This document shows positions 1 through 64,000 of a stretch of 64,000 nucleotides of DNA, piece by piece (positions within the stretch are counted from its first letter, which is position 1; the number at the start of each line of letters is the position of its first letter). The notes beneath the pieces are model-generated. The model was not told the DNA's origin. It did no database searches and was given only the letters and a program-made list of their open reading frames with translations. A program made the translations under genes and the position numbers. The stretch spans positions 1-64,000 of the forward strand of contig JAHFST010000005.1 in the NCBI GenBank assembly GCA_023265625.1, written 5' to 3'. This DNA comes from Deltaproteobacteria bacterium (GTDB lineage Bacteria > UBA10199 > JACPAL01 > JAHFST01).

Positions 1-5
1 GCTAG

Positions 6-72
6 GTTATGTGGCGTTCAGACGGCTCGCACACTTGATAAACCTTCCGTCGCTAGCTGAACGCCACATAAC
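6..72. repeat. 67-bp imperfect inverted repeat with perfect 16-bp arms (attC-like)
   Basis: The arms GTTATGTGGCGTTCAG (6-21) and CTGAACGCCACATAAC (57-72) are exact reverse complements, and ACGG/CCGT can pair further inside. The ends loosely resemble integron attC core boxes (GTTRRRY / RYYYAAC) and the length is in the attC range, but the match to the consensus is not strict and no integrase is visible. It lies in the altered 3' end of the DUF1016 gene. It could also be the end of another mobile element or a strong terminator hairpin. Confidence 0.55.
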
Positions 73-93
73 TATGAACACCACAGAAGACCT

Positions 94-115
94 GTTATGT
101 GGTGCACCACATAAC
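94..115. repeat. Perfect 22-bp palindrome at the DUF1016 truncation point
   Basis: GTTATGTGGTG is followed directly by its reverse complement CACCACATAAC. The first nine bases, GTTATGTGG, are also the ends of the neighbouring 67-bp inverted repeat, so this 9-mer occurs four times within 110 bp, twice per strand. The DUF1016 reading frame stops resembling its family exactly here, so the palindrome marks a likely insertion or recombination junction. Confidence 0.7.
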
Positions 116-546
116 AACTCAACTACAACGTAGCAACGTAATTTTAGGTGGTAAAATAAAAGGTCAATGTAAAAATCGTCTACACCAACCTCTAGATGAT
201 ACTGTTGACCGACAAATGAAAAACCTGCACCAAGTTCTAAAAGAAATTTGGTAATATGATGTACCAAATCTTTTTCAATCTCACGCTCTTGGGCTTCATC
301 ACCCACAGACAAAAAATCAAAAACATAAGGATCTTTAAGCACTTGATGGGCTAAATCGGATTGTACTGCGGGGAGCGTCTTTTTAAAATTTGTAATGGCC
401 TTCCCATTGCGTTTATACAGACCACTTTCAATCTGCATGACAAGAATATCTCGACTCCAACCATGCATGATAGTTTGGTGAATATACCACTGTCGTTCTT
501 CATGAGTTTTAACATGATCCAAAATACGGACATTATGACCCCATGG

Positions 547-571
547 AATTTGTGCAACAGCTTGTTGCACA
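547..571. repeat. 25-bp palindromic repeat inside the DUF1016 gene, copy 1
   Basis: An inverted repeat of 11-bp arms (TTTGTGCAACA / TGTTGCACAAA) with a 3-bp centre encodes the conserved VQQAVAQI peptide. A near copy lies at about 857-879 in the same gene and encodes VQQPVAQI. Confidence 0.5.
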
Positions 572-856
572 AATGACTCTTTTGGATAAGCTTCGGCCAA
601 AGCACGCATGTATTTGAGATTTCTAGGTGAAAAACCCTTCATATCTGGAAAAGCACTTCTAAGATCATCAGCAAGTCGGTCAATGACCTTAGACCCCCAA
701 CCTTCACGATCTTGGCGAGATAAAATCCCTTGCCCAATTCTCCAGTACAACTGAATCATCTCACTATTTGCTGACAAAGAAGCGCGAATTCTAGCCTTAC
801 TGACTTCATCCTTCAGTTGAGAAAGAAATTGAGGGTAATCTTTTGGGAGCCCACCA

Positions 857-879
857 ATTTGTGCAACAGGCTGTTGCAC
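857..879. repeat. Palindromic repeat inside the DUF1016 gene, copy 2
   Basis: The copy reads AATTTGTGCAACAGGCTGTT then GCAC, nearly identical to the segment at 547-571 and with 8-bp arms. It encodes VQQPVAQI near the N-terminus, a second version of the core family motif VQQAVAQI further into the protein. Confidence 0.45.
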
Positions 880-989
880 TTTTTTATTTCCTTTTTTTGC
901 TTTTCTGTTCGCCATAGAGATTAAAGATTTTCTGCATTTTTCAAGCACGTAATCAAACCCTGTTTGTTTATAGTTATCAAAACTCTAAA

Positions 990-1505
990 TTATTTTTCAG
1001 GCCAACACCACTTGATAGATATTGGATATTGAGTCCGACAAGAGGGACATTTTTGTATTTGTTCATAACGAGTTAGAGTTACCTTGTATATTCCAAAACA
1101 CTTTGGGCACTTCATCTCAACAAATGCAGTTGCAGACATAACTTCCATCTCTTGTGGAAACATACTTGAGTGATTTTCAAAATCTTCTGCTTCATCAATC
1201 TGAATCTCTATTTGAAATGGCTCTGATAAATCTAAAATAGTTTTAATTGCTTCACTTAGACAAACTTGAAAAAATTCTCGATCATCATTAATACGATATT
1301 GATTCAATCTCTTATGAACCAATTTCTCTACTTGTTCACAGTCTGAAACGAATTGCTTATAAGCTATAAGAAACTTAGTAGGCACACCTGAACTCGTTGA
1401 TAACTCAGCTGCCCGTTCCTCAGGTGATCTAGATGTCCTCCCAATTTTAAGAGCATCCTCCTTGAATGAAGGATTAATCAAAATGTAAATCCAACCTTTG
1501 CCCAT
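990..1505 (-). CDS. GIY-YIG nuclease family protein (T5orf172 type) with C-terminal zinc ribbon
   Basis: A 171-residue protein. The N-terminal half fits the T5orf172/MUG113 branch of the GIY-YIG fold: GWIYILINPSF, then LKIGRTSRSPEERAAELS, a Glu-rich helix with VEKLVHKRLNQYR, and DDREFFQV. The C-terminal part carries CPKC and CPSC pairs about 20 residues apart, a probable zinc ribbon, which suggests nucleic-acid binding. It sits 75 bp upstream of the truncated DUF1016 gene on the same strand and shares its AT-rich composition, so the two look like one acquired segment. The substrate is unknown. Proteins of this type occur in phages and accessory islands. Confidence 0.75.
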   Translation of the reverse strand: MGKGWIYILINPSFKEDALKIGRTSRSPEERAAELSTSSGVPTKFLIAYKQFVSDCEQVEKLVHKRLNQYRINDDREFFQVCLSEAIKTILDLSEPFQIEIQIDEAEDFENHSSMFPQEMEVMSATAFVEMKCPKCFGIYKVTLTRYEQIQKCPSCRTQYPISIKWCWPEK

Positions 1506-1612
1506 GTTAAGGTTAAGAACTATGTTTGGGCTGACAAGTCAAAAACAATTTTATGACAGACATGCGTACAAAACCAGGAGAAGCAAGCCATAACCACATC
1601 AGATTCAAACGA

Positions 1613-1638
1613 GGGCGATCACAAGGATCGCCCCTACG
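1613..1638. repeat. GTAGGGGCG-type palindromic repeat, copy 1
   Basis: GGGCGATC-ACAAG-GATCGCCC followed by CTAC. Read on the minus strand it begins GTAGGGGCG and its TAG is the stop codon of the aldehyde dehydrogenase gene. Two further copies of the same layout (GGGCGC...GCGCCCCTACAAAT) lie inside coding sequence near 15757 and 30674. The hairpin may also help end transcription of the minus-strand operon, although no T-run follows. Confidence 0.65.
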
Positions 1639-3031
1639 AGATCCACACTGTTTTCACGTTGGTGAATTCCCGAATGCCAGCCGCAGAAAGCTCACGTCCA
1701 AAACCGGAGCGTTTGATCCCACCAAAGGGCAGGCGCGGATCTGACTTGACCATGCCATTCACAAAGACCGATCCCGCCTCAATCGCAGGGACCCAACGTT
1801 CCGCCTTCGCCAAATCGCGCGTCCAAAGACTGGCGCCCAGCCCATACAATGTTTCATTGGCCAGACGAATCGCCGCCGCTTCATCCTTCACCACCAGCAA
1901 CGTGGCCACCGGGCCAAACACCTCCTCGGTCGTCACGGTCATGCCCGCCTTGGCCTGCAAAACAGTGGGCTGATAAAAAAATCCTTTGCCAGGCAGGGGG
2001 CGCCCCCCGCACAAGACCTTTGCTCCCTGGCGCACCGCACTTTTGACCTGACGTTCGAGATTATCCCGCAAATCTTCACGCGCCAATGGACCCACCACGG
2101 TAGTTGGATCCATGGGATCCCCAACCTTCAGCGCCTGGACCGCCGTCACCAATCGCTCCGTAAATTCTTTCGCAACCTCGCGGACCACGATCATCCGCTT
2201 GGCCGCAATGCAGCTCTGCCCGGTATTGAGCATCCGTGATTGCACCGCGATGGGAACACATTGGGCGAGATCCGCATCAGCAAACACCACCAAGGGATCC
2301 GAGCCGCCCAACTCGAGAACCGCCTTCTTCAAGGCCTGCCCGGCGGCCATCGCCACCGCACTACCAGCCCGATCACTCCCCGTCAAAGAAACACCCTGGA
2401 CCGATGGAGAACCAATCAACTGCTGCGTTGTCTGATGAGAGATAAAAAGCGCCTGAAAGACCCCCTTGGGAAAACCGGCGGCGAGAAACAACCTCTCCAA
2501 GGCCAAGGCGCACCCGGGAACATTCGGGGCATGCTTGAGCAGAACCACATTGCCCGCCAGGAGAGTTGGGACCGCAAAACGAATCACCTGCCAAAAGGGA
2601 AAATTCCAAGGCATGATCCCCAAAATCGCGCCAAGAGGGTCATACCGGATATAACTCTGACCCGCGTCGCTTGGGATGACCTCTGGTTTTAAAAAGCGGG
2701 CGGCATTCTCGAGATAGAATTCGCACCCACGGACCGACTTGCCAATCTCATACTCGGCCTGGGTAATGGGCTTACCCATTTCTTGTGTAATCAGCGATGC
2801 ATAATTCGAGGTGTTTTGCCGGAGCTGCGCAATCAAACATTTTAGCAACTCCAATCGACGTTCCAAGGAAACCCCGCGCCAGGCCAAAAATGCGCGCTCA
2901 GCAAGACTCTCCTTCCCTTGCAACTCTTGCGAGGCAAGGGAAGGATAGCTTTTAAGCAAACGTTCGGTAACAGGATTGATGGAACAATAGAGACTCAACT
3001 CACGCAGAGACCTTTTGAACCTCAGTGGCAT
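1634..3031 (-). CDS. NAD(P)-dependent aldehyde dehydrogenase, succinate-semialdehyde dehydrogenase-like
   Basis: A 465-residue ALDH-superfamily protein that would oxidise an aldehyde to the acid. Visible are PWNFPFWQ (cofactor-site loop), [12 protein letters not shown], the catalytic Glu in LELGG (about residue 240), the catalytic Cys in [10 protein letters not shown] (about residue 274), EEVFGPV, and the C-terminal [14 protein letters not shown]. The short N-terminus beginning near [14 protein letters not shown] resembles the GabD/YneI type. ATG 3031 has AGGGAG just upstream but overlaps the cold-shock gene by 32 bp; TTG 2998, one base after the csp stop, gives a start closer to the family and is a real alternative. 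It is the last gene of the gltA operon and its stop codon lies in a palindromic repeat. Confidence 0.85.
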
Positions 3032-3215
3032 GTTCTCCCTTGGGCCCTTGCCCAACGGAGAACTCAACGGACTGCCCCTCGGCTAAACTTTTGTATCCCT
3101 CTCCGGCCAGCGAATTATAATGAACAAACAGATCCTTACCCCCATCCTCCGGGGTAATAAAACCATAACCCTTTTGATCATTAAACCACTTCACCGTCCC
3201 CTTCTTGCGACTCAT
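3000..3215 (-). CDS. Cold-shock domain protein (CspA family)
   Basis: A 71-residue single cold-shock domain. RNP1 is KGYGFI and RNP2 is LFVHY, inside the usual [24 protein letters not shown] frame (shown in part), so it should bind single-stranded RNA or DNA as an RNA chaperone or antiterminator. AAGGAGAT lies 6-7 bp before the ATG. It follows the HU gene by 23 bp and its 3' end overlaps or abuts the aldehyde dehydrogenase, which suggests cotranscription. Confidence 0.95.
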
Positions 3216-3238
3216 AAGATCTCCTTGAAAAATGTTAA

Positions 3239-3529
3239 CTATTTCTTCTTCCCAAGGATGGCGTCTTTGGCGGCCTTGGCAACTCGGAACTTCACCACGC
3301 GCTTCGCGGGGATCTTAATGGCGGCACCCGTCTGAGGGTTACGCCCCATGCGGGCCTTGCGATTCACCAACACCAATTTTCCCAAGCCGGGAAGGGTAAA
3401 GCTATTTTTGGCTTCTTTGTAAGCAAGATTCACGATGCTTTCCAAAATTTCACCTGACGCTTTTTTAGAGAGCCCGCTCTTATCGGCGATATTGCCAATA
3501 ACCTGTGACTTGGTGAGTGCTTTACCCAT
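3239..3529 (-). CDS. HU-family DNA-binding protein
   Basis: A 96-residue HU/IHF-type protein. It has the N-terminal [17 protein letters not shown] helices, GLGKLVL, and the family signature [20 protein letters not shown] in the DNA-wrapping arm. The start is ATG 3529, supported by AAGGAGGAG five bases upstream; earlier in-frame starts would run into the preceding gene. The extra basic C-terminal KKK is common in HU. It is a nucleoid protein, cotranscribed with the SAM hydroxide adenosyltransferase gene above and the cold-shock gene below. Confidence 0.95.
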
Positions 3530-3554
3530 TATCTCCTCCTTGAGGTTTTGATGG

Positions 3555-4391
3555 TTAACTAAACTTCGATTGAGGGCGTTTTCTAGCAGGAACAATGCGG
3601 GCTGTCAACGATTGGCCGCGTTTTAGCCGCCAAAAATCGGCAATTGAGCCTTGGTAGAGGGCCAACTCCAAGAGATGATTGCTCCCAAAGACCGCGACGG
3701 CTTCTCCCGGCGCCACTTGGGAATAGGTTTCACAGATCCGACTGATCCGCTTGGAACCAATCTGCAAAACAAAGCTTTTCCCCCTCACGTGGGCCGAAAA
3801 GGCCTCGCGCGTGATATTCGTGATGGCATTGCCGAATTTATCAATGGCGATGATGTGTCCCTGTAACTGATGCGGCGTCACGTCCATTGCAAACAACGGC
3901 AAGCGCCGCATCTCCCGCACCCGCGCCCCAAACTGACGGGGCTTCACCCCCCGAGCCAAGTGCGCCGCCACCGGCGTAAAAAGATCGCGCCCATGAAAGG
4001 TCTGGCTCACCTCGGGACGAAAATAGCGCGGGTTCGTCAGGTGATAAATGGCCACAATCTTCTCCCGCAAAGATACCATGCTGAAGAGGCCATTATCCGG
4101 ACCGATAAAAAAGTAATTCTCAGTTTGCACCAAAATGGGCAGGCGCCGGCCGCCCACCCCCGGATCCACCACACCGACATGAATGGTCCCGCGCGGAAAC
4201 AAATAATAGGTGGATCCAATTACATAAGCGCCATGGATGATGTCGTAGGAGGGGATATCGTGGGTAATGTCGATCAACTTCACCTGAGGATTAATGTCAT
4301 GAATGACCCCGCGCAACGAACCCACGTAATGGTCGCGATGACCAAAATCCGTCGTCAGGGTAATGATCGTGCGCCTATCTTTTGCTGGCAT
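3555..4391 (-). CDS. SAM hydroxide adenosyltransferase (DUF62 family)
   Basis: A 278-residue member of the DUF62 family, whose studied members hydrolyse S-adenosylmethionine to adenosine and methionine (relatives are the fluorinases and chlorinases). Diagnostic segments are ITLTTDFGHRDHYVGSLRGV, the DITHDIP motif, VGVVDPGVG, FIGPDNGLFS, GRDLFTPVAAHLA and IIAIDKFGNAITNI. These carry the Asp and the Asp-His-Arg set (D...R...H) seen in the hydrolase group. It starts 4 bp after the gltA stop, so the two are probably translationally coupled. Confidence 0.9.
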   Translation of the reverse strand: MPAKDRRTIITLTTDFGHRDHYVGSLRGVIHDINPQVKLIDITHDIPSYDIIHGAYVIGSTYYLFPRGTIHVGVVDPGVGGRRLPILVQTENYFFIGPDNGLFSMVSLREKIVAIYHLTNPRYFRPEVSQTFHGRDLFTPVAAHLARGVKPRQFGARVREMRRLPLFAMDVTPHQLQGHIIAIDKFGNAITNITREAFSAHVRGKSFVLQIGSKRISRICETYSQVAPGEAVAVFGSNHLLELALYQGSIADFWRLKRGQSLTARIVPARKRPQSKFS

Positions 4392-4395
4392 GATA

Positions 4396-5691
4396 TTAGC
4401 CGCGTTTTTTTAAGGGGACGTAATCTCGCTTGCCAGCTCCGGTATAAATCTGCCTCGGGCGCGCGATCTTTTGCTCCGGATCGAGGAGCATTTCCTCCCA
4501 CTGCGCCAACCAACCGACCGTCCGGCCGATGGCAAAAAGCACGGGAAACATCTCCACCGGGAATCCCATCGCCTGGTAAATCAACCCGGAATAGAAATCC
4601 ACATTGGGATACAGTTTTCGTTTCACAAAATATTCATCTTCCAGGGCAATGCGCTCCAACTCCAGGGCGATATCCAAGAGTGGGTTCTTGCCGGTGACTT
4701 GAAACACCTCATGGGCCACTTTTTTAATAATTTTCGCGCGGGGATCATAATTTTTATAAACCCGATGCCCAAATCCCATCAATTTTCCCTCACCCGCCAC
4801 CACCGACTTGAGAAAGGCCGGGATCTTATCCTTAGTCCCAATCTCCTTGAGCATCACCAACACCGCCTCATTCGCGCCGCCATGGAGCGGACCATACAGG
4901 GTCGCCGCCGCCGCCGAAGTCGCCGTGAAGGGATCAATCCGCGAACTCCCCACACAGCGCATCACATTGGTGCTGGCGTTTTGTTCGTGATCGGCATGCA
5001 AGACAAACAGCAGGTCCAAGGCCTTTTCCAAAACAGGATTGGGCGTGTATTTCGGCTCCGCCATACGATACATCATGTTGAGTAAATTGCCCGCATAGCT
5101 CAGTTCATTGTCGGGCAAGATGTAGTGAAGTCCCATACTGTGCCGATAGCTATAACCCGCCATCGTGATCATCTTGCCGATCAGGCGCACCTTTTGCAGA
5201 TGGCGAGAAGGGGCATCGTCAATCTTTTTGGCATCCTTGTAAAAAGTCGACAGGGCCGCCGTGGTACTCACCAAGATCCCCATGGGATGGGCATCGTAAA
5301 GAAAACCGTCCATGAACTTCTTCACATTTTCATGAATCATCGTGTGGTAAGTGACCTCATTCTCCCAGGCCTGCAACTGCGTCTGGCTGGGCAACTCTCC
5401 CTCCAATAAAAGATAGGCCACCTCCATAAAGTGGCTTTGCTCCGCCAGTTGTTCAATGGGATACCCGCGATACATCAAGATCCCCTGGTCCCCATCAATG
5501 TAGGTAATGGCGCTCTTGCAAGCCGCGGTATTTAACAGGGCGGGATCATAGGTTAAGAGCCCCTGCCCGGTTTGCGGATCCTTCAACTTCCCAAGCTCAA
5601 CGGCCCGAATGGCCCCCTTGTCAATAGCCAGCTTCTGTTCCTGTCCACTCCGATGATCCACGATGGTCACTTCATTCCGCGACTCAGCCAT
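4396..5691 (-). CDS. gltA: Citrate synthase
   Basis: A 431-residue type II (hexameric-type) citrate synthase that condenses acetyl-CoA and oxaloacetate in the TCA cycle. Catalytic positions can be read: His in LHGGANEAV, His in GFGHRVYKNYDPRA and Asp in NVDFYSG. The N-terminal lobe has AITYIDGDQGILMYRGYPIE. ATG 5691 is preceded by GGAGG; a longer in-frame reading would overlap the divergent DUF309 gene and has no family similarity. First gene of the minus-strand operon running to 1634. Confidence 0.97.
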   Translation of the reverse strand: MAESRNEVTIVDHRSGQEQKLAIDKGAIRAVELGKLKDPQTGQGLLTYDPALLNTAACKSAITYIDGDQGILMYRGYPIEQLAEQSHFMEVAYLLLEGELPSQTQLQAWENEVTYHTMIHENVKKFMDGFLYDAHPMGILVSTTAALSTFYKDAKKIDDAPSRHLQKVRLIGKMITMAGYSYRHSMGLHYILPDNELSYAGNLLNMMYRMAEPKYTPNPVLEKALDLLFVLHADHEQNASTNVMRCVGSSRIDPFTATSAAAATLYGPLHGGANEAVLVMLKEIGTKDKIPAFLKSVVAGEGKLMGFGHRVYKNYDPRAKIIKKVAHEVFQVTGKNPLLDIALELERIALEDEYFVKRKLYPNVDFYSGLIYQAMGFPVEMFPVLFAIGRTVGWLAQWEEMLLDPEQKIARPRQIYTGAGKRDYVPLKKRG

Positions 5692-5769
5692 AGTGCCTCC
5701 ATTAAAAAATCGGTTTCCTTCAACGGATTTGCAAGTATGCCACAACATTGCTACTTTGAGAATCTTTAA

Positions 5770-6105
5770 ATGGCCCAATTCCCAAGACAATATCTGGAGG
5801 GGATACACCTCTTCAACGAAGGAAAATACTTCGAGGCCCATGAAATCTGGGAGGAGATTTGGGGGGAGTCGGTGGGCCTGGAGAAAAAATTCTACCAGGC
5901 CTTGATCATGGTCGCCGTGGCCCTCCTCAAGCGCGAGAGCAACATCCCGGGAGGGGCGGAAAAGATGTATCAACGCGCCTTGGAACGACTGGCCGAATTG
6001 CCGGACTCATACTTTGGGATTGATATCCGTGAATTTGAGAAAGAGTTTCGGGAAAACTTTTCAGATTCCAGCCCTTTAAAAATTAATTTCCTTCATTTTC
6101 AATAA
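5770..6105 (+). CDS. DUF309 domain protein
   Basis: A 111-residue helical protein with the family hallmark FNEGKYFEAHEIWEEIWG, then KKFYQALIMVAVALLK and GAEKMYQRALERL. The His-Glu and Trp residues of the AHExWE motif are conserved across DUF309, but the function is unknown. It diverges from gltA across a 78-bp gap, and no clear promoter was seen. Confidence 0.85.
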   Translation: MAQFPRQYLEGIHLFNEGKYFEAHEIWEEIWGESVGLEKKFYQALIMVAVALLKRESNIPGGAEKMYQRALERLAELPDSYFGIDIREFEKEFRENFSDSSPLKINFLHFQ

Positions 6106-6114
6106 GTTGTAAGC

Positions 6115-6125
6115 GTGCCTGGCAC
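6115..6125. repeat. Short palindrome GTGCCTGGCAC between convergent genes
   Basis: An 11-bp palindrome (GTGCC-T-GGCAC) in the 26-bp gap between the DUF309 gene and the convergent lipoprotein gene. No T-run follows, so I do not call it a terminator. It resembles small palindromes found between genes in many genomes. Confidence 0.35.
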
Positions 6126-6131
6126 CCTACA

Positions 6132-7943
6132 CTAAGGAATGCGGCTACTCCCAAACATTTTTATGGCCCCTACCCCTCTATTCATAGACTCACACCAAGG
6201 TTTTTTATCCTGATACCCAAATCGGGCCGCGTAGGATTTCAGATCAGAAGCTTTACCGGTGTCTGCGAGAAGAATCTTTTCGACTTCATCCAAAACACAC
6301 CAAGAACCTGCCAATTGTGCCTCCCAGGGCTGTTCTCCAAAAGCCCGAATATTCTTGGCGAGATGCTTCCAAAACAAAGTCCTATCCAGGCCTGCCCCGT
6401 CATAGGCGGTGAGCAAACCTTCCCAGAAACAGGAAGCGCTGAAGTAGGTTAAGAACAATTGAGCCGACCCATCCAACTTGACGTAAGGCTGTTTTCCCCC
6501 TTGGCCAACAATATGCTTGCTCGGGTCACGATAGAATTGGCCATCCAACCAAATCCCACCGAAGGCATCATAAGAATCGGCGTTGCATGTGAGGTCAAAT
6601 TGATGGCTGTCCGCTGGATGAACATTAACCACGGACAAATTCACGACGGGTTTCTCCCCTGACGCGTCTACTTTCACAAGCAGGTGATATTTATGTTCCG
6701 CCGCAAAAGGAACAAGCCGTATGATGGAAGGAGTTTTGGTGGAAAAATCTATGGAAAGACCATTCTTACTGGCAACATCGCCAGCGGGAGTGTCGTTAAC
6801 ATCGACAGTGACCTTATCGCCCGTAAAACTCAAAACATGAAACTGATACTGATACTCTTTGCCATCAACAATTAAACTTGTCGCTCCAGTCTCTCCCTGC
6901 TGGAGCTGCTGGGCGTAATAAATATGCGGATTGATGCGGCTGGCATAGGTCATCCCCAATGTCCTAGCGGCTCCTTCCTGGAGCGGGGACCAGAAAAAAT
7001 TGCCGGTATAGCCTGTAAAGGCCATATGGGTGGACTCATGCAGTATTTTTCCATCGAAACAAACACCTTTCCCCGGAGTTTCTAGCAAAGCACCGCTCAC
7101 TTGATAGCTGCCAAAGATCAGGACGTAATTATTATCAAGCGTGAGGCCCGACCTTGCAGGAGACATGGGGCCCGTGAATCTCGAATCATTCACATAGCGC
7201 AGCCTAAGATTGCCTTCCCCCGGCCCAATGGAAACCCCCAACAAATCCTCCGCCCGCTTGACACAGGACTCGAATTGATCGTGATAGGCCTCAACTAAAT
7301 CCGCTTGATCACTGGGACCCACCGTGCGAAAGCGTCCGTCAACCAGCTCGCTTTCACCGGCTACGGTGTCATCCTGCATATAACGTAAACAACCGTCGAC
7401 CGGATTCCCCTGAGCAAGACATTCATCATAAACATCCCGAGGACGATGAATGGGGCCTTTGGTGGCCGCAACCAATTTCAGGGGAAGGCTCATGCCTGCT
7501 TGCGCATCGTCCGTGGCTGCGAGATATGAGGCCGTGACGCCATAGTCGTCAATCTTGAGTCCCATCTTGTCCGGCGGATTTGTCTGACAGCTCTTGGCAA
7601 TCTTTTTCGGTTCCAATGTCTCCAGACAAACGGCACTCGTATTGAGGCGATGACCTCCAGCCGTATAATAATCCAAACACACAACCGGACCTTGACCTGG
7701 CTTCGGGTTTGCCATCAGGGCCTCGACGGAGACGGTGATGCCATTCGAGACTAACAACTGATCCCCTGTCACCGCTGGGGTGTAGGTACTGCGAATGCCA
7801 TCACATGCATTGGCTGCCAAACCTTGGGGATTGACCGGGTCCGTTTCCCCTCCGCCACATGCGGACAATAACCCAGCCGCAGCCGCCAACCTTAGACTGA
7901 GACTACTAAACAAATTGACAGCACTTCTCGTAAAAGCACTCAT
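6132..7943 (-). CDS. Putative lipoprotein with zinc-metallopeptidase-like motif
   Basis: A 603-residue protein. Residues 1-29 form a lipoprotein signal peptide: basic start, hydrophobic LRLAAAAGLL, and lipobox LSAC with Cys29, followed by GGGETDP. There are several Cys pairs in the first 250 residues, suggesting an exported, disulfide-bonded domain. HESTH (His302-Glu303...His306), 16 residues and Glu323 (EGAART) match the gluzincin HEXXH-x(n)-E layout, so a zinc peptidase is plausible. I do not recognise the family. The C-terminal half looks beta-rich, for example YKYHLLVKVDASGEKPVVNLSV-like strands. It is a monocistronic gene between convergent DUF309 and a divergent ATPase gene. Confidence 0.75.
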   Translation of the reverse strand: MSAFTRSAVNLFSSLSLRLAAAAGLLSACGGGETDPVNPQGLAANACDGIRSTYTPAVTGDQLLVSNGITVSVEALMANPKPGQGPVVCLDYYTAGGHRLNTSAVCLETLEPKKIAKSCQTNPPDKMGLKIDDYGVTASYLAATDDAQAGMSLPLKLVAATKGPIHRPRDVYDECLAQGNPVDGCLRYMQDDTVAGESELVDGRFRTVGPSDQADLVEAYHDQFESCVKRAEDLLGVSIGPGEGNLRLRYVNDSRFTGPMSPARSGLTLDNNYVLIFGSYQVSGALLETPGKGVCFDGKILHESTHMAFTGYTGNFFWSPLQEGAARTLGMTYASRINPHIYYAQQLQQGETGATSLIVDGKEYQYQFHVLSFTGDKVTVDVNDTPAGDVASKNGLSIDFSTKTPSIIRLVPFAAEHKYHLLVKVDASGEKPVVNLSVVNVHPADSHQFDLTCNADSYDAFGGIWLDGQFYRDPSKHIVGQGGKQPYVKLDGSAQLFLTYFSASCFWEGLLTAYDGAGLDRTLFWKHLAKNIRAFGEQPWEAQLAGSWCVLDEVEKILLADTGKASDLKSYAARFGYQDKKPWCESMNRGVGAIKMFGSSRIP

Positions 7944-7983
7944 ACCAACAGATTATCGCCACCTGGGACAATTAGTTGCGTCC

Positions 7984-8027
7984 TTGACATTAAAATGATT
8001 ATGTTATTTATATTGATTAAATAACAT
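7984..8027 (+). promoter_or_regulatory. Possible promoter with overlapping inverted repeat upstream of the ATPase gene
   Basis: TTGACA (7984-7989) is followed at 17-19 bp by AT-rich -10 candidates (TTTATA or TATATT). A 10-bp inverted repeat, ATGTTATTTA at 8001-8010 and TAAATAACAT at 8018-8027, covers the -10 region and could be an operator. The downstream ATPase ATG has no clear ribosome-binding site. Confidence 0.35.
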
Positions 8028-8047
8028 TTAAAAGTTATATGTAATAA

Positions 8048-9199
8048 ATGCCCTTCCCACGAGAACTATCTCTCTCCCAAATTCGCTCTTCTGCGTTTCT
8101 GTTTGGTCCCCGCATGACGGGCAAAACGACCCTGCTCGCCTCGCTCAAAACACAGGGCTATTTTGACCTGCTCAACCCGGAAGAAGAATTGAGTCTCAGG
8201 CAAAACCCAAAACTCTTTTGGGAACAGGTGTCATCATTTCCAAAAGGTTCCCTAATCGTCGTAGACGAAATCCAAAAGGTCCCCGTTCTCCTGGATTATG
8301 TGCAGATGGGCATCGATCGGCACAATTATCGATTTCTCCTCTCCGGATCCAGTGCCAGAAAATTGAAACGGGGTGGGGCCAATCTTCTGGGTGGGCGCGC
8401 CTTATCCCTTCGGTTACACCCCCTCACCGTCCAGGAGATGGGCGCTTCTTTTCACATAGAAAAGGCTTTGCAGTTTGGCACCCTCCCCAAAATTGCCACC
8501 CTAGTGGCCACAAAACAGGAGGAAGAAGCGCGCCGTTTTTTAAAAAGCTATGTGACAACCTACATCAAGGAGGAAATTCAGGCCGAGGCCATCACCCGAA
8601 ATGTGGGCGCCTTTCAGAGGTTCCTGGCGGTGGCCGCTCAAAGTAACGCCGAATTTATCGAATTTGCCAACATCTCTCGGGAGTGCTCCGTGCCGATGAG
8701 CACGGTCAAGGAATATTATTCCATATTGGAAGACACCCTCTTGGGAGAATTTCTCTGGCCTTACGACCGGAGTGAACGGAAAAAAGCCCGCCCCAAATTT
8801 TATTTCTTTGACTGCGGCGTGATACGAGCCATGCAGAACCGACTCACAGATCCTCCAACCCCTCTTGAAGCCAGCTCTCTCTTTGAAACTTGGTTTGTGC
8901 GAGAACTCATTCGAATTCGGGATTACCACGAAGCAGAACATGAGTTCGGTCTATGGCGCAAAGGCCCCCATGAGATTGATGTTCTCATTTCGGGAGGACA
9001 TGGGCCACTCCTGGCCATTGAATGTAAATCAGGCCAGGTTAAAATTGATCCAAGCACCGTTCAAGCCTTTCATGACGAATTCCCAAAAGTACCCCTTATC
9101 GTCGCCTCTCGAACAGATGATCGATCCCGTAAACTCGCTTCCGGGGTTGAAGTCCACCCCTGGGACAAAGCCTTGGACATTTATCGAAAGTTGGCATGA
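8048..9199 (+). CDS. AAA-family ATPase with DUF4143 domain
   Basis: A 383-residue protein of the AAA_14/DUF4143 group. Walker A is GPRMTGKTT (about 20-28), Walker B is LIVVDEI (69-75), LLSGSSARKL is the sensor-like segment, and the C-terminal DUF4143 part ends in a PDDEXK-like stretch (EIDVLISGG...LLAIECKSGQ). The family is widespread, often in accessory contexts, and its role is unclear. The ATG has no strong ribosome-binding site. Its stop overlaps the next start by 4 bp (ATGA). Confidence 0.85.
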   Translation: MPFPRELSLSQIRSSAFLFGPRMTGKTTLLASLKTQGYFDLLNPEEELSLRQNPKLFWEQVSSFPKGSLIVVDEIQKVPVLLDYVQMGIDRHNYRFLLSGSSARKLKRGGANLLGGRALSLRLHPLTVQEMGASFHIEKALQFGTLPKIATLVATKQEEEARRFLKSYVTTYIKEEIQAEAITRNVGAFQRFLAVAAQSNAEFIEFANISRECSVPMSTVKEYYSILEDTLLGEFLWPYDRSERKKARPKFYFFDCGVIRAMQNRLTDPPTPLEASSLFETWFVRELIRIRDYHEAEHEFGLWRKGPHEIDVLISGGHGPLLAIECKSGQVKIDPSTVQAFHDEFPKVPLIVASRTDDRSRKLASGVEVHPWDKALDIYRKLA

Positions 9200-10122
9200 A
9201 AATCACCTTCCTCGACACCGCATCATTAGACCTCGGCGACCTTGATCTGGACCCGCTCAAGCGTCTTGGGACTTACCGTGGATATAAAAATTCCCGTCAA
9301 GATCAAGTGGTAGCGCGCGCCAAGGGGGCAGAGGTGCTGATCGTCAATAAGTGTTTGCTGCAAAAAAAAGAGCTGTCTCAACTCCCCAGCCTCAAACTCA
9401 TCTGCGTCGCCGCCACGGGAGTCAACAATGTCGATCTTACGCTTGCCCATCAACGTGGGGTCGTGGTCTGTAATGTACCAGGCTACTCCACCACGACCGT
9501 GGCCGAACACACCCTGCTCTTTCTACTCGCCTTCAGTCATCGGCTACTGGAGCATCACCAAAGCGCCTGCTCCGGGGAATGGAGTCGTTCCAAGCATTTC
9601 ACCGTCTTGGATTACCCTTTTTCCGATCTCGCCGGAAAAACATTGGGTATCATCGGTTACGGAGCCATTGGCCAGGAAGTGGCCCGGTTGGCAAGGGCCT
9701 TTAGGATGAGAATTCTCATCGCGCGTCGCACACCGCTCTCACAACTTTTGCGGGAGAGCGATTTTGTCACCCTCCATTGCCCGTTGACCCGAAAAACCCG
9801 CCATCTCATCCGTGCCGGCAACCTCAAACTCATGAAGCCCACGGCCGTGCTGCTCAATCTAGCCCGCGGCCCCATTGTGGATGAACGCGCCATTGCCAAC
9901 GCCCTGCACAAAAAACAAATTGCCGGTTATGGATTCGATGTCCTGGCGCAGGAACCACCCCCCAAACATCACCCCCTGCTGCAAAAAAATCTGCGCAATA
10001 AAGTCCTCTCCACCCCCCATGTCGCCTGGGCCAGCCGCGAGTCCCGGCAACGGCTGGTCAATGAAATGGGGCAAAATATCTTGGCCTTCCGACGGGGCAA
10101 GCCGCGCAACCAAATCACATAA
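9196..10122 (+). CDS. D-2-hydroxyacid dehydrogenase
   Basis: A 308-residue NAD-dependent D-2-hydroxyacid dehydrogenase (glycerate dehydrogenase/HprA-like branch). The nucleotide motif GIIGYGAIGQEVA lies near residue 150. Catalytic residues are visible as Arg in NLARGPIVDE, Glu in DVLAQEPP and His in STPHVAW; VTLHCPLT matches the family. The substrate cannot be read from sequence. It is translationally coupled to the ATPase gene by ATGA and lies 42 bp before gmd. Confidence 0.9.
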   Translation: MKITFLDTASLDLGDLDLDPLKRLGTYRGYKNSRQDQVVARAKGAEVLIVNKCLLQKKELSQLPSLKLICVAATGVNNVDLTLAHQRGVVVCNVPGYSTTTVAEHTLLFLLAFSHRLLEHHQSACSGEWSRSKHFTVLDYPFSDLAGKTLGIIGYGAIGQEVARLARAFRMRILIARRTPLSQLLRESDFVTLHCPLTRKTRHLIRAGNLKLMKPTAVLLNLARGPIVDERAIANALHKKQIAGYGFDVLAQEPPPKHHPLLQKNLRNKVLSTPHVAWASRESRQRLVNEMGQNILAFRRGKPRNQIT

Positions 10123-10164
10123 GAAATTGCGCTCCTCTAAAAAATCAAGTATTATCAAGGGCTC

Positions 10165-11211
10165 ATGCGGGCCCTTATCACAGGCATTACCGGTCAAGAC
10201 GGCTCTTATTTGGCCCAGTTTCTCCTGAACAAAGGCTATGAGGTCCACGGGATCATCCGGCGCGCCAGCACCTTCAACACCGAACGGATCGAGCACCTCT
10301 ACGTAGACCCCCATGTCAATGGGATTAAATTTTTCCTCCACTACGGCGATCTCTCCGACTCCGGGCAACTCACGGACCTGATTTACAACCTCAAACCGGA
10401 TGAAATCTATCACCTCGGGGCCCAGAGCCATGTCCGCGTCAGTTTTGACATGCCGGAATATACCGGCGACATCACGGGACTCGGGGCCTTGCGCCTCTTG
10501 GAATCCATCCGGCGCAGCGGCATTCGTGCGCGTTTTTACCAGGCCTCGTCTTCCGAGATGTTCGGGGCCACCCCACCGCCACAAGCTGAGAATACATTAT
10601 TTTACCCGCGCAGCCCTTACGCCGCCGCCAAGGTTTATGCGTATTGGATGGCCGTCAATTACCGTGAGGCCTATCGTCTGTTTGCTTGCAACGGCATCTT
10701 GTTCAACCATGAATCCCCCAGGCGCGGGGAAACCTTTGTCTCACGTAAAATCACACGCGCCATTGCCAAGATCTTGGCTGGCCAACAAAAAAAACTCTAC
10801 TTAGGCAATCTGCAAGGCAAACGCGATTGGGGTTTCGCGCCTGAATATGTGGAATGCCAATGGCGCATGTTGCAACAAGATAAACCGGACGATTTTGTGA
10901 TCGGCACTGGGGAGAGTCATACCGTGGAAGAATTTGTCCAAGAGGCCTTTTCTTACGCAAAATTGGACTGGCACGACTACGTGGAACTCGATGACCGCTA
11001 CCTGCGCCCTACCGAGACCAACGAGCTCCGAGCCGATTGCTCTAAGGCCAAAAAGATCTTGCAATGGTCGCCAAAAATCCGCTTTCGGGAATTGGTCCGC
11101 ATCATGGTGGATGCCGACATGCAGTCCTTGGGGCTCACACCGCCCAATGAAAGCCTGAAACTATTACAAAAAGTCGGTCTGAGCTGGACCATGGACACCG
11201 TGAAAAAATGA
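10165..11211 (+). CDS. gmd: GDP-mannose 4,6-dehydratase
   Basis: A 348-residue extended SDR enzyme that makes GDP-4-keto-6-deoxymannose, the first step to GDP-L-fucose. Motifs are [14 protein letters not shown] (cofactor site), the Gmd-specific [22 protein letters not shown], the active-site [15 protein letters not shown] (Tyr-x3-Lys) and [17 protein letters not shown]. It overlaps the next gene by ATGA, so the two GDP-fucose enzymes should be made together. They open the glycan island. Confidence 0.97.
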
Positions 11212-12131
11212 ATCACGATAGCAAAATTTACGTAGCCGGCCACACGGGCCTGGTGGGTTCGGCTTTTTTGCGCAAATTGCAAGAAAGTGGATACCGTCAC
11301 ATCGTGACACGCGTACACTGCGCCGTCGATCTCACGACACAGTCTGCGGTGGAGCAACTCTTTGAACAAGAACGGCCCGATTGTGTGATTTTGGCGGCCG
11401 CCAAGACCGGAGGGATCTGGGCCAACAGTCATCACCCGGCGGACTTTATTTATCAAAACTTGGCCATCCAAACCAATGTCATCGATCAGGCGTGGCGCTC
11501 CGGCGTGAAACACCTGCTGTTTCTGGGCAGTTCCTGCATCTACCCGCGAGACTGCCCCCAACCCATTCGGGAAGAATACCTCTTGAGCGGCCCGCTCGAG
11601 CCCACCAACGAGGCCTACGCCCTAGCCAAGATCGCCGGCCTTAAAATGTGCGAGGCCTACAACCGTCAATACGGGACCCGCTATCTTGCCGTCATGCCCT
11701 GCAATCTTTACGGGCCCAATGATAATTATGATTTGGAGAGTTCCCATGTGATCCCGGCCCTGATACGGAAATTTCACGAGGCGAAGATAGCCAAACAAAG
11801 CGCTGTGATCCTCTGGGGCACGGGCACACCCCGGCGTGAGTTCCTCCACGCCGATGACCTGGCCGCGGCCTGCGTGTTGCTCATGCAACAAGAAACGGTC
11901 ACCGCACCCCTGATTAATATTGGCGCCGGGCAAGATCTGACCATTCGGGAGTTAGCCGAGCTGGTACGCGACGTCGTGGGATTCAAGGGAGAAATTCTCT
12001 TGGATACCAGCAAACCGGACGGCACCCCGCAAAAATTATTAAACATCAGCAAAATGAAGTCATTGGGTTGGGAACCTAACATCGGGCTAAAAGCAGGTCT
12101 GAAATCAACTTATGATGAGTTCTGCCATTAG
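11208..12131 (+). CDS. fcl: GDP-L-fucose synthase
   Basis: A 307-residue SDR epimerase/reductase that converts GDP-4-keto-6-deoxymannose to GDP-L-fucose. It shows the Rossmann motif [34 protein letters not shown], the catalytic [16 protein letters not shown] and [20 protein letters not shown], all typical of Fcl/WcaG. It follows gmd and precedes a GT4, so a fucose or related deoxysugar is probably used by this island. Confidence 0.97.
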
Positions 12132-12143
12132 ATTGATGACACG

Positions 12144-13286
12144 ATGATGAAGAGTCTGATTATCGAAAGCTGGAGATTTATTCCCCATTCATTCGCCCTC
12201 GTCAATCAGTTTCATTGTTTGGAATTACTCAAGCGCACGGAAATCAAGCTATATCACCGTGATATGCCTTATTTAGGAAACTATTGGCAATCGGCCTCAG
12301 GGCTGTTTCCGGAAAACGACGAAACCTTGTTGCACAGCATCCCTGTCCCAACTCCAACACAAATAGCGGATGTGACTTTTCGCTTCACCTTTCCCTTCAA
12401 TCTCTCACCCTCCACAAGTTCCAAAACCATAGTGATGGGAGTGGCCAATTATGCCATGGTCAAAGACTCCGCATTCATTGGTGCCATTTCCCTGCAAGAA
12501 GCCACCCAACGACCCGATTTGATCCTATTGGCCCCCTCTGAGTGGTCCCGCGAGGGTTTCATCCGCAGCGGTGCTGCACCAGATCGGGTTTTCGTTGTTC
12601 CACACGGAGTCGATACGGAAGTATTCGGCCCCTTACTTCGGGAACAACGAAACACCTTGAGAGCATCTATGCATTGGGAAAACTCATTCGTGTTCCTGCA
12701 CATTGGAGCAATGACGGGGAATAAGGGCATCCTAGGACTGCTCAAGGCATTCTCTCAGGTCGTCGCGCGACATCCAAATGCCTTGTTAATTTTAAAGGGA
12801 ATCGATTCTCTCTATCGGTCACAAGATTTTTTGCAGCATACCTTGCAAAACTTATCTGAGCATGAACGTCACACAGTTGAATCTCACATTGGATATATTG
12901 GAGGAGTACTCCCGCTGCGCGAGCTGGCCAAACTGTATCAGGCGGCCGACGTTTACCTTTCCCCCTACTCGGCCGAAGGGTTTAACCTTCCCGTGCTTGA
13001 AGCTATTGCCTGTGGCCTTCCCGTTATCTGTACCCAAGGAGGACCTACGGATGATTTTACCGACAGGACCGTCGCCTTGCACATTGAGAGTGAACGCCAA
13101 TCGGAAATGTTTGACGGAAAAACCGGCTATCGCTTAGTCCCAAACCAGGAGCATCTAACTTCACTCATGGAAAAAATTGCCATGGATGATGAATTACGAT
13201 CATCCTTACAAGCATCGGGACCGAAATTTGTCTCCGAACGGTTCACATGGAAACACACGGTGGACAAACTTTTGAATTTTTTTTAG
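12144..13286 (+). CDS. Glycosyltransferase, GT4-like (GT-B fold)
   Basis: A 380-residue protein with a Glycos_transf_1 C-terminal domain: FVVPHGVDTEVFGP, FLHIGAMTGNKGILGLLKAF, and the E-x7-E motif in SAEGFNLPVLEAIACG, followed by GLPVICTQGG. These identify a retaining GT-B enzyme with a nucleotide-sugar donor. The donor is not readable from sequence; GDP-fucose from the two genes above is one candidate. It starts 12 bp after fcl and ends 13 bp before the first maf gene. Confidence 0.9.
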   Translation: MMKSLIIESWRFIPHSFALVNQFHCLELLKRTEIKLYHRDMPYLGNYWQSASGLFPENDETLLHSIPVPTPTQIADVTFRFTFPFNLSPSTSSKTIVMGVANYAMVKDSAFIGAISLQEATQRPDLILLAPSEWSREGFIRSGAAPDRVFVVPHGVDTEVFGPLLREQRNTLRASMHWENSFVFLHIGAMTGNKGILGLLKAFSQVVARHPNALLILKGIDSLYRSQDFLQHTLQNLSEHERHTVESHIGYIGGVLPLRELAKLYQAADVYLSPYSAEGFNLPVLEAIACGLPVICTQGGPTDDFTDRTVALHIESERQSEMFDGKTGYRLVPNQEHLTSLMEKIAMDDELRSSLQASGPKFVSERFTWKHTVDKLLNFF

Positions 13287-13299
13287 AATAAGAAATTAT

Positions 13300-15144
13300 A
13301 TGGATTTTTTAACAAAAAATTTACAGCACTTTGAACAACGATACCCCCATTATTTTAAAGAGCTTAACAAGCGAATTCCCCCCTCAAGCCGTAGTGATTT
13401 TATAGACACCTCGAATAACACAATGGAGGCGATAATTGGCGCGCGCATGATCCTATGTCTCGGGATTGGGGATGCTATTTTTCTCCAAAAAATCTTTCAA
13501 ACTCCAGAGACCCATGATGCCCCACCGCGCCTATTAATCATAGAAAAATCCTGGGATATCGTGATTCATGCGATCTCTCGATATGATTTATCAGAAATTA
13601 TTCTTTCTTCGAGCGTAGCATGGCTCATTGGCCTCGATTTAGAGGAGGCTCAGCATTTTTTAACAGACTATTGTCGAAGTGAAAAAACCCTCATGGCCCT
13701 GGGATCCGTCTGCCGTGTAACCGCTTACGCTCATCACGACCAGCAATATTACACAACTCTGGAAGACTTGTTTTCGAAAATGTCTCAAGATGCTTATGAA
13801 ATTCCAATGGCACCTCTGGAAGATAATTATCAATCTCTTCTAAACGTCGTACGCAACATTCCATTGATTCCACCCATTCCTTTTTTCGACCGCTTGAAGG
13901 GGGTCTGCCGTGGGCTACCGGGTGTTGTCATTGCCGCCGGCCCCTCTTTGACGCAATCTCTTCCGCTCTTGGCGGAGTATCAGGAGAAGGCTATTTATTG
14001 TTGTTCGGATGCCACACTTACTTTGTTGCTCAAGCATGGCATTAATCCTTTGTTTGTTGCTTCTTTAGAACGGGTTCCGGAATCGATTCATTTCTTTAAA
14101 AATATGCCTGACGCCCCCAACACCTATTTGGTTGCCAATCCTATTTTACTTCCAGAGGTTTTGCAGGCTTATCGTGGACCCAAATGTTTTTTAGCGAGAG
14201 ATGGCGCACAACTCGCCTGGTTCTTTCCAAAGGAACAAACCCATATAACAGGAGGATCCTCCGCCACCATGGCCTTTTGGTGCCTCCATCTACTGGGGTG
14301 TGACCCCATCCTACTTGTTGGCCAGGATCTTGCTTTTGATCGCCATTCCGATCGGTCCCATGCCCAAGAGATTGCGGGAGTCGGTCCCGAATTGTGCACT
14401 ACGGCTTATCAAAAACTAAAAATTGAGCAATCCTCCGGTGGAAAAAATTGGATAGAAGGAAATGACGGACAGCCAATCTTGAGTTGGGAATGGTTCATCG
14501 GTTTTATCCAGGATTACAAAAGATTGATCCAAAAAAGCGGCAAGACCTGCATCAATGCCATTCCAGAAAATTATGGGGCTAAAATCCCAGGCTCCCAAAA
14601 AATGAATCCTGTAGAAGCTTTTGCTAAATATGCCCAAACGAAGATCGATATCAATGCCATCAAGATGACCCTTATTAAGCTTTTAACTTTGGGTTCGCCT
14701 GAAGTTGATGAAAATAGAAAATTGCTGCAAAAATGCTGTCAGGAAGGACATGACTATTTAGCAAACTGTGTCATTCCAGGAATCCTGGATATCATGCAAC
14801 ACATCAGCGTCTTTTTTCAGTACCATTTACCGGATTCTGGGCATCACGATGCAGAACGACTTTACCGTGATTTTTTTAAAACCGTGGAGGGCAAACACAC
14901 GGCTATTGTTCAGCTCAATCCATTGGCTCACCAATACCTAGTAAGTACTCTGACGGGACACCAGAAAATCAGGAGCTCTTTGGCCATTGCAGAACTGCTC
15001 AGGCGCCCAGAACCATTCGATCAAAAAATCGTCCCTATGATTGATACTTTGCAGGCCTATTATCGAGAGGCCCTGTCATGGGCCTGCCGTGTGGCTAATC
15101 TGCTTAAAAATGGCCTTAGCCATTTCAATACGATGGGTGAATAA
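13300..15144 (+). CDS. Maf-type flagellin glycosyltransferase (DUF115), type C
   Basis: A 614-residue motility-associated factor family protein. Maf proteins of Campylobacter, Helicobacter, Aeromonas and others transfer nonulosonic acids such as pseudaminic or legionaminic acid to flagellin. The central MptE-like domain is clear: PGVVIAAGPSLTQSLPLL (from about 208), ASLERVPES, and LLVGQDLAFDRHSDRSHAQE (about 338). The N-terminal domain has MILCLGIGDAIFLQKIF and the C-terminus is helical. It is divergent from the two other plus-strand Maf proteins. The downstream TPR-GT41 gene begins 10 bp after it. Confidence 0.9.
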   Translation: MDFLTKNLQHFEQRYPHYFKELNKRIPPSSRSDFIDTSNNTMEAIIGARMILCLGIGDAIFLQKIFQTPETHDAPPRLLIIEKSWDIVIHAISRYDLSEIILSSSVAWLIGLDLEEAQHFLTDYCRSEKTLMALGSVCRVTAYAHHDQQYYTTLEDLFSKMSQDAYEIPMAPLEDNYQSLLNVVRNIPLIPPIPFFDRLKGVCRGLPGVVIAAGPSLTQSLPLLAEYQEKAIYCCSDATLTLLLKHGINPLFVASLERVPESIHFFKNMPDAPNTYLVANPILLPEVLQAYRGPKCFLARDGAQLAWFFPKEQTHITGGSSATMAFWCLHLLGCDPILLVGQDLAFDRHSDRSHAQEIAGVGPELCTTAYQKLKIEQSSGGKNWIEGNDGQPILSWEWFIGFIQDYKRLIQKSGKTCINAIPENYGAKIPGSQKMNPVEAFAKYAQTKIDINAIKMTLIKLLTLGSPEVDENRKLLQKCCQEGHDYLANCVIPGILDIMQHISVFFQYHLPDSGHHDAERLYRDFFKTVEGKHTAIVQLNPLAHQYLVSTLTGHQKIRSSLAIAELLRRPEPFDQKIVPMIDTLQAYYREALSWACRVANLLKNGLSHFNTMGE

Positions 15145-15154
15145 TGAAATTTCA

Positions 15155-16873
15155 ATGACAGATGCACTCCTTCAAACCGCTTTTTCCGCCCAGCAGTCGG
15201 GCGATCTTGTGTCCGCTGAACAACTCTACCAAAAAATCATTGCACTCCATCCTCAGGATGAAACATCTCACTGCTGTCTTGCCGACGTTCAACGACTCTT
15301 GGGAAAGTTTGATAAGGCGGCCCATAACTATCAACGCGTCCTTCAGATTAATAAGAACAACGCGGGCGCATGGACCAATCTTGGCGCCATGTATTGGTCA
15401 AGAGGCAAGCTATCGGAAGCTCTTGCCTGTACACAGCAAGTGATCCAGTTGTGTCCGGATTTCTCTGAGGCCTATAACAACCTTGGTTGTATCGCTAAAA
15501 ATCAAGGCAATCTGCAGTCGGCACTGGTAGCATTTCGTCAGGCAATCACGCTACGTCCCAACTATCACGCTGCCCACAGCAACTACCTCTTCGCACTCAA
15601 CTACCTCCCCAACCTGTCTCCGGAAGAGATCTTTGCAAAACACAAAAGCTTCTCACCCTGTTGTCATCCTGAGCCAAAGGCGAAGGACCTCACGGCGTCC
15701 GCGGTCTCCGGGAGATCATTCACGGATGTTCAGGATGACAAATCAAACCGGGGTCAGGGCGCAGCACGCAGCGCCCCTACAAATCGCAAAATTAAAGTCG
15801 GGTATCTCTCCCCAGACTTCCGTACCCATTCGGTCGCCTACTTCATCGAACCCATCCTCGCTCATCACAACCCGGATCAGTTTGAGGTCTTCTGCTATGC
15901 CGATGTCCCTCACCCTGACCTCACTACTCAACGCCTCAAGGGCCTGGTCCCTCACTGGCATGATACCCATCCACTATCGGACTCAGAGCTCTTCGACCTC
16001 ATCCGTTCCCATCAACTCGATATCTTAGTCGATCTTGCGGGTCACACCGCTAGTAATCGTCTCCCCATCTTTGCCCAACGGGCGGCTCCCATTCAGGTCA
16101 CTTACCTAGGCTACCCTAACACCACAGGTCTCTCCCAGATCGACTACCGTCTCACTGACCCTATTGCTGATCCCCCCGATCAAGACACTCTCTACACCGA
16201 AAAACTCTATCGTCTCCCCCACGGCTTCCTCTGCTATCAGCCCCCTCCCAATGCCCCGGACATCAATCCACTCCCAGCCCTCCACAATGGCTTCATTACC
16301 TTTGCCTCCTGCAACGCCTTGCCCAAGATTAACCCAGAGGTCATCTCGCTCTGGTCCCAGATCCTCAACGCCGTCCCTCACTCCAGGCTCCTCCTTAAAA
16401 ATAGCTCCTTTTCTGACGCCGCCACCAACCAACACTACCTCCAGCTCTTCTCCCAACACGGCATCTCCCCAGATCGCCTCTCCCTCTTGGGTTGGTCCAA
16501 AGACACCGCCTCGCATCTCTCCATCTATCACCAAATTGACATCGCACTCGACACGTTCCCTTACAACGGCACAACCACTACCTGTGAAGCCCTCTGGATG
16601 GGCGTCCCGGTCATTACGTTGCAGGGAAACAGGCATGCGGGAAGGGTCGGAATGAGTGTTTTGGAGAATGCAAACTGTCCGCAAGGCATCACTTCCTCCC
16701 TTCAGGATTACTGTCTCCGAGCCGTTGACCTTGCACAAGACCTGACCAAGCTGACCCAGTTACGCCAAGGCCTCCAAACTAAACTCCGTCATGCCAATAT
16801 CCTCAACCCCTACAGCTTCATCTCTTCCATTGAAACCGCCTATCGGGAAATGTTAAATATGTCGGGTTTATGA
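15155..16873 (+). CDS. TPR-GT41 glycosyltransferase (O-GlcNAc transferase-like) carrying in-frame palindromic repeats
   Basis: A 573-residue protein. Residues 1-150 are about four TPR repeats (for example EAYNNLGCIAKNQGNLQSAL). The GT41/SPINDLY-type catalytic region starts at IKVGYLSPDFRTHS (about 213) and includes DILVDLAGHTASNRL, VTYLGYPNTTGL, FASCNALPKINP, and CEALWMGVPVITLQGNRHA. Members transfer sugars to Ser/Thr of proteins, and flagellin is a plausible target. The linker at about 169-210 is lengthened by two palindromic elements (15661-15741 and 15757-15783) read through in frame. ATG 15155 follows the upstream maf stop by 10 bp; an earlier in-frame start lies inside that gene. Overlaps the next maf by ATGA. 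Confidence 0.88.
   Translation: MTDALLQTAFSAQQSGDLVSAEQLYQKIIALHPQDETSHCCLADVQRLLGKFDKAAHNYQRVLQINKNNAGAWTNLGAMYWSRGKLSEALACTQQVIQLCPDFSEAYNNLGCIAKNQGNLQSALVAFRQAITLRPNYHAAHSNYLFALNYLPNLSPEEIFAKHKSFSPCCHPEPKAKDLTASAVSGRSFTDVQDDKSNRGQGAARSAPTNRKIKVGYLSPDFRTHSVAYFIEPILAHHNPDQFEVFCYADVPHPDLTTQRLKGLVPHWHDTHPLSDSELFDLIRSHQLDILVDLAGHTASNRLPIFAQRAAPIQVTYLGYPNTTGLSQIDYRLTDPIADPPDQDTLYTEKLYRLPHGFLCYQPPPNAPDINPLPALHNGFITFASCNALPKINPEVISLWSQILNAVPHSRLLLKNSSFSDAATNQHYLQLFSQHGISPDRLSLLGWSKDTASHLSIYHQIDIALDTFPYNGTTTTCEALWMGVPVITLQGNRHAGRVGMSVLENANCPQGITSSLQDYCLRAVDLAQDLTKLTQLRQGLQTKLRHANILNPYSFISSIETAYREMLNMSGL
15661..15741. repeat. TGTCATCCTGAG-type palindromic repeat inserted in frame
   Basis: The ends TTGTCATCCTGA (15661-15672) and TCAGGATGACAA (15730-15741) are reverse complements, and the inner parts are partly complementary (GGACCT...GGGAGATC). 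It is 81 bp long, a multiple of three, and is translated as a linker in the TPR-GT41 protein. The homologous linker at 30640-30700 lacks it. Similar TCATCCTGAG palindromes are a common small-repeat type in many bacterial genomes, by my recollection. Confidence 0.75.
15757..15780. repeat. GTAGGGGCG-type palindromic repeat, copy 2
   Basis: GGGCGC (15757-15762) and GCGCCC (15771-15776) followed by CTACAAAT. It lies in frame between the TPR and GT41 parts of the protein encoded here. The copy at 30674 sits at the same place in a paralogous gene, which implies insertion before the duplication. Confidence 0.65.
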
Positions 16874-18717
16874 ATATTTTGGAATCAAACATTAAAGTTT
16901 TACAATCCACTGACCCATTCCTGGCCCAGCGCGTCTTGGAATATTTGCGCCGTCAATCTGTCCCTGTTTTACAACAGGATGAAAGAGGCCTGTTCAATGT
17001 CAGGATTGGCACACAATACAATGAGTGGCTTTATAAAAGTGATTTGGAAAATGAACGGGAAAATTTGCAAAAAAGCATCCGAGAGCTCCCCAATCCTCAA
17101 ATTATTCTCTGGCTGGGATTAGGACTCGGCTATCATGCCATGGCTTATCTATCTCATCCCCATCCGCTCAATCGGTTTCTCCTGATCGCAGAACCTTCAA
17201 TGAACCTCTTTTGTCAATTTCTCATGATACACAGTATTGAGCAATGGCATCTCAAAGCAAAAATCACCTGGTTGATCGGGCTGGAAGACTTAAAGGAACA
17301 ACTAGCGAAGCGGTTACAGGACGGTGATTTTCGCAATAGCCTCCCTAATCATGTAATGGTCGAGTGGGGTTATTCTCATCCAGAGATTCAACAGGTAAAA
17401 AATATTTGGCAAGAGGCCGTCAGGCTGGATCAATACCACTCCCATTCAACAGCCATTGACAGCTTCTATGGGCTGATCAATCTATCGAACAATTTTAATA
17501 CCCTGGGGGAAATTCCCCCTCTGTCATCATTCAAGGGGGTTTTGGACGGGATACCCGGGGTCATTGTCTCTTCCGGTCCTTCACTAAAATATTCCCTTCC
17601 CCTCTTGCAAGAAGTTCAGGAACGGGTTGCCATTTTTTCAGTGGACTCTTCTTATCGGCTGTTACGACAGTCGGGCATCCATCCTCAGATGACCGGCTGT
17701 TTGGAACGGGTGCCCTACCAAGCAACATTGTACGAGGGAACGGAAACCGATGACTCATTCTTTTTCTCTTCTCCCTTAGTTTATCCGCAGACATTCAAAA
17801 ACTTTACGGGCCCGAAAATATTTTTAGAACAACAGGCTTTTTTTACCTCCTGGCTTTTTCCAACCTCTCCATCCATGGAAAACACGTCAATGACAAGCGT
17901 CTCGCACATCGCCCTTTATGTCTTATGGTACCTGGGATGTCGCCCCATTTATTTATTGGGGCAGGACCTTGCCTTCGATCCGAAAACACAGCAATCACAC
18001 ATTTCGGGGCTACATGTTGATACGAGCCGCCAACGGATGAAAAGTTACGGCATGGATTTTGTCACGGTGACATCCAATAATGAAACAAACATTGAAACCA
18101 CCGGGCTCTGGTGGCTCTATGCCCAAAACTTAGAGAAAATGGTCCACGACCTCGCCATTGACTGCGTCAATGTGATCCCCGCTGATTTCGGGATGAAGCT
18201 GGCCTCCATTCCAAGAACGGACCCAAAAGATGTCTTCTCCAGATCATTTTCGAACAAGGTTGATGTCCTTGCAAGACTCCAACAAAAGTTTTCCCAATGG
18301 CAATTGGAGCAACAATCGACTCATTTTGTATCCATGCAGGCGATCCTAAAATCCAGCTTGGCGGGATTAAGTAAAATCATGACCGAATGCACCGCCTCGT
18401 CGATGGAAATTTACGATTTTTTCCTCTCACAACAAACATCTATTCACAAGATAGCGGGTGATCAAATCGGCACCTACCGAGATTTCTTAATGAAAATAGA
18501 GTCAAGGGTCCAGGTCATTATGGCGGGGGATTTGTTTAATAATCTTATCTATCCCATTGTGTGCGGATCCCATGCCGTGCTGATGAAATTGAGTTATCAG
18601 CTGATGGCGGAAGATGAAACTCTAGAAGAGACATGGTTCAACAAGATTTCGATAGTTTTGAACTGGCTTTCAGAGATAATCATTCAATGTCAGATGATCT
18701 CGAACCGTTTGCAATAA
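16870..18717 (+). CDS. Maf-type flagellin glycosyltransferase (DUF115), type D, copy 1
   Basis: A 615-residue Maf-family protein. Key segments are LWLGLGLGYHAMAYL in the N-terminal domain, PGVIVSSGPSLKYSLPLL (about 230-247), MTGCLERVPYQ, and IYLLGQDLAFDPKTQQSHISG (about 360, shown in part); the C-terminal 150 residues are helical. It is closely similar along its length to the protein encoded at 25918-27774. It is coupled to the preceding GT41 gene by ATGA, so this pair is probably made together. A weak hairpin follows the stop. Confidence 0.92.
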   Translation: MNILESNIKVLQSTDPFLAQRVLEYLRRQSVPVLQQDERGLFNVRIGTQYNEWLYKSDLENERENLQKSIRELPNPQIILWLGLGLGYHAMAYLSHPHPLNRFLLIAEPSMNLFCQFLMIHSIEQWHLKAKITWLIGLEDLKEQLAKRLQDGDFRNSLPNHVMVEWGYSHPEIQQVKNIWQEAVRLDQYHSHSTAIDSFYGLINLSNNFNTLGEIPPLSSFKGVLDGIPGVIVSSGPSLKYSLPLLQEVQERVAIFSVDSSYRLLRQSGIHPQMTGCLERVPYQATLYEGTETDDSFFFSSPLVYPQTFKNFTGPKIFLEQQAFFTSWLFPTSPSMENTSMTSVSHIALYVLWYLGCRPIYLLGQDLAFDPKTQQSHISGLHVDTSRQRMKSYGMDFVTVTSNNETNIETTGLWWLYAQNLEKMVHDLAIDCVNVIPADFGMKLASIPRTDPKDVFSRSFSNKVDVLARLQQKFSQWQLEQQSTHFVSMQAILKSSLAGLSKIMTECTASSMEIYDFFLSQQTSIHKIAGDQIGTYRDFLMKIESRVQVIMAGDLFNNLIYPIVCGSHAVLMKLSYQLMAEDETLEETWFNKISIVLNWLSEIIIQCQMISNRLQ

Positions 18718-18731
18718 ATCCCTTATCTATA

Positions 18732-18749
18732 GGCAATTCTTGCCTTTTA
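18732..18749 (+). terminator. Weak terminator-like hairpin after the gmd-fcl-maf run
   Basis: AGGCAA-TTC-TTGCCT followed by TTT, 15 bp after the stop of the maf gene. The stem is only 6 bp and the T-run is short, so termination would be partial at best. It lies just before a sigma-54 promoter, which fits a transcription-unit boundary. Confidence 0.35.
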
Positions 18750-18849
18750 CTATGCATCAACTGCCAATGTCTCCTCCCAACACATTCCCGCGTTGCTAGT
18801 TAAGTATATGATTTTAATCATCTTATTAAATAAATTTAATGCTTGAAAA

Positions 18850-18865
18850 TGGCACCTTGATTGCA
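18850..18865 (+). promoter_or_regulatory. Sigma-54 promoter, TGGCAC-N5-TTGCA
   Basis: TGGCAC (18850-18855), five bases, TTGCA (18861-18865): a full match to the -24/-12 consensus. The transcript would begin near 18875, leaving a short leader with AGAGG before ATG 18889. It should drive the amidotransferase-hisH-hisF-methyltransferase unit. Sigma-54 control of flagellar and flagellin-modification genes is well known in several proteobacteria. Confidence 0.75.
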
Positions 18866-18888
18866 GAAGGTACTACCAAGAGGTGTCT

Positions 18889-20100
18889 ATGGGAACCAAG
18901 CAGATACGCTACTGCACCCAATGTGTCATGCCTGAAACACGCCCCGATTTTCATATTGATACATCCGGTATCTGTAATGCCTGTAAGCACTACGCCTTGA
19001 GGCAAGAGGTTGATTGGGAAACACGACGCGAGGAACTGGTTAAAATCCTTGATCGGTACCGCTCAAAAAATGGCACCAACTATGATTGCATAGTCCCCGT
19101 GAGTGGCGGCAAAGACAGCCATTTCCAGGTGATCCGGATGTTGGAACTTGGGATGAATCCGCTCTGCATCACCGCCACCACAGACATGCTGACGGACATC
19201 GGGCGACGCAACATTGAAAACCTCAAAAAATTGGGGGTCGACTATATCGAGGTCACTACTAAGCCCAATGTACGCAGGCGTATCAACAAACTGGCCCTCA
19301 CTCAAATCGGAGACATCTCCTGGCCTGAGCATGTCACCATCTTTACCATACCGGTCCGCCTCGCAGTGCAAATGAACATCCCCCTCCTCATCTGGGGTGA
19401 AAATTCGCAAAATGAATACGGAGGGCCCGCCGCTGATGCTCAGAACAACGTCCTCACACGCCGATGGTTGGAAGAATTTGGCGGGCTCTTGGGGCTCAGA
19501 GTTTCTGACTTGGTCGGTCAGGCGGACATCTCGGAACGAGACCTCATCCAATACACTTATCCAACCGATGCCGAACTCAAAAAGGTAGGGGTCACGGGAA
19601 TCTTCCTAGGCCATTACCTCCCATGGGATGGTTACCAAAATGTCTTAGTGTCACAAGCTCACGGCTTTGAAACCTATCACAAAACTATTGAAGGTTCCTG
19701 CGTCAACTATGAAAACCTGGATAACGGACAAACCGGAATTCACGATTACTTTAAATTTTTAAAATTTGGTTTCGGGCGATCTTCCGATCTTGCATCCCTC
19801 CACATCCGGAGAGGTCGTCTGTTACGGAGTGATGGTATCCAATTGGTCAAAAAACATGACGGCAAATTCCCTTGGGAATATGTCGGGTGCAAACTGGAGG
19901 ACATTTTGCGGGATATCTCGATGTCATTGGAAGAATTCATCAGGGTCTGCGACCGCTTTACCAACAAAAAATTATTTATGTGTGATGCGAATGATCAGTT
20001 GGTGAAGACAAAGGATGGCCACCTGACCAAGATCAATGACGACAATCCCGCGTCATCCCGAAAGGTTGCCGGGCCAACCAGGATTGTGAGTAACCTTTAA
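18889..20100 (+). CDS. N-acetyl sugar amidotransferase (WbuX/WbpG/PseA-like), module 1
   Basis: A 403-residue PP-loop ATPase of the family that turns an acetamido group on a nucleotide sugar into an acetamidino group. Zinc-type pairs CTQC (Cys9, Cys12) and CNAC frame the N-terminus; the PP-loop SGGKDS is at 72-77. Other conserved parts are IFTIPVRLAVQMNIPLLIWGEN and GIHDYFKFLKFGFGR. In the studied Pseudomonas system WbpG works with HisH2 and HisF2, which supply ammonia; here hisH and hisF follow at once. ATG 18889 has AGAGG upstream; GTG 18883 is less likely. The sugar substrate is not encoded nearby, since no pse or leg synthesis genes were seen. Confidence 0.92.
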   Translation: MGTKQIRYCTQCVMPETRPDFHIDTSGICNACKHYALRQEVDWETRREELVKILDRYRSKNGTNYDCIVPVSGGKDSHFQVIRMLELGMNPLCITATTDMLTDIGRRNIENLKKLGVDYIEVTTKPNVRRRINKLALTQIGDISWPEHVTIFTIPVRLAVQMNIPLLIWGENSQNEYGGPAADAQNNVLTRRWLEEFGGLLGLRVSDLVGQADISERDLIQYTYPTDAELKKVGVTGIFLGHYLPWDGYQNVLVSQAHGFETYHKTIEGSCVNYENLDNGQTGIHDYFKFLKFGFGRSSDLASLHIRRGRLLRSDGIQLVKKHDGKFPWEYVGCKLEDILRDISMSLEEFIRVCDRFTNKKLFMCDANDQLVKTKDGHLTKINDDNPASSRKVAGPTRIVSNL

Positions 20101-20104
20101 TCTT

Positions 20105-20722
20105 ATGAAAAAGGTCGTCATCATCGATTACGGGATGGGCAACCTGGATTCCGTAAGACGTGCTATTGAAGAATGTGGGGGAACCCCCATTATTTCCTGT
20201 GAAAAACAGGAAATCAATCAGGCATCGCACATTGTCCTGCCAGGCGTGGGGTCATTTGCGGACGGGATGAGAAATATTTGCCAGCGGGGTTTGGATGAAT
20301 GGTTAACCGAGCGCGCCTTACAACAAGGGATCCCGCTGCTCGGCATCTGTCTTGGCATGCAGCTCATGGCGCAAAAAGGCCTTGAGGGAGGCGAGACCAC
20401 CGGTCTTGCCTGGCTTGACGCCAAGGTGGAGAAATTGCAAGCCACCTCGGCAGAAAAGCGTATCCCTCATATTGGCTGGAACGAGGTTCATGTCTCAGTG
20501 TCATCCCCCCTCTTCAAGGGCATTGATTCCGGAAAAGATTTCTACTTTGTCCATAGCTACCACCTGGTAGCTCGCGACCCTGATTTGGCCGCGGCAACCA
20601 CCCCATACTGTGGGCAATTTATCTCAGCGATCGCAAAAGATAACTTATTCGGGGTGCAGTTCCATCCCGAGAAAAGTCAAAAGGTTGGATTTAAGTTGTT
20701 AAGGAATTTTATCAGCCTGTAA
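20105..20722 (+). CDS. hisH: HisH-like glutamine amidotransferase subunit, module 1
   Basis: A 205-residue class I glutaminase. The catalytic Cys82 lies in LGICLGMQLM, and His187 and Glu189 in FHPEKS complete the triad; GVGSFADGMRN and PHIGWNEV are family segments. It would hydrolyse glutamine and pass ammonia to the partner HisF. No other his genes are present, and the amidotransferase lies 4 bp upstream, so the role is sugar amidation rather than histidine synthesis. Confidence 0.92.
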   Translation: MKKVVIIDYGMGNLDSVRRAIEECGGTPIISCEKQEINQASHIVLPGVGSFADGMRNICQRGLDEWLTERALQQGIPLLGICLGMQLMAQKGLEGGETTGLAWLDAKVEKLQATSAEKRIPHIGWNEVHVSVSSPLFKGIDSGKDFYFVHSYHLVARDPDLAAATTPYCGQFISAIAKDNLFGVQFHPEKSQKVGFKLLRNFISL

Positions 20723-20729
20723 GGGCATT

Positions 20730-21488
20730 ATGATTAAAGCCCGCGTCATGCCTACTCTGCTGGTGAAGGGCTTCGGTCTCGTCAAAGGGGTCCGTTTCGA
20801 TAGTTGGCGTCCCATTGGCAGCATCATGCAGGCCGTGAAGGTATATAATATGCGCGAAGTGGATGAACTCGTCTTACTGGATATTCGGGCAACCGACGAT
20901 AGTCGGATGCCTGATTTTTCGTTAATCGATGATATTGCCGATGAGTGCTTTATGCCCCTCACCGTTGGGGGCGGCATTCGATCCATCGATGATGTGAGAA
21001 AACTGCTCCAGGTCGGTGCCGACAAGATTGCCATCAATACCGCCGCCGTTGAAACTCCCGGGCTGGTTTCAGTTCTATCAGAAAAATTCGGGGCACAATG
21101 CATCGTGATCTCGATTGATGCAAAAAAATTAGCCAATGGCAAATACGAGGTTTTTACCCATTCCGCCACGAAACCAACCGGCCTCGATCCTGTCTCATTT
21201 GCCCAACAAATGGAACGAAACGGGGCGGGGGAAATTCTGCTCACTTCCATTGATCGCGACGGCACGATGCTGGGCTATGACCTGGAGTTGATCCAAATGG
21301 TCAGCCAAGCAGTTTCCATTCCGGTCATTGCTTCTGGGGGGGCGGGCAATTACCAACATATGGAGGCGGCACTTACCGAGGCCAATGCCACGGCCGTGGC
21401 TGCCTCCAGTATCTTCCAATTCACCCAGCAAACGCCCATAGAGGCTAAACGTTACTTATCTGACCACGGCATTAAAGTTAGAATTTAA
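20730..21488 (+). CDS. hisF: HisF-like ammonia-channel subunit lacking the catalytic Asp11, module 1
   Basis: A 252-residue (beta/alpha)8 barrel of the HisF family. The canonical start CLDVKDGRVVKG is replaced by TLLVKGFGLVKG, so the position of Asp11, the general acid/base of imidazole-glycerol-phosphate synthase, is Leu11. The second Asp, equivalent to Asp130, is kept in ISIDAKK. TVGGGIRS and IPVIASGGAGN are the phosphate-binding loops. It probably serves as an ammonia conduit for the neighbouring sugar amidotransferase and not as an IGP synthase. Confidence 0.9.
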   Translation: MIKARVMPTLLVKGFGLVKGVRFDSWRPIGSIMQAVKVYNMREVDELVLLDIRATDDSRMPDFSLIDDIADECFMPLTVGGGIRSIDDVRKLLQVGADKIAINTAAVETPGLVSVLSEKFGAQCIVISIDAKKLANGKYEVFTHSATKPTGLDPVSFAQQMERNGAGEILLTSIDRDGTMLGYDLELIQMVSQAVSIPVIASGGAGNYQHMEAALTEANATAVAASSIFQFTQQTPIEAKRYLSDHGIKVRI

Positions 21489-21501
21489 ACATGAGGTATC
21501 T

Positions 21502-22842
21502 ATGCAACTAGAGTCAGAAATAACTCAGCAAGATGCGGCCATTCCTCAAGCCCCGATCCCATTACAGGATCCTTATATTGACCCTTCCCTGCACCATTCT
21601 TTCAAAGATGATTTGATCGTGAATGTCTTGCCTCTTGAAAATGACGAAGCCCAATCCCGAGCGCTGCTGGATCCCAACTTTCCAAATTCCATTTTTCTCT
21701 CGGTTCGATCCTTTGGACAAGCCCCGCATTTCCGGTTCTTCATGTATGGGGAAAATGATCCGGAAATGATCGCTTACGATAGCTGCGTCGTCTGTTCCAA
21801 TAAGATGATGGCCATCTCATGCGTCACCGATCGGCAAGGCAAGCAATATCTCACGCTCGGGCTTTGCTGCCAGTGCGGTTTCTTGCAACACATTAAAAGG
21901 CCTCCCAAAGAATGGTATGCCAACTTCTACCGCAAGTCTTGGGATCCGGGGAAGAAGACCCAGGAGAATTGGCCGGAAAAAGTGGAGCCTCGTACCACTT
22001 ATATGAATTTGACTTACGGCTATGTGCAACCGGGCCAAAGGGTCTTGGAGATTGGCAGCGGTTGGGGAGGCCTCATCTACGCCTTTAAGTTGGCGGGCTT
22101 TGAATGTCAGTCCATTGAGGCAACCGAACATCGCTCAGCCTTTATTCGGGAAAGACTTGGGATCCCTTGTTTTACCGGGGAGGCTGAAGACGTGCCGCTC
22201 GGAACGGATAATTTTCAACCAGAGAGTTTCGATCTGATCATTTCCACCCACGTGTTAGAGCATGTTTATAACACCCGCCAAGTCCTGGAACACACCTATG
22301 GGTTGTTGAGAGAAACCGGCATGGCACTGCTGGAGGTCCCCAACTACTACCAAGAAAATTTCATTCAAAATACCCATGACATGTCCCACACATGCAATTT
22401 CAGTCAGCCTAATTTTCTTTATTTATTGCAAAGCATTGGCTTTGATTTGGTGCGAGATTTTAGCGACGAAACTAATATTCTCTTGCTCGTGCGCAAGGCG
22501 CCCCCCTTGACCCAGGAACAGAGAGATTCCAAGTTAAAATGGCTTTCCTCTTTTCTCCCGCATCGAGCCCTGGCCTACCTGTTGGAAAAAAATGGTCTGG
22601 CAAGACTGCCGTTGGGTTTGAAACAAAATGTCACATTGGATGTTGAATGGTATCTCCACGTTTGGGGACGAGATATCCGCTTCGTTAAGCACGAGTTTGA
22701 TTTTTTGAGTTGTTTTACGACTCATTTGGACAAGATGAAAAATGCCATCGTAAGGCGCAAACCTTTGGAATTGGTTTCCCACCTCTTGCCCATACAGTAT
22801 GTGTATAATGAACGGGGGAGTGTCCCTATCTGGTACTATTAG
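21502..22842 (+). CDS. SAM-dependent methyltransferase with N-terminal Cys-rich zinc motif
   Basis: A 446-residue protein. Residues 95-125 carry CVVC (Cys95, Cys98) and CCQCG (Cys122, Cys125), a zinc-binding arrangement like that before the catalytic domain of sugar C-methyltransferases (Methyltransf_13 type). Class I SAM motif I is VLEIGSGWGGLIYAF (about 180), followed by ISTHVLEHV and LLEVPNYYQE. About 90 extra N-terminal residues and a long C-terminus are not recognised. AGGTATCT precedes the ATG. It ends the sigma-54 unit and may methylate a flagellar sugar. Confidence 0.82.
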   Translation: MQLESEITQQDAAIPQAPIPLQDPYIDPSLHHSFKDDLIVNVLPLENDEAQSRALLDPNFPNSIFLSVRSFGQAPHFRFFMYGENDPEMIAYDSCVVCSNKMMAISCVTDRQGKQYLTLGLCCQCGFLQHIKRPPKEWYANFYRKSWDPGKKTQENWPEKVEPRTTYMNLTYGYVQPGQRVLEIGSGWGGLIYAFKLAGFECQSIEATEHRSAFIRERLGIPCFTGEAEDVPLGTDNFQPESFDLIISTHVLEHVYNTRQVLEHTYGLLRETGMALLEVPNYYQENFIQNTHDMSHTCNFSQPNFLYLLQSIGFDLVRDFSDETNILLLVRKAPPLTQEQRDSKLKWLSSFLPHRALAYLLEKNGLARLPLGLKQNVTLDVEWYLHVWGRDIRFVKHEFDFLSCFTTHLDKMKNAIVRRKPLELVSHLLPIQYVYNERGSVPIWYY

Positions 22843-22854
22843 TAGTTTTTCACG

Positions 22855-23868
22855 TTATAATGAAAGCGGCCATTCTTTATTTTCTTGATTATTGTCACCG
22901 GACAGCCTTTCCAAATCGGCAACACACCCCATGCAAACTGTACCAGCACCATATTCTTTCTGAATATTTCCCATCTTCAGACCCATGGCCACCCAGCGGC
23001 ATACTTGTCCCGCGGTGATCGACTTACAGTAGCAAACCATGGGGTCTTCCATACGATTGGCACTCCTAACACTACATACTGCTTCTTTCTTGTCCTGCCT
23101 ATTTTTCCCAGATGCAAAAAGGATTCCCATATGATCCATACCGGAGAGTATTGATGTACGATGGTGCCAGGTTTGAACGTAGCTATTCATTTTGTATTTA
23201 AAATGAAAAATCAGCATACCGGGACCTGATGAAAAAAAGGCTGGGAGCTCGTTGAAAAGTTCTTCGAGTCTATGGACGTGCAACGATTTCTTTGGGATAG
23301 ATATTTTTTTACCCATTTCATGTTCTCCGGCTTGATCATACAGCTTAACCTCATACTCGTTATCAAAGTCGTGGTGATTGATTGCCACCAACGCAGGTTC
23401 AAAATCCTCATTGCTCGTGATCCCTGGATAATAAAGATAACTACTATCAATCATAGAAGGGTCGGCACCGCGGGCCATCATCATGGGATAGTTCACGGCA
23501 ATCTTGCCATCTTGAGAATAGACCGAGGCCCATACTTCGCTATAAAAAAATCGCTCATCCCATTTCTCATTCCTGGAAAAAATAGTTACCTCAAAATAAC
23601 CGTTGGTGATCAAACGGCCTGCCAGCACATCTTGCAATGAAATGATTGTGAAGTTATAGAGAAGCACTTCCTGAGAGAATGTCTCTGCAATGATCTTTCC
23701 CTGTTCATAGACGCGGATCCGTGCCTGTAATGGAAAATGAGCCGGATTGAGGGACATGTGAGCCCCATTCAGCGTCACCGTTGTGTTGCACTGATCATCG
23801 CACCGGCACCAACCCACCAACGGGGGGTAACAATCCGCCAATTGATTCAGAGATGTTGTATCTGCCAT
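22855..23868 (-). CDS. Unknown protein with C-terminal BFD-like [2Fe-2S] domain
   Basis: A 337-residue protein. The C-terminal 45 residues match the BFD-like ferredoxin domain: CYC (Cys279, Cys281), KSITAGQVCRWVAMG, an EYGAGTVC turn and CMGC (Cys312, Cys315), the four ligands of a [2Fe-2S] cluster. Residues 1-260 are beta-rich and not recognised. They share a layout with the gene upstream: a strand-rich domain, then a helix (RLEELFNELPAFFSSGPG) and a final strand pair. The two genes overlap by 22 bp. Both lie on the minus strand, against the direction of the surrounding glycan genes. A redox or scaffold role is possible, but I cannot assign one. Confidence 0.75.
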   Translation of the reverse strand: MADTTSLNQLADCYPPLVGWCRCDDQCNTTVTLNGAHMSLNPAHFPLQARIRVYEQGKIIAETFSQEVLLYNFTIISLQDVLAGRLITNGYFEVTIFSRNEKWDERFFYSEVWASVYSQDGKIAVNYPMMMARGADPSMIDSSYLYYPGITSNEDFEPALVAINHHDFDNEYEVKLYDQAGEHEMGKKISIPKKSLHVHRLEELFNELPAFFSSGPGMLIFHFKYKMNSYVQTWHHRTSILSGMDHMGILFASGKNRQDKKEAVCSVRSANRMEDPMVCYCKSITAGQVCRWVAMGLKMGNIQKEYGAGTVCMGCVADLERLSGDNNQENKEWPLSL

Positions 23869-24788
23869 GTGCCTAGTTCCCGATTGTGAATGAAATAGTA
23901 ATAAATGCCCCCTTCGCTATCATTGGTCACATAGAGCGCGCCCGGTGCGCCCCTTAAAAAATCTGACAGGTCATTGAAGTATTTTGATAGCGGTATGAAG
24001 CATGATCCCCTCGTGTTGAGTTCAATCCTAATGATCTGCGGATGTGCATCCTGTGCGCAGTTAAGCAACTGACATTCAAACTTAACCGGCCTTGGCGCCC
24101 TATTGCATAGGGCTATAAATGTTTCCCTGTTATGATCGCATATGATAGTTGGATAGATGGTCATGCGATTTCTATTAAGCAATGCGCCTTTTTCATGGGT
24201 GGTTGTGATGGAATTATTGTTGTGCCAAAAAGCGTATACCCGAAGCGAGTGTAAATCCTCTTCGGCAGTTTCAAGGGTAAAGGCGCCATATTCCGCATCA
24301 ACATGGGCGGAGGCCAATAATTCTTTAACATCAAATGTGTGTGTTTCCCGCAGTCGGATGGTCGCATAACGGCGCAATATTTCGTCCCCGCGTTGATTGT
24401 AGAGTGAAAAATTGTAGTCGATCTCCGTGCGAGGGACCTTTGGATGATCGAACAGGCTCATGTTCACCCGCGTCCGCAATTGGGGCAAATTGGTAAAAAA
24501 CAACACCTGAGTCCAGCGTGCCGGCAGGGCATTGACATACTTGATAAAATTTGGATGTTGTCCCAACCGCCTCACGATTAGACGCCCCATTTCTGCGGGA
24601 TATTTTTGTTCGATCAGGGCCATGGCCTGTTGCAAAAATTGCGCCTGCCTGTCTAAGGGAATATTGAAGAGAAACCGGTCAAATTCTCGGTAGCTTCCTT
24701 GTGAAAACAAATCGATACCCTGCGCAAGAATACGACTTTCCTTCTCTTGAGTATCAGGGCAATAAGGCTCAAGCGCCTGCGGAAACTG
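23847..24788 (-). CDS. Unknown protein, paralogous in layout to its BFD-domain neighbour
   Basis: A 313-residue protein. About 90 helical N-terminal residues (SRILAQGIDLFSQGSYREFD) precede two beta-rich segments, and the end reads PLSKYFNDLSDFLRGAPGAL then a strand pair. This corresponds to the RLEELFNELPAFFSSGPG section of the gene downstream, but the [2Fe-2S] domain is absent. ATG 24788 is preferred because a sigma-54 motif lies just upstream; a longer reading from TTG 24851 would start upstream of that promoter. No good ribosome-binding site is visible, and the leader would be only a few bases, so the start is uncertain. No function is assigned. Confidence 0.65.
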   Translation of the reverse strand, partial: QFPQALEPYCPDTQEKESRILAQGIDLFSQGSYREFDRFLFNIPLDRQAQFLQQAMALIEQKYPAEMGRLIVRRLGQHPNFIKYVNALPARWTQVLFFTNLPQLRTRVNMSLFDHPKVPRTEIDYNFSLYNQRGDEILRRYATIRLRETHTFDVKELLASAHVDAEYGAFTLETAEEDLHSLRVYAFWHNNNSITTTHEKGALLNRNRMTIYPTIICDHNRETFIALCNRAPRPVKFECQLLNCAQDAHPQIIRIELNTRGSCFIPLSKYFNDLSDFLRGAPGALYVTNDSEGGIYYYFIHNRELGTWQIQHL

Positions 24789-24803
24789 CATTTTTATTTT
24801 AAT

Positions 24804-24819
24804 TGCAGATATTATGCCA
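24804..24819 (-). promoter_or_regulatory. Sigma-54 promoter (minus strand), TGGCAT-N5-CTGCA
   Basis: Read on the minus strand, TGGCAT (24819-24814), five bases, CTGCA (24808-24804). The GG and GC elements are kept with correct spacing; one base differs from TTGCA. Transcription would begin near 24794, only about 6 bases before ATG 24788. It would drive the two unknown minus-strand genes. Confidence 0.5.
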
Positions 24820-24886
24820 ATGATAATTAAAAATAACTTAAGTAATATCAAATAGTTACACTAATAAAACACCTCCCTCTCAAGAG

Positions 24887-25921
24887 GTGACGGAATTTTT
24901 TTCCGCTTCAGAACCTCATGCATTGAAATTTAACCTCGAAAAATGTTACAGCCCGTGGTCCATGCTGAGTCCACAACAAAACAAGTTCCTAAAAAATTCC
25001 CCCTATCTTCGATTTAAGATTTTTTCTAATCTTTGGCCTCACTATCAAAAATGTCCCCCATTGTCCGCCTTACAAGCCTCCACTCAAGGGAGACCATTGG
25101 TCTTTTTGTCCGATCCGCTTCCATCTGATTTTGACGGCGCGCCATTACGATCTAAGGCAATTATCTTGGCGGACTGTCACGTCTTAGCGCAACTAAAGCG
25201 GCTCAAATGCCTACCGCACCTTTGGTATGCGCCTCCCTCGCTCCATGAATATTATGAACATGTCCATCATCTAAAAAGTCTCGGCACTAGTGTCTGCATG
25301 ATAAACCATGCGACCCCGGTTTCTGTCTGCAATCGCATCCGCAATCCTGTCGTCAGGATCGATGAAGAGATCCCGAATTTGCTGGACAACCTAGGCCAGG
25401 AGCCATTATTCGATGCTCATAGAATTTGCGCCTTGTTGGGATGTGTATTCACGCCTCTGAACAAGATTAATACCTTGCCGCAATTAACCCCGATAGATTT
25501 GACCGATGTTGTCGCGTCACTCTCTCCCGTGGTACCCTCCAGCCCTTTTGCGGTTACTTCTGCCCCTGTCATTCAGGGTTTTATTCAGGAACTGAGCCAA
25601 CATCTAGAAAATATTTACCGTTTTCTCTATCTGGAAACTCTCGATAGAATTTTACAAGGAGAGGGGGGGGAAGCTAGAATGCGCGCTAAATACACGTCTT
25701 TTTTCCATGAGCTGGCGCATATCATCTCCCAATTCAAAGGCAGGCTTCCGTCTTTTATCCCCGCCATCTTAGCTTGCGAGGATCAATTATTGGAGGAATC
25801 ATTAAGAGAAATGAAGGAAGACATGGCATGGAATGAAGAACTTGAATCGAAGCTTTTGTGTTATGTCTATTGGTTTCAAGGATGCTTATACTGGCTTAAC
25901 TTGATTGCTTGCAGCCTATGA
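24887..25921 (+). CDS. Degenerate Maf-like protein lacking the GPS and GQDLA motifs
   Basis: A 344-residue protein. RPLVFLSDPLPSDFDGAP then KAIILADCHVLAQLKRLKCL and PHLWYAPPS follow the order of Maf segments such as KAIYCCSDATLTLLLKHGIN then PLFVASLE, and the C-terminus is helical like Maf. The usual AAGPSL and LLGQDLAFD motifs are missing and the protein is half the normal length. It ends in a 4-bp ATGA overlap with a full-length maf, so it is probably translated and coupled to it. GTG 24887 is the only upstream start and overlaps the only Shine-Dalgarno-like bases, so the N-terminus is uncertain. Assignment to Maf is my inference. Confidence 0.5.
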   Translation: MTEFFSASEPHALKFNLEKCYSPWSMLSPQQNKFLKNSPYLRFKIFSNLWPHYQKCPPLSALQASTQGRPLVFLSDPLPSDFDGAPLRSKAIILADCHVLAQLKRLKCLPHLWYAPPSLHEYYEHVHHLKSLGTSVCMINHATPVSVCNRIRNPVVRIDEEIPNLLDNLGQEPLFDAHRICALLGCVFTPLNKINTLPQLTPIDLTDVVASLSPVVPSSPFAVTSAPVIQGFIQELSQHLENIYRFLYLETLDRILQGEGGEARMRAKYTSFFHELAHIISQFKGRLPSFIPAILACEDQLLEESLREMKEDMAWNEELESKLLCYVYWFQGCLYWLNLIACSL

Positions 25922-27774
25922 GTTTTCTTGAAAAAAACCTGCAATTCTTAAAGAATACAGATCAGGACCTGGCAAAACGCGTTTCTGACCATCTGCAGCA
26001 TCAACCCATCAAGCCCTTAACATTCGATTCAAATGGCCTAAAAAATGTCCGGTTTGACAAGAATGAGTGGCTTTACAACAACAATCTGGAAAACGAATGC
26101 CATGTGTTGCTGGAAAAAATACATAAGACCTACAACCCCCAAATTGAGCTCTGGCTAGGGTTGGGACTGGGATACCATCTTTGTTCCTATCTCGGCAACC
26201 CTCATCCCCTGAATCAGTTTGTCTTGATAGTCGAACCCTCCATGGATTTTTTTTGTTATTTTTTGACCCAGCAAGACCTATCCGCTTTCCCTAGAAAACC
26301 GTTGATCTTCTGGCTTATCGCCCTCAATAATCAAGAACTTCATTTATTTTTTTTGAGGTTGCTGAATGACGGGAATTTTAGAAACTGCATTCAAAATCGC
26401 CTCACTATTGAGTGGGGATACGCCTCACAACGTCTCGAAGAAACCAAGCAAATCTGGCAAGATTTGGCCGTTCACTCCGAGCCTTGTATCCAATCCAACT
26501 CAATCGATGGATTCTATGGCTTCATGAACCTAATAGGCAACTGGAATATCTTGCAGTCCTCCCCTCCCCTGTCAGAATTTAAGGGAGCCTTGGAGGGGAT
26601 GCCGGGCATTGTTGTTTCTTCCGGCCCCTCTCTGCAACATTCGTTGCACTTATTGAAAGATGTTCGGGATAATGCGGCAATCTTTGCGGTTGATTCCGCC
26701 TACCGCTTACTGTTGCAGGCGGGCATTCAGCCTCACATGACCGGCTGTCTGGAACGGATCCCTTATCAGTCAACCTTGTATGCCAACACAGAAAACCACG
26801 AGTCTGTCTTTTTTGGCCCTCCGCTGCTCTATCCTGAGATATTTCTTCAGCACCATGGCCCGAAGGTTTTCTTGGAACAACAAGGTTTCTCCACCTTCTG
26901 GCTATTCCCGAACACACCGCCTTCTGGGCAAATTCCCCCTGTCACTTGCGTATCTCACATTGCCCTCTATGTACTGTGGTATTTGGGCTGTCGTCCCATC
27001 TATCTCCTGGGCCAAGATCTCGCCTTTGATCCAAAAACAAGGCAATCACATATGTCAGGCCTGACTCTCGACACCAGCAGTAACACCATGAAAAGTTATG
27101 GCATGAATTTATTATCCGTGCCCGCAAACAGCGGGAAAACGATCGAAACTAGCGAGTTGTGGTGGCATTATTCGATCGATTTTCTCAATATGATCTATCC
27201 GCTGCACATGGATTGCATCAACGTCATTCCGTCCGAATACGGCCTGCAACTTGGGAATATCCCGCGTGAAGACCCCACGACTGTCTTTCCGATGAGATTC
27301 CCCGCAAAACTGGACGTCAAAACGCGGTTAAGAGAAATATTTGATGAGTGGCGGCAAATAAAACAAGCGCAGCACCAAGATGCAATGTCGGCCTCTGTGA
27401 AAGAAGCAAAGATTAAACTTCCCAAAATGCTGTCCAAGTTGAATCGCCTCACAGAAAATATCTACATTTTCTATCTGGAACATAACCTTGCCGATCACCC
27501 AACCGTAGATTGGAGTAAGGACTACCAGGGCTTCCTACAGGATATAGAAAAAAGCATCCAAGACATCATGGACGATCACTCTTTCATCACATTGTTGTTC
27601 CCAATAGTCGCGGGAACGCATAATAGGCTCATGGGGTTAAGTTATACTCTCATGGCGGAAGACAATTCATCTTCCCAGATCTGGTCCAGCAAGCTTTTGA
27701 TCGTATTAAATTGGCTTTCGGAAATGATTATCCTATGCCAGATGCTCCTGAACCATTTGGATAAAATACCTTAG
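25918..27774 (+). CDS. Maf-type flagellin glycosyltransferase (DUF115), type D, copy 2
   Basis: A 618-residue Maf protein, a close paralogue of the one at 16870-18717. It has LWLGLGLGYHLCSYL, PGIVVSSGPSLQHSLHLL (about 230-248), HMTGCLERIPYQ, and IYLLGQDLAFDPKTRQSHMSG (shown in part). ATG 25918 overlaps the preceding stop (ATGA); the in-frame TTG 25909 is less likely. Both type D copies share VSHIALYVLWYLGCRP, so the duplication is fairly recent relative to the other Maf types here. Confidence 0.92.
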   Translation: MSFLEKNLQFLKNTDQDLAKRVSDHLQHQPIKPLTFDSNGLKNVRFDKNEWLYNNNLENECHVLLEKIHKTYNPQIELWLGLGLGYHLCSYLGNPHPLNQFVLIVEPSMDFFCYFLTQQDLSAFPRKPLIFWLIALNNQELHLFFLRLLNDGNFRNCIQNRLTIEWGYASQRLEETKQIWQDLAVHSEPCIQSNSIDGFYGFMNLIGNWNILQSSPPLSEFKGALEGMPGIVVSSGPSLQHSLHLLKDVRDNAAIFAVDSAYRLLLQAGIQPHMTGCLERIPYQSTLYANTENHESVFFGPPLLYPEIFLQHHGPKVFLEQQGFSTFWLFPNTPPSGQIPPVTCVSHIALYVLWYLGCRPIYLLGQDLAFDPKTRQSHMSGLTLDTSSNTMKSYGMNLLSVPANSGKTIETSELWWHYSIDFLNMIYPLHMDCINVIPSEYGLQLGNIPREDPTTVFPMRFPAKLDVKTRLREIFDEWRQIKQAQHQDAMSASVKEAKIKLPKMLSKLNRLTENIYIFYLEHNLADHPTVDWSKDYQGFLQDIEKSIQDIMDDHSFITLLFPIVAGTHNRLMGLSYTLMAEDNSSSQIWSSKLLIVLNWLSEMIILCQMLLNHLDKIP

Positions 27775-27892
27775 ATAATCGGCATTTTTTTCCAGACCTA
27801 TATCGCCTCCAATAAAATGGCCTATTATCGACCCTTCTTCACCAATAACATATTGATATTATTAATATTTTTGTACTATCATGAAACTTGAT

Positions 27893-27908
27893 TGGCATTA
27901 CTTTTGCA
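27893..27908 (+). promoter_or_regulatory. Sigma-54 promoter, TGGCAT-N5-TTGCA
   Basis: TGGCAT (27893-27898), five bases, TTGCA (27904-27908), a full consensus match. Transcription would start near 27918, so the GTG at 27916 cannot be the start codon; ATG 27949 is used instead. It would drive the GT-B-like gene, the double GT41 gene and the second amidation module. Confidence 0.72.
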
Positions 27909-27948
27909 TTAGCTAGTGAACAGACTGTTGCTAGCGGGAAGATACGCC

Positions 27949-29919
27949 ATGGATGACAGAGATCTACTAGAAAGATTCGACCTTTCCGAAATTCCATGTC
28001 AAGGAGGGCCTGCTCTCAGCACGGTTGTGCCATCCCAATCTTCTCTGCATATTTATATTTTTACCAAAACGGAAAATGCGCAAAGATTTTTCCTAAATCT
28101 TGCATCGGCTCCACTCCATGGATCGTCCGTTTTTATCCTCCCTGACGTCAAAACCATTCCCGCCCAATGGCTACCAAGAAAGGCATCCGTCTACCTACTT
28201 TCAACGGCAAATTACATCTTAGACAAGAATGATATCAATATAACCGATAAAATCTGGGAGGCCCTGTATCGATACTTTGTGATCGATGCCTGGGGACAAT
28301 TCGCGCGGCAGGACTACAGGCTGCCCCTGATTATGAGCGACGACCCCGAATCCACCGCCTCCACACCTCACTTCCTCAACAACCTGCTCGCACCTTATAT
28401 TGAAATGGATAAAAAACTCCCCCCATCAAACACGGGTAAGCTTCAAACCAGGGAAGGCATCCTCGTCCAAAATACCGAAAATGGGGAGCTCTTCAACTCA
28501 CTCTATGAAACCCTGAGGTTCTCGGACAAACCGGTCTATCAAATCAATAACAATACGGGTTGGGTATCTGGAAGAGGTCTCACGAAGGAGAAATATCAGG
28601 ACATGAATAACAAAGATTTTGCCGATTACCTGATCCAAAAAAACATTGGGATGATTTATTTCATCAATTATTATTTTATGGCCATTGATGAGACGGGGAT
28701 AAGCCGCCTTTGGGTCCTGAAACGATTGGGCGTCATCGGTATTTCTGTCATTGTTGACATGGTCCTGGATGGGATGCACCCTATTCCGCTGCGTTATCTG
28801 CCTAACAACATTCACGCCATGGTCCTACACAGCACCGAAAACTTCCATGCATTTTTACAATACAGGTCATCTGCCCAGCTTCATAAGTGTCCTCAGATTG
28901 CCCCTAGCCCAAAGAAGGACCATCCTCCTCACAACGCCTCCATAGAAGGATTAGTGGTGACTTCAAATTCCCGACTCTTTTTTCTCAAGGATCTCAAAAA
29001 TCAAGGCTTCGATTGCACCCTCCTCTACCCGCTATTCCATCAACTACTCCAAAGGCAAATGCCCATCTACCACACCTATTTCATCTTTCTCCACGCCCTC
29101 GGCCAGGCGGGACTCAAGTTAAGCAAGGATAGGATGCTAGCCCTATTCAAGTACCTTACCTATACCTCCATCGTCTTAAGAACCTTTGTCCGGTATGAAC
29201 TCATCCAGAAAGCCGCACAAGTAACAGAACGCATCGGTCTTCCATTCAAAATATACGGCGATGATGATTGGCAAATGTTGTTTCCAAAATACCATCAAAA
29301 TAAATACCTCAATCAAACTGAGCTTGCTGCAGCACGCCAAAATAACATCAATCTGGACGCAACCCCCTCCAGCAGCTTTTACAGCCAGCATCCCGTCATC
29401 CCGCTGGTTCTGTTGGGAGGCGGCAGCATTTTAGCGCCCGCTCCTTATCCCTCTTCAGCTAAATCGCATCCTGCAGCGACAAAGGCGCTCAAACGTTTCT
29501 ACTTCAACAAGGCTGAGGATATGAAGGCCGCATTATTCAATGTGCTAGAAAAACCTCGCCTTGACCTATCTGAACAGGAGGCGGTCTCCGACGTGTTTGG
29601 GGTGTCCACATTAATCCAGTCTGCCAACCACATCCTCCAAGGCACCCCCTCAAACCGCTGGGATCTCATCCCGACCCTATCGGGCATGATCCCCACTATG
29701 CCTCCGGAAGAATATGAATTCATGGATTGTTGCGCCGACTACGTACTGGCGCTCTTCCAAGGCAACTATCAAAGACGCCATCCCGCAACCGAAACATCCG
29801 AGGCCCTGTTTCAACAGCTCGCTCTTTTTGGTAACAATAGAAACCAATTTTTTAAAGAAATACAGGATAGCTGCCCGTATTTGGAGAATTTATTGATCTT
29901 TCTCGGTGGAACCCCATGA
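27949..29919 (+). CDS. Putative GT-B glycosyltransferase, CgeB-like C-terminal part
   Basis: A 656-residue protein not recognised over most of its length. Residues from about 440 (GLPFKIYGDDDWQMLFPKY, then ELAAARQNNINLDATPSSSF, then VLLGGGSILAPAPYP and FYFNKAEDMKAALFNVL, partly shown) follow the order of CgeB-like/Glyco_trans_1_2 domains: G-D-W, N-INL and a final helix after a strand. The Glu of the usual vFEA motif is not seen, so activity is uncertain. It has its own sigma-54 promoter and overlaps the double TPR-GT41 gene by ATGA, which points to glycan work. Confidence 0.6.
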   Translation: MDDRDLLERFDLSEIPCQGGPALSTVVPSQSSLHIYIFTKTENAQRFFLNLASAPLHGSSVFILPDVKTIPAQWLPRKASVYLLSTANYILDKNDINITDKIWEALYRYFVIDAWGQFARQDYRLPLIMSDDPESTASTPHFLNNLLAPYIEMDKKLPPSNTGKLQTREGILVQNTENGELFNSLYETLRFSDKPVYQINNNTGWVSGRGLTKEKYQDMNNKDFADYLIQKNIGMIYFINYYFMAIDETGISRLWVLKRLGVIGISVIVDMVLDGMHPIPLRYLPNNIHAMVLHSTENFHAFLQYRSSAQLHKCPQIAPSPKKDHPPHNASIEGLVVTSNSRLFFLKDLKNQGFDCTLLYPLFHQLLQRQMPIYHTYFIFLHALGQAGLKLSKDRMLALFKYLTYTSIVLRTFVRYELIQKAAQVTERIGLPFKIYGDDDWQMLFPKYHQNKYLNQTELAAARQNNINLDATPSSSFYSQHPVIPLVLLGGGSILAPAPYPSSAKSHPAATKALKRFYFNKAEDMKAALFNVLEKPRLDLSEQEAVSDVFGVSTLIQSANHILQGTPSNRWDLIPTLSGMIPTMPPEEYEFMDCCADYVLALFQGNYQRRHPATETSEALFQQLALFGNNRNQFFKEIQDSCPYLENLLIFLGGTP

Positions 29920-32900
29920 ACGAACCCATGACCAAATCAGAAAATGCCGATTTATTAGAGGCCGCCGCGTTACATCGACTGGGACAACGGCAACCTGCCA
30001 GGGTAATCTATGCGAAAATATTACAAGAAAACCCAAACGACTTTAACGCCCTATTTCTCTTTGGCCTATGGCAGCATGAACAGTTAAATTATTCCGAGGC
30101 TATATCGTTACTGCGCCGCGCCCTCCGTATCGATGATCGCCATGACGGCTGTTGGTATTTGCTTGGTTCATGCCTGGAGGCCCTGGGTGATAACGCCGAA
30201 GCGGGGCGTTGCTATCAAAATACTTGCCAGATCAATCCCCAACATGTGACGGCCCTTAAAAAGATCGGCTACTTCCTGCACAACCAGGGCAAGCTTGATG
30301 AGTCAATGCTGTATTACCAACGGGCCAGCGCTCTGACTCCCAACGATCATGAGATACATACCAATCTCGGAATGATTTTCACGCAACAAGGCAAACTCAC
30401 TGAGGCCAACGATCACTATCAAGACTCCCTCAAAATCAACCCCAATGTTCCGGAGACTCATAACAATCTGGGTTGTGTCTCTAAAGATAGTGGGTTGCTA
30501 GATCAGGCCCTTATCAACTTCCAACAAGCTATCTCCCTCCGCCCCAATTACCATGCTGCTCATAGTAACTACCTCTTCGCACTAAATTACCTTCCTAATC
30601 TGTCTCCGGAAGAGATCTTTGAAAAACATCGGGCTTGGGGATCCATGATCCGGAACGGTATCAACCTGGGGCAGGGCGCAATAAATTGCGCCCCTACAAA
30701 TAACAAAATCAAGGTCGGGTATCTCTCTCCTGACTTCCGTACCCACTCCGTCGCCTACTTCATCGAACCCATCCTCGCTCATCACAACCAAGATCAGTTT
30801 GACATCTTCTGCTATGCCGATGTCCCGCACCCTGATCAAACTACACATCGCCTCAAGAGCCTCGTCCCTCACTGGTATGATACCCATCTCCTGCTTGACT
30901 CAGAACTCTGCGACCTCATCCAATCCCATCAACTCGATATCTTGGTCGATCTCGCTGGTCACACCGCCGGTAACCGTCTCCCGGTCCTGGCTCGAAAAGT
31001 AGCCCCCATCCAAGTCACCTATCTGGGCTACCCCAACACCACAGGACTCTCTCAGATCGACTACCGTCTCACTGACCCCATTGCCGATCCCCCCGATCAA
31101 GACCCCCTCTACACCGAAAAACTCTATCGACTCCCTCACGGCTTCCTCTGTTATCAACCCCCGCTCAATGCCCCGGACATCAAGCTACTCCCAGCCCTCC
31201 ACAATGGCTTCATTACCTTTGGCTCCTGCAACGCCTTGCCCAAGATTAACCAAAATGTCATCGCTCTCTGGTCCCAGATCCTCAACGCCGTCCCTCATTC
31301 CAAGCTCCTCCTCAAAAATAGCTCCTTCGGCGACCTCAACACTCGCCAACACTACCTCCAACTCTTCTCCCAGCACGGCATCTCCCCGGATCGCCTCTCC
31401 CTCTTGGGTTGGTCCAAGGACACCGCCTCGCATCTCTCCATCTACCACCAAATCGACATCGCCCTCGACACGTTCCCCTACAACGGGACCACCACCACCT
31501 GCGAAGCACTCTGGATGGGGGTTCCGGTCATCACGCTCCAGGGAAACAGGCATGCGGGAAGGGTCGGAATGAGCGTTTTGGAGAATGTTCAGCTCTCTGA
31601 CTGGATTGCCGCCACACCGTTGGACTATCAACAGAAGGCCATCTATTGGACCCAAAACTTACAGGAGTTATCCAACCTCAGGACAAAACTTCGTGGTCGA
31701 ATGACACACGCTCCTTTACTCAACGCACCCTCATTTGTCAAAAATCTTGAAAAAACTTATCTGCAGATGACCGCCTCTCATTTACTTGTACAAGCGTTTG
31801 AATACCATCAATCAGGAAACCTTACGGCAGCGGAGCCATTGTATTTAGAAATTTTGAGGGAAGAGCCTCAGAATTCTCGGGCCTTATTTTTACTGGCCAC
31901 ATTGCAGGCCCAGTGCAGCAAATTTGAGGAGGCTAAGAGACTCTTTCAAAAGGTATTAGAACTGACTCCTGACTCCATTGAGACTTACAATAATTTAGGC
32001 AATGTCTTGATGATGCAAGGAAAACACGAGGAGGCGTTGCATTGCTATCAGAGTGCGCTGCGTCTCAAACCTGACTATGACGAGGGATTTCTCAATATGG
32101 GAAAAGTCTTGAGGGCCATGGGGCACAACGATCTTGCCCTCGATAGCTATCGCCAGGCCATCTTGATCAATCCCAAACAAGTCGCTGCATTGGTTGAGAT
32201 AGGACTATCGCTTTACCAGCAGGGAAATATTTCTGCATCCATGGAATTCTATGAAAAAGCCCTGGCCATTGAACCCCGCTGCTTACCTGCCCTGGAAAAC
32301 TTGGGAATTTGTTTGCAGGCAGAGGGAAAAATTAATCAGGCCATCCTTTGTTATCAACAGGTTATTGCAACAAGTCCCAGTGCCACCACCTACAATAATC
32401 TTGGCGTGGCTTACAAAGAGGCTGGAGAATTGGCAATGGCGGTAAATTGTTACCAGCAGGCCATCGATCTTAACCCTGAACATGCCATCGCCTATTCCAA
32501 CCTGGGAGCGGGTTATAAAAATCAAGGCAAACTGGATTTGGCCATCGATGCCTACCGTAAGGCCCTTCAGCTCAATCCAGGCTACGCAGAGGCCCATAGC
32601 AATCTCTTACTCACCCTCAATTATCATCCGAAATACTCTGCATCATCCTTGTATGCCGAGCATCACGCATGGAATCAAATACATGCCTCAACATCCCCGT
32701 GTTTGTCGCATTCTAACCGGTTAGAAAACCGAGTTCTTAAAATTGGCTATGTCTCTCCCGATTTATACAACCATTCGGTCAGCTATTTTCTTGAGCCAAT
32801 TTTATCCAAACACGACCCTAAGCAATTTGATGTCTTTGTCTATGCGCAAGTCTTACGCCCGGATCAGACCACCCAACGCCTAAAATCATTAGTACCCCAT

Positions 32901-33848
32901 TGGCGTTCAACAGTCGGCTTATCCGATGATGAGATGTTCAAGATGATCCAAGCCGACGAGATTGATATCCTGATTGACCTCGCCGGGCACACGGCATCCA
33001 ATCGACTAAAAGTTTTTTCCATGAAACCTGCACCGATTCAAGTGACTTACTTGGGTTACCCCAATACCACAGGCCTCAAAACCATGGATTACCGCCTGAC
33101 AGATCAATGGGCCGATCCCCCCGATCAGGACCAGTGGCACAGTGAACGCCTGATACGCCTCCCTCGAGGGTTTTTGTGTTATACACCCCCGAGAAACGCA
33201 CCGGACGTTAACCCTTTGCCGGCGGATCAATGCGGCGTATTTACTTTTGGGTCTTTTAACCATTTGGCAAAGATCACTCCTCCGGTCATTAAAACTTGGG
33301 CGGGAATTCTCAAAAGAGTCCCGCAATCTCGCCTCGTCATCAAGGCAAAATCACTAAAAGATCAAGCCACCTGTGACCATTATCGTACCCTGTTTGCCCG
33401 GCAAAATATTTCATCGGATCGGATCGATTTGGTGAGTTGGGCCCCCTCCACGGAGGGACATCTGGCCCTTTACCATAAAATTGATGTGGCCCTCGATGCA
33501 TTTCCCTATCATGGCACAACCACCACCTGTGAGGCCCTCTGGATGGGTGTTCCGGTCATTACATTATCCGGCAACCGACATGCCAGTCGCGTGGGAAACA
33601 GCCTGCTGACTCGCCTTGACTGTCAAGAATGGATCGCCGCTGATGAGGACCATTACGTTGCTTTGGCTCAGCAACTAGCCGACAATCTGCCAAAACTGCG
33701 GGACTTTCGCATGAAGGCCCGCGAGAGGATGATGCGATCTTCTCTCTGCGATCCTCAGTCAATCACCACCGATATGGAACAGGCCTATCGATCCATGTGG
33801 CAGGACTATGGGCGTAAGCCATTGGCCTTTTCACCAAAAATAACTTAG
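29916..33848 (+). CDS. Double TPR-GT41 glycosyltransferase (two complete enzymes in one chain)
   Basis: A 1310-residue protein with the order TPR - GT41 - TPR - GT41. TPRs lie at about 10-235 and 625-905. The GT41 cores start at IKVGYLSPDFRTHS (about 264) and LKIGYVSPDLYNHS (about 940), and each has an AGHTA motif, a VTYLGYPNTTGL motif, a FGS(C/F)N...KI motif and CEALWMGVPVITL. No stop or frameshift interrupts the chain. The first half is close to the protein at 15155 and carries the same GTAGGGGCG repeat in its linker (residues about 253-261). Two active centres could glycosylate two sites or add two sugars. ATGA overlap with the previous gene; the next gene starts 9 bp after. Confidence 0.9.
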   Translation: MNEPMTKSENADLLEAAALHRLGQRQPARVIYAKILQENPNDFNALFLFGLWQHEQLNYSEAISLLRRALRIDDRHDGCWYLLGSCLEALGDNAEAGRCYQNTCQINPQHVTALKKIGYFLHNQGKLDESMLYYQRASALTPNDHEIHTNLGMIFTQQGKLTEANDHYQDSLKINPNVPETHNNLGCVSKDSGLLDQALINFQQAISLRPNYHAAHSNYLFALNYLPNLSPEEIFEKHRAWGSMIRNGINLGQGAINCAPTNNKIKVGYLSPDFRTHSVAYFIEPILAHHNQDQFDIFCYADVPHPDQTTHRLKSLVPHWYDTHLLLDSELCDLIQSHQLDILVDLAGHTAGNRLPVLARKVAPIQVTYLGYPNTTGLSQIDYRLTDPIADPPDQDPLYTEKLYRLPHGFLCYQPPLNAPDIKLLPALHNGFITFGSCNALPKINQNVIALWSQILNAVPHSKLLLKNSSFGDLNTRQHYLQLFSQHGISPDRLSLLGWSKDTASHLSIYHQIDIALDTFPYNGTTTTCEALWMGVPVITLQGNRHAGRVGMSVLENVQLSDWIAATPLDYQQKAIYWTQNLQELSNLRTKLRGRMTHAPLLNAPSFVKNLEKTYLQMTASHLLVQAFEYHQSGNLTAAEPLYLEILREEPQNSRALFLLATLQAQCSKFEEAKRLFQKVLELTPDSIETYNNLGNVLMMQGKHEEALHCYQSALRLKPDYDEGFLNMGKVLRAMGHNDLALDSYRQAILINPKQVAALVEIGLSLYQQGNISASMEFYEKALAIEPRCLPALENLGICLQAEGKINQAILCYQQVIATSPSATTYNNLGVAYKEAGELAMAVNCYQQAIDLNPEHAIAYSNLGAGYKNQGKLDLAIDAYRKALQLNPGYAEAHSNLLLTLNYHPKYSASSLYAEHHAWNQIHASTSPCLSHSNRLENRVLKIGYVSPDLYNHSVSYFLEPILSKHDPKQFDVFVYAQVLRPDQTTQRLKSLVPHWRSTVGLSDDEMFKMIQADEIDILIDLAGHTASNRLKVFSMKPAPIQVTYLGYPNTTGLKTMDYRLTDQWADPPDQDQWHSERLIRLPRGFLCYTPPRNAPDVNPLPADQCGVFTFGSFNHLAKITPPVIKTWAGILKRVPQSRLVIKAKSLKDQATCDHYRTLFARQNISSDRIDLVSWAPSTEGHLALYHKIDVALDAFPYHGTTTTCEALWMGVPVITLSGNRHASRVGNSLLTRLDCQEWIAADEDHYVALAQQLADNLPKLRDFRMKARERMMRSSLCDPQSITTDMEQAYRSMWQDYGRKPLAFSPKIT
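30674..30697. repeat. GTAGGGGCG-type palindromic repeat, copy 3
   Basis: GGGCGCAAT (30674-30682) and ATTGCGCCC (30685-30693) form a perfect 9-bp inverted repeat followed by CTACAAAT. It is read in frame as part of the linker LGQGAINCAPTN between TPR and GT41. Confidence 0.7.
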
Positions 33849-33857
33849 GGGAGTCTT

Positions 33858-34466
33858 ATGGTGGTGATTATTGATTATCAAATGGGCAATAAGCAGTCTG
33901 TCTCTAACGCCTTTGCATCACTTGGGTGTGCCGTGGTGACTTCGCATCAACCCGAAGATATTAAACAGGCAACCCATCTTGTTTTGCCGGGAGTCGGGGC
34001 CTTTGGTGATGGCATGAAAAACCTAACCCAATTGGGTCTCATCCCCATCCTAGCAGAAGAAGTGCTGGGTAAGAAAAAACCTTTCTTGGGGGTTTGCCTT
34101 GGCATGCAACTTCTGGCCACCAAGGGTACTGAATACGGTCAGCATCAGGGGTTAAACTGGATCCCCGGGGTCGTCGATCTCATCCCAAGTCAAGCAGAGC
34201 TCAGAATACCGCACGTGGGCTGGAACAATGTTGCCATCAAAAGAAAACACCCGCTTGTCAATGACCTAGGGGAAGAGGCGACTTTTTATTTTGTTCACAG
34301 TTATCATTTTCAACCGGAATCGCCTGAAGATATTGTCGCAACATGTAAGTATGGCATTGAGTTCGCTGCCATCTTACAAAAAGATAATATTTTTGCCACC
34401 CAGTTTCACCCAGAAAAAAGCCATAAAGACGGCATGCTCATCCTAAAAAACTTCCTCCATGCTTAA
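33858..34466 (+). CDS. hisH: HisH-like glutamine amidotransferase subunit, module 2
   Basis: A 202-residue class I glutaminase and paralogue of the gene at 20105. Catalytic Cys80 lies in LGVCLGMQLLA, and FHPEKSH supplies His and Glu. GVGAFGDGMKN and PHVGWNNV are family segments. GGGGAG precedes the ATG. It overlaps hisF by 8 bp, the tightest coupling in this module, which fits a HisH-HisF complex. Confidence 0.92.
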   Translation: MVVIIDYQMGNKQSVSNAFASLGCAVVTSHQPEDIKQATHLVLPGVGAFGDGMKNLTQLGLIPILAEEVLGKKKPFLGVCLGMQLLATKGTEYGQHQGLNWIPGVVDLIPSQAELRIPHVGWNNVAIKRKHPLVNDLGEEATFYFVHSYHFQPESPEDIVATCKYGIEFAAILQKDNIFATQFHPEKSHKDGMLILKNFLHA

Positions 34467-35256
34467 GATCCGACTCATCCCTATTTTACTGTTAAAAAAC
34501 GGCCTCATTGTCAGGAGTGAGTCTTTTAAATTTCATCAAATTATCGGCGATCCGATCACGCAACTCTCCCGCTATAACCGCTGGTCCGTCGATGAACTCA
34601 TTTACATCGATATCAGTTCAGACGATCATTACGACGTCCGGCGTGAGGATGCCAAAATCGAAACAAGTGAAAAACGCAGCTTGCTGGATATCATCGAGGT
34701 CGTTTCCAAGTCGTGCTTTGTGCCCCTAACTTTTGGGGGGCGCATCCGAACACTCAACGATATTCGCAGCCGAGTGGCTCGCGGTGCCGATAAGGTCACC
34801 CTCAATTACCAAGCCATTATGGATCCGGGATTCATCACTCAAGCGGCCAAGGTTTTTGGGAACCAGTGCATCGTGGTGTCCATAGACGTATTAAAAAATG
34901 TCCATGGACAATATGAGGTATTCACGTCAGGGCGCCAAAAAGCCACGGGGTTGGATCCCGTCCAATGGGCCAAGGAGGTGGCAAGACTGGGCGCGGGTGA
35001 GATCCTGTTGAATTCGATCGATAGAGATGGTACGGCTGCGGGATTCGATAGCGACTTGATCAGGTCCGTGGTAACAGCCACTTCAATCCCAGTCATTGCT
35101 TGTGGTGGGGCTGGAAAATTTAAGGACTTTGTGACGATCGTGCAAGAAGCCAAACCATCCGCAGTGGCCGCCGCCAACCTGTTCCATTTCACGGAATTAA
35201 GCTACCGTCACGCCAAAAAGGAAATGCTCAAGGGGGGATTAAATGTCCGATCATGA
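34459..35256 (+). CDS. hisF: HisF-like ammonia-channel subunit lacking the catalytic Asp11, module 2
   Basis: A 265-residue HisF-family barrel. The N-terminus reads LIPILLLKNGLIV where HisF has a CLDVKDGRV pattern, so Leu11 again replaces the catalytic Asp. Asp130 is kept (VVSIDVLK). TFGGRIRT replaces the usual GGGIR. IPVIACGGAGKF is conserved. It overlaps the amidotransferase gene downstream by 14 bp. It is too divergent from the first module's hisF to be a recent copy. Confidence 0.9.
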   Translation: MLKIRLIPILLLKNGLIVRSESFKFHQIIGDPITQLSRYNRWSVDELIYIDISSDDHYDVRREDAKIETSEKRSLLDIIEVVSKSCFVPLTFGGRIRTLNDIRSRVARGADKVTLNYQAIMDPGFITQAAKVFGNQCIVVSIDVLKNVHGQYEVFTSGRQKATGLDPVQWAKEVARLGAGEILLNSIDRDGTAAGFDSDLIRSVVTATSIPVIACGGAGKFKDFVTIVQEAKPSAVAAANLFHFTELSYRHAKKEMLKGGLNVRS

Positions 35257-36394
35257 TTATTCTAAACGGCCGAACAAAGTCACCTATTGTTCCAAATGCG
35301 TCTATCCGTCATTGGCCGTTTACATCACCATGGAAGAAGGCAATGTTTGCAGTGGCTGTCGTGTCTCCGGGCAAAAGGGTGGCATCGATTGGGAGGAGCG
35401 TCAAAAGCTACTCATCGAAACCATCAAAGAATCAAAAATCAAGTCCGGCGCCAACTACGACTGCATCATCCCTGTCAGCGGTGGCAAAGACAGTTATTTT
35501 CAGACCCATTTCATCAAAAACGTCCTTGGCTTTAATCCCCTGCTCGTCACCTATCATGGCAATAATTACCTCCCAGAGGGGGAATACAACTTAGAACGCA
35601 TGCGCGAAGTGTTCGGGGTTGACCATCTCATCTTCCGTCCCAGCACCTCTCTACTGATCAAAATGAACCGAGCCGGCTTCAAGCTGCAAGGGGACATGAA
35701 TTGGCATGCCCACTGCGGTATTTTCACTTATCCCGTCCAAATTGCCGTCAAATTCAAAATTCCAATCCTCATTTGGGGTGAACATGGCCCCACAGACCTG
35801 GGAGGACAAGTCTCGCTGCATGATATGATCGAAATGAGCGCCCGAAAAAGATTGGAACATGACCTGAGAGGTTTTGATTGGTATGATTTCGTGGGATTGG
35901 AGGGGATCAAGGAAGAGGAACTCCTGTGGGCAAAATATCCCTCCGATGAAGAACTCGAAGAGATTGGGGTGCGCGGGCTTTATCTCAACAATTTCCTACA
36001 ATGGGACGCCAATAAGCAAGTCATGCTCGTCATGGAACAGTATCGCTGGAAGGCCGCCGATCAGGAATTTGAAAGAACCTATCGAAAATTCTCCAACCTG
36101 GACGACATGCATGAAAATGGCATTCACGATTACATGAAATACATCAAATTTGGCTATGGCCGCGCCACCGATCATGCCTCCAAGGATATTCGCCTGGGAA
36201 AGTTGACCCGTGCCCAAGGCGTGGAGATGGTAAAAAAATATGACCACGTCAAACCCAGACGCGACCTAGAGCGTTGGCTGAAATACGTCAACATGACCGA
36301 GGAAGAATTTGATACAATCGCCGACACCTTCCGAGATCCGAGAGTTTGGTGGCAAGAGAATGGCGTCTGGAAGAAAGATAACCTCTGGGATTAA
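35243..36394 (+). CDS. N-acetyl sugar amidotransferase (WbuX/WbpG/PseA-like), module 2
   Basis: A 383-residue PP-loop enzyme. Cys pairs CSKC (Cys16, Cys19) and CSGC; PP-loop SGGKDS at about 78-83; IFTYPVQIAVKFKIPILIWGEHGP and GIHDYMKYIKFGYGRATDH (parts shown) match the family. It is clearly diverged from the module 1 enzyme and its gene order is reversed (hisH-hisF-amidotransferase here, amidotransferase-hisH-hisF there), so the two modules were probably gained separately and may amidate different sugars. The 3' end overlaps the convergent histidine kinase gene by 4 bp. Confidence 0.92.
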   Translation: MSDHDYSKRPNKVTYCSKCVYPSLAVYITMEEGNVCSGCRVSGQKGGIDWEERQKLLIETIKESKIKSGANYDCIIPVSGGKDSYFQTHFIKNVLGFNPLLVTYHGNNYLPEGEYNLERMREVFGVDHLIFRPSTSLLIKMNRAGFKLQGDMNWHAHCGIFTYPVQIAVKFKIPILIWGEHGPTDLGGQVSLHDMIEMSARKRLEHDLRGFDWYDFVGLEGIKEEELLWAKYPSDEELEEIGVRGLYLNNFLQWDANKQVMLVMEQYRWKAADQEFERTYRKFSNLDDMHENGIHDYMKYIKFGYGRATDHASKDIRLGKLTRAQGVEMVKKYDHVKPRRDLERWLKYVNMTEEEFDTIADTFRDPRVWWQENGVWKKDNLWD

Positions 36395-37470
36395 TTGCCC
36401 TCTGCCGCTGTCGAGTCTCTCATTTCCAGCTCAGACCAAAATTCAATCTCCTTCTCCCCATAGATTGGGAGAGAAAAATGGAAAGAAGCGCCGCGGTCCA
36501 CTTCGCTCTCGGCCCAGATCTTTCCCTGGTGCAACTCCACAATTTCTCGGCAAATAGCCAACCCCAGGCCGGTCCCTTTGTAACCACTGCCAACACCGCG
36601 GTTAATCTGAACGAATTTCTCAAACAAGAGCCCCAAATCTTCCGAACTAATCCCCGCCCCATCATCCATCACCGATATCTGGAGGGCACTGCCATCCGAA
36701 CTCGCCCTAATGACAATTTTCTTCTTGGTAAACCGAACCGCATTGGTCAAAAAATTGCTCAAAACCTGCGTAATCAAATCAGGATCGGCATAAAGTGGCG
36801 GTAAATTGGGCGCCAATTCCTTTTCAATGGTGAGATGCTTATCCCTGGCCATGAGTTGAAAATCATGCATCACTCCATCAATCAAACTGGCAATATTAAT
36901 CCGATGTCGGTTGACCTGGGCACGGTCTGACTCAAGTCGTGATAAATCCAGCAGGTCATGAATGAGACGCCCCATGCGGTCACAATGGTTGCTCGCTGTC
37001 TTGAGAATCAGGGCCTGTTTTTCTGTAAGAGCTCCAAAGCAATTGCCACGCAGGTTATCGAGGGAACCTTTGATCACAGCCAGGGGGGTACGCAATTCAT
37101 GGGAGACAATCCCAAGCAATTCATCTTTAACCCGTTCAATGCGCTTACGCGCTGTCACATCATGGCAGAAAATTATAAACCCATGGTTTGATGTCCCCAC
37201 TATTTTCTGTTCATAAATGCGGTCACCCACATGAACTTCTCGAGTGTAAGAATCTTCCCTTGGCTTGCGTAACTCTAACGAGTCATCTGACAGATTATGG
37301 AGGATAGGGTGTTCGATGGCCAGAACCTGCAAATCGGGGAATTGCTTACGTGCCGCTTCATTCAGATAAGTGATTTTTTTTTGCGCATCGAGGGCAATAA
37401 TTGGAGCCGGATTAGACCGCGTCATCAAGGCCAGGGCTTGAAGCTGCTCCGAAGAGTCGTCGACCATCAT
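36391..37470 (-). CDS. PAS-containing sensor histidine kinase
   Basis: A 359-residue cytoplasmic kinase with no membrane segment. A PAS-like domain (PAPIIALDAQKKITYLNEAA) covers about 18-108. HisKA has VSHELRTPL with His124, and the HATPase domain has the N box (FLTNAVRFT), G1 (MDDGAGIS) and G2 (KGTGLGLAI). No receiver domain or adjacent regulator gene is present, so its partner is elsewhere, and flagellar regulation is suggested only by position. A sigma-70-type promoter lies upstream. Confidence 0.92.
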   Translation of the reverse strand: MMVDDSSEQLQALALMTRSNPAPIIALDAQKKITYLNEAARKQFPDLQVLAIEHPILHNLSDDSLELRKPREDSYTREVHVGDRIYEQKIVGTSNHGFIIFCHDVTARKRIERVKDELLGIVSHELRTPLAVIKGSLDNLRGNCFGALTEKQALILKTASNHCDRMGRLIHDLLDLSRLESDRAQVNRHRINIASLIDGVMHDFQLMARDKHLTIEKELAPNLPPLYADPDLITQVLSNFLTNAVRFTKKKIVIRASSDGSALQISVMDDGAGISSEDLGLLFEKFVQINRGVGSGYKGTGLGLAICREIVELHQGKIWAESEVDRGASFHFSLPIYGEKEIEFWSELEMRDSTAAEGN

Positions 37471-37493
37471 CAGGCATGCCTCGACATCTCCAC

Positions 37494-37522
37494 ATTATGC
37501 AATTTTTATGATCACATGACAA
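37494..37522 (-). promoter_or_regulatory. Sigma-70-type promoter of the histidine kinase gene
   Basis: On the minus strand TTGTCA (37522-37517), a 17-bp spacer, CATAAT (37499-37494). Transcription would start near 37487, about 17 bases before ATG 37470. Each element has one or two mismatches. Confidence 0.5.
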
Positions 37523-37557
37523 GCGGTTAATCACCTGTAAATTCAAGTAATTATAAG

Positions 37558-38253
37558 TCAATCTTTCAGGAATGAGCGGAACTGCGCCAAATAGGGATAA
37601 GCCTGTTCGTTTTGAACCTTCCCATCATCGGGAGCCTTGGACAACTGACTTAATTCTGCTTCCAGGGCTGCGGCTACCGCTTTCAACTCCGCCGTGGCCT
37701 GAACCAACAATTCCGACCCAGTAGACAATGATGCTAGGGCCTTGCATATTTTTTTGACCCCTTGTTCCGCAGTCTCGTGAGTGGAAGAATCCAAATCTTC
37801 CAGATCCAGGCCCTTAACGGTCGCTTCCGTAAAGGTAATATTGACCCCTTGCTGGCTATTGGGTAAAGGGACAAAGGCGGAATGAATATCATGTGTTAAA
37901 AGTCGATGTCCCTCAAATCGGGTCAATTCGACGTTGATATCGAGTTGACTCCTTAATTCAGTCAGCTGTGTTTGAATTTCAGACCTTCGTACTGGGGAAA
38001 GATCGGGGTCTTCCGCAGCCTGCATCTTCTCCCGCAACTGTTCCAGGGTACGATATTGCGTCGTCATGGCCTGAACAGCCGCATCCACAAGATTGGAACT
38101 GTCGATCACGCCTATCGCCACTCGTGTCAATTGATCTCTTTTCGACTTGGAGTGATTTTTTGGCTGCTTTAAGAGATCCCTCATGAACCCGGCACAAAGA
38201 CCGGGCCGCCTTGTTTTGTGGGGTATGGCTTCCAAAAAGGCATCGGCTAGCAT
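37558..38253 (-). CDS. Flagellin-like small protein (D0/D1-type helices, no variable domain)
   Basis: A 231-residue protein. The segment VDAAVQAMTTQYRTLEQLRE then AAEDPDLSPVRRSEIQTQLT and NVELTRFEGHRLLT follows the flagellin D1 pattern (L..L...A......D...R..IQ.E...L..E.......FNG..LL). The later GLDLEDLDSSTHETAEQGVK and LLVQATAELKAVAAALEAEL resemble the C-terminal flagellin helix region. The extreme N-terminal flagellin sequence is missing. AGGAGGTGGCACT precedes the ATG and a sigma-28-like promoter lies upstream. It could be a minor filament or cap-junction component, or a regulator that mimics flagellin. Assignment is inference. Confidence 0.6.
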   Translation of the reverse strand: MLADAFLEAIPHKTRRPGLCAGFMRDLLKQPKNHSKSKRDQLTRVAIGVIDSSNLVDAAVQAMTTQYRTLEQLREKMQAAEDPDLSPVRRSEIQTQLTELRSQLDINVELTRFEGHRLLTHDIHSAFVPLPNSQQGVNITFTEATVKGLDLEDLDSSTHETAEQGVKKICKALASLSTGSELLVQATAELKAVAAALEAELSQLSKAPDDGKVQNEQAYPYLAQFRSFLKD

Positions 38254-38295
38254 AGTGCCACCTCCTAATATCTACCTTACAAACGATAAGAACGG

Positions 38296-38324
38296 CTATC
38301 GGCTCAAATTCTTGAGGGATTTTA
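38296..38324 (-). promoter_or_regulatory. Sigma-28-like promoter of the flagellin-like gene
   Basis: On the minus strand, TAAA (38324-38321), 17 bp, GCCGATAG (38303-38296); the -10 matches GCCGATAA at 7 of 8 positions. The spacer is two bases longer than the usual 15. The start codon at 38253 is about 37 bases below the predicted transcription start. Confidence 0.5.
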
Positions 38325-38423
38325 TTGGGAAAATGAATATTTTTACTTACTTCAATAAATTAAGATAGTTAAGTCTGTCATCACCACGGCCCTTTGGGCC
38401 TCGCAATAACACCTCCTTTGAAT

Positions 38424-38729
38424 TTAAGCAGACCGATGAACAACAATGGCCCGGTCGCGGACCAAAAACTCAGAAAACTTAATCCCAGCTTCATAGCAAG
38501 GGAGGAGATAACGCCTCGTGCGACGGACCCAGACCACGATGCCTCGGGCAAAAAAATGCGGAGAATTAATGACAATTTTCTGTTTTTTTTCCAGCCTTGT
38601 CCAGATCACCAGACGGACCCCACTGTCCGAAATATCAACAACGCGTCCCACTAACTTTTGGGGGCTATCAAGAAGATGAAACTGGATGGCACTACGAGGG
38701 GGGTAACGCTTAAGATCACGACGATCCAT
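38424..38729 (-). CDS. PilZ domain protein (probable c-di-GMP receptor)
   Basis: A 101-residue single PilZ domain. The first half of the c-di-GMP motif appears as RRDLKRYPPR and the second as DISDSGVRL (D/NxSxxG), so nucleotide binding is likely. It starts 8 bp after flaG on the same strand and so is part of the filament-gene block; PilZ proteins such as YcgR and FlgZ act on motor output. Confidence 0.85.
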   Translation of the reverse strand: MDRRDLKRYPPRSAIQFHLLDSPQKLVGRVVDISDSGVRLVIWTRLEKKQKIVINSPHFFARGIVVWVRRTRRYLLPCYEAGIKFSEFLVRDRAIVVHRSA

Positions 38730-38737
38730 GAGATCGG

Positions 38738-39160
38738 CTATCCATGAAGTTGAGCCGCAGAAGATGAGGAGCCACCAATGCGCTGATCAATGAGAAACCC
38801 CTTGGCCTGGTCATCGGCAAACTCACGAGAACTTTGCACCAAGTGGAGCAAAACACGGGGAGGAATTGTCTGCACCACATCACCCTGACTATTGAGGATT
38901 TCAATAATGACATTATTGATCTTCACAGAGGAAGGGTCTCTTACGGTAAGCCTGACACTGTTCCCGTCCGAATTGGAGTTAACCTTTTGCAATTCTTTCG
39001 ATTCTTTTTTGGCAGCAGTCGCTTGTTGCTGGATAGGCTTTTCCCCTCGCTCCGCAGAGATATCCCGTACCAGAAGGTCTCCACCCGTTTTTTCTACCTT
39101 CGGTTTCCGGGTCAACACCTTATCTTGTCCCCCACCGGAAAACCCTGCAATGTTAGTCAT
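38738..39160 (-). CDS. flaG: FlaG family protein
   Basis: A 140-residue protein. The C-terminal part (NNVIIEILNSQGDVVQTIPP then VLLHLVQ and DDQAKGFLIDQRI) matches the FlaG domain with its conserved (V/I)xxIP motif, and a Ser/Gln/Lys-rich N-terminal half is typical. FlaG proteins affect flagellar filament length. ATG 39160 is preferred (AGGTGA upstream); ATG 39169 or GTG 39172 are possible. It follows flagellin on the same strand. Confidence 0.85.
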   Translation of the reverse strand: MTNIAGFSGGGQDKVLTRKPKVEKTGGDLLVRDISAERGEKPIQQQATAAKKESKELQKVNSNSDGNSVRLTVRDPSSVKINNVIIEILNSQGDVVQTIPPRVLLHLVQSSREFADDQAKGFLIDQRIGGSSSSAAQLHG

Positions 39161-39191
39161 ACCTATCATCACCTTTTACCTCATAACCCTT

Positions 39192-39225
39192 GTGGTGGCG
39201 CCCCAGTCACCTCGGGCGCCACCAC
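39192..39225. repeat. 12-bp stem hairpin between flagellin and flaG
   Basis: GTGGTGGCGCCC (39192-39203) and GGGCGCCACCAC (39214-39225) are perfect reverse complements around a 10-base loop. No T-run follows in either direction, so it is more likely an mRNA 3'-end stabiliser or attenuator between the highly expressed flagellin gene and flaG than a simple terminator. Confidence 0.65.
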
Positions 39226-39242
39226 GTCAGGTTCGCTAAGAC

Positions 39243-40727
39243 TTATCTCGATTCCAACAGACTCAAGGCAATCTGTGGGATGGCGTTTGCTCGTGCAAGC
39301 ACCGTCACACCGGCCTGTTGTAAGATCTGTTGAGAGGTGAGAGCTGCTGTTTCTACGGCAACGTCCGCATCGCGGATGCGCGACTCAGCGGCCGAAAGAT
39401 TTTCATTTCTGGTAGCAAGTTCCGCACTGGCCAGCTCAAATCGAATCGACTTGGATCCGACATCGGCGCGGCGTGTCTGCAGTTGACGGATCACGTTATC
39501 CAGGATGAAAATACCATCGGTGGCATTGGTAGAAGTCGCCACATTGAGTGTGTTCAGGGCAAAACCGGTACCCACTGAAACCGAAGTGGTTGTGCTGATT
39601 TCATCCGTCGCCCCGGTTAGGACAAAAGCATCATCCTTCACAAGTTTAAATGTGCCGCGATAGAGGCTATAAGCCGAAGTGGATAACATGGCTGTGCCCG
39701 TACCAAATCCGACAACGCCCCCGGAAACTGAGCCTGTCGAAATATTTAGCCGAACGGCAATATTTCTACCGTCAGTTGCCGTCAACACAATGGCACTGGA
39801 ACTGGAAACTTGAGTAGCCGTCACCCCCGTTGCAGAGGAAACAGTATTAATCGCATTGATCAATGTGGTGTTTCCGCTCGCACTCGCTGAAATGGCCGCG
39901 GAATGGAAAATGGTAACTCCGTTAATCGCCAAAATATCTTGAGAACCCAAATCGTTGGCACTCTCATAGGTAAGCAACGTAACCACATTTTGATTGACCA
40001 AGGCCGTTACCCCTGATTGGCCAGAAATGCTGTTAATGGCATTGACATAGGCAATGGCACTTTCGCTCGCCTCAACGGTGGAAACCCCATCGCTGCTAAA
40101 AGAAGTCGAACCAAGGGTAGCCCCATTGATGACGATACTGTCTGGGGCCGCAAAGAGTTGCGTTGCCAATGTGCCGGTCTGAGCCGTAATGGTGAGAGAG
40201 GTTAAAATGGCAATTCTACCAACAGCACTAGATTTGGTATCGGAAATAGACATCGAAAGGGTATCACCCGCCTTAGGTCCTACTTGGAACAGTTTGCTAA
40301 TAAAATTACCCGCCAACAGTTTAACTCCATCAAATTCATTGGCCAACGCCAGACGGTTGAATTCGCTGAGCAGATCCGTTGTGGCTGTTGAAATATTGGT
40401 ACGATCTGAGGTGGAGATCGTATCATCTGAGGCCTGCACCACCTTTTCTCGAAGTTGCTGCGCGATATCAGTCAGCTGGGCCAAACCACCTTCTGCAACC
40501 CCCAAGATGTTACTCCCGTTGGATAAGTTCAGTTGGGCCACGCCAATACCGCGAATCTGCGAACGCAACGACTCAGACTTTAATAGACCTACCACGTCAT
40601 CAGAACCCTTGTTAATACGAAGACCTGTTGAGAGTCTTTCCAGGGCGCCCGTCAACTTCTTGGTCGTTTGCTGCAACTTATTTTGGGCCGATAATGAAGC
40701 CACGTTTGTGTTAATTCTTAATCCCAT
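39243..40727 (-). CDS. fliC: Flagellin
   Basis: A 494-residue flagellin. The N-terminal D0/D1 part is canonical (GLRINTNVASLSAQNKL, ALERLSTGLRINKGSDD, ANEFDGVKLLAGNF), as is the C-terminal part (LQTRRADVGSKSIRFELA, ENLSAAESRIRDADVA, VLARANAIPQIALSLLESR). The middle 170-400 is Ser/Thr/Ala-rich and would form the surface-exposed D2/D3 domains, the likely glycosylation sites. AAGGAGGAAT lies before the ATG. It is the only full flagellin in the window. A sigma-28-like promoter is upstream. Confidence 0.97.
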   Translation of the reverse strand: MGLRINTNVASLSAQNKLQQTTKKLTGALERLSTGLRINKGSDDVVGLLKSESLRSQIRGIGVAQLNLSNGSNILGVAEGGLAQLTDIAQQLREKVVQASDDTISTSDRTNISTATTDLLSEFNRLALANEFDGVKLLAGNFISKLFQVGPKAGDTLSMSISDTKSSAVGRIAILTSLTITAQTGTLATQLFAAPDSIVINGATLGSTSFSSDGVSTVEASESAIAYVNAINSISGQSGVTALVNQNVVTLLTYESANDLGSQDILAINGVTIFHSAAISASASGNTTLINAINTVSSATGVTATQVSSSSAIVLTATDGRNIAVRLNISTGSVSGGVVGFGTGTAMLSTSAYSLYRGTFKLVKDDAFVLTGATDEISTTTSVSVGTGFALNTLNVATSTNATDGIFILDNVIRQLQTRRADVGSKSIRFELASAELATRNENLSAAESRIRDADVAVETAALTSQQILQQAGVTVLARANAIPQIALSLLESR

Positions 40728-40782
40728 AATATTCCTCCTTGTAAAACGTTTTTAAAAACTAACTCTCTTTCCTACCAAGGTT

Positions 40783-40810
40783 GTGACGGAACATTTCTGG
40801 GTAAACTTGA
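40783..40810 (-). promoter_or_regulatory. Sigma-28-like promoter of flagellin
   Basis: On the minus strand TCAAGTTT (40810-40803) and TCCGTCAC (40790-40783), a 16-base gap from TCAA. Only partial agreement with TAAA-N15-GCCGATAA, but it shares TCAA and CCGTYAC with the better promoter upstream of fliD. The predicted start is about 48 bases above ATG 40727. Confidence 0.4.
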
Positions 40811-40877
40811 TAGTTTTTTTGAAAAATCTTTTTTATACCGACCAGATAATAAGCTCAGATCTCGCTGATTTATCATC

Positions 40878-40899
40878 TCCTCTCCCCTTGGGGAGAGGA
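40878..40899. repeat. CCTCTCCCC/GGGGAGAGG palindromic repeat
   Basis: CCTCTCCCC-TT-GGGGAGAGG followed by ATTAAGGTGAGGGGGAGGGG. A small palindrome with a TTAAGGTGAGGG tail, of a type that I recall from many genomes. Here it separates the two divergent flagellar promoters. Confidence 0.6.
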
Positions 40900-40995
40900 T
40901 TAAGGTGAGGGGGAGGGGACTGGGGCTAAGGCCTAATAATAATATAACATATTGAAATTATTAACTTTTTTATTTAACAACCCTGTAATTATTAC

Positions 40996-41022
40996 TCAAC
41001 TCCCATCGAAATATGCCGTTAC
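40996..41022 (+). promoter_or_regulatory. Sigma-28-like promoter of the fliD operon
   Basis: TCAA (40996-40999), exactly 15 bases, GCCGTTAC (41015-41022). The -10 agrees with GCCGATAA at six of eight positions. Expected start near 41029, with AGGGAG before ATG 41053. The cognate sigma factor, FliA, is encoded at 58969. Confidence 0.6.
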
Positions 41023-41052
41023 ATACCTTAAGGGAGTCGTCAGGAAATCGAT

Positions 41053-42450
41053 ATGGCAAGTGGCTCAATCAGCTTTGGTGGGTTAGCATCAGGCTTAGAT
41101 ACTAAGAGCATTGTAGAAAGTCTGGTCACACTCAAGACCACTCAACTTATCCAACCTTTAAAAAATAAACTATCAGTTCTTAGCGCAAAAAAACTCTCTC
41201 TTCCAACCATAGAAGGGGTTTTTAAGAACCTCCGTACCGCAGCGCTTAACCTCAGAGACGGAAACGCCTTCAACCCAAAAGCAGCCACTTCATCGATTAC
41301 AACAGTGGCTAAAATTAATTCTGTCAACTCATCTACGGCAGTCTCTGGCACCTATGATTTAACCGCGGTCGGTCAACTGGCCCAGCCTGATCGGGTCATT
41401 TTTACTGGAGTAGCCGATAAGGACTCAACCCAATTTGGCACGGGAACAATCACGTTGACCTACAAAAGCGTCACCACCAACATTACCATTGATTCTACCA
41501 ACAACACCTTACAAGGTATTGCCACCGCCATCAATAGTGCCAGTGCCGGGGTAACCGCTACTATCATAAATGATGGTAGCGACTCGACCCCGTATCGCCT
41601 GACACTCACAGCCAATGTCAGCGGTTCGGACACCACTATCGGTACCACGATTACCGGCCCAACCATTACCGTCGATGCAGTCTCGTCCGCCACAACAGCC
41701 AATGAACCACAAAACGCCACTTTCAAAATCAACGGCGTCTCTATGTCTAGCAAGAGTAACACCGTATCTGAGGCTATTGCCGGGTTAGCTTTCGACCTGC
41801 TATCAACAGATACTACCAATACGATCACCCTGAAAATAAAACAGGACACCGCCGGTATCGTTGCTAAAATTACCTCATTTGTCACCGCCTATGCCAATCT
41901 AAGAAGCGCCCTGAAAGTCACTGTGGAGGCCGATCCCATTACGGGGAAATTTAGCCCCCTAGGACGTGATGTCACTTTTTCCAGTGCGAAGATCAACATC
42001 CAAAAGATCATGGGACGAACATTTAACAGTTTGGCCGGCTATAGTCTTAATTCCCTAGCCCAAATTGGCATCACCAGTGACAGTACGGGGGCGTTGCAAG
42101 TGGACACCTCAAAACTAACACAAGTCGTTGATAGTAGTTTGACCAATGTCAGCCTGCTCTTCCAGGGAAACTCTTCTGAGAATGGCATCGCTGAAGATAT
42201 GTATACCTATGTGGATAATATGACCAATGCCGGGGGAACCTTTGATGACAAAATGACAGATATTGACACTCAGACCCAGAGATTGCAGAAATTAAGTCTG
42301 GAGCGTCAAAATACTGTCGATGCTTATCAAAAGAAGCTTCAGGATCAATTCAACCGCTTGGAGAAAACAATTAATTTACTCAAGTCTCAGGAATCACAAC
42401 TTAGCTCCTTCACAAGTCTTTATTCCAATAGCTCCAATAAATTACTGTAA
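41053..42450 (+). CDS. fliD: Flagellar hook-associated protein 2 (filament cap)
   Basis: A 465-residue FliD. N-terminus SFGGLASGLDTKSIVESLV is typical, followed by coiled-coil helices and a Ser/Thr-rich middle. The C-terminal domain has ENGIAEDMYTYVDNMTNAGG, IDTQTQRLQKLSLERQ and a final coiled coil with FNRLEKTINLLKSQESQL. It caps the filament and folds exported flagellin. AAGGGAG lies just downstream of the promoter and serves the start. fliS follows by 16 bp. Confidence 0.96.
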   Translation: MASGSISFGGLASGLDTKSIVESLVTLKTTQLIQPLKNKLSVLSAKKLSLPTIEGVFKNLRTAALNLRDGNAFNPKAATSSITTVAKINSVNSSTAVSGTYDLTAVGQLAQPDRVIFTGVADKDSTQFGTGTITLTYKSVTTNITIDSTNNTLQGIATAINSASAGVTATIINDGSDSTPYRLTLTANVSGSDTTIGTTITGPTITVDAVSSATTANEPQNATFKINGVSMSSKSNTVSEAIAGLAFDLLSTDTTNTITLKIKQDTAGIVAKITSFVTAYANLRSALKVTVEADPITGKFSPLGRDVTFSSAKINIQKIMGRTFNSLAGYSLNSLAQIGITSDSTGALQVDTSKLTQVVDSSLTNVSLLFQGNSSENGIAEDMYTYVDNMTNAGGTFDDKMTDIDTQTQRLQKLSLERQNTVDAYQKKLQDQFNRLEKTINLLKSQESQLSSFTSLYSNSSNKLL

Positions 42451-42466
42451 AAGGGAGGTAAATATT

Positions 42467-42850
42467 ATGAACCAAATGCTTTCATCATACCAACACACGG
42501 CGGTCAGCAGCATAGCCAATTCTAGGCCAGAAACATTAATGGTGATGCTTTACGAAGGGATGATTAGCAAGGTGAAGCAAGCCATTGAGAAATTTGATGC
42601 CGGCCAAGTTGTCCAGGCAAGAGAGGCAATTATACGCACCATGAGAATTGCCGATGCCCTTCAGGAAAACCTCAATATGGAGAATGGGGGGGAGGTAGTT
42701 AAAAATTTAGAGCGGCTGTACGATTATCTCATTACCGAGTTGGCAAGCGCCAATCGTGCGGACAGCCCAAAGTCATCTCTCTATAACGTCTTAAAGGTGT
42801 TGGAACCTTTGAGGGATGGGTTTAAACAATTGGAGCAAAAACAACCATGA
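42467..42850 (+). CDS. fliS: Flagellin export chaperone FliS
   Basis: A 127-residue helical protein with the family signature YQHTAVSSIANSRPETLMVMLYEG at its N-terminus (shown in part), ALQENLNMENGGEVVKNLERL and LYDYLITELASAN. It binds the flagellin C-terminus and stops early polymerisation. ATG 42467 is preceded by AAGGGAGG; a longer reading from 42320 would run through the fliD gene. It overlaps the next gene by ATGA. Confidence 0.95.
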   Translation: MNQMLSSYQHTAVSSIANSRPETLMVMLYEGMISKVKQAIEKFDAGQVVQAREAIIRTMRIADALQENLNMENGGEVVKNLERLYDYLITELASANRADSPKSSLYNVLKVLEPLRDGFKQLEQKQP

Positions 42851-43236
42851 ATACCCCCAGCCTGCAGGAAAGCAACCTGTGGATCCGCCAATACAAGGTC
42901 CTGACGGAGATTCATGCCGTCGGGATGCAGATCCTCATTGATGCGCAACTCCCCAACCAATCCAGGTTGCCGAACCATTGGGGGCGTCTGGACCAGCTTT
43001 GGAAAAATTTTCAAGAGCTTTCTTCTGAGTCAGAGAGGGATCTCATGCCCGCAGATCCGGAACTGCGCGCGAACCTCCTGACTCAGGCAAAGGCAAACGC
43101 GGATCTTTTTCGATCCCTGCAACACCACTGCTTGGCACTGCAAGAAAATATTAAAAATATTTTACCCCGCGTGAAACATTGGGGAGATAACGAGCTGGTT
43201 GGCTTTGCCACCAGCACCATCCGGGTCAAGGCATGA
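42847..43236 (+). CDS. Small protein in the fliT position (putative flagellar chaperone)
   Basis: A 129-residue helical protein with no recognised domain. Position (fliD-fliS-x), ATGA overlap with fliS and size fit FliT, the FliD chaperone and regulator, but sequence similarity to FliT is not evident: WIRQYKVLTEIHAVGM and the helices around LRANLLTQAKANADLFRSL are generic. A FliT-like role is inferred from context only. It overlaps the next gene by 4 bp. Confidence 0.6.
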   Translation: MNTPSLQESNLWIRQYKVLTEIHAVGMQILIDAQLPNQSRLPNHWGRLDQLWKNFQELSSESERDLMPADPELRANLLTQAKANADLFRSLQHHCLALQENIKNILPRVKHWGDNELVGFATSTIRVKA

Positions 43237-43838
43237 GGGAGACTCCCGATCCAGGATCGTCGAAGCGGGAATATTTCCGAGCCACAGGCATCGTTTACCT
43301 TCATGTCGGTCGAAGGTCCGAACAAAGTGAGGGTGATCGAAAAAATCAGCATATCCCAAAATCAAATCTGGACCCTATTGCCCTCAAGCTGCTTAATTTT
43401 CGCTCACAACTGCAATATAATACCCCTCAGAGTTACGAATATTTTCAATCCCTCACTGACATTGTGGAGCAAATGCATGACGCCATTTTAGACCAGACAG
43501 GTCAGATACTCACGTCTTGCCTGGCAAAACGCCAGTCTGTCGTCCTCAGTGGTTCGGGAATAGAATTTATCACTTCAGAACACTATGAGCCCAAGGAGCA
43601 ACTAATACTGGCTATCACTTTTACGGGATACCCTTTCGAGACCCTGACCCTGATCGGAGAAGTCATTCAGGAGAAACCTCATGGGGAAGATCCTAAAAAA
43701 CACAGAACTTGCGTCGCTTTTGTGAATATCTCAGAGGCCGATTGTCAGGTACTTATCAAGCATGTCAACTATCTGCAACGAAAACACATCCTAGAAGAGA
43801 AAAAAAACAGTTATGGTGATTCAAATCCTCCGGAGTAA
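43233..43838 (+). CDS. PilZ-like domain protein
   Basis: A 201-residue protein. REYFR near the start, then VVLSGSGIEFIT and a late GEVIQE strand are the three parts of a PilZ domain (RxxxR and the D/NxSxxG loop; here LSGSG, so the acidic residue is replaced). A helical insert of about 70 residues separates the arginine motif from the rest. Nucleotide binding is therefore less certain than for the PilZ at 38424. ATGA overlap with the upstream gene; its 3' end overlaps the convergent kinase-like gene by 28 bp. Confidence 0.65.
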   Translation: MRETPDPGSSKREYFRATGIVYLHVGRRSEQSEGDRKNQHIPKSNLDPIALKLLNFRSQLQYNTPQSYEYFQSLTDIVEQMHDAILDQTGQILTSCLAKRQSVVLSGSGIEFITSEHYEPKEQLILAITFTGYPFETLTLIGEVIQEKPHGEDPKKHRTCVAFVNISEADCQVLIKHVNYLQRKHILEEKKNSYGDSNPPE

Positions 43839-45346
43839 AGCACTCTGTTTTCAATAAAACTAATCACCCTCTCAGCAGCCACGACACCCGTCAGGCAATC
43901 GTCCACTCCGGATGCGCGCAAACTCTCGTGCCAATCCGCCGAGGTATCACTCGTCAAGGCAATCACAGGGATGTAATCCTTACGTTCCTGCTTCATTTCA
44001 TGAAGATAAGTGGCAATTTCTAAGGCCCAAACCTCACGGCCACCTATCTGAAGAAGCACAAGGTCAAAACTATCCAGCCTAAGAGAGGATACCACTTTTG
44101 GCTCTAGGTTGGTCACCTGATGTCCCTGCTGTTCCAAGAGGATTTTTAGATGTTGCACCGATGCTGAGGGTGTGGCGACCATGAGGATATGATACTTACT
44201 ATCTTCCTCACGCAGGAGATGGCGGGTAATGAGCGTATTGGAGCCCCTCCCCGCTTGCCGTAAACCAACGGCAAAATGAATCATTTCCCACAATTCAATC
44301 GGCCGAAACGGCCTTGTCAAATAGGCGGCCACTCCGAGGGCACGACAACGCGCCGCATCCCCCCTTTGTCCCTCCGTGGCCATCATCACCAAGACAACCC
44401 CATCCAATAAACCTCGGCTTTTTAGATTCTCGGCGACCACAAAACCATCCAGGCTGGCCGTACGACATTCAATAAAAACAAGTTTTACAGGATGCCCTGC
44501 CTGTTTACCCTCTTGTAATAATTTCAGGGCCACGTCTACATCAGATGCCTGTTCAACCGCAATATTCCAAGACGCTAAATCCTGACATAACGTCGTTCGC
44601 TCCAATGAGTCATCATTAATAACCATGGCCTTTATCTGATCAAGACTAGTCTCCCTCAACTGCTCGACGGATTGACCAACGGCCAATTGTAATGGAATTG
44701 AAAAATAAAAGGTTGTTCCCAAGCCAAGAGTACTCTCCACCCAGATACGCCCCCCCATAAGTTGGATGATCTGACGAGAAGTAGCCACACCTAGCCGATA
44801 GCCTCCATCCGGAGAGGTATAATCCAGCTGGGAGGGGAAATAAGGCTCAAAGACTTCCTGAAGACGTTCTGCAGACATCCCGATCCCTTGGTCTTGAATC
44901 TTAACATAGAGTTGAGGTCTAGATGAGTCTCCATCTTCTAATTGTAATTGCAGCGTGATGGGACCTCCAGGACTATACTTCACGGCATTTTCCAAAAGAT
45001 TGATCAGGGCCAAGCGGAGATACCCAGGGTCACCCAGTAGGGCATCAGGGACTGAGGAATGAATAAAACAATTTATTTGAACAAATTGGTTCAAGGCAAA
45101 TTTTATGGCGCTTCTCAAACTAAAAGGGATGTTCTCCAACTGCACTTCAGCCGCCTCCAAACGTGCGTAATCTAAAATCTTCTCCAAGAGCGCTTGAGTC
45201 TGCGAGGCCACCGTTTTTAATGAGGCTAGATCATATCGCTGTTCCTCACTTAATTCGGTGTTCAGGAGAAAACTCACTGTCTCCAAGATACGACGCGTTG
45301 GCTGTTGCAGAGAAGTTGTCAGATTAATGAAATGTCGAGCATCCAT
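43811..45346 (-). CDS. Degenerate hybrid histidine kinase with two degenerate receiver domains
   Basis: A 511-residue protein. The dimerisation region aligns with SHELRTP as TTSLQQP (residues 10-16), so the phosphoacceptor His is Thr11. The HATPase domain keeps the N box (LLENAVKYS) and G1 (QDQGIGM) but its G2 is GYRLGVA. Receiver 1 (about 239-360) has Glu293 in FIEC in place of the phosphorylated Asp and Arg345 in LTRPF in place of Lys. Receiver 2 (about 386-500) has Gln433 in LLQI and lacks the acidic pocket. It looks unable to perform phosphotransfer and may be a scaffold or ATP-bound switch. Last gene of the flhA operon, 11 bp after the HDOD gene. Confidence 0.85.
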   Translation of the reverse strand: MDARHFINLTTSLQQPTRRILETVSFLLNTELSEEQRYDLASLKTVASQTQALLEKILDYARLEAAEVQLENIPFSLRSAIKFALNQFVQINCFIHSSVPDALLGDPGYLRLALINLLENAVKYSPGGPITLQLQLEDGDSSRPQLYVKIQDQGIGMSAERLQEVFEPYFPSQLDYTSPDGGYRLGVATSRQIIQLMGGRIWVESTLGLGTTFYFSIPLQLAVGQSVEQLRETSLDQIKAMVINDDSLERTTLCQDLASWNIAVEQASDVDVALKLLQEGKQAGHPVKLVFIECRTASLDGFVVAENLKSRGLLDGVVLVMMATEGQRGDAARCRALGVAAYLTRPFRPIELWEMIHFAVGLRQAGRGSNTLITRHLLREEDSKYHILMVATPSASVQHLKILLEQQGHQVTNLEPKVVSSLRLDSFDLVLLQIGGREVWALEIATYLHEMKQERKDYIPVIALTSDTSADWHESLRASGVDDCLTGVVAAERVISFIENRVLYSGGFESP

Positions 45347-45357
45347 GGCTGATTTGA

Positions 45358-46233
45358 TTAATGCATTAAAAAACGCAAGGCCGTATCATACTCTTGGCGT
45401 ATTTTGAGCAAAACACTCCCAAGGGAACTTGGCGTAATGAGGGCCAGTCTTTCCAACGCCGCTGGCACGATAGGTGGGACGAAGGGATCCCCTCCCCAAC
45501 CAATACCCATCGCACGAACCAATGCATCCGCCACATGAACAATGGCAGCCCCATCCGCACTTTTTGGTTCGGTTAGTTTTTCTGGATGATGATGATGCGC
45601 GGTAATGGATACCAACAGGGCCGGGAAACCCCACATCTCGGCCAACATCTCACCCACTTCGGCATGGGTAAACCCAAGGATTTCTTCTTCAAGCTCCAAA
45701 AATGGCCGCTCCTCGTCACGAGACCGCTGACATACCGTAACAAATTTTTCACCCAAATACATTTTCTCCACTAACTTACCAATGTCATGAATGAGCCCCG
45801 CCACAAAGAGCTCCTCCGGCTGAGCATAACCAATCATTTTTCCAAGAACTCGCGAGGCCACCCCCACCGCCAGACAATGTTCCCATAACTTCTTGGCCGG
45901 AAATAAATTACCTTGGTCAACCTCTTTCAACGGGAAAATTCCCATCACGGAGATGGATAGCACCAGGCTATAAACTTCTCTTAGTCCAATCAACATCACC
46001 GCTTGCGTAATAGAACTTATTTTTTTTCGAAACCCAAAAAAGGGAGAATTGGCAAGGCGTAGAATAGAAATGGTCAACGTTTGATCGAGACGAATGATAT
46101 TCGAGATATATTCTACAGATAACCACGGATCTTCAAAGGCCTTTTGCAACCGCAGGTAAACATCAGGGAGCGTCGGTATCTGTTTAACCTCGCTCAAAAA
46201 AACCTGAACGCGCTCTCTGACTTGTTCATCCAT
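45358..46233 (-). CDS. HDOD domain protein
   Basis: A 291-residue protein that is almost all HDOD domain: KQIPTLPDVYLRLQKAFEDP, SILRLANSPFFGFRKKI, GLIHDIGKLVEKM and HAEVGEMLAEMWGFP, HHHHPE. The HD residues are partly kept (HDIGK). HDOD proteins act in regulation of motility, biofilm and c-di-GMP networks rather than as clear hydrolases. It overlaps none but lies 3 bp after the small gene upstream and 11 bp before the degenerate kinase, with which it probably acts. Confidence 0.9.
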   Translation of the reverse strand: MDEQVRERVQVFLSEVKQIPTLPDVYLRLQKAFEDPWLSVEYISNIIRLDQTLTISILRLANSPFFGFRKKISSITQAVMLIGLREVYSLVLSISVMGIFPLKEVDQGNLFPAKKLWEHCLAVGVASRVLGKMIGYAQPEELFVAGLIHDIGKLVEKMYLGEKFVTVCQRSRDEERPFLELEEEILGFTHAEVGEMLAEMWGFPALLVSITAHHHHPEKLTEPKSADGAAIVHVADALVRAMGIGWGGDPFVPPIVPAALERLALITPSSLGSVLLKIRQEYDTALRFLMH

Positions 46234-46236
46234 AAC

Positions 46237-46467
46237 TTACTTAAGACCTTTGCCTGCAGGATCTGACAACTTATCAGCGGTAGAAGAGAGCGCAGAAGGT
46301 GTGGCTAATTGCTGGACCATTTGCTCCCTGATGGCCTCCCGTAGCGGATGCACCCATTGACTATCACCCGCTCGCAAAAAAAGTTTATCAAGATAGGGAT
46401 CAATTTCTTTTGGGCTGACTACCTCCGGCCACCAAGCATACGTAGAAGACATGCGATAGACTAACAT
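46237..46467 (-). CDS. Small hypothetical protein
   Basis: A 76-residue protein: SSTYAWWPEVVSPKEIDPYL, DKLFLRAGDS, then a helical, Gln/Ser-rich tail. Not recognised. It fits tightly between the GT4 gene (1 bp gap) and the HDOD gene (3 bp gap), which supports translation. ATG 46467 or ATG 46452 could be the start, and neither has a good ribosome-binding site. Confidence 0.45.
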   Translation of the reverse strand: MLVYRMSSTYAWWPEVVSPKEIDPYLDKLFLRAGDSQWVHPLREAIREQMVQQLATPSALSSTADKLSDPAGKGLK

Positions 46468-46468
46468 A

Positions 46469-47770
46469 CTAGCGATATATCCGTCTAACGTTTTCCGCAG
46501 TCCGGGGAAACCCGTTTAGTTCCAGGGCTGATAAATAATGCTTCATCAAGATCTCCTCACTGAGTTCAACCCTCTGAGGATGGCCATTGGCCAAAATATC
46601 AAAACTTTGACCCACGGGAAGAAAGGGGCGCTTCGGCTCGATAGGTCGTGGTTCTGTAAGAAGTTTTTCAAAATGCCCTTCCCATTCCGCAGCCAAACTA
46701 TCGTAGGAAAACCGCTGGGCTTTTTCCCTGGCTGCATGGCTCTGAGACAACCATACTGAATCATCGGTCAGTAACTTGACCGTACGATCAATAAAAATGT
46801 TTCGATAAAGCTCTTGATTAGGGTGTCCTTCCACCAAATACCCATCAACACCTTCAGTGACTCTCTCTCGAAGACCCGCCAGTTTCGTCGTCACAATGGG
46901 AAGACCCGCCGCCTGAGCCTCCAATGCGGCAATACAAAAGGTCTCCGCAAAGGTATTGGGATAAGCCAGCACTCGGCTCTCAGCAAGGACTTTGGCCAGC
47001 TCCGGCTGGGGTAAAGGCCCCAGTAGAGTCACCCCCGGTTGATTGGCAAGACGGTAAAGATCACCATATTGTCGTTCATCTTCTTCCGCGCTCATGCCAT
47101 AGAGTTGCATGCCGCTCAAAATAACACACGTTGCGTCTGGGACCTGCTTCCGAATTTCCGGAAAATATTTAAGGAGATATTCCAGGCCACGAAATGGGGT
47201 CGAACAATAGACGATCTGACGTTTTCGAAAAGTGTTCTGGTATTGAAAATTGGGCAAGTGGACCCCATTATGCGCCACCACAACTTGCCGAGGATTGAGC
47301 GAAAAACGTTCGATAAATGTCTGCGCCTGCCACTCCCCAACGCAAAAAATAGCATCCGTAAAACGCTGCGCAAAAGCCAGGGAGCAGAGACCAATCTCAT
47401 AATCTTGTTTCTCATGCTGGAATGACAAAAGTAATGCCCGATTGACAAAGGGTTGGTCATGGGCATCCGGTGAGAAGTATACTTGCAACCGCGCCCACCG
47501 TCCGGCGAGCAAAGGTATCATATTGCGCAAACAAATAAAAACATCGATGGTATTTTTGATAGAAAATTCTTCAAACTCTCGCCACGAACGGTAGACGACA
47601 CCCTCGTAAGTTCCGGGGCGTGCCACCTCGTTAAAAACATAAATTTCATGGCCCCGCGCGGCCAGTGCACGAGCCATATAAATCATGGCGGACTCAGTTC
47701 CCCCTAATGGTTTTTTGTAGATGGTGCTCCCATCACATGGGACCCCTTGATAATAAAAAGTTATCATCAT
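46469..47770 (-). CDS. Glycosyltransferase, GT4-like
   Basis: A 433-residue GT-B enzyme. PLGGTESAMIYMARALAARGH and YVFNEVAR mark the acceptor domain; VVVAHNGVHLPNF and the C-terminal E-x7-E in AETFCIAALEAQAAGLPIVT mark the donor site. It overlaps the preceding maf by ATGA, so it is part of the flagellar control operon and probably acts on a flagellar glycan or its lipid-linked precursor. The donor is unknown. Confidence 0.9.
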   Translation of the reverse strand: MMITFYYQGVPCDGSTIYKKPLGGTESAMIYMARALAARGHEIYVFNEVARPGTYEGVVYRSWREFEEFSIKNTIDVFICLRNMIPLLAGRWARLQVYFSPDAHDQPFVNRALLLSFQHEKQDYEIGLCSLAFAQRFTDAIFCVGEWQAQTFIERFSLNPRQVVVAHNGVHLPNFQYQNTFRKRQIVYCSTPFRGLEYLLKYFPEIRKQVPDATCVILSGMQLYGMSAEEDERQYGDLYRLANQPGVTLLGPLPQPELAKVLAESRVLAYPNTFAETFCIAALEAQAAGLPIVTTKLAGLRERVTEGVDGYLVEGHPNQELYRNIFIDRTVKLLTDDSVWLSQSHAAREKAQRFSYDSLAAEWEGHFEKLLTEPRPIEPKRPFLPVGQSFDILANGHPQRVELSEEILMKHYLSALELNGFPRTAENVRRIYR

Positions 47771-49650
47771 GGCTTAAAATGTTTGCGCAGATGACCTTCC
47801 ATGCGTGAAGCCCACAAATGAATGGTGGCAAACCAATCCTGCATTAATTCAATCTGCGCTTCGATTTTTTCCGGGCCAGTTTTTTCCTGGGAGGAGAGAA
47901 TGGACTCGCCAGATTGAGCCAAACGAAGAGTTTTGTATTGAATCTGCGCTAAAAAAAACTTTTCGTAAAACCCATCCTCATCATTAGCGAGGTCATGGCC
48001 AATCTGTTGCACCTTCCTTAAAAACGGCTCAAAAATCCGCCCCTCATGCACCAAAGGATCATAGTCTCGCCTAAACATGCTAATGGCCTCCATCACCTCG
48101 AAAGCCACTTCTTGATACCTTTTTAATTGTTCCATGGCAAAGAGCATACGCGCTTGAAATAATGAACGATAACGGTCCGCCTCAACATGCGTCGGCTCGG
48201 CAAGGCGGTTCCGAATGCTTTCCACCACGGGCAGGCTGTCTTTTAGCGACCACAAAGCCTTCTCCGGATCCATCCTAATCGCGTGGTCAATCTTGGCCCC
48301 GTAATCGACCGGGATCACATTGATACAAACGGACGGGGACCGTTTGATCAAAATCTCAAAAACCCTCCGAAAATCGTTGAACCAGGGCATGGTGAGAATA
48401 GGTCGCCCGTCATTGCCTTCCACCAAACATTCACTTTTGGAATCCTCGGCTTCATGGGCACAACGCTCCCTCATCATCCTTTCAAACTGATCCACGACAC
48501 CCGGCAGTTTTGTGCCATGAGTTTCCTGCGAATGCCTGTCATAGGCCAAGTCTTGCCCCACCAACATGATGGGATCGCAACCCATCCGTTCTAAAGCAAC
48601 ATAGTTCATGTGTGCCGATGAATTACCTGTGTCGTAAATCTTAGCCTGTGGAAAAAAATAAGCCAGCTGACCTACCGAACGGATCATATTGATTTTAGGA
48701 CCTGGATAAAGGGCAAACGTCTCCGGCCAGATCACGGGATTAGCCAGCAGCCATGTATGGTCCAAACGCGGCAAATCTTGGAAAAAATGCCTTGCCTCCG
48801 GCACCCTTTCAAGACAGGTCACCATATGAGGAACAATGCCATTTTCCAAAAGGGTCTTGAGTGAAGCATCCGTAGAGATCACGACCGCACGGTCTTTTAT
48901 CTCCTTCAACCAAGGTATGGAGCGCTTGAGAGAAGGTCCAGCTGCGACAGAAATACCCGGAAAACCACGAAACAACCCCTCCAATGGGTCAAAAAGCGGT
49001 TCATTCCCACATATGGGCATATTCTGAGCGATGTTAATAAAACCTCGATAAGTGTCTTCGGGTGAAACGTTGGCCAGACCCGCTCGCTGATTACCAACCT
49101 TTTTTAAGGTTTCGGCGACCGCTTGATAATAGGGGCCAAAAAGTCGGAGAGAAGCTTGATCAAAGAGATTATTGACCGTATGAATGCTGATGAACCTCTC
49201 CAATTGTTCCAAATAAGACAAAAAAAACAGTTCCAGATTAGATTCTGGCAAGCCAATGGCTAATTGGACCCTCCCATCTTCTAAAATCGGGCTCCAATCA
49301 AATATTTCTAGTGAACACCGAAAAAACTCCGGAACCTTCTCGATAATGAGCACATGCTCTGTGCACGTATTCAAAGAACGAAATATCTTTTGGAGATATT
49401 CTCCGGAACCAACACCATAGCAAAAGACCATTTTGGGGTAGGAGGACAATCCCATGGCCATCGTTTGCTCCAATGCCTTTGCCGGCTGTGCCTCATAGAT
49501 TAAGTGTCCATTCCAATGAAGGTCGTACATCCCGTCAGTGTCGATGAAAACAGGCTGACATTCCTCGGAGTGAACTTTCTCCAGAGTTTGCGCAACCTGC
49601 GGAAACCATCGATTCAGGAGAGCGAGGTTTTGTGTCAAATATTGGGTCAT
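47767..49650 (-). CDS. Maf-type flagellin glycosyltransferase (DUF115), type A, copy 2
   Basis: A 627-residue Maf protein. It has MVFCYGVGSGEYLQKIF, PGISVAAGPSLKRSIPWLKE, HMVTCLERVPEARHFF and DPIMLVGQDLAYDRHSQETHG. It most resembles the gene at 53461 (for example shared SPEDTYRGF/SPEDVYRGF and LVEGNDGRPILTMP). ATG 49650 is used; an upstream in-frame TTG is less likely. Flanked by type B Maf upstream and the GT4 gene downstream. Confidence 0.92.
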   Translation of the reverse strand: MTQYLTQNLALLNRWFPQVAQTLEKVHSEECQPVFIDTDGMYDLHWNGHLIYEAQPAKALEQTMAMGLSSYPKMVFCYGVGSGEYLQKIFRSLNTCTEHVLIIEKVPEFFRCSLEIFDWSPILEDGRVQLAIGLPESNLELFFLSYLEQLERFISIHTVNNLFDQASLRLFGPYYQAVAETLKKVGNQRAGLANVSPEDTYRGFINIAQNMPICGNEPLFDPLEGLFRGFPGISVAAGPSLKRSIPWLKEIKDRAVVISTDASLKTLLENGIVPHMVTCLERVPEARHFFQDLPRLDHTWLLANPVIWPETFALYPGPKINMIRSVGQLAYFFPQAKIYDTGNSSAHMNYVALERMGCDPIMLVGQDLAYDRHSQETHGTKLPGVVDQFERMMRERCAHEAEDSKSECLVEGNDGRPILTMPWFNDFRRVFEILIKRSPSVCINVIPVDYGAKIDHAIRMDPEKALWSLKDSLPVVESIRNRLAEPTHVEADRYRSLFQARMLFAMEQLKRYQEVAFEVMEAISMFRRDYDPLVHEGRIFEPFLRKVQQIGHDLANDEDGFYEKFFLAQIQYKTLRLAQSGESILSSQEKTGPEKIEAQIELMQDWFATIHLWASRMEGHLRKHFKP

Positions 49651-49668
49651 AACCGATATCAAAAAATC

Positions 49669-51555
49669 TCAAGAAAATTCATATTCTTCTCCAGCGTATT
49701 CAGCCAAAAGCTCATTGGCCCGAGAAGCCCAAAGATAATTTTCTTGAAACCATTTTTGAAAAAGTTGGGGGATATAAATGGTTTGTTTTTCAAATGTCAT
49801 TTCAGACTTGCTAAGCGCGTAGTAATTGGCAAAACACTTAATATGAATAACGGATTGAAACGGCCAAAAAAAATCTGAGATAAAATTTTCCTGCGTGTAT
49901 TCGAGACAAACCCTTTCCAAGCGGTCGAATTCTTGGCGATATTCCGAAGAGAATACGGGGTCGATTGGAACTAAATCGGGAGGATGCTTGAAACAAAAAT
50001 CAGACAACATCCTCATCTCCCGCAACATTCTCCGTCCAAAGCTCGCCAAATTTCCTTGAATATGGCGTAATCTAGCGAGTTGCACACCCGTGGCATTTGC
50101 TAAAATAGATTTTTTGTTCAATTGTGATCGTACCCTTGAAGCAACATCCACTGATTCATAACAGTATTGTTGCAAATCCACTGGAGAAATCTGGCTAATT
50201 GTCTCGGCAAGCCTCATGCCATATTCTGGAAAAATGACATTGAAACATTGTTTATCCGACTCCCGAACGATATCCTCAAAACAATGGGCCGTGCGCCGAT
50301 AAAACCGTGAGCTAAGTATGGGTTGGCCATCGTTACCCGTCACCCAATTGTCATCGCCTTCACCCAAAGCCTCTTTTTCTTCATGGGAACCAATTTCCTG
50401 TAAAAAATCCAATGTTGCCTTGGCATGAGATCTCCCGAATTTCCGGCCATAAGCCAAGTCCTGACCCAATAGGAATATGGGATTACATCCAAGTATATCA
50501 AGAATTACATAGCTCATATTGGCTACTGAAGGACCAAGATAGTGATTGGGAATATTACCTAATAGCCATTCATAATGAGTACCCCGAGAGCAGAGGAAAA
50601 GTTGTGGACCATGATAACCCGTAATGGTTCCTGGGTAGACAATAGGCAATGTTACCAACCAAGTATCGGCTAGTTGCGGAAGGTCACCGATAATCTGCTT
50701 TGTCGCGACAAATCGTTCCAGACAAGTAATAAAATGAGGAACGATGCCCGCTTGTAAGAGCGTTCTTACCGAACTTTCTGCCGCTATCAAGACGGCCTTA
50801 TTTTGAACCTCATGCAAATAAGGTAACGATTGGTCTAGTGACGGCCCCGAAGAAATGGCAATGCCGGGACGTCCTGCAAAAATCCCTTGTAGCGAATCCA
50901 AAAAAGGCGTTTTTGCTAGGGGAAGCATATTACCCAGCATATTTCTCAACCCATAGTAGTTATCCTCGGGAGGGCATGTGACCCTCGGCATCATTGTTTC
51001 GCTTGCTTTTTTTAAAATTTCCGCAGTCTTTACGTAATAGGGGTCATCCCATTCCAAACTCGGCGACCACATGACGCTCTCCATACACGCACTGTAGCAA
51101 AGGTTTTGTGCCACCAGAAAATAATTGTTAAACGCCGTCCTAACCTGCTCACCCTCAAGCCCAATCATCCATGTAATCATTGGGTTTGCCAATTCCTTGG
51201 TCCAATCCTGAATTGTGAGTGAATGGCGGAAAACCTCTAAAGATTTTTCAATAACCAAAATGGCACGGTTGGACTTGTGAGGGTTGTCTAAATAAAAACG
51301 AAGATGATACCCTAAATCCATACCGTAAAAGACAAGTAAAGTTGGATGATCCAGCTTCTTCCCCTGCCAAAATCGCACTGTCATCCCGTGCGGATCGCCA
51401 CTATAAATTGTTTCACCGGACGCGAATGACAAATCATATTGGCCATCGGTCAAGGGCACAAGATAAGATGTGGGATGATCCAAACAATCCACCCGATCAG
51501 CCAATGAGCTATGATGCGTCTTAAGCGCTTCGAGATTCTTCTTTAGACAATTCAT
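49669..51555 (-). CDS. Maf-type flagellin glycosyltransferase (DUF115), type B, copy 2
   Basis: A 628-residue Maf protein. It has TLLVFYGMDLGYHLRFYL, PGIAISSGPSLDQSLPYLHE, HFITCLERFVATKQIIGDLP and NPIFLLGQDLAYGRKFGRSHA. It is closely similar throughout to the gene at 51521, including the unusual CLERF where other types read CLERVP. Its 5' end overlaps the preceding maf by 35 bp; ATG 51555 is chosen over GTG 51570. Confidence 0.92.
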   Translation of the reverse strand: MNCLKKNLEALKTHHSSLADRVDCLDHPTSYLVPLTDGQYDLSFASGETIYSGDPHGMTVRFWQGKKLDHPTLLVFYGMDLGYHLRFYLDNPHKSNRAILVIEKSLEVFRHSLTIQDWTKELANPMITWMIGLEGEQVRTAFNNYFLVAQNLCYSACMESVMWSPSLEWDDPYYVKTAEILKKASETMMPRVTCPPEDNYYGLRNMLGNMLPLAKTPFLDSLQGIFAGRPGIAISSGPSLDQSLPYLHEVQNKAVLIAAESSVRTLLQAGIVPHFITCLERFVATKQIIGDLPQLADTWLVTLPIVYPGTITGYHGPQLFLCSRGTHYEWLLGNIPNHYLGPSVANMSYVILDILGCNPIFLLGQDLAYGRKFGRSHAKATLDFLQEIGSHEEKEALGEGDDNWVTGNDGQPILSSRFYRRTAHCFEDIVRESDKQCFNVIFPEYGMRLAETISQISPVDLQQYCYESVDVASRVRSQLNKKSILANATGVQLARLRHIQGNLASFGRRMLREMRMLSDFCFKHPPDLVPIDPVFSSEYRQEFDRLERVCLEYTQENFISDFFWPFQSVIHIKCFANYYALSKSEMTFEKQTIYIPQLFQKWFQENYLWASRANELLAEYAGEEYEFS

Positions 51556-53464
51556 AAAATATTTTATCACCTACAGTGCTGGTATCCGCCCCCTCTTTCA
51601 CAAATTCTTCCAATAGGTCGTTAACCCGTGAAGCCCATATGTAGACCTCCTGAAACCATTCCTGAAACAACATTGGAATAGCGATTACCTGTTTCTCAAA
51701 AGGAATTTTTCCGCCGCTCATCTCATAGTACTTGGCAAGGCATCTCAAGTGCGTCGCCACGAGAAAGGGCCAAAAAAACGATACGATAAAACTTTCCTGG
51801 CTATAAACAAAACAGGTTCGTTCTAAGCGATCAAATTCTTGCCTATATTCAGATACAAAAGTTGGATCAATCGGCACAAAATCCGGAGGATGACTGAAAC
51901 AGAAATCGGATAACCGCTTCATCTCTTGTAACATTCTCTGACAAAGACATGCCAAGTTCTGCCGTACATCATGCAACCTGGATCGTTGTATCTTGAGCGA
52001 ACTTGCCAAAAGAGTTTTTTCATTCAGTTGCTGATGCACTAAAGCCACCACATCGACGGGTTCCTGACAGTACTTCATCAAATCCGTGGGGAGAATCTGC
52101 CGGATGGGTTCGGCCAGTTTCATCCCATACTCGGGAAAAATGGCATTCATACATTGTGCGTGCGAATTGCGAACGAGGTCCTCAAAACAAGCCGCCGTCA
52201 ACCGATAAAATCGCGAACTGAGTATCAATTGTCCATCATTACCGTTTACCCAATTGGCATCTCCTTCATGAAAAGCTTCCTTCTCCTCATGAATGCCAAC
52301 ATCCTTCAAAAAATCTAAGGTGCCCGCAGCATGGGATCTGCGCGAGTTCCGTTCATAAGCCAGATCTTGCCCTAATAGGATGATGGGATCACAACCAAGC
52401 AGATCAAGCACAACAAAACTCATATTAGCCACTGAAAAGCCAAGATAGTGATTTGGGATATCGCTATTTCCCAGCAACCATTGGTAGCGAGTGCCTCTAG
52501 AACAAAGAAACATCTGAGGACCGCGATAACCGGCAATGGTTCCTGGATAGACAATGGGCAAAGTAATCAACCAGGTGTTGGATAACTCCGGAAGGTCCCC
52601 AATGATTTGCTCTGTCGCAATAAAACGCTCCAGACAAGCCACAAAGTGGGGTACGATGCCCGCGTTGAGCAGTACGCGAACCGAGCTTTCCGCCGCAATC
52701 AGAACCGCTTTATCTCGGACCCCACGCAGATAGGGAAGAGACTGATCCAGGGATGGCCCAGAAGAAATTATAATACCAGGACGCCCCTTAAACAGGTTCC
52801 GGAGAGAATCTACAAATGGTTTTTTAGCCAAATGATCGATGTTTCCCAACATATTTCGCAAACCATAGTAGTGATCTTCTGGAGGGCCTGACAGTCGAGT
52901 CACAGCCGCCTCACTCCCTCTTTTTAACGCCTCGGCCATTCTGACGTAGTAAGCGCCATCTTGCTCCATGCTTGGCAACCACATGATATTTTCCATGCTC
53001 GCACTATAACAAAGATGGTTAACGGTGAGGAAATAGTCGACAAAAGATAGATAAGCTTGTTCAACGTCCTGCCCAATCAACCAGCTAATTCCCTCATGGT
53101 TCAGATATTTTGACCAATCCTGCATGGTAAGCGCAAGACGAAAAGATTCGAGAGATTTCTCAATGACCAAGACAGCGCGATTGGCAGCATGAGCCTGTTC
53201 GAGATAATGCTGGATATGATAACCCAGGTCCATGCCATAAAAAACGAGCAAGGTAGGGTGCCCAAGTTTTTGTCCTTGCCAAAATTGCGCAACCATCCCT
53301 TTGGGATCGCCACGATAAATTTGGCGGGAATCAATCTCTAGATCATAAAGGCCATTGGACAAAGGAATCAGCCTAGATCCGATCGGGACCACACCTGAAA
53401 CGCGCTCTGCCAACTTCGGATCACGCAGCCTAAGAACCTCTATATTATGGTCAAGATGATTCAT
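51521..53464 (-). CDS. Maf-type flagellin glycosyltransferase (DUF115), type B, copy 1
   Basis: A 647-residue Maf protein with TLLVFYGMDLGYHIQHYLE, PGIIISSGPSLDQSLPYLRG, HFVACLERFIATEQIIGDLP and DPIILLGQDLAYERNSRRSHA. It is a tandem paralogue of the next gene and about 20 residues longer at the C-terminus. Its ATG overlaps the stop of the type A copy 1 gene (ATGA). Confidence 0.92.
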   Translation of the reverse strand: MNHLDHNIEVLRLRDPKLAERVSGVVPIGSRLIPLSNGLYDLEIDSRQIYRGDPKGMVAQFWQGQKLGHPTLLVFYGMDLGYHIQHYLEQAHAANRAVLVIEKSLESFRLALTMQDWSKYLNHEGISWLIGQDVEQAYLSFVDYFLTVNHLCYSASMENIMWLPSMEQDGAYYVRMAEALKRGSEAAVTRLSGPPEDHYYGLRNMLGNIDHLAKKPFVDSLRNLFKGRPGIIISSGPSLDQSLPYLRGVRDKAVLIAAESSVRVLLNAGIVPHFVACLERFIATEQIIGDLPELSNTWLITLPIVYPGTIAGYRGPQMFLCSRGTRYQWLLGNSDIPNHYLGFSVANMSFVVLDLLGCDPIILLGQDLAYERNSRRSHAAGTLDFLKDVGIHEEKEAFHEGDANWVNGNDGQLILSSRFYRLTAACFEDLVRNSHAQCMNAIFPEYGMKLAEPIRQILPTDLMKYCQEPVDVVALVHQQLNEKTLLASSLKIQRSRLHDVRQNLACLCQRMLQEMKRLSDFCFSHPPDFVPIDPTFVSEYRQEFDRLERTCFVYSQESFIVSFFWPFLVATHLRCLAKYYEMSGGKIPFEKQVIAIPMLFQEWFQEVYIWASRVNDLLEEFVKEGADTSTVGDKIFYELSKEESRSA

Positions 53465-55362
53465 ATGAGGCGTTTTCGTAAATATCTAGCCATGCGAGTA
53501 GACCAAAAATGGACGACTTCGAACCATTCCAAAATAATGCTAAATTGAGACTCAATACAATCAACATTAGGTTTTTGATGTTTCACCAATAATTGTTCAG
53601 CGCATTGTGCAATCGCCACACAACGATCCTGCACTTGCGCCATCACAAACTTCATGAAAAAGTCATCTACTGTAAATATATCATCAACAATGCTTTCAAT
53701 TCGTTGAAATATAGGCTGATAGATCTCCGCCTCGTAAATCAAAGGGTCATACCTAAGGCGAAATTGGCTCGTCACATCGAGTACTTCGAGAGATATTTCT
53801 CGGTATTCTTCCAAGCGATCAATCGCGTACTGATAGCTATCGTGCAATTGCTTGCGGAAATCATCATCGCCAGGCAGGTCTTGTTTCTGCAACCCAAGGC
53901 GAATCATCTGAGTAACTGGCCGCTTCTCCCTTAATAAATTTAATGCTTCATTCGGGTCCAACCAGTTTGCCCCAAATATTTTTGCACCATAATTTTTTGG
54001 GATGACGTTATAACAAGTCGGCGAGAAATGCTTAATTAGATATTCAAAATAGGTTCTAAATTTATTATACAGAGGCGTAGTGAGTATAGGGCAATCATCA
54101 TTTCCCTCCACCATTACACCATTCTTATTCTGTTCAGCATCCGATTGAGCCTGAGCCCTTTCCTTGCTTTCATAGTCGGCGATCAATTTTGGCAACCCAT
54201 CCGCGTGAGTTGCCTCCGAATATCGATCAAAAGCCAGATCCTGACCCACCATGAGTATACGACTACACCCCATTTTTTGTAGGGCAACCACGTTGATATG
54301 GGCAGCTGAAATGCCAGTGTCGTAATATTTAGCCTTAGGGAAAAAATATAACAACTGACCAATCCCCCGAATCATATGTATCTTGGGACCAGGATAGGAT
54401 AGGTATGTCTCGGGCCAGATTACCGGCGTCCCAATGAGCCATGAGTCCGGCAACTCTGGAATATCTTGAAAAAAAAGGCTGGTTTCTGGGACGCGTTCAA
54501 TACAGCTCACGAAATGAGGAACAATCCCATTTTCTAGTAATATCCGAAGTGATACGTCGGTAGTAATAATAACAGCCCTGTCCTGAACTTCCTTCAACCA
54601 TTTGAGAGAATACTTCAAAGATGGTCCTGCGGCGACAGAAATACCAACAAATCCTTGAAAGGTATTTTCCAATGAATCAAAAAGAGGCACCCCTGATGAC
54701 TGGGGTAGATTCTCAATAATGTTCATAAAACCCCGGTAGACATCTTCAGGCGAAGCTCTCACAACGTTATCAAAATCTATTACCGCTTCCTGATAGACCT
54801 TAAATAAATGGGCATAATACTCCTCTGACAAGCGAACCGCCGCATGATCAAAAAGGTTTGAGGCCGTCTTTATACTTACTCCGCGATCATCGGAAAAAAG
54901 ATAATTTTGCAATTCATCTTTTAAATCCGCTTCCGCAATACCAACAAATAAAGTGATCCGATCATCCGCCAAAAGCGGCCTCCAATCCATGACCGACAAG
55001 GAAAAGTAAAAAATCTCCAATGATTTCTCAACAAGTAGAATGTGCCGAGATATTTTTCCAAACTTCTTCAGAAATTCCGGCAGATGATAACCAAGCCCAA
55101 TACCATAACCCATCACCATCCGTGGGTAGATAAAACTTGATGTCGTTAATGACTTTTTTAGATACCCAAACGGATCTCCTTCATAGAAAAGATTGCCATT
55201 AATTCGTAAATCATAAACTCTGTCTTGAATCACGACAAGTTCATACCCATCAAGACAAACACTGGCTAAACGACGCACCAATTCCGGATACTTAACATTC
55301 AACACCTCAATATTATCAGATAAAATTGAGCTAGCCTGTAGTGTTTGTTGCACTTGAATCAT
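53461..55362 (-). CDS. Maf-type flagellin glycosyltransferase (DUF115), type A, copy 1
   Basis: A 633-residue Maf protein with MVMGYGIGLGYHLPEFLKKF, VGISVAAGPSLKYSLKWLKE, HFVSCIERVPETSLFF and RILMVGQDLAFDRYSEATHA. ATG 55362 has GGAG 7 bp upstream (GGAGAAATCCC); longer in-frame readings lie inside the TPR gene and lack family similarity. It overlaps the end of that gene by 32 bp. Together with the next three genes the order of Maf types is A-B-B-A. Confidence 0.92.
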   Translation of the reverse strand: MIQVQQTLQASSILSDNIEVLNVKYPELVRRLASVCLDGYELVVIQDRVYDLRINGNLFYEGDPFGYLKKSLTTSSFIYPRMVMGYGIGLGYHLPEFLKKFGKISRHILLVEKSLEIFYFSLSVMDWRPLLADDRITLFVGIAEADLKDELQNYLFSDDRGVSIKTASNLFDHAAVRLSEEYYAHLFKVYQEAVIDFDNVVRASPEDVYRGFMNIIENLPQSSGVPLFDSLENTFQGFVGISVAAGPSLKYSLKWLKEVQDRAVIITTDVSLRILLENGIVPHFVSCIERVPETSLFFQDIPELPDSWLIGTPVIWPETYLSYPGPKIHMIRGIGQLLYFFPKAKYYDTGISAAHINVVALQKMGCSRILMVGQDLAFDRYSEATHADGLPKLIADYESKERAQAQSDAEQNKNGVMVEGNDDCPILTTPLYNKFRTYFEYLIKHFSPTCYNVIPKNYGAKIFGANWLDPNEALNLLREKRPVTQMIRLGLQKQDLPGDDDFRKQLHDSYQYAIDRLEEYREISLEVLDVTSQFRLRYDPLIYEAEIYQPIFQRIESIVDDIFTVDDFFMKFVMAQVQDRCVAIAQCAEQLLVKHQKPNVDCIESQFSIILEWFEVVHFWSTRMARYLRKRLI

Positions 55363-56257
55363 GGGATTTCTCCGCATTATTTTGCAATGCTTCCAATAGG
55401 GTACGTGCGTCATTATCGGATGGTTCATTTTTAATGATGTCTTCCAACAATATGACTGCCTCAGGAGTCCTATCCATGCGATGGTAACAAATTGCCAAAT
55501 GATGATGCCATTCCACAAATTCTGGGTAGGTGGACATTATTTCCTCTAGGATACTAGCCATTTGGCTGAATTCCTCCAACTCGTAGCCCGCGTCAAAAAA
55601 GTTAAGCTGACCCGCCACGCGATGGGGATTGTTAACAAAAGCTTGGGTAAAAAGCATGAAGGCTTCTTGTCTTTGTCCGAGATTCCATAACAATGTTCCC
55701 AAATTACTATAGGGTTCGCTAAATTCAGGAATCAATTCAATTGCCTCACGAAACGCCTTGCCTGCACCTGAAAAATCACCGTGGAAGGCGAGTATCTTAC
55801 CCCATAGATTGGTTAAAAACGGGTCGCCACTGATGTCGAAAGTCAATGTGGGCAATGGACCAGATTGCTCCTCAGGTTGCACTGAGGCATTAGTCTTTTG
55901 ATTTTCAGAAAGCATTCCAAGGAGGCTGTTTCCCACTTCTGGAAATTTCAAATACCAGTCCCCACAAACGAAATAATCCAGGTACCCTTCGCTAAAACAA
56001 TCAATGGCGTCCCATCTACTTTGGATCATGGGCAAGTCGGTCACCGGCCCCAAACTAACTTCCCTCGGCAACCATGAACTTAAACGTTTAGCATGATGAG
56101 AGGGATTAAGATAAATTTGAAAGTTGCCGGACCATTGTCCGATGATCTTTCCGTTAGCCACCTGTGTTTGAATCCAGGAAACTGGGTCTTCAAGCTTTTG
56201 AGGAACAAAGCCAAAGCGCCTAGCCCATTGCATATCATGCAATTTGTGTAACATCAT
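55331..56257 (-). CDS. TPR-repeat protein
   Basis: A 308-residue protein. Residues 1-130 are not recognised (they include WSGNFQIYLNPSHHAKRLSSW). TPR repeats follow: TNLWGKILAFHGDFSGAGKAF, EPYSNLGTLLWNLGQRQEAF and EWHHHLAICYHRMDRTPEAV (parts shown). GGAG lies 6 bp before ATG 56257, inside the end of the upstream GT2 gene. It may present flagellin or glycosyltransferases to each other, since it sits between GT2-TPR enzymes and Maf proteins. Confidence 0.85.
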   Translation of the reverse strand: MMLHKLHDMQWARRFGFVPQKLEDPVSWIQTQVANGKIIGQWSGNFQIYLNPSHHAKRLSSWLPREVSLGPVTDLPMIQSRWDAIDCFSEGYLDYFVCGDWYLKFPEVGNSLLGMLSENQKTNASVQPEEQSGPLPTLTFDISGDPFLTNLWGKILAFHGDFSGAGKAFREAIELIPEFSEPYSNLGTLLWNLGQRQEAFMLFTQAFVNNPHRVAGQLNFFDAGYELEEFSQMASILEEIMSTYPEFVEWHHHLAICYHRMDRTPEAVILLEDIIKNEPSDNDARTLLEALQNNAEKSHDSSATNTTG

Positions 56258-57737
56258 AACTCACTCCTTTTTCTGCCTCCAAAGGGCTTTTGTGATTAAG
56301 CAACCGGGTTATTTTTTCTATTTGAGAATTGTTTTCTACAATCCGATTACACTGCAATAATCTTTCCAGAGCCAATTGATCCATGGACTGATACGATTGG
56401 ATCTCCGCCAGAATTTTTTTTGCCGCCTCATATTTGTTGATGCGGATCAATACAATGGCTAATTGCGCCCTAAGCTCATTTTCTTGAGTGCTCTTTTGCA
56501 ACTCCTCCCCAAGTAACTTGATGGCCTCTTCATATTTCCTGCTGCGAAAATAACTATCGGCAAGTTTTTTCACGGCTCGAAGACGCATCGCAGGAAATTT
56601 CATGGCCTCCGCAAGCATGTGCTCAGCCTGATCCCATTCCCCCAATTGCACATGGGATACACCGCAATTATAATAGGCCAGTGACTCGCGGACATTTAAA
56701 CGGATAGCCTCTCGAAAACAGGAAACGGCGCCGCGATGATTACCCACAACCTGTTTGACAATGCCTTTATTAATGTGAAAAGTGGGGTGAGTGGCAACAT
56801 AACGTTCGCCAATGGCCAATATCTCCTCCGCCAGGCTGAATCGTTTCAGTTCAATCAAAATGGCCGGCATCGAGAAATAGGGCTCAACTCTCGTTGGGTC
56901 CAATTCCAAAACCTTCATATACCGCCTTAGCGCCTCCGTATGATTCTGCTCCTCCATAGCAATGGCCGCTAACGCAATGTTCGGAAAAACATACCGTGGG
57001 GCCAAACTTTCTGCCTTGAATAGGGCCTCCCGGGCTTTTTCAAACTCTCGCATGCCCCAATATTGAACACCCAATTCATAAAAACTATGGGCATCCTGTG
57101 GATTGTCCCTGCATTTCTTCAGTCCAAGTTTGAGATAGAGATTATCCTTGATATCATTGACCTTGGAGGGAGAATATTTTCCATAGTGGTGGATACGAAT
57201 ACCGGACTCTAAAGGTTTCATCGCAGGGTTCGTCGGGCTGAGATGTTCATGAACCACCCCGTGAAAGCGCAGATCAGGAGACCTGCGGAACAACCTCACG
57301 AGAGGAGAATTTACATATCCTGGATAACCACTCGCTTCTGCAACCTTCAGATCATTGGCAATCCATCCAAAGGTGGCTGATTCATCAATATAGGTTGTTT
57401 GCGTCATCCAATAAAGTGATGCCTCCGGGTTTTTGATTAAGTTTTTTATCTTTTCGTGATCTTCCCGACGCACCACCTCATCGGCATCCAGCACTAAAAT
57501 CCAGTCCCCCTGAGCCAAATCAATGGATTTATTTCGTGCTTTAGAAAAATCATCCTCCCACGGCATTGAGTGAACCTGTGCATCAAATGATCGGGCTATG
57601 GCGATGGTGCCATCCGTAGATCCCGTATCCAGAACAATCATATCATCAACGAGATCCACAACGCTCTTCAGACAAGAGGCTAACCAATGTTCCTCATTAC
57701 GAACAATCATACAGAGCGACAGATTAGACGTCTTCAT
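56235..57737 (-). CDS. GT2 glycosyltransferase with TPR repeats, copy 2
   Basis: A 500-residue protein. Residues 1-210 form a GT2 (GT-A) domain: LSLCMIVRNEEHWLASCLKS, MIVLDTGSTDGT, WILVLDADEVV (DxD-type DAD) and LRFHGVVHEHL. About 250-480 is TPR, e.g. AHSFYELGVQYWGMREFEKA. The arrangement matches SunS-like protein glycosyltransferases that use TPRs to hold a protein substrate. It overlaps both neighbours (ATGA with the first GT2-TPR gene; 23 bp with the TPR gene). Confidence 0.9.
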   Translation of the reverse strand: MKTSNLSLCMIVRNEEHWLASCLKSVVDLVDDMIVLDTGSTDGTIAIARSFDAQVHSMPWEDDFSKARNKSIDLAQGDWILVLDADEVVRREDHEKIKNLIKNPEASLYWMTQTTYIDESATFGWIANDLKVAEASGYPGYVNSPLVRLFRRSPDLRFHGVVHEHLSPTNPAMKPLESGIRIHHYGKYSPSKVNDIKDNLYLKLGLKKCRDNPQDAHSFYELGVQYWGMREFEKAREALFKAESLAPRYVFPNIALAAIAMEEQNHTEALRRYMKVLELDPTRVEPYFSMPAILIELKRFSLAEEILAIGERYVATHPTFHINKGIVKQVVGNHRGAVSCFREAIRLNVRESLAYYNCGVSHVQLGEWDQAEHMLAEAMKFPAMRLRAVKKLADSYFRSRKYEEAIKLLGEELQKSTQENELRAQLAIVLIRINKYEAAKKILAEIQSYQSMDQLALERLLQCNRIVENNSQIEKITRLLNHKSPLEAEKGVSYDVTQIA

Positions 57738-58972
57738 AAAGACTCCTGTAACAATTCTTGAGGAAAAAACACACCGTGCTCCCGATAAATTGTCTCAATA
57801 TGGGTTCGACAGGAGCCCTGATAACCAACCATGCGCAAGGTATCCTTAAATACCTTCAACGCCTCATCGCTCTTATTCAGTTGAAGAAGAATACTTCCAA
57901 TATTCAAGACTATCTGGCTGCTGCCAGGATGGCCATGGGCCGCCTGACGAAGAAAGGTAAGAGCCAAACTCGGCAAACCAACATCACGATAAAGTAAGCC
58001 AAGCCGGGCCAAAACTTTGGGATGCTTTGAATCAATCTGATGAGCCTTCTCTAACAAAGTCACTGCCTCAGGAAGGCGGTTCTGATGTTGCAAAAAATTG
58101 CTGTAATAAAGTAGGGAACTTATGTGGCATGGATCAATTTCTAAACACAACCGAAACAAGGATTCCGCCTCATTTGGCTCATCGGTCTGCGCGCATAAAA
58201 CCGCCAAGGCAAAGTTACTGCACAAGTGCCGAGGAGAAATTTTGAGTATTATTCTAAAACATTCCTTAGCCTGTGGCTTGTGCCCCGCTTCCCAATTGGC
58301 AACAGCATAATCGTAAAAGATATTGACGTCTCCTGGATTTTCAGCGACCTTTTTGGCGCCAAGTTTTAGATACAAATCCTTCTTGGCGGGATTGACTTCG
58401 CGTCGCACTTGCCCATAATGATGGATGCGAACATCCAAGGAAACACCACGATCCTCCTCGTGACCTTTCCATATCGCCCCTTCATGAACCCTACCCATAA
58501 AACAGATATCGCTCCGGCGTTTGAACAATCGGATCAAGGGCGACTCAATGTATCCGGGAAAATTTCTTGCCGCTTCGCAGGTCAAGTTATTTCGCTGCCA
58601 CATCAGCAGGTGAGGTTCATTCGAGTAAGTAGTCTGAATCATCGAGGCCATCAATCCCACCGGCTGGCTCAGCCAAGCCCTAATTTGCTGACATCCTTCG
58701 GTATCAATAATTTCATCGGCATCGAGGACCAAAATCCATTCCCCGGTTGCCCCCGCGATCGAGCGATTGCGCGCCGCGGAAAAATCGTCCACCCATGGGA
58801 AATGAATGACCTTGGCCCCCAGTGCGCGAGCGATATCCGGGGTCCCATCCGAAGAACCGGTATCCACCACGACCACTTCTGATACCAAATCCTTGACCGA
58901 CAGGATGCTGGTGGCAATCCAGTTTTTCTCATTCTTAACAATCATGCAAAGGCTGATTGAGGGCGTCTTCAT
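57734..58972 (-). CDS. GT2 glycosyltransferase with TPR repeats, copy 1
   Basis: A 412-residue protein, a paralogue of the next gene. GT2 part: ISLCMIVKNEKNWIATSILS, VVVVDTGSSDGT, WILVLDADEII and IRLFKRRSDICFMGRVHEG (parts shown). TPR part: VNIFYDYAVANWEAGHKPQA to the end. Its ATG overlaps the fliA stop codon (TTATGA), so it is translated directly after the sigma factor. Confidence 0.9.
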   Translation of the reverse strand: MKTPSISLCMIVKNEKNWIATSILSVKDLVSEVVVVDTGSSDGTPDIARALGAKVIHFPWVDDFSAARNRSIAGATGEWILVLDADEIIDTEGCQQIRAWLSQPVGLMASMIQTTYSNEPHLLMWQRNNLTCEAARNFPGYIESPLIRLFKRRSDICFMGRVHEGAIWKGHEEDRGVSLDVRIHHYGQVRREVNPAKKDLYLKLGAKKVAENPGDVNIFYDYAVANWEAGHKPQAKECFRIILKISPRHLCSNFALAVLCAQTDEPNEAESLFRLCLEIDPCHISSLLYYSNFLQHQNRLPEAVTLLEKAHQIDSKHPKVLARLGLLYRDVGLPSLALTFLRQAAHGHPGSSQIVLNIGSILLQLNKSDEALKVFKDTLRMVGYQGSCRTHIETIYREHGVFFPQELLQESL

Positions 58973-59769
58973 AAAGTATCCAAAAAAAGTTCCTCTCGTA
59001 AAAAAACTTTCTTGAGGCGTTGCATCAATTTATTGACCGTTTGCGAGTGAATTTGCGAGACGCGCGACTCCGTAATGGATTGTACTTCGCCAATTTCCTT
59101 GAGCGTCAGCTCCTCCACGTAATAAAGACTGATCACTTGCCGTTCTCGCTCCGTCAGGCGTTCAATTTCCTCTTTAAGAATTCGTTTAATTTCCTCGATA
59201 TGCAGGAGGGCCTCGGGCGTGTTCGGAGAGGTGACATTCAATGTTTTGAGGAGGATTTCCTCCATATCTCCCGCAGTGGAGGTGGGACTGAACGAAACCT
59301 GCCCCCCGACGCTCGCCTCGGCCCGCATCCGTTGATAGGTATCCAAATCCACATTGAGATGCTGGCTCATCTCCGTGTCGGTCGGCTCTCTTTTCAATTG
59401 TTGTCTGAGGAGCTCGTTCGCTCGCTTATATTCGTTGGCCTTCTTTCTAGCCGAGCGCGGCAATACGTCCAACCGTCTGAGCTCATCCATGACCTGTCCG
59501 CGAATGCGACATTCCGCATAAGCCGTAAACTCCTCTGCCGGCTTGTCCTTATCCCAAGGAAAACGTTGCACCGCGTCGATGAGCCCAAGAATCCCGCTGT
59601 GATTCAGGTCTTCCTGATCAATATGCGATGGCAAATGAGAACTAATCCGCCTGACCACCCATTTGACCAACTTAAGGTGGGTGAGAACCATCTGCTGATG
59701 AAAAGGCGTCAACTGAGAGGGGGACGCCTTTTCAGTTTCGTAAGGATAAGCTGTTTGCATACGAATCAC
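58969..59769 (-). CDS. fliA: Flagellar sigma-28 factor FliA
   Basis: A 266-residue sigma factor of the FliA/WhiG group. Region 2 has IDQEDLNHSGILGLIDAVQRF and FTAYAECRIRGQVMDELRRLD; region 3 has KREPTDTEMSQHLNVDLDTY; region 4 has LTERERQVISLYYVEELTLK and SITESRVSQIHSQTVNKLM. It should direct the TCAA-N15/16-NCCGTYAC promoters of fliC and fliD. GTG 59769 is preceded by GGAGG; ATG 59760 is nearly as likely. It lies 12 bp after flhG. No anti-sigma FlgM gene was seen in the window. Confidence 0.96.
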   Translation of the reverse strand: MIRMQTAYPYETEKASPSQLTPFHQQMVLTHLKLVKWVVRRISSHLPSHIDQEDLNHSGILGLIDAVQRFPWDKDKPAEEFTAYAECRIRGQVMDELRRLDVLPRSARKKANEYKRANELLRQQLKREPTDTEMSQHLNVDLDTYQRMRAEASVGGQVSFSPTSTAGDMEEILLKTLNVTSPNTPEALLHIEEIKRILKEEIERLTERERQVISLYYVEELTLKEIGEVQSITESRVSQIHSQTVNKLMQRLKKVFLREELFLDTL

Positions 59770-59781
59770 TCCGTACCTCCC

Positions 59782-60693
59782 TTATTCTGCTATCAACTCC
59801 ATCGAATCTTCGGGTGGGTAACCCGATTGAAAAAAACTCCTGAAAAATCCTCGCAGTATGCCGCCCGACGGCAATGGCTGCCCCGTGAGATGGGTGGCCA
59901 TGCGAGCCAACGCATGAATCGCCGGCGAATTTGGATAACAATTGGCGAGCGGTTGTTGGCGCCTCACGGATTGCGGCAGTCGCGCGTCATGAGGGATAGA
60001 ACCCCATGACTCCAATTCCACATGCAGATATTTGTTGGCCACATGAGCTAACTGCGAAAATATTTCCCGCCCCTGCGCCGAGCTTTCGACCATATTGACA
60101 ATGACCGCAAACGCCTTGCGTCGATCCCGCTGGGCCACCACCTTGATGGTCGCGTAACTATCCGTCAGTGATGTGGGATCGGGCGAGGTGACAATGACCA
60201 CCTTATCCGTAAACAAAAGCGTGTTCCTGACTCGCTCACTAATGCCCGCACCGGTATCGACCAAAACCGAATCAAAACGCTTGGCATAGGTTTCTAATTC
60301 GTAAAAGATGGGTTCCAGCAGCATGGGGTTGGCATTGGCCAACGCAAAGTTGGCCGAACCAGTCGGCAAAAGGGTGATGCCATCATCAATCTGCAAGGCA
60401 ATCTCTTCCAATTTTTTTCCATCGACCACAACCGACTCCAGGGTATCCTGGGTGGAAACACCCAGCATAATATCTAAATTGCCCAGCCCAAAATCGGCAT
60501 CCAACAACAATACTTTTTGCCCGCAACGAGCCAGTTGGGTCGCCAAATTTACGACAATACTGCTTTTGCCCACTCCGCCTTTGCCACTGGCAATGCCCAA
60601 TACAGACGTCGCCGTTTGCGGACTTCGAAATGGCATTTTGGAAACTCTCGAACGAAGCGCGGCGGCCTGATCTCCCGCATAACCATTGTTCAT
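59782..60693 (-). CDS. flhG: Flagellar number regulator FlhG (MinD-like ATPase)
   Basis: A 303-residue MinD/ParA-family ATPase. The N-terminal DQAAALR motif, which in FlhG stimulates FlhF GTPase, is present; the deviant Walker A is GIASGKGGVGKSSIVVNLA and Walker A' is LLLDADFGLGNLDIMLG. The C-terminal tail has a hydrophobic membrane-targeting-type helix (LRGFFRSFFQSG). It sets flagellar number together with FlhF and overlaps flhF by ATGA. Confidence 0.95.
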   Translation of the reverse strand: MNNGYAGDQAAALRSRVSKMPFRSPQTATSVLGIASGKGGVGKSSIVVNLATQLARCGQKVLLLDADFGLGNLDIMLGVSTQDTLESVVVDGKKLEEIALQIDDGITLLPTGSANFALANANPMLLEPIFYELETYAKRFDSVLVDTGAGISERVRNTLLFTDKVVIVTSPDPTSLTDSYATIKVVAQRDRRKAFAVIVNMVESSAQGREIFSQLAHVANKYLHVELESWGSIPHDARLPQSVRRQQPLANCYPNSPAIHALARMATHLTGQPLPSGGILRGFFRSFFQSGYPPEDSMELIAE

Positions 60694-61952
60694 TGGAGGG
60701 CCCTCCCAACTTGCTCCTCATGATTATCCTTCCATTGGTGCCGGGTATGTTCTGGGATGGGAAACAGGCCTGAAAAATTAAACAAGCAGTCAATCACGCG
60801 TTCTTTAGTCGCTATCTCAATATCTTCCGGAACCTGCTGCCCCATCGTAAAATAGCACAGCGGCAAGCCTGCCCCGTACGAGGCGTTGAAAAGCCCGCCA
60901 AAACAGGTAGTCTCATCCAATTTCGTCAAAATGAGATTTTGCACGTCCGTGGCGCGGAACTGACTGATGTTCTGGCTTAAATCCGGTTCATGAAGATTGG
61001 CCGAGATAACGAGCGATTTCCATATGGGCTGTGAAATATCGAGGGTATTTTGCACCCGCTTCAAGCCTTCCTGATCAAACGGAGAGCGCCCCGCCGTGTC
61101 AATCAAGATGGTATCAACGTGTGAGAATTTTTTCAGGGCATCTTGAAATTCCTTTTTATCAACCGCCAACTGACACGGGACGCCCAAGATCGAGGCATAT
61201 TTTCTCAATTGTTCTTCCGCGCCAATCCGAAAATGATCCAGGGTGATGAAGGCCAGCGTCTGCTTCTTTTCCAGGGCCAGATGACTGGCCAACTTAACCA
61301 GCGTGGTGGTTTTCCCAGATCCCGTCGGGCCCAGCACCGCTAAGAGACGTTCCCGGCTCCTGCCCTCGTGAAAATGAGAGGTCTTGGGTAGTTTGTCACG
61401 CATCCAACTGGCCGCCAACTCCTCCATTTTCCCTTGCGAGGTGGGGGTTGCCTGAGACATGAGATGGTCGGCCAATTCTTGAACCACCTGAGGGTCCAAT
61501 CGATGCCACAGTAGATTTTGCGATATTTTGACAATCTCACCGCCAGCGCCGCGCAACCGTTGGGACGGCTGAGAAGCGAATCGCTTGGCTGTCGATTCTT
61601 TATCCACAGGGGCTTCCTCTTTTTTATCTTGGCCATTCACAAACTGACCCAAGGATTGCTTGATTCGCGCCAACTCTTCGCGCAACGGATTCAACCTCTC
61701 CTCCGTCAAATCAGTGACGATCTTGGAAGTTTGGCGCAACACTGATTCCGGCCTTACCGCTTGCATCGCAGCGGGGTCCTTGACATCCAGAGCCGCCGTC
61801 ACCTCAAGCTTTGGCTGACCGCCCAACATGCGCCATCGAGTTGTGGGGGGGGCCTTCCGGGTCGAAAGAATCACGGCATCCGGCCCCAAATCCCGCTTAA
61901 TTTTTTCCACGGCCTCCGCCAGCGTCGGAACCAAATAGGTTTTTATTTTCAT
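60690..61952 (-). CDS. flhF: Flagellar SRP-type GTPase FlhF
   Basis: A 420-residue SRP-family GTPase that fixes the position of polar flagella. The N-terminal basic domain begins KIKTYLVPTLAEAVEKIKRD, a variable linker of about 100 residues follows, and the NG domain has LGPTGSGKTTTLVKLA (G1), LIDTAGRSPFD (G3) and LILTKLDETTCFGG (G4). It overlaps flhA by ATGA. Presence of FlhF and FlhG suggests polar flagellation. Confidence 0.95.
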   Translation of the reverse strand: MKIKTYLVPTLAEAVEKIKRDLGPDAVILSTRKAPPTTRWRMLGGQPKLEVTAALDVKDPAAMQAVRPESVLRQTSKIVTDLTEERLNPLREELARIKQSLGQFVNGQDKKEEAPVDKESTAKRFASQPSQRLRGAGGEIVKISQNLLWHRLDPQVVQELADHLMSQATPTSQGKMEELAASWMRDKLPKTSHFHEGRSRERLLAVLGPTGSGKTTTLVKLASHLALEKKQTLAFITLDHFRIGAEEQLRKYASILGVPCQLAVDKKEFQDALKKFSHVDTILIDTAGRSPFDQEGLKRVQNTLDISQPIWKSLVISANLHEPDLSQNISQFRATDVQNLILTKLDETTCFGGLFNASYGAGLPLCYFTMGQQVPEDIEIATKERVIDCLFNFSGLFPIPEHTRHQWKDNHEEQVGRALQ

Positions 61953-64000
61953 GCGGGTTCTCCTATCATCCCCAGGGGCTTCACCAGGGCGCGTCCGGCC
62001 ACTTCACTGTGGGCCAACACCGCCAGGTTGGGGATAAATCTTTCAATCAACCGAAACAGATGGGGCCGAACCTGTTGCGAGGTCAGCACCACCGGCGGTT
62101 GATTATTGGTTAAATGTCTTTTCGCTTCATTACCAAGTCGCTCCACCACTTCCTTCGCCAAATCAGGATCAATGGCAATCTGCGGCCCCGTATTGGTCGG
62201 GGTAATGGCATGAACCAGTTTTTCTTCCAGGGTTCGATCGAGGGTGATGACGTACAGATTCTGATCCGAGGCCACATACTGTTGCGAGATAGACCGGCCC
62301 AAGGCAACCCGCACATGTTCCGTTAATTCCGATGAATCCTTGGTGCTCGGGGCGTATTCCGCCAGGGTTTCCATAATGGTCAGCAGATCCCGGACCGAAA
62401 CCCGTTCATGCAAAAGATTTTGTAAAACCTTCAGAACCGTCCCGAATGGCAGCATATCCGGGATCAAGTCCGCCACAACTCGAGGATGGGTTGTCTTCAA
62501 TTGCTCCAACAGGGTCGACAAGTCCTGTCGGCCAAAAATTTCATTGAGGTTTCGTCGCACAATCTCCATTAAATGCGTGGCCGCCACACTCGGCAAATCA
62601 ACCACGGTGTACCCCGCAATAATCGCTTTTTCCTTCTGTTCATCAGGGATCCAGAGCGCGTCCAATCCAAAGGTCGGGTCCTTGGTCTCAATCCCTTCGA
62701 TACGGCGTGTCGTTGTCCCAGGGTCAAGGGCCAAGGAATGTTGGGGCAACAATTCACTCGTGCCCACCACAGCCCCTTTCAATAAAATACGATACTCAGT
62801 GGGCCTTAATTTTAGATTATCGCGAATATGCACAGGGGGTAGCAGGATACCCATCTCACTGGCAAATTGCTTACGGATCCCCACGATGCGTGCCGGTAAT
62901 TCTCCGCCAGATCGCTGATCGACCAGGGAAATCAAGTCATAACCCACTTCAAACTCCAGCACATCAAGCTGCGGCACAAGTTCCTTCTGATCTGGAGCCG
63001 CTTCTTGGGACGCGGATCCTTTGGTAACGGCCGCTTGACTCTCGTAGGATTTAACCACAGCGGCCCGATAGGCGCGATAACTGACGAAGCCAGCCGCTAG
63101 CGCCATGATAAAAAATGGGACCTTTGGTAACCCCGGCACAGCCCCCATTAACAAAAGCATGACCCCAATCATCGCCAAGGGACGCCACTGCGAAAAGGCT
63201 TGCATCGTTATTTCGTCGGCCAAACGATCTTTTTTGGAAACCTTTGTCACAATTAAACCAGCCGCCAAAGAAACAATCAAAGCGGGTATTTGAGCGACCA
63301 AGCCATCCCCGACGGTTAGAATGGTATAAACTTGCAAGGCCTGGATGAGTGGCATCCCTTGTTGCGCCACTCCGATAATAAAACCACCAACGACGTTAAT
63401 GATCGTAATCAAAATCCCGGCGATCGCATCGCCGCGCACAAACTTGGAAGCCCCGTCCATGGCACCATAAAAATCGGCCTCTTGACCAATGGCTTCACGG
63501 CGGGCAATCGCATCCTGATTGTTAATGATCCCGGCATTCAGATCCGCATCGATGGCCAACTGTTTTCCCGGCATCGCATCCAAGGTAAACCGAGCGGCCA
63601 CTTCCGCGATGCGCCCGGCCCCTTTCGTGATGACAACAAAGTTGATGATCACCAGGATGATAAAAACAACCGTACCCACCACATAATTACCCCCCACCAC
63701 AAAGTGGCCGAAGGATTTGATCACCTGACCGGCCGCCTCTTGTCCGTCTCCTCCGTGGAGCAGAATGAGTCGCGTACTGGCAATATTCAGTGAGAGTCGC
63801 AGCAACGTGGAAAACAGCAACATGGTTGGGAAAACTGAGAAATCAAGCGGCTTATTGGCATAAACCGAGATCAAAAGAATCAATACGGAAAAGGCAATGG
63901 AGGTCACGAGAAAAAGATCCAACATGAAGGGTGGCAAGGGGATCACCATCAAGAAAATGAGCCCGGCTAAGGCCAATACCAAGCCAATGTCCCGATTATT
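61949..64000 (-). CDS. flhA: Flagellar export apparatus protein FlhA (5' end beyond window)
   Basis: At least 683 residues of FlhA; the reading frame is open to the window edge, with the visible part starting NNRDIGLVLALAGLIFLM, so only a few N-terminal residues are missing. About eight membrane segments precede a cytoplasmic domain. Conserved parts are LLRLSLNIASTRLIL, FVVITKGAGRIAEVAARF (FHIPEP loop region), LKLRPTEYRILLKGAVVG and LTSQQVRPHLFRLIERF at the C-terminus. It is the substrate-docking pore of the type III flagellar exporter, and leads the long minus-strand operon. Confidence 0.97.
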   Translation of the reverse strand, partial: NNRDIGLVLALAGLIFLMVIPLPPFMLDLFLVTSIAFSVLILLISVYANKPLDFSVFPTMLLFSTLLRLSLNIASTRLILLHGGDGQEAAGQVIKSFGHFVVGGNYVVGTVVFIILVIINFVVITKGAGRIAEVAARFTLDAMPGKQLAIDADLNAGIINNQDAIARREAIGQEADFYGAMDGASKFVRGDAIAGILITIINVVGGFIIGVAQQGMPLIQALQVYTILTVGDGLVAQIPALIVSLAAGLIVTKVSKKDRLADEITMQAFSQWRPLAMIGVMLLLMGAVPGLPKVPFFIMALAAGFVSYRAYRAAVVKSYESQAAVTKGSASQEAAPDQKELVPQLDVLEFEVGYDLISLVDQRSGGELPARIVGIRKQFASEMGILLPPVHIRDNLKLRPTEYRILLKGAVVGTSELLPQHSLALDPGTTTRRIEGIETKDPTFGLDALWIPDEQKEKAIIAGYTVVDLPSVAATHLMEIVRRNLNEIFGRQDLSTLLEQLKTTHPRVVADLIPDMLPFGTVLKVLQNLLHERVSVRDLLTIMETLAEYAPSTKDSSELTEHVRVALGRSISQQYVASDQNLYVITLDRTLEEKLVHAITPTNTGPQIAIDPDLAKEVVERLGNEAKRHLTNNQPPVVLTSQQVRPHLFRLIERFIPNLAVLAHSEVAGRALVKPLGMIGEPA

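Follow-up and report, generated by a model that had tools for sequence, protein, structure and literature searches.

Two overlapping genes in a flagellar glycan island probably encode divergent members of an unnamed four-repeat family, one with a putative BFD-type iron-sulfur domain

The proteins encoded by genes P2 and P1 are very probably divergent members of an unnamed family of four-repeat proteins, an assignment that sequence comparison supports well, if not beyond doubt. The simplest reading is that a four-repeat protein has here been split between two genes, the second of which has gained a BFD module. The family is probably cytosolic and may act within glycan pathways for nonulosonic acids of pseudaminic or legionaminic type. 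The original prediction for this locus could place the two proteins in no family; it still holds that no described family (Pfam, NCBIfam, PDB sequence) accommodates them, but they are isolated no longer, as an unnamed tandem-repeat family recurs in nonulosonic-acid islands. Positions refer to the window, the whole 64,000-nucleotide stretch of DNA analysed, unless a locus is named (Table 1).

Table 1. Positions of the P2-P1 pair, its surroundings and its relatives
Feature	Position	Strand	Source or remarks
P1	22855..23868	-	ATG start, 337 aa; repeats a (~13-130) and b (~141-248), polar linker, C-terminal BFD-type domain (277-321)
P2	23847..24791	-	ATG start, 314 aa; probably helical ~1-85, repeats a (~88-205) and b (~208-314)
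BFD-type four-Cys domain of P1	22906..23040	-	PF04324 match, 29.7 bits, profile positions 1-46 of 50
Sigma-54-like -24/-12 site before P2	24804..24819	-	TGGCATAATATCTGCA; 19.5 of 22 on a simple matrix
WbpG-like amidotransferase, HisH, HisF	18883..21488	+	63-75% identity to WbpG-type loci elsewhere; HisH/HisF matches
SAM methyltransferase, convergent to P1	21502..22842	+	Pfam Methyltransf_23
Maf-type (MptE-like) flagellin glycosyltransferase, one of seven in the window	25909..27774	+	PF01973
NtrC-family sigma-54 activator with receiver domain, directly before the eighth Maf gene	L158:17099-18571		Contig C21, about 101.1-102.6 kb
Four-repeat protein	L119:8311-9879		Nitrospinaceae
Four-repeat protein	L109:15294-16859		Limnohabitans
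Four-repeat protein	L172:1501-3129		Alphaproteobacterium (L100/L172)
Four-repeat protein	L174:1372-2949		Burkholderiales order
Two overlapping genes with beta-repeat layout	L093:14906-15754 and L093:14115-14921		Actinomycetota

Both open reading frames are present, adjacent and on the minus strand, as first described, although the boundary given for P2 (24788) was one codon off, its ATG lying at 24791; a TTG at 24851 is also in the open frame. The frames of P2 and P1 overlap by 22 bases and an AGG stands a few bases 5' of the P1 ATG, so the two are probably cotranslated. Their codon-position composition is similar to that of the neighbouring genes. P1 converges with the methyltransferase gene, the two ends lying 12 bases apart, and P2 is divergent from a plus-strand gene at 24887-25921. 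The latter encodes 344 residues with no Pfam match; its C-terminal helical part resembles the neighbouring Maf proteins, and it is possibly a decayed or shortened Maf.

On its sequence, each protein is an a-b pair of beta-rich repeats. A predicted order of about four strands, a short helix and two to three strands recurs across the repeats. Alignment of P1 domain b with P2 domain b gives z = 6.4, with none of 1000 shuffles scoring as high, and P1b with P2a gives z = 3.6; these values bear out the earlier claim of a beta-rich layout common to both genes. P1a shows no relation to the other repeats in the same shuffle test. Searches of Pfam, NCBIfam and PDB sequences found no relative for P2 or for the part of P1 outside the BFD domain, so that, in keeping with the original prediction, the N-terminal domain falls in no known unrelated family. 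Direct sequence searches with P1 and P2 gave nothing in their own genome, 46 genomes of the class, plasmids or the PDB. P2 had no match in 385 wider-spread genomes, and P1 none in 84,980 species genomes, a search that reaches close relatives only. A scan of viral contigs was empty. Weak matches, among them an ATPase (L003) and a cyanobacterial oxygenase-like protein (L101), were dismissed as noise once read. Neither such a protein nor such a fusion turned up in the literature searched.

The shared domain was pursued by a profile search, as had been proposed with the original prediction, and this recovered the four-repeat family. A profile made from the four repeats of P1 and P2 was run against the open reading frames of 80 loci encoding WbpG-like proteins. 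The first match was weak (E 8), a 523-residue Nitrospinaceae protein in which the same layout occurs four times; because this match is not significant alone, profiles without window sequences were used for testing. Limnohabitans and an alphaproteobacterium (L100) both encode clear homologues of the Nitrospinaceae protein, the alphaproteobacterial one being complete in L172; a further homologue, more distant (E 4e-27), comes from a genome of the order Burkholderiales. All are single chains of 508-543 residues, roughly 520, and no Pfam or NCBIfam family matches the members scanned, which do not include the Burkholderiales protein. Two matches were set aside on reading: L111, the top match of a relative outside the family, as a probable glycosyltransferase, and L148 as a CAAX-protease-like membrane protein.

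Membership was put to three ranked tests, of which one was negative. Before the repeats were split by parity, a whole-length relative placed P2 at rank 28 and P1 at rank 85 against 789 controls, which is not significant. The repeats of the relatives were then separated into odd (1, 3) and even (2, 4), with profiles built without P1 or P2. The even-repeat profile ranks P1 first of 704 (E 3.9e-4; score 30.3 against 20.1 for the best of 700 control ORFs) and aligns it in the right register over residues 169-224, which is domain b. P2 is only sixth of 704 on this profile, and P2b alone reaches no significance, whereas the aligned P1b and P2b pair gives E 2.4e-5 over 72 columns (reversed control, 0.72). 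With the odd-repeat profile P2 is the best match outside the family (E 5.5e-4; 29.7 against 24.0 for the best of 700 controls), aligned to domain a, and P1 is third among such entries with 23.4, against the same best control. Membership is further supported because parity agrees in the best matches of both proteins, domain a pairing with odd and domain b with even repeats.

P1 and P2 share with the four-repeat proteins the a-b(-a-b) arrangement, a C-terminal His motif that recurs in the repeats (GGDHAF, GMDHMG, QHL) and a location in islands of HisH/HisF/NeuB type. They differ in forming two chains with a BFD domain on P1, whereas the relatives are one chain and have no iron-sulfur domain. Three of the four relatives are mutually 41-49% identical, much closer than to P1 or P2. 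Within NYWREKN, VNGP and THSYFD, several residues are invariant in the closer relatives and only partly kept in P1 and P2, so the function of the pair may have shifted. Division over two genes appears also in an actinomycetote, where two overlapping genes of the same layout lie in a NeuB/WbpG island; unlike P1, neither carries a BFD domain. One of these (L093:14115-14921) ranks second of 704 on the even-repeat profile, and membership of the other (L093:14906-15754) is weak (rank 35).

That P1 ends in a BFD-like domain with four cysteines, as originally proposed, was confirmed. Pfam Fer2_BFD matches residues 277-321 above its cut-off of 26 bits (E 1e-5, 26.2 bits; 29.7 bits in the genome search), and the cysteines lie exactly at positions 279, 281, 312 and 315, with the CxC-x30-CxxC spacing and the GAGTxCxxC context kept. 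It is likely, from the behaviour of the family, that this domain binds a [2Fe-2S] cluster. The alternative that the four cysteines bind zinc or nothing, the BFD fold having decayed or been repurposed for protein binding, would suit a Pfam score so barely above the cut-off, but it is improbable given that all four ligands and their context are retained and that the genome search scored higher. BFD domains are typical of Bfd, NirB, NifU and GlpA proteins, which P1 resembles in its four cysteines, their spacing and the sequence context. In those proteins the module stands alone or on an oxidoreductase, whereas in P1 it is fused to beta repeats without a known enzyme family. P2 has no BFD domain, nor has any of the four-repeat relatives, and the fusion of BFD domain and repeats was seen nowhere except in P1. 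Those other BFD proteins of the class whose translations were examined are short CopZ-like proteins or enzymes, and have no repeats.

Since BFD modules are elsewhere carried on oxidoreductases, P1 and P2 could themselves be an enzyme, perhaps one that modifies sugars by redox chemistry, in which the cluster serves as electron-transfer centre. The conserved polar residues and recurring His motif of the repeats would fit such a role. It is nevertheless very unlikely, as Pfam and NCBIfam scans detect no cofactor-binding fold or enzyme family and the relatives do their job without an iron-sulfur domain.

The setting in a flagellar glycan island, with the pair directed against the glycan genes, is sound as first described. 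The window holds seven Maf-type (MptE-like) genes and two WbpG-HisH-HisF sets; translations of the surrounding island include flagellin, FliD, FliS, FlhF, FleN, FliA and FlhA, and a Pse-type set (PseB-like, NeuB) lies further along the same contig. The second WbpG-HisH-HisF set is at 33858-36394 (+), and two separate sets suggest two amidated (acetamidino-type) sugars.

Gene names around the relatives were assigned partly by comparison with window proteins and partly by reading. In Nitrospinaceae the order is WbpG, HisH, HisF, a TylF methyltransferase and the repeat protein. In Limnohabitans its neighbours are a NeuB-type gene on one side and a TylF-type gene on the other, and flagellin genes flank the island. 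The alphaproteobacterial repeat protein also adjoins a TylF-type gene, and NeuB, WbpG, HisH and HisF are in the island; a TylF-type methyltransferase is thus the neighbour in three of the four (L119, L109, L100). In the Burkholderiales genome (L174/L175) the repeat protein follows NeuB, HisH, HisF, NeuA-like and SDR genes, and the actinomycetote pair stands between an ABC transporter-like gene and the NeuB/WbpG island. Co-occurrence with WbpG is partly built in, since the loci were fetched through WbpG; the Burkholderiales locus is free of this bias, having been found by a genome search with the repeat protein itself. Recurrence of the family in nonulosonic-acid islands ties P1 and P2 more firmly to the glycan pathway.

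This recurrence bears on whether the pair serves general iron or redox housekeeping (iron release or electron transfer, for instance as a Bfd partner), its island location being incidental. The usual company of BFD domains agrees with housekeeping, as do the orientation of P1 and P2 against the island genes and the only other above-cut-off BFD protein of the genome, a probable glycerol-3-phosphate dehydrogenase. Such a function is nonetheless judged unlikely: the repeat family is so far found only in nonulosonic-acid islands, P2 lacks the BFD domain, and the sigma-54-like site before P2 suits flagellar control.

A motif of the type TGGCAC-N5-TTGCW is present there, and its GG-N10-GC spacing is exact. 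Eleven sites in the window score at least 19.5. Four of them lie upstream of genes, where 40 shuffles gave 0.3 on average and never more than 3. The two highest-scoring sites stand before WbpG (18883; site 18850-18865) and before a gene at 27916 (site 27893-27908, second-best). An NtrC-type sigma-54 activator is encoded in the flagellar region of the same contig, about 76-78 kb from the pair. The sigma-54 motif originally placed before the first gene is real, with upstream sites enriched, but it leaves P2 almost no leader: only 12 bases separate its end from the P2 ATG, and the predicted transcript start falls almost on the ATG. With the -12 element so near, P2 may have a nearly leaderless transcript, it may begin further on (TTG, ~24710), or the motif may play no part in its expression.

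AlphaFold gave models of low confidence, with a mean pLDDT of 37.9 for P1 by itself and of 47.4 for a four-repeat relative (three sequences), and Foldseek matches to complement proteins (TM about 0.1) are not meaningful. The repeats were also compared with ASRAH (Anabaena sensory rhodopsin transducer-like) domains, sugar-binding sensor domains that occur in pairs and fours and are linked to sugar genes (PMC2739507); among known domains that bind small molecules, this alone seemed similar. Similar size, a beta-rich layout, linkage to sugar genes and a conserved Asn ending an early strand would suit a reading of P1 and P2 as an intracellular sugar sensor with redox input. A profile of six ASRT sequences, however, singles out neither the pair nor the relatives (P1 33rd, P2 322nd, relatives 64th to 470th of 708), Pfam ASRT (PF07100) matches none of them, and the ASRT His/Cys pocket signature is absent by inspection. 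The profile result does not support placement in ASRAH/ASRT, and the sensor reading built on it is highly improbable.

A reading of P2 and P1 as a divided, diverged four-repeat protein that acts as a cytosolic glycan-handling scaffold is put forward tentatively, as one possibility, with an iron-sulfur relay or sensor left open. No signal-like N-terminal stretch is seen by inspection in P1 or the four-repeat relatives, and one account of Aeromonas describes Maf-type flagellin glycosylation as preceding export (PMC4065374), which together make a cytosolic helper plausible. P2 and P1 would associate and rebuild an a-b-a-b unit. Going by context only, the ligand of the repeats might be a sugar intermediate or glycosylated flagellin, which they would present to a tailoring enzyme; before flagellin export they may also hold a modifying enzyme in place or regulate it, a methyltransferase for example. 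The BFD module would bind a [2Fe-2S] cluster and either relay electrons to a partner or make the complex responsive to iron or redox state; neither role is favoured, and each is rated below the already tentative scaffold. It is a long shot that P1 and P2 form an iron-sulfur-gated adaptor through which addition or tailoring of nonulosonic-acid glycans on flagellin depends on redox or iron state. A literature search found no described link between iron-sulfur status and flagellin glycosylation. Redox sensing for flagellin modification, the function first suggested, is a hypothesis. The fusion in P1 is a natural hint at a testable redox connection, and Limnohabitans (sp. 2KL-51), which has a single-chain relative, is a possibly cultivable system. 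Since the four-repeat family is absent from Pfam and NCBIfam and recurs in distant bacteria, a pathway step or helper may be missing from current schemes.

Other proteins of the island also stand out. The gene at 27916-29919 (+) encodes a 667-residue protein with no Pfam family. Beside the Maf genes, 29916-33848 (+) encodes 1310 residues that look like two halves in tandem, each a TPR and SPINDLY/OGT-type glycosyltransferase, and a single-unit version of this protein is encoded at 15041-16873.

Follow-up and report, generated by a model that had tools for sequence, protein, structure and literature searches.

SPINDLY (SPY), the protein O-fucosyltransferase of Arabidopsis (PDB 7Y4I / 8DTF-8DTI), is a plant nucleocytoplasmic enzyme that joins a TPR superhelix to a single GT41 domain. 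In its donor pocket, GDP-fucose is contacted by S496, V497, N662, K665, K689, H728, Y744, T747, T748, E752, I592 and A731 (PMC10027727). Human OGT, XcOGT and TtOGT possess the same GT41 fold and catalytic lysine. Few bacterial GT41 enzymes have a known donor, and for those bearing the Tyr at the Y744 position none has been agreed upon (PMC9715652). In Caulobacter crescentus, the soluble flagellin O-glycosyltransferase FlmG consists of a TPR-containing N-terminal domain, which binds flagellins, and a glycosyltransferase domain (PMC7591256). FlmG has a single module and uses pseudaminic acid, and Caulobacter has no Maf. GT41 genes of the SPINDLY type are also present amid the flagellin modification genes of enterobacterial flagellin glycosylation islands, mostly with methyltransferase domains, and the part of that report used here mentions no second GT41 domain (PMC4875605).

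Here we describe a bacterial locus that resembles these systems, FlmG by its description, but in which two TPR-GT41 modules are predicted in one polypeptide beside flagellin genes. The window, i.e. the whole stretch of 64,000 nucleotides that was analysed, comes from a Deltaproteobacteria bacterium (contig JAHFST010000005.1) and holds a single ATG-initiated ORF of 1310 codons without internal stop, with the following parts.

29916-33848, plus strand: double TPR-GT41 protein, 1310 aa
29943-30566, plus strand: first TPR region, about residues 10-217 (Pfam TPR; from residue 111, where the model starts, also modelled helical hairpins)
30690-31748, plus strand: first GT41 catalytic domain
31719-31817, plus strand: junction, residues 602-634, predicted as an unbroken helix from GT41-1 into the TPR of module 2
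31785-32630, plus strand: second TPR region, about residues 624-905 (Pfam and model)
32670-33776, plus strand: second GT41 catalytic domain

The Pfam family Glyco_transf_41 (PF13844) matched the protein with an E-value of 2e-107 in four stretches, one N-terminal and one C-terminal for each half, and scored above the curated cut-off in each half, with TPR families matched ahead of both. A genome search placed the four pieces in one open frame (30690-31148, 31200-31748, 32670-33176 and 33243-33776), and at such scores a chance origin of these predicted domains is out of the question. The catalytic Lys (SPY K665) corresponds to K443 and K1119 and the ribose-binding acidic residue (SPY E752) to E530 and E1206. 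As far as sequence can tell, the layout is TPR-GT41-TPR-GT41 and both halves retain the catalytic and donor-binding residues. The original prediction of two complete TPR-GT41 enzymes in one polypeptide, each with the expected GT41 motifs, is borne out by the ORF, the Pfam matches and the kept residues. The two halves are 42% identical and their TPR arrays are of unequal length. An Rfam scan of the window gave no match.

An AlphaFold2 model spanning residues 111-1310, with 15 aligned sequences, likewise predicts a TPR superhelix and a two-lobed GT41 catalytic domain, in agreement with Foldseek. Within-domain confidence is good (mean pLDDT 87) and pTM is low (0.55), so the model does not fix how the two modules lie relative to each other. 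In the model, the final helix of GT41-1 extends without interruption into the helix that opens the second TPR array (model residues 494-523, protein residues 604-633). At the junction, Met618 (31767), when paired by eye, aligns with the start Met of a separate single-module GT41 gene in the window (MTASHLLVQAF versus MTDALLQTAF), as the loss of a stop codon between neighbouring genes would predict. Since no Shine-Dalgarno-like sequence was found 5' of Met618, an internal translation start at 31767 was rejected. The junction contains no repeated sequence. Exact matches of the separate gene to the first half do not exceed 40 nt, the longest lying within the catalytic region, and those between the two halves do not exceed 17 nt, so a misassembly at residue 620 would lack an evident substrate.

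Among solved structures, SPINDLY is the best match for both halves (E-values 1e-162 and 3e-131), and a fold search with the model ranked SPY structures first (TM 0.92 by target length for the SPY-GDP-fucose complex), whereas human OGT, XcOGT and TtOGT are less similar. The donor-pocket equivalents are S278, V279, N439, K443, K467, H506, Y522 and E530 in the first GT41 domain and S954, V955, N1115, K1119, K1143, H1182, Y1198 and E1206 in the second. All three window modules match SPY at ten of the 12 pocket positions (S496, V497, N662, K665, K689, H728, Y744, T747, T748 and E752), among them K689, implicated in guanine recognition, and Y744, implicated in fucose recognition. At the remaining two, I592 is replaced by Leu and A731 by Ile in the first half and the single gene and by Leu in the second half, so that the Ala of SPINDLY, its third key residue, is not kept. 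The OGT residues L866, R904 and C917 are absent from all three modules, which have Lys, Ile/Leu and Tyr there. Lys and Tyr at the positions of SPY 689 and 744 each occur in 106 of the 155 modules of the bacterial GT41s compared; being this common they are permissive for fucose rather than proof of it, and the pair may be ancestral and hence non-diagnostic. Taking pocket residues and gene context together, the donor is probably GDP-fucose, as in SPINDLY, rather than UDP-GlcNAc. The earlier label 'O-GlcNAc-transferase-like' is the less likely one in view of the SPINDLY-like pocket, the absence of the OGT residues and the neighbouring gmd and fcl-like genes.

A genome search found no GT41 genes other than the double gene and the single gene, both within the window. 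The features that bear on their relation are given below.

15155-16873, plus strand: separate single TPR-GT41 gene, 572 aa (ATG at 15155)
30525-31586, plus strand, against 15539-16669 of the single gene: tract common to both genes, 83-87% identical in nucleotides, with diverged flanks
15659-15742, plus strand: in-frame short interspersed repeat of 84 nt (CCHPEPKAKDL...FTDVQDD), in the single gene only

Aligned over 551 residues, the first half has 66% amino acid identity to the separate gene, and this identity is very unevenly distributed. The best-scoring block, residues 250-557 of the double protein (308 codons), reaches 88.6% amino acid identity as compared to 40.5% outside it, and the ungapped DNA matches comprise 104 nt at 83% (15539-15642 versus 30525-30628) and 925 nt at 87% (15746-16670 versus 30663-31587). 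Third-position identity is 0.76 inside the tract versus 0.34 outside (z 9.6; maximum of 40 permutations 4.7), and fourfold-degenerate sites agree at 104 of 139 positions inside and 12 of 37 outside, the latter being no better than in the comparison of the N- and C-terminal halves, so that synonymous sites there look saturated. Because purifying selection on the protein alone does not explain this contrast, it points to gene conversion or partial copying between paralogues: on the sequence evidence, the tract is a recent exchange or partial copy of about 1 kb that involved the first catalytic domain and the gene at 15155. The claimed near-identity of the first half to this gene thus holds for the tract and fails in its flanks, and an origin of the first half by simple recent duplication of the entire single gene is not supported, as those flanks look synonymously saturated. 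The 84-nt repeat, of which similar copies exist elsewhere in the genome, falls between the two matched stretches and presumably was inserted after the exchange or was missing from the copied tract.

The original prediction knew of no described double GT41 of this layout. A reading of the layout as unique did not stand: among 84 loci (80 from a scan of genomes with an alignment of the window's three modules and four from a viral scan), 12 further ORFs were found that each contain two or three full TPR-GT41 modules. Triple-module ORFs are found at L013 and L019 (Xenococcaceae) and L022 (Thiotrichaceae), and double-module ORFs at L020 and L023 (Thiotrichaceae), at L037, L047 (two), L061 (two) and L078 (Planctomycetota) and at L070 (Betaproteobacteria). 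The host groups, Cyanobacteriota, Gamma- and Betaproteobacteria and Planctomycetota, are other than that of the window. Like the window protein, to which they are 36-44% identical, these ORFs have at least two complete modules per frame, but in most of them the linker is longer, loose or repetitive where the window protein has almost none. The calls were checked by Pfam over ten whole genomes; the 12 stand against a total of about 137 GT41 ORFs, sampled with a bias to close relatives, and every one of the 12 is from a metagenome-assembled genome (MAG). When 61 genomes were drawn evenly from the class to which the L061 genome (G065) belongs, six had GT41 and doubles were present in G065 alone, so the double layout is uncommon. 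A whole-protein search of public genome contigs found no close relative of the complete 1310-aa protein, whereas the alignment-based scan succeeded, and a narrow title and abstract search of open-licence papers found no description of a double GT41.

A tree groups the modules by lineage, with those of Xenococcaceae together (support 100), those of Thiotrichaceae together (98-99) and a second module common to three Planctomycetota MAGs (100). Each of the two modules of the L070 ORF pairs with a different gene, and related Betaproteobacteria (L067, L077, L080 and L081) carry these two genes unfused, which directly supports fusion of tandem neighbours. This pattern suggests that multi-module TPR-GT41 chains arose repeatedly and independently. 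For the window, the single-gene module and the first module of the double protein are sisters (100), and the second module has no supported clade grouping with them. A tree pairing both halves, as expected from one recent internal duplication, was rejected (AU p 0.007), a test in which the exchanged tract itself draws the first module toward the single gene.

The genes around the double gene form a flagellar and flagellin-glycosylation island.

10165-11211, plus strand: GDP-mannose 4,6-dehydratase (gmd), 497.8 bits versus a cut-off of 415
11208-12131, plus strand: GDP-L-fucose synthase-like (Fcl-like), 465 bits, just below the cut-off of 500
12144-13286: group 1 glycosyltransferase gene
13300-15144, plus strand: Maf / PseD-like flagellin glycosyltransferase (MptE-like)
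16870-18717, plus strand: Maf-like protein, whose gene overlaps the single GT41 gene at its 3' end
18883-21488, plus strand: WbuX-HisH-HisF-type cassette (acetamidino modification), copy 1
25909-27774, plus strand: Maf-like protein
27916-29919, plus strand: 667-aa protein of unknown family, with a 4-nt overlap with the start of the double gene
33858-36394, plus strand: HisH-HisF-WbuX-type cassette, copy 2, directly 3' of the double gene
39243-40727, minus strand: flagellin, 494 aa, the presumed acceptor
41053-42850, plus strand: FliD and FliS
47767-55518, minus strand: four more Maf-like proteins

The gmd gene is the only one in the genome above the family cut-off. Seven Maf-like genes are present in the island, which also carries a sigma-70 family factor, a ParA/MinD-type ATPase, an SRP54-type GTPase and FlhA. 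The two acetamidino cassettes are only 35-48% identical in amino acids, which argues against a recent segmental duplication. NeuB has three strong matches in the genome, one of them at C21:84802 on the same contig, and one weak match. With flagellin, FliD and FliS close by, the genome context agrees with the predicted link to flagellin.

Of the 46 genomes of the phylum examined, the source genome alone has GT41. Tetranucleotide agreement with the rest of the genome is 0.34-0.52 in the window from 16 kb on and 0.62-0.71 in the sampled remainder of the contig. A second FlhA, on another contig (C10), is 41% identical to that of the island, a level typical of most other class members, whereas the FlhA of one further genome in the class reaches 65% identity to the island copy. 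The simplest reading is that this flagellar and flagellin-glycosylation island was probably acquired horizontally and would represent a second flagellar system.

With about an even chance of being right, our preferred reading is that of a fused pair of SPINDLY-like GT41 transferases in a flagellin-glycosylation island, from whose sequence and setting we infer donor, acceptor and activity. The fusion would most simply result from stop loss between adjacent GT41 genes, since Met618 lies at the would-be start codon and module 1 passes directly into module 2. By analogy with FlmG, each TPR superhelix would bind unfolded flagellin in the cytoplasm, and each GT41 site would transfer a deoxyhexose, most likely fucose from GDP-fucose supplied by the island's own Gmd and Fcl-like enzymes, to Ser/Thr or to an already present glycan. 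Two tethered active sites could thereby modify several sites in one binding event before export. Co-localisation with flagellin is no proof of the acceptor, and one half could be structural or regulatory.

Several other explanations compete with this one. The same fused pair could act on flagellin with another donor, UDP-GlcNAc or, as FlmG does, a CMP-nonulosonic acid. We regard this as possible, if rather unlikely: some GT41 enzymes use UDP-GlcNAc, pseudaminic acid is the sugar that FlmG transfers, NeuB genes are present in the genome and acetamidino cassettes adjoin the double gene, but UDP-GlcNAc is disfavoured by Tyr for Cys at the 917 position and Lys for Leu at 866, and seven Maf-like proteins are already on hand for nonulosonic acids. 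With either donor, labour might be divided, one half being catalytic and the other a platform for substrate binding or regulation, or the second extending the product of the first. The mere 42% identity of the halves, their unequal TPR arrays and the lack of a supported clade joining the second module to the other two would fit such a division, which we consider unlikely because the compared donor-pocket residues kept in one half are also kept in the other. That the acceptor is a surface glycan, a different protein or the enzyme itself is in our view distinctly unlikely given the flagellin, FliD, FliS and seven Maf-like genes in the island, even though SPY fucosylates itself and a group 1 glycosyltransferase gene is present at 12144-13286.

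An assembly or binning artefact, with separate genes misjoined or the contig stemming from a foreign organism, we judge very improbable. The genome is fragmented (37 contigs), the other 45 genomes of the phylum are without GT41 and the composition of the island is atypical. Against this, the junction has no repeat and its frame is continuous, the architecture recurs in other genomes, including the three Planctomycetota MAGs with a common second module, and one further genome of the class has the related FlhA. As the rest of the contig fits the tetranucleotide pattern of the genome, a contaminant contig is not supported.

A broader idea, a class of multi-site protein O-fucosyltransferases that arose by repeated, independent tandem SPINDLY-like fusion and decorate flagellin together with Maf enzymes, appears doubtful to us at present; if true, it would mean bacterial flagellin O-fucosylation by a two-site enzyme. 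With two SPINDLY-type pockets and the genome's only gmd in one island, this locus offers a simple and direct test of bacterial protein O-fucosylation, and the recurrence of two- and three-module chains raises the question whether tethered sites alter how many glycans flagellin carries or how these are spaced.

The gene just upstream of the double GT41 gene (TPR-GT41-TPR-GT41) yielded no match when its product was searched against Pfam, NCBIfam and PHROGs; by eye, the C-terminal part of this protein seems to resemble a GT-B-type glycosyltransferase.

27916-29919, plus strand: 667-aa protein, 4-nt overlap with the start of the double GT41 gene

Among the loci retrieved by scanning public and viral genomes with three aligned TPR-GT41 modules, three carry a long ORF in which a single GT41 domain is followed by a C-terminal extension of several hundred residues.

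L015, 5869-9903
L016, 2210-5458
L083, 5686-9120

Four betaproteobacterial loci (L067, L077, L080 and L081) hold separate GT41 genes in tandem arrays of about 5-7 each, the stop-to-stop frames of which overlap.

An interspersed repeat lies inside the single GT41 gene; self-complementary matches were seen for it, and similar copies are present on contigs C6, C9 and C37 of the source genome.

15659-15742: 84-nt in-frame repeat, CHPEPKAKDL type

Elsewhere in the island, the first gene of an unassigned pair (22855-23868) has a BFD-like [2Fe-2S] domain match at its C-terminal end, and seven Maf-like genes were counted, three on the other strand and four consecutive, two of the latter sharing 64% identity.

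22855-24851, minus strand: two adjoining genes without family assignment
47767-55518: four consecutive Maf-like genes

The source genome contains three FHIPEP-family genes, of which that on contig C16 may be part of a type III secretion system.

61949-63982: FlhA of the island
C10, 76443-78470: FlhA, like those of the class
C16, 21531-23366: more distant FHIPEP match
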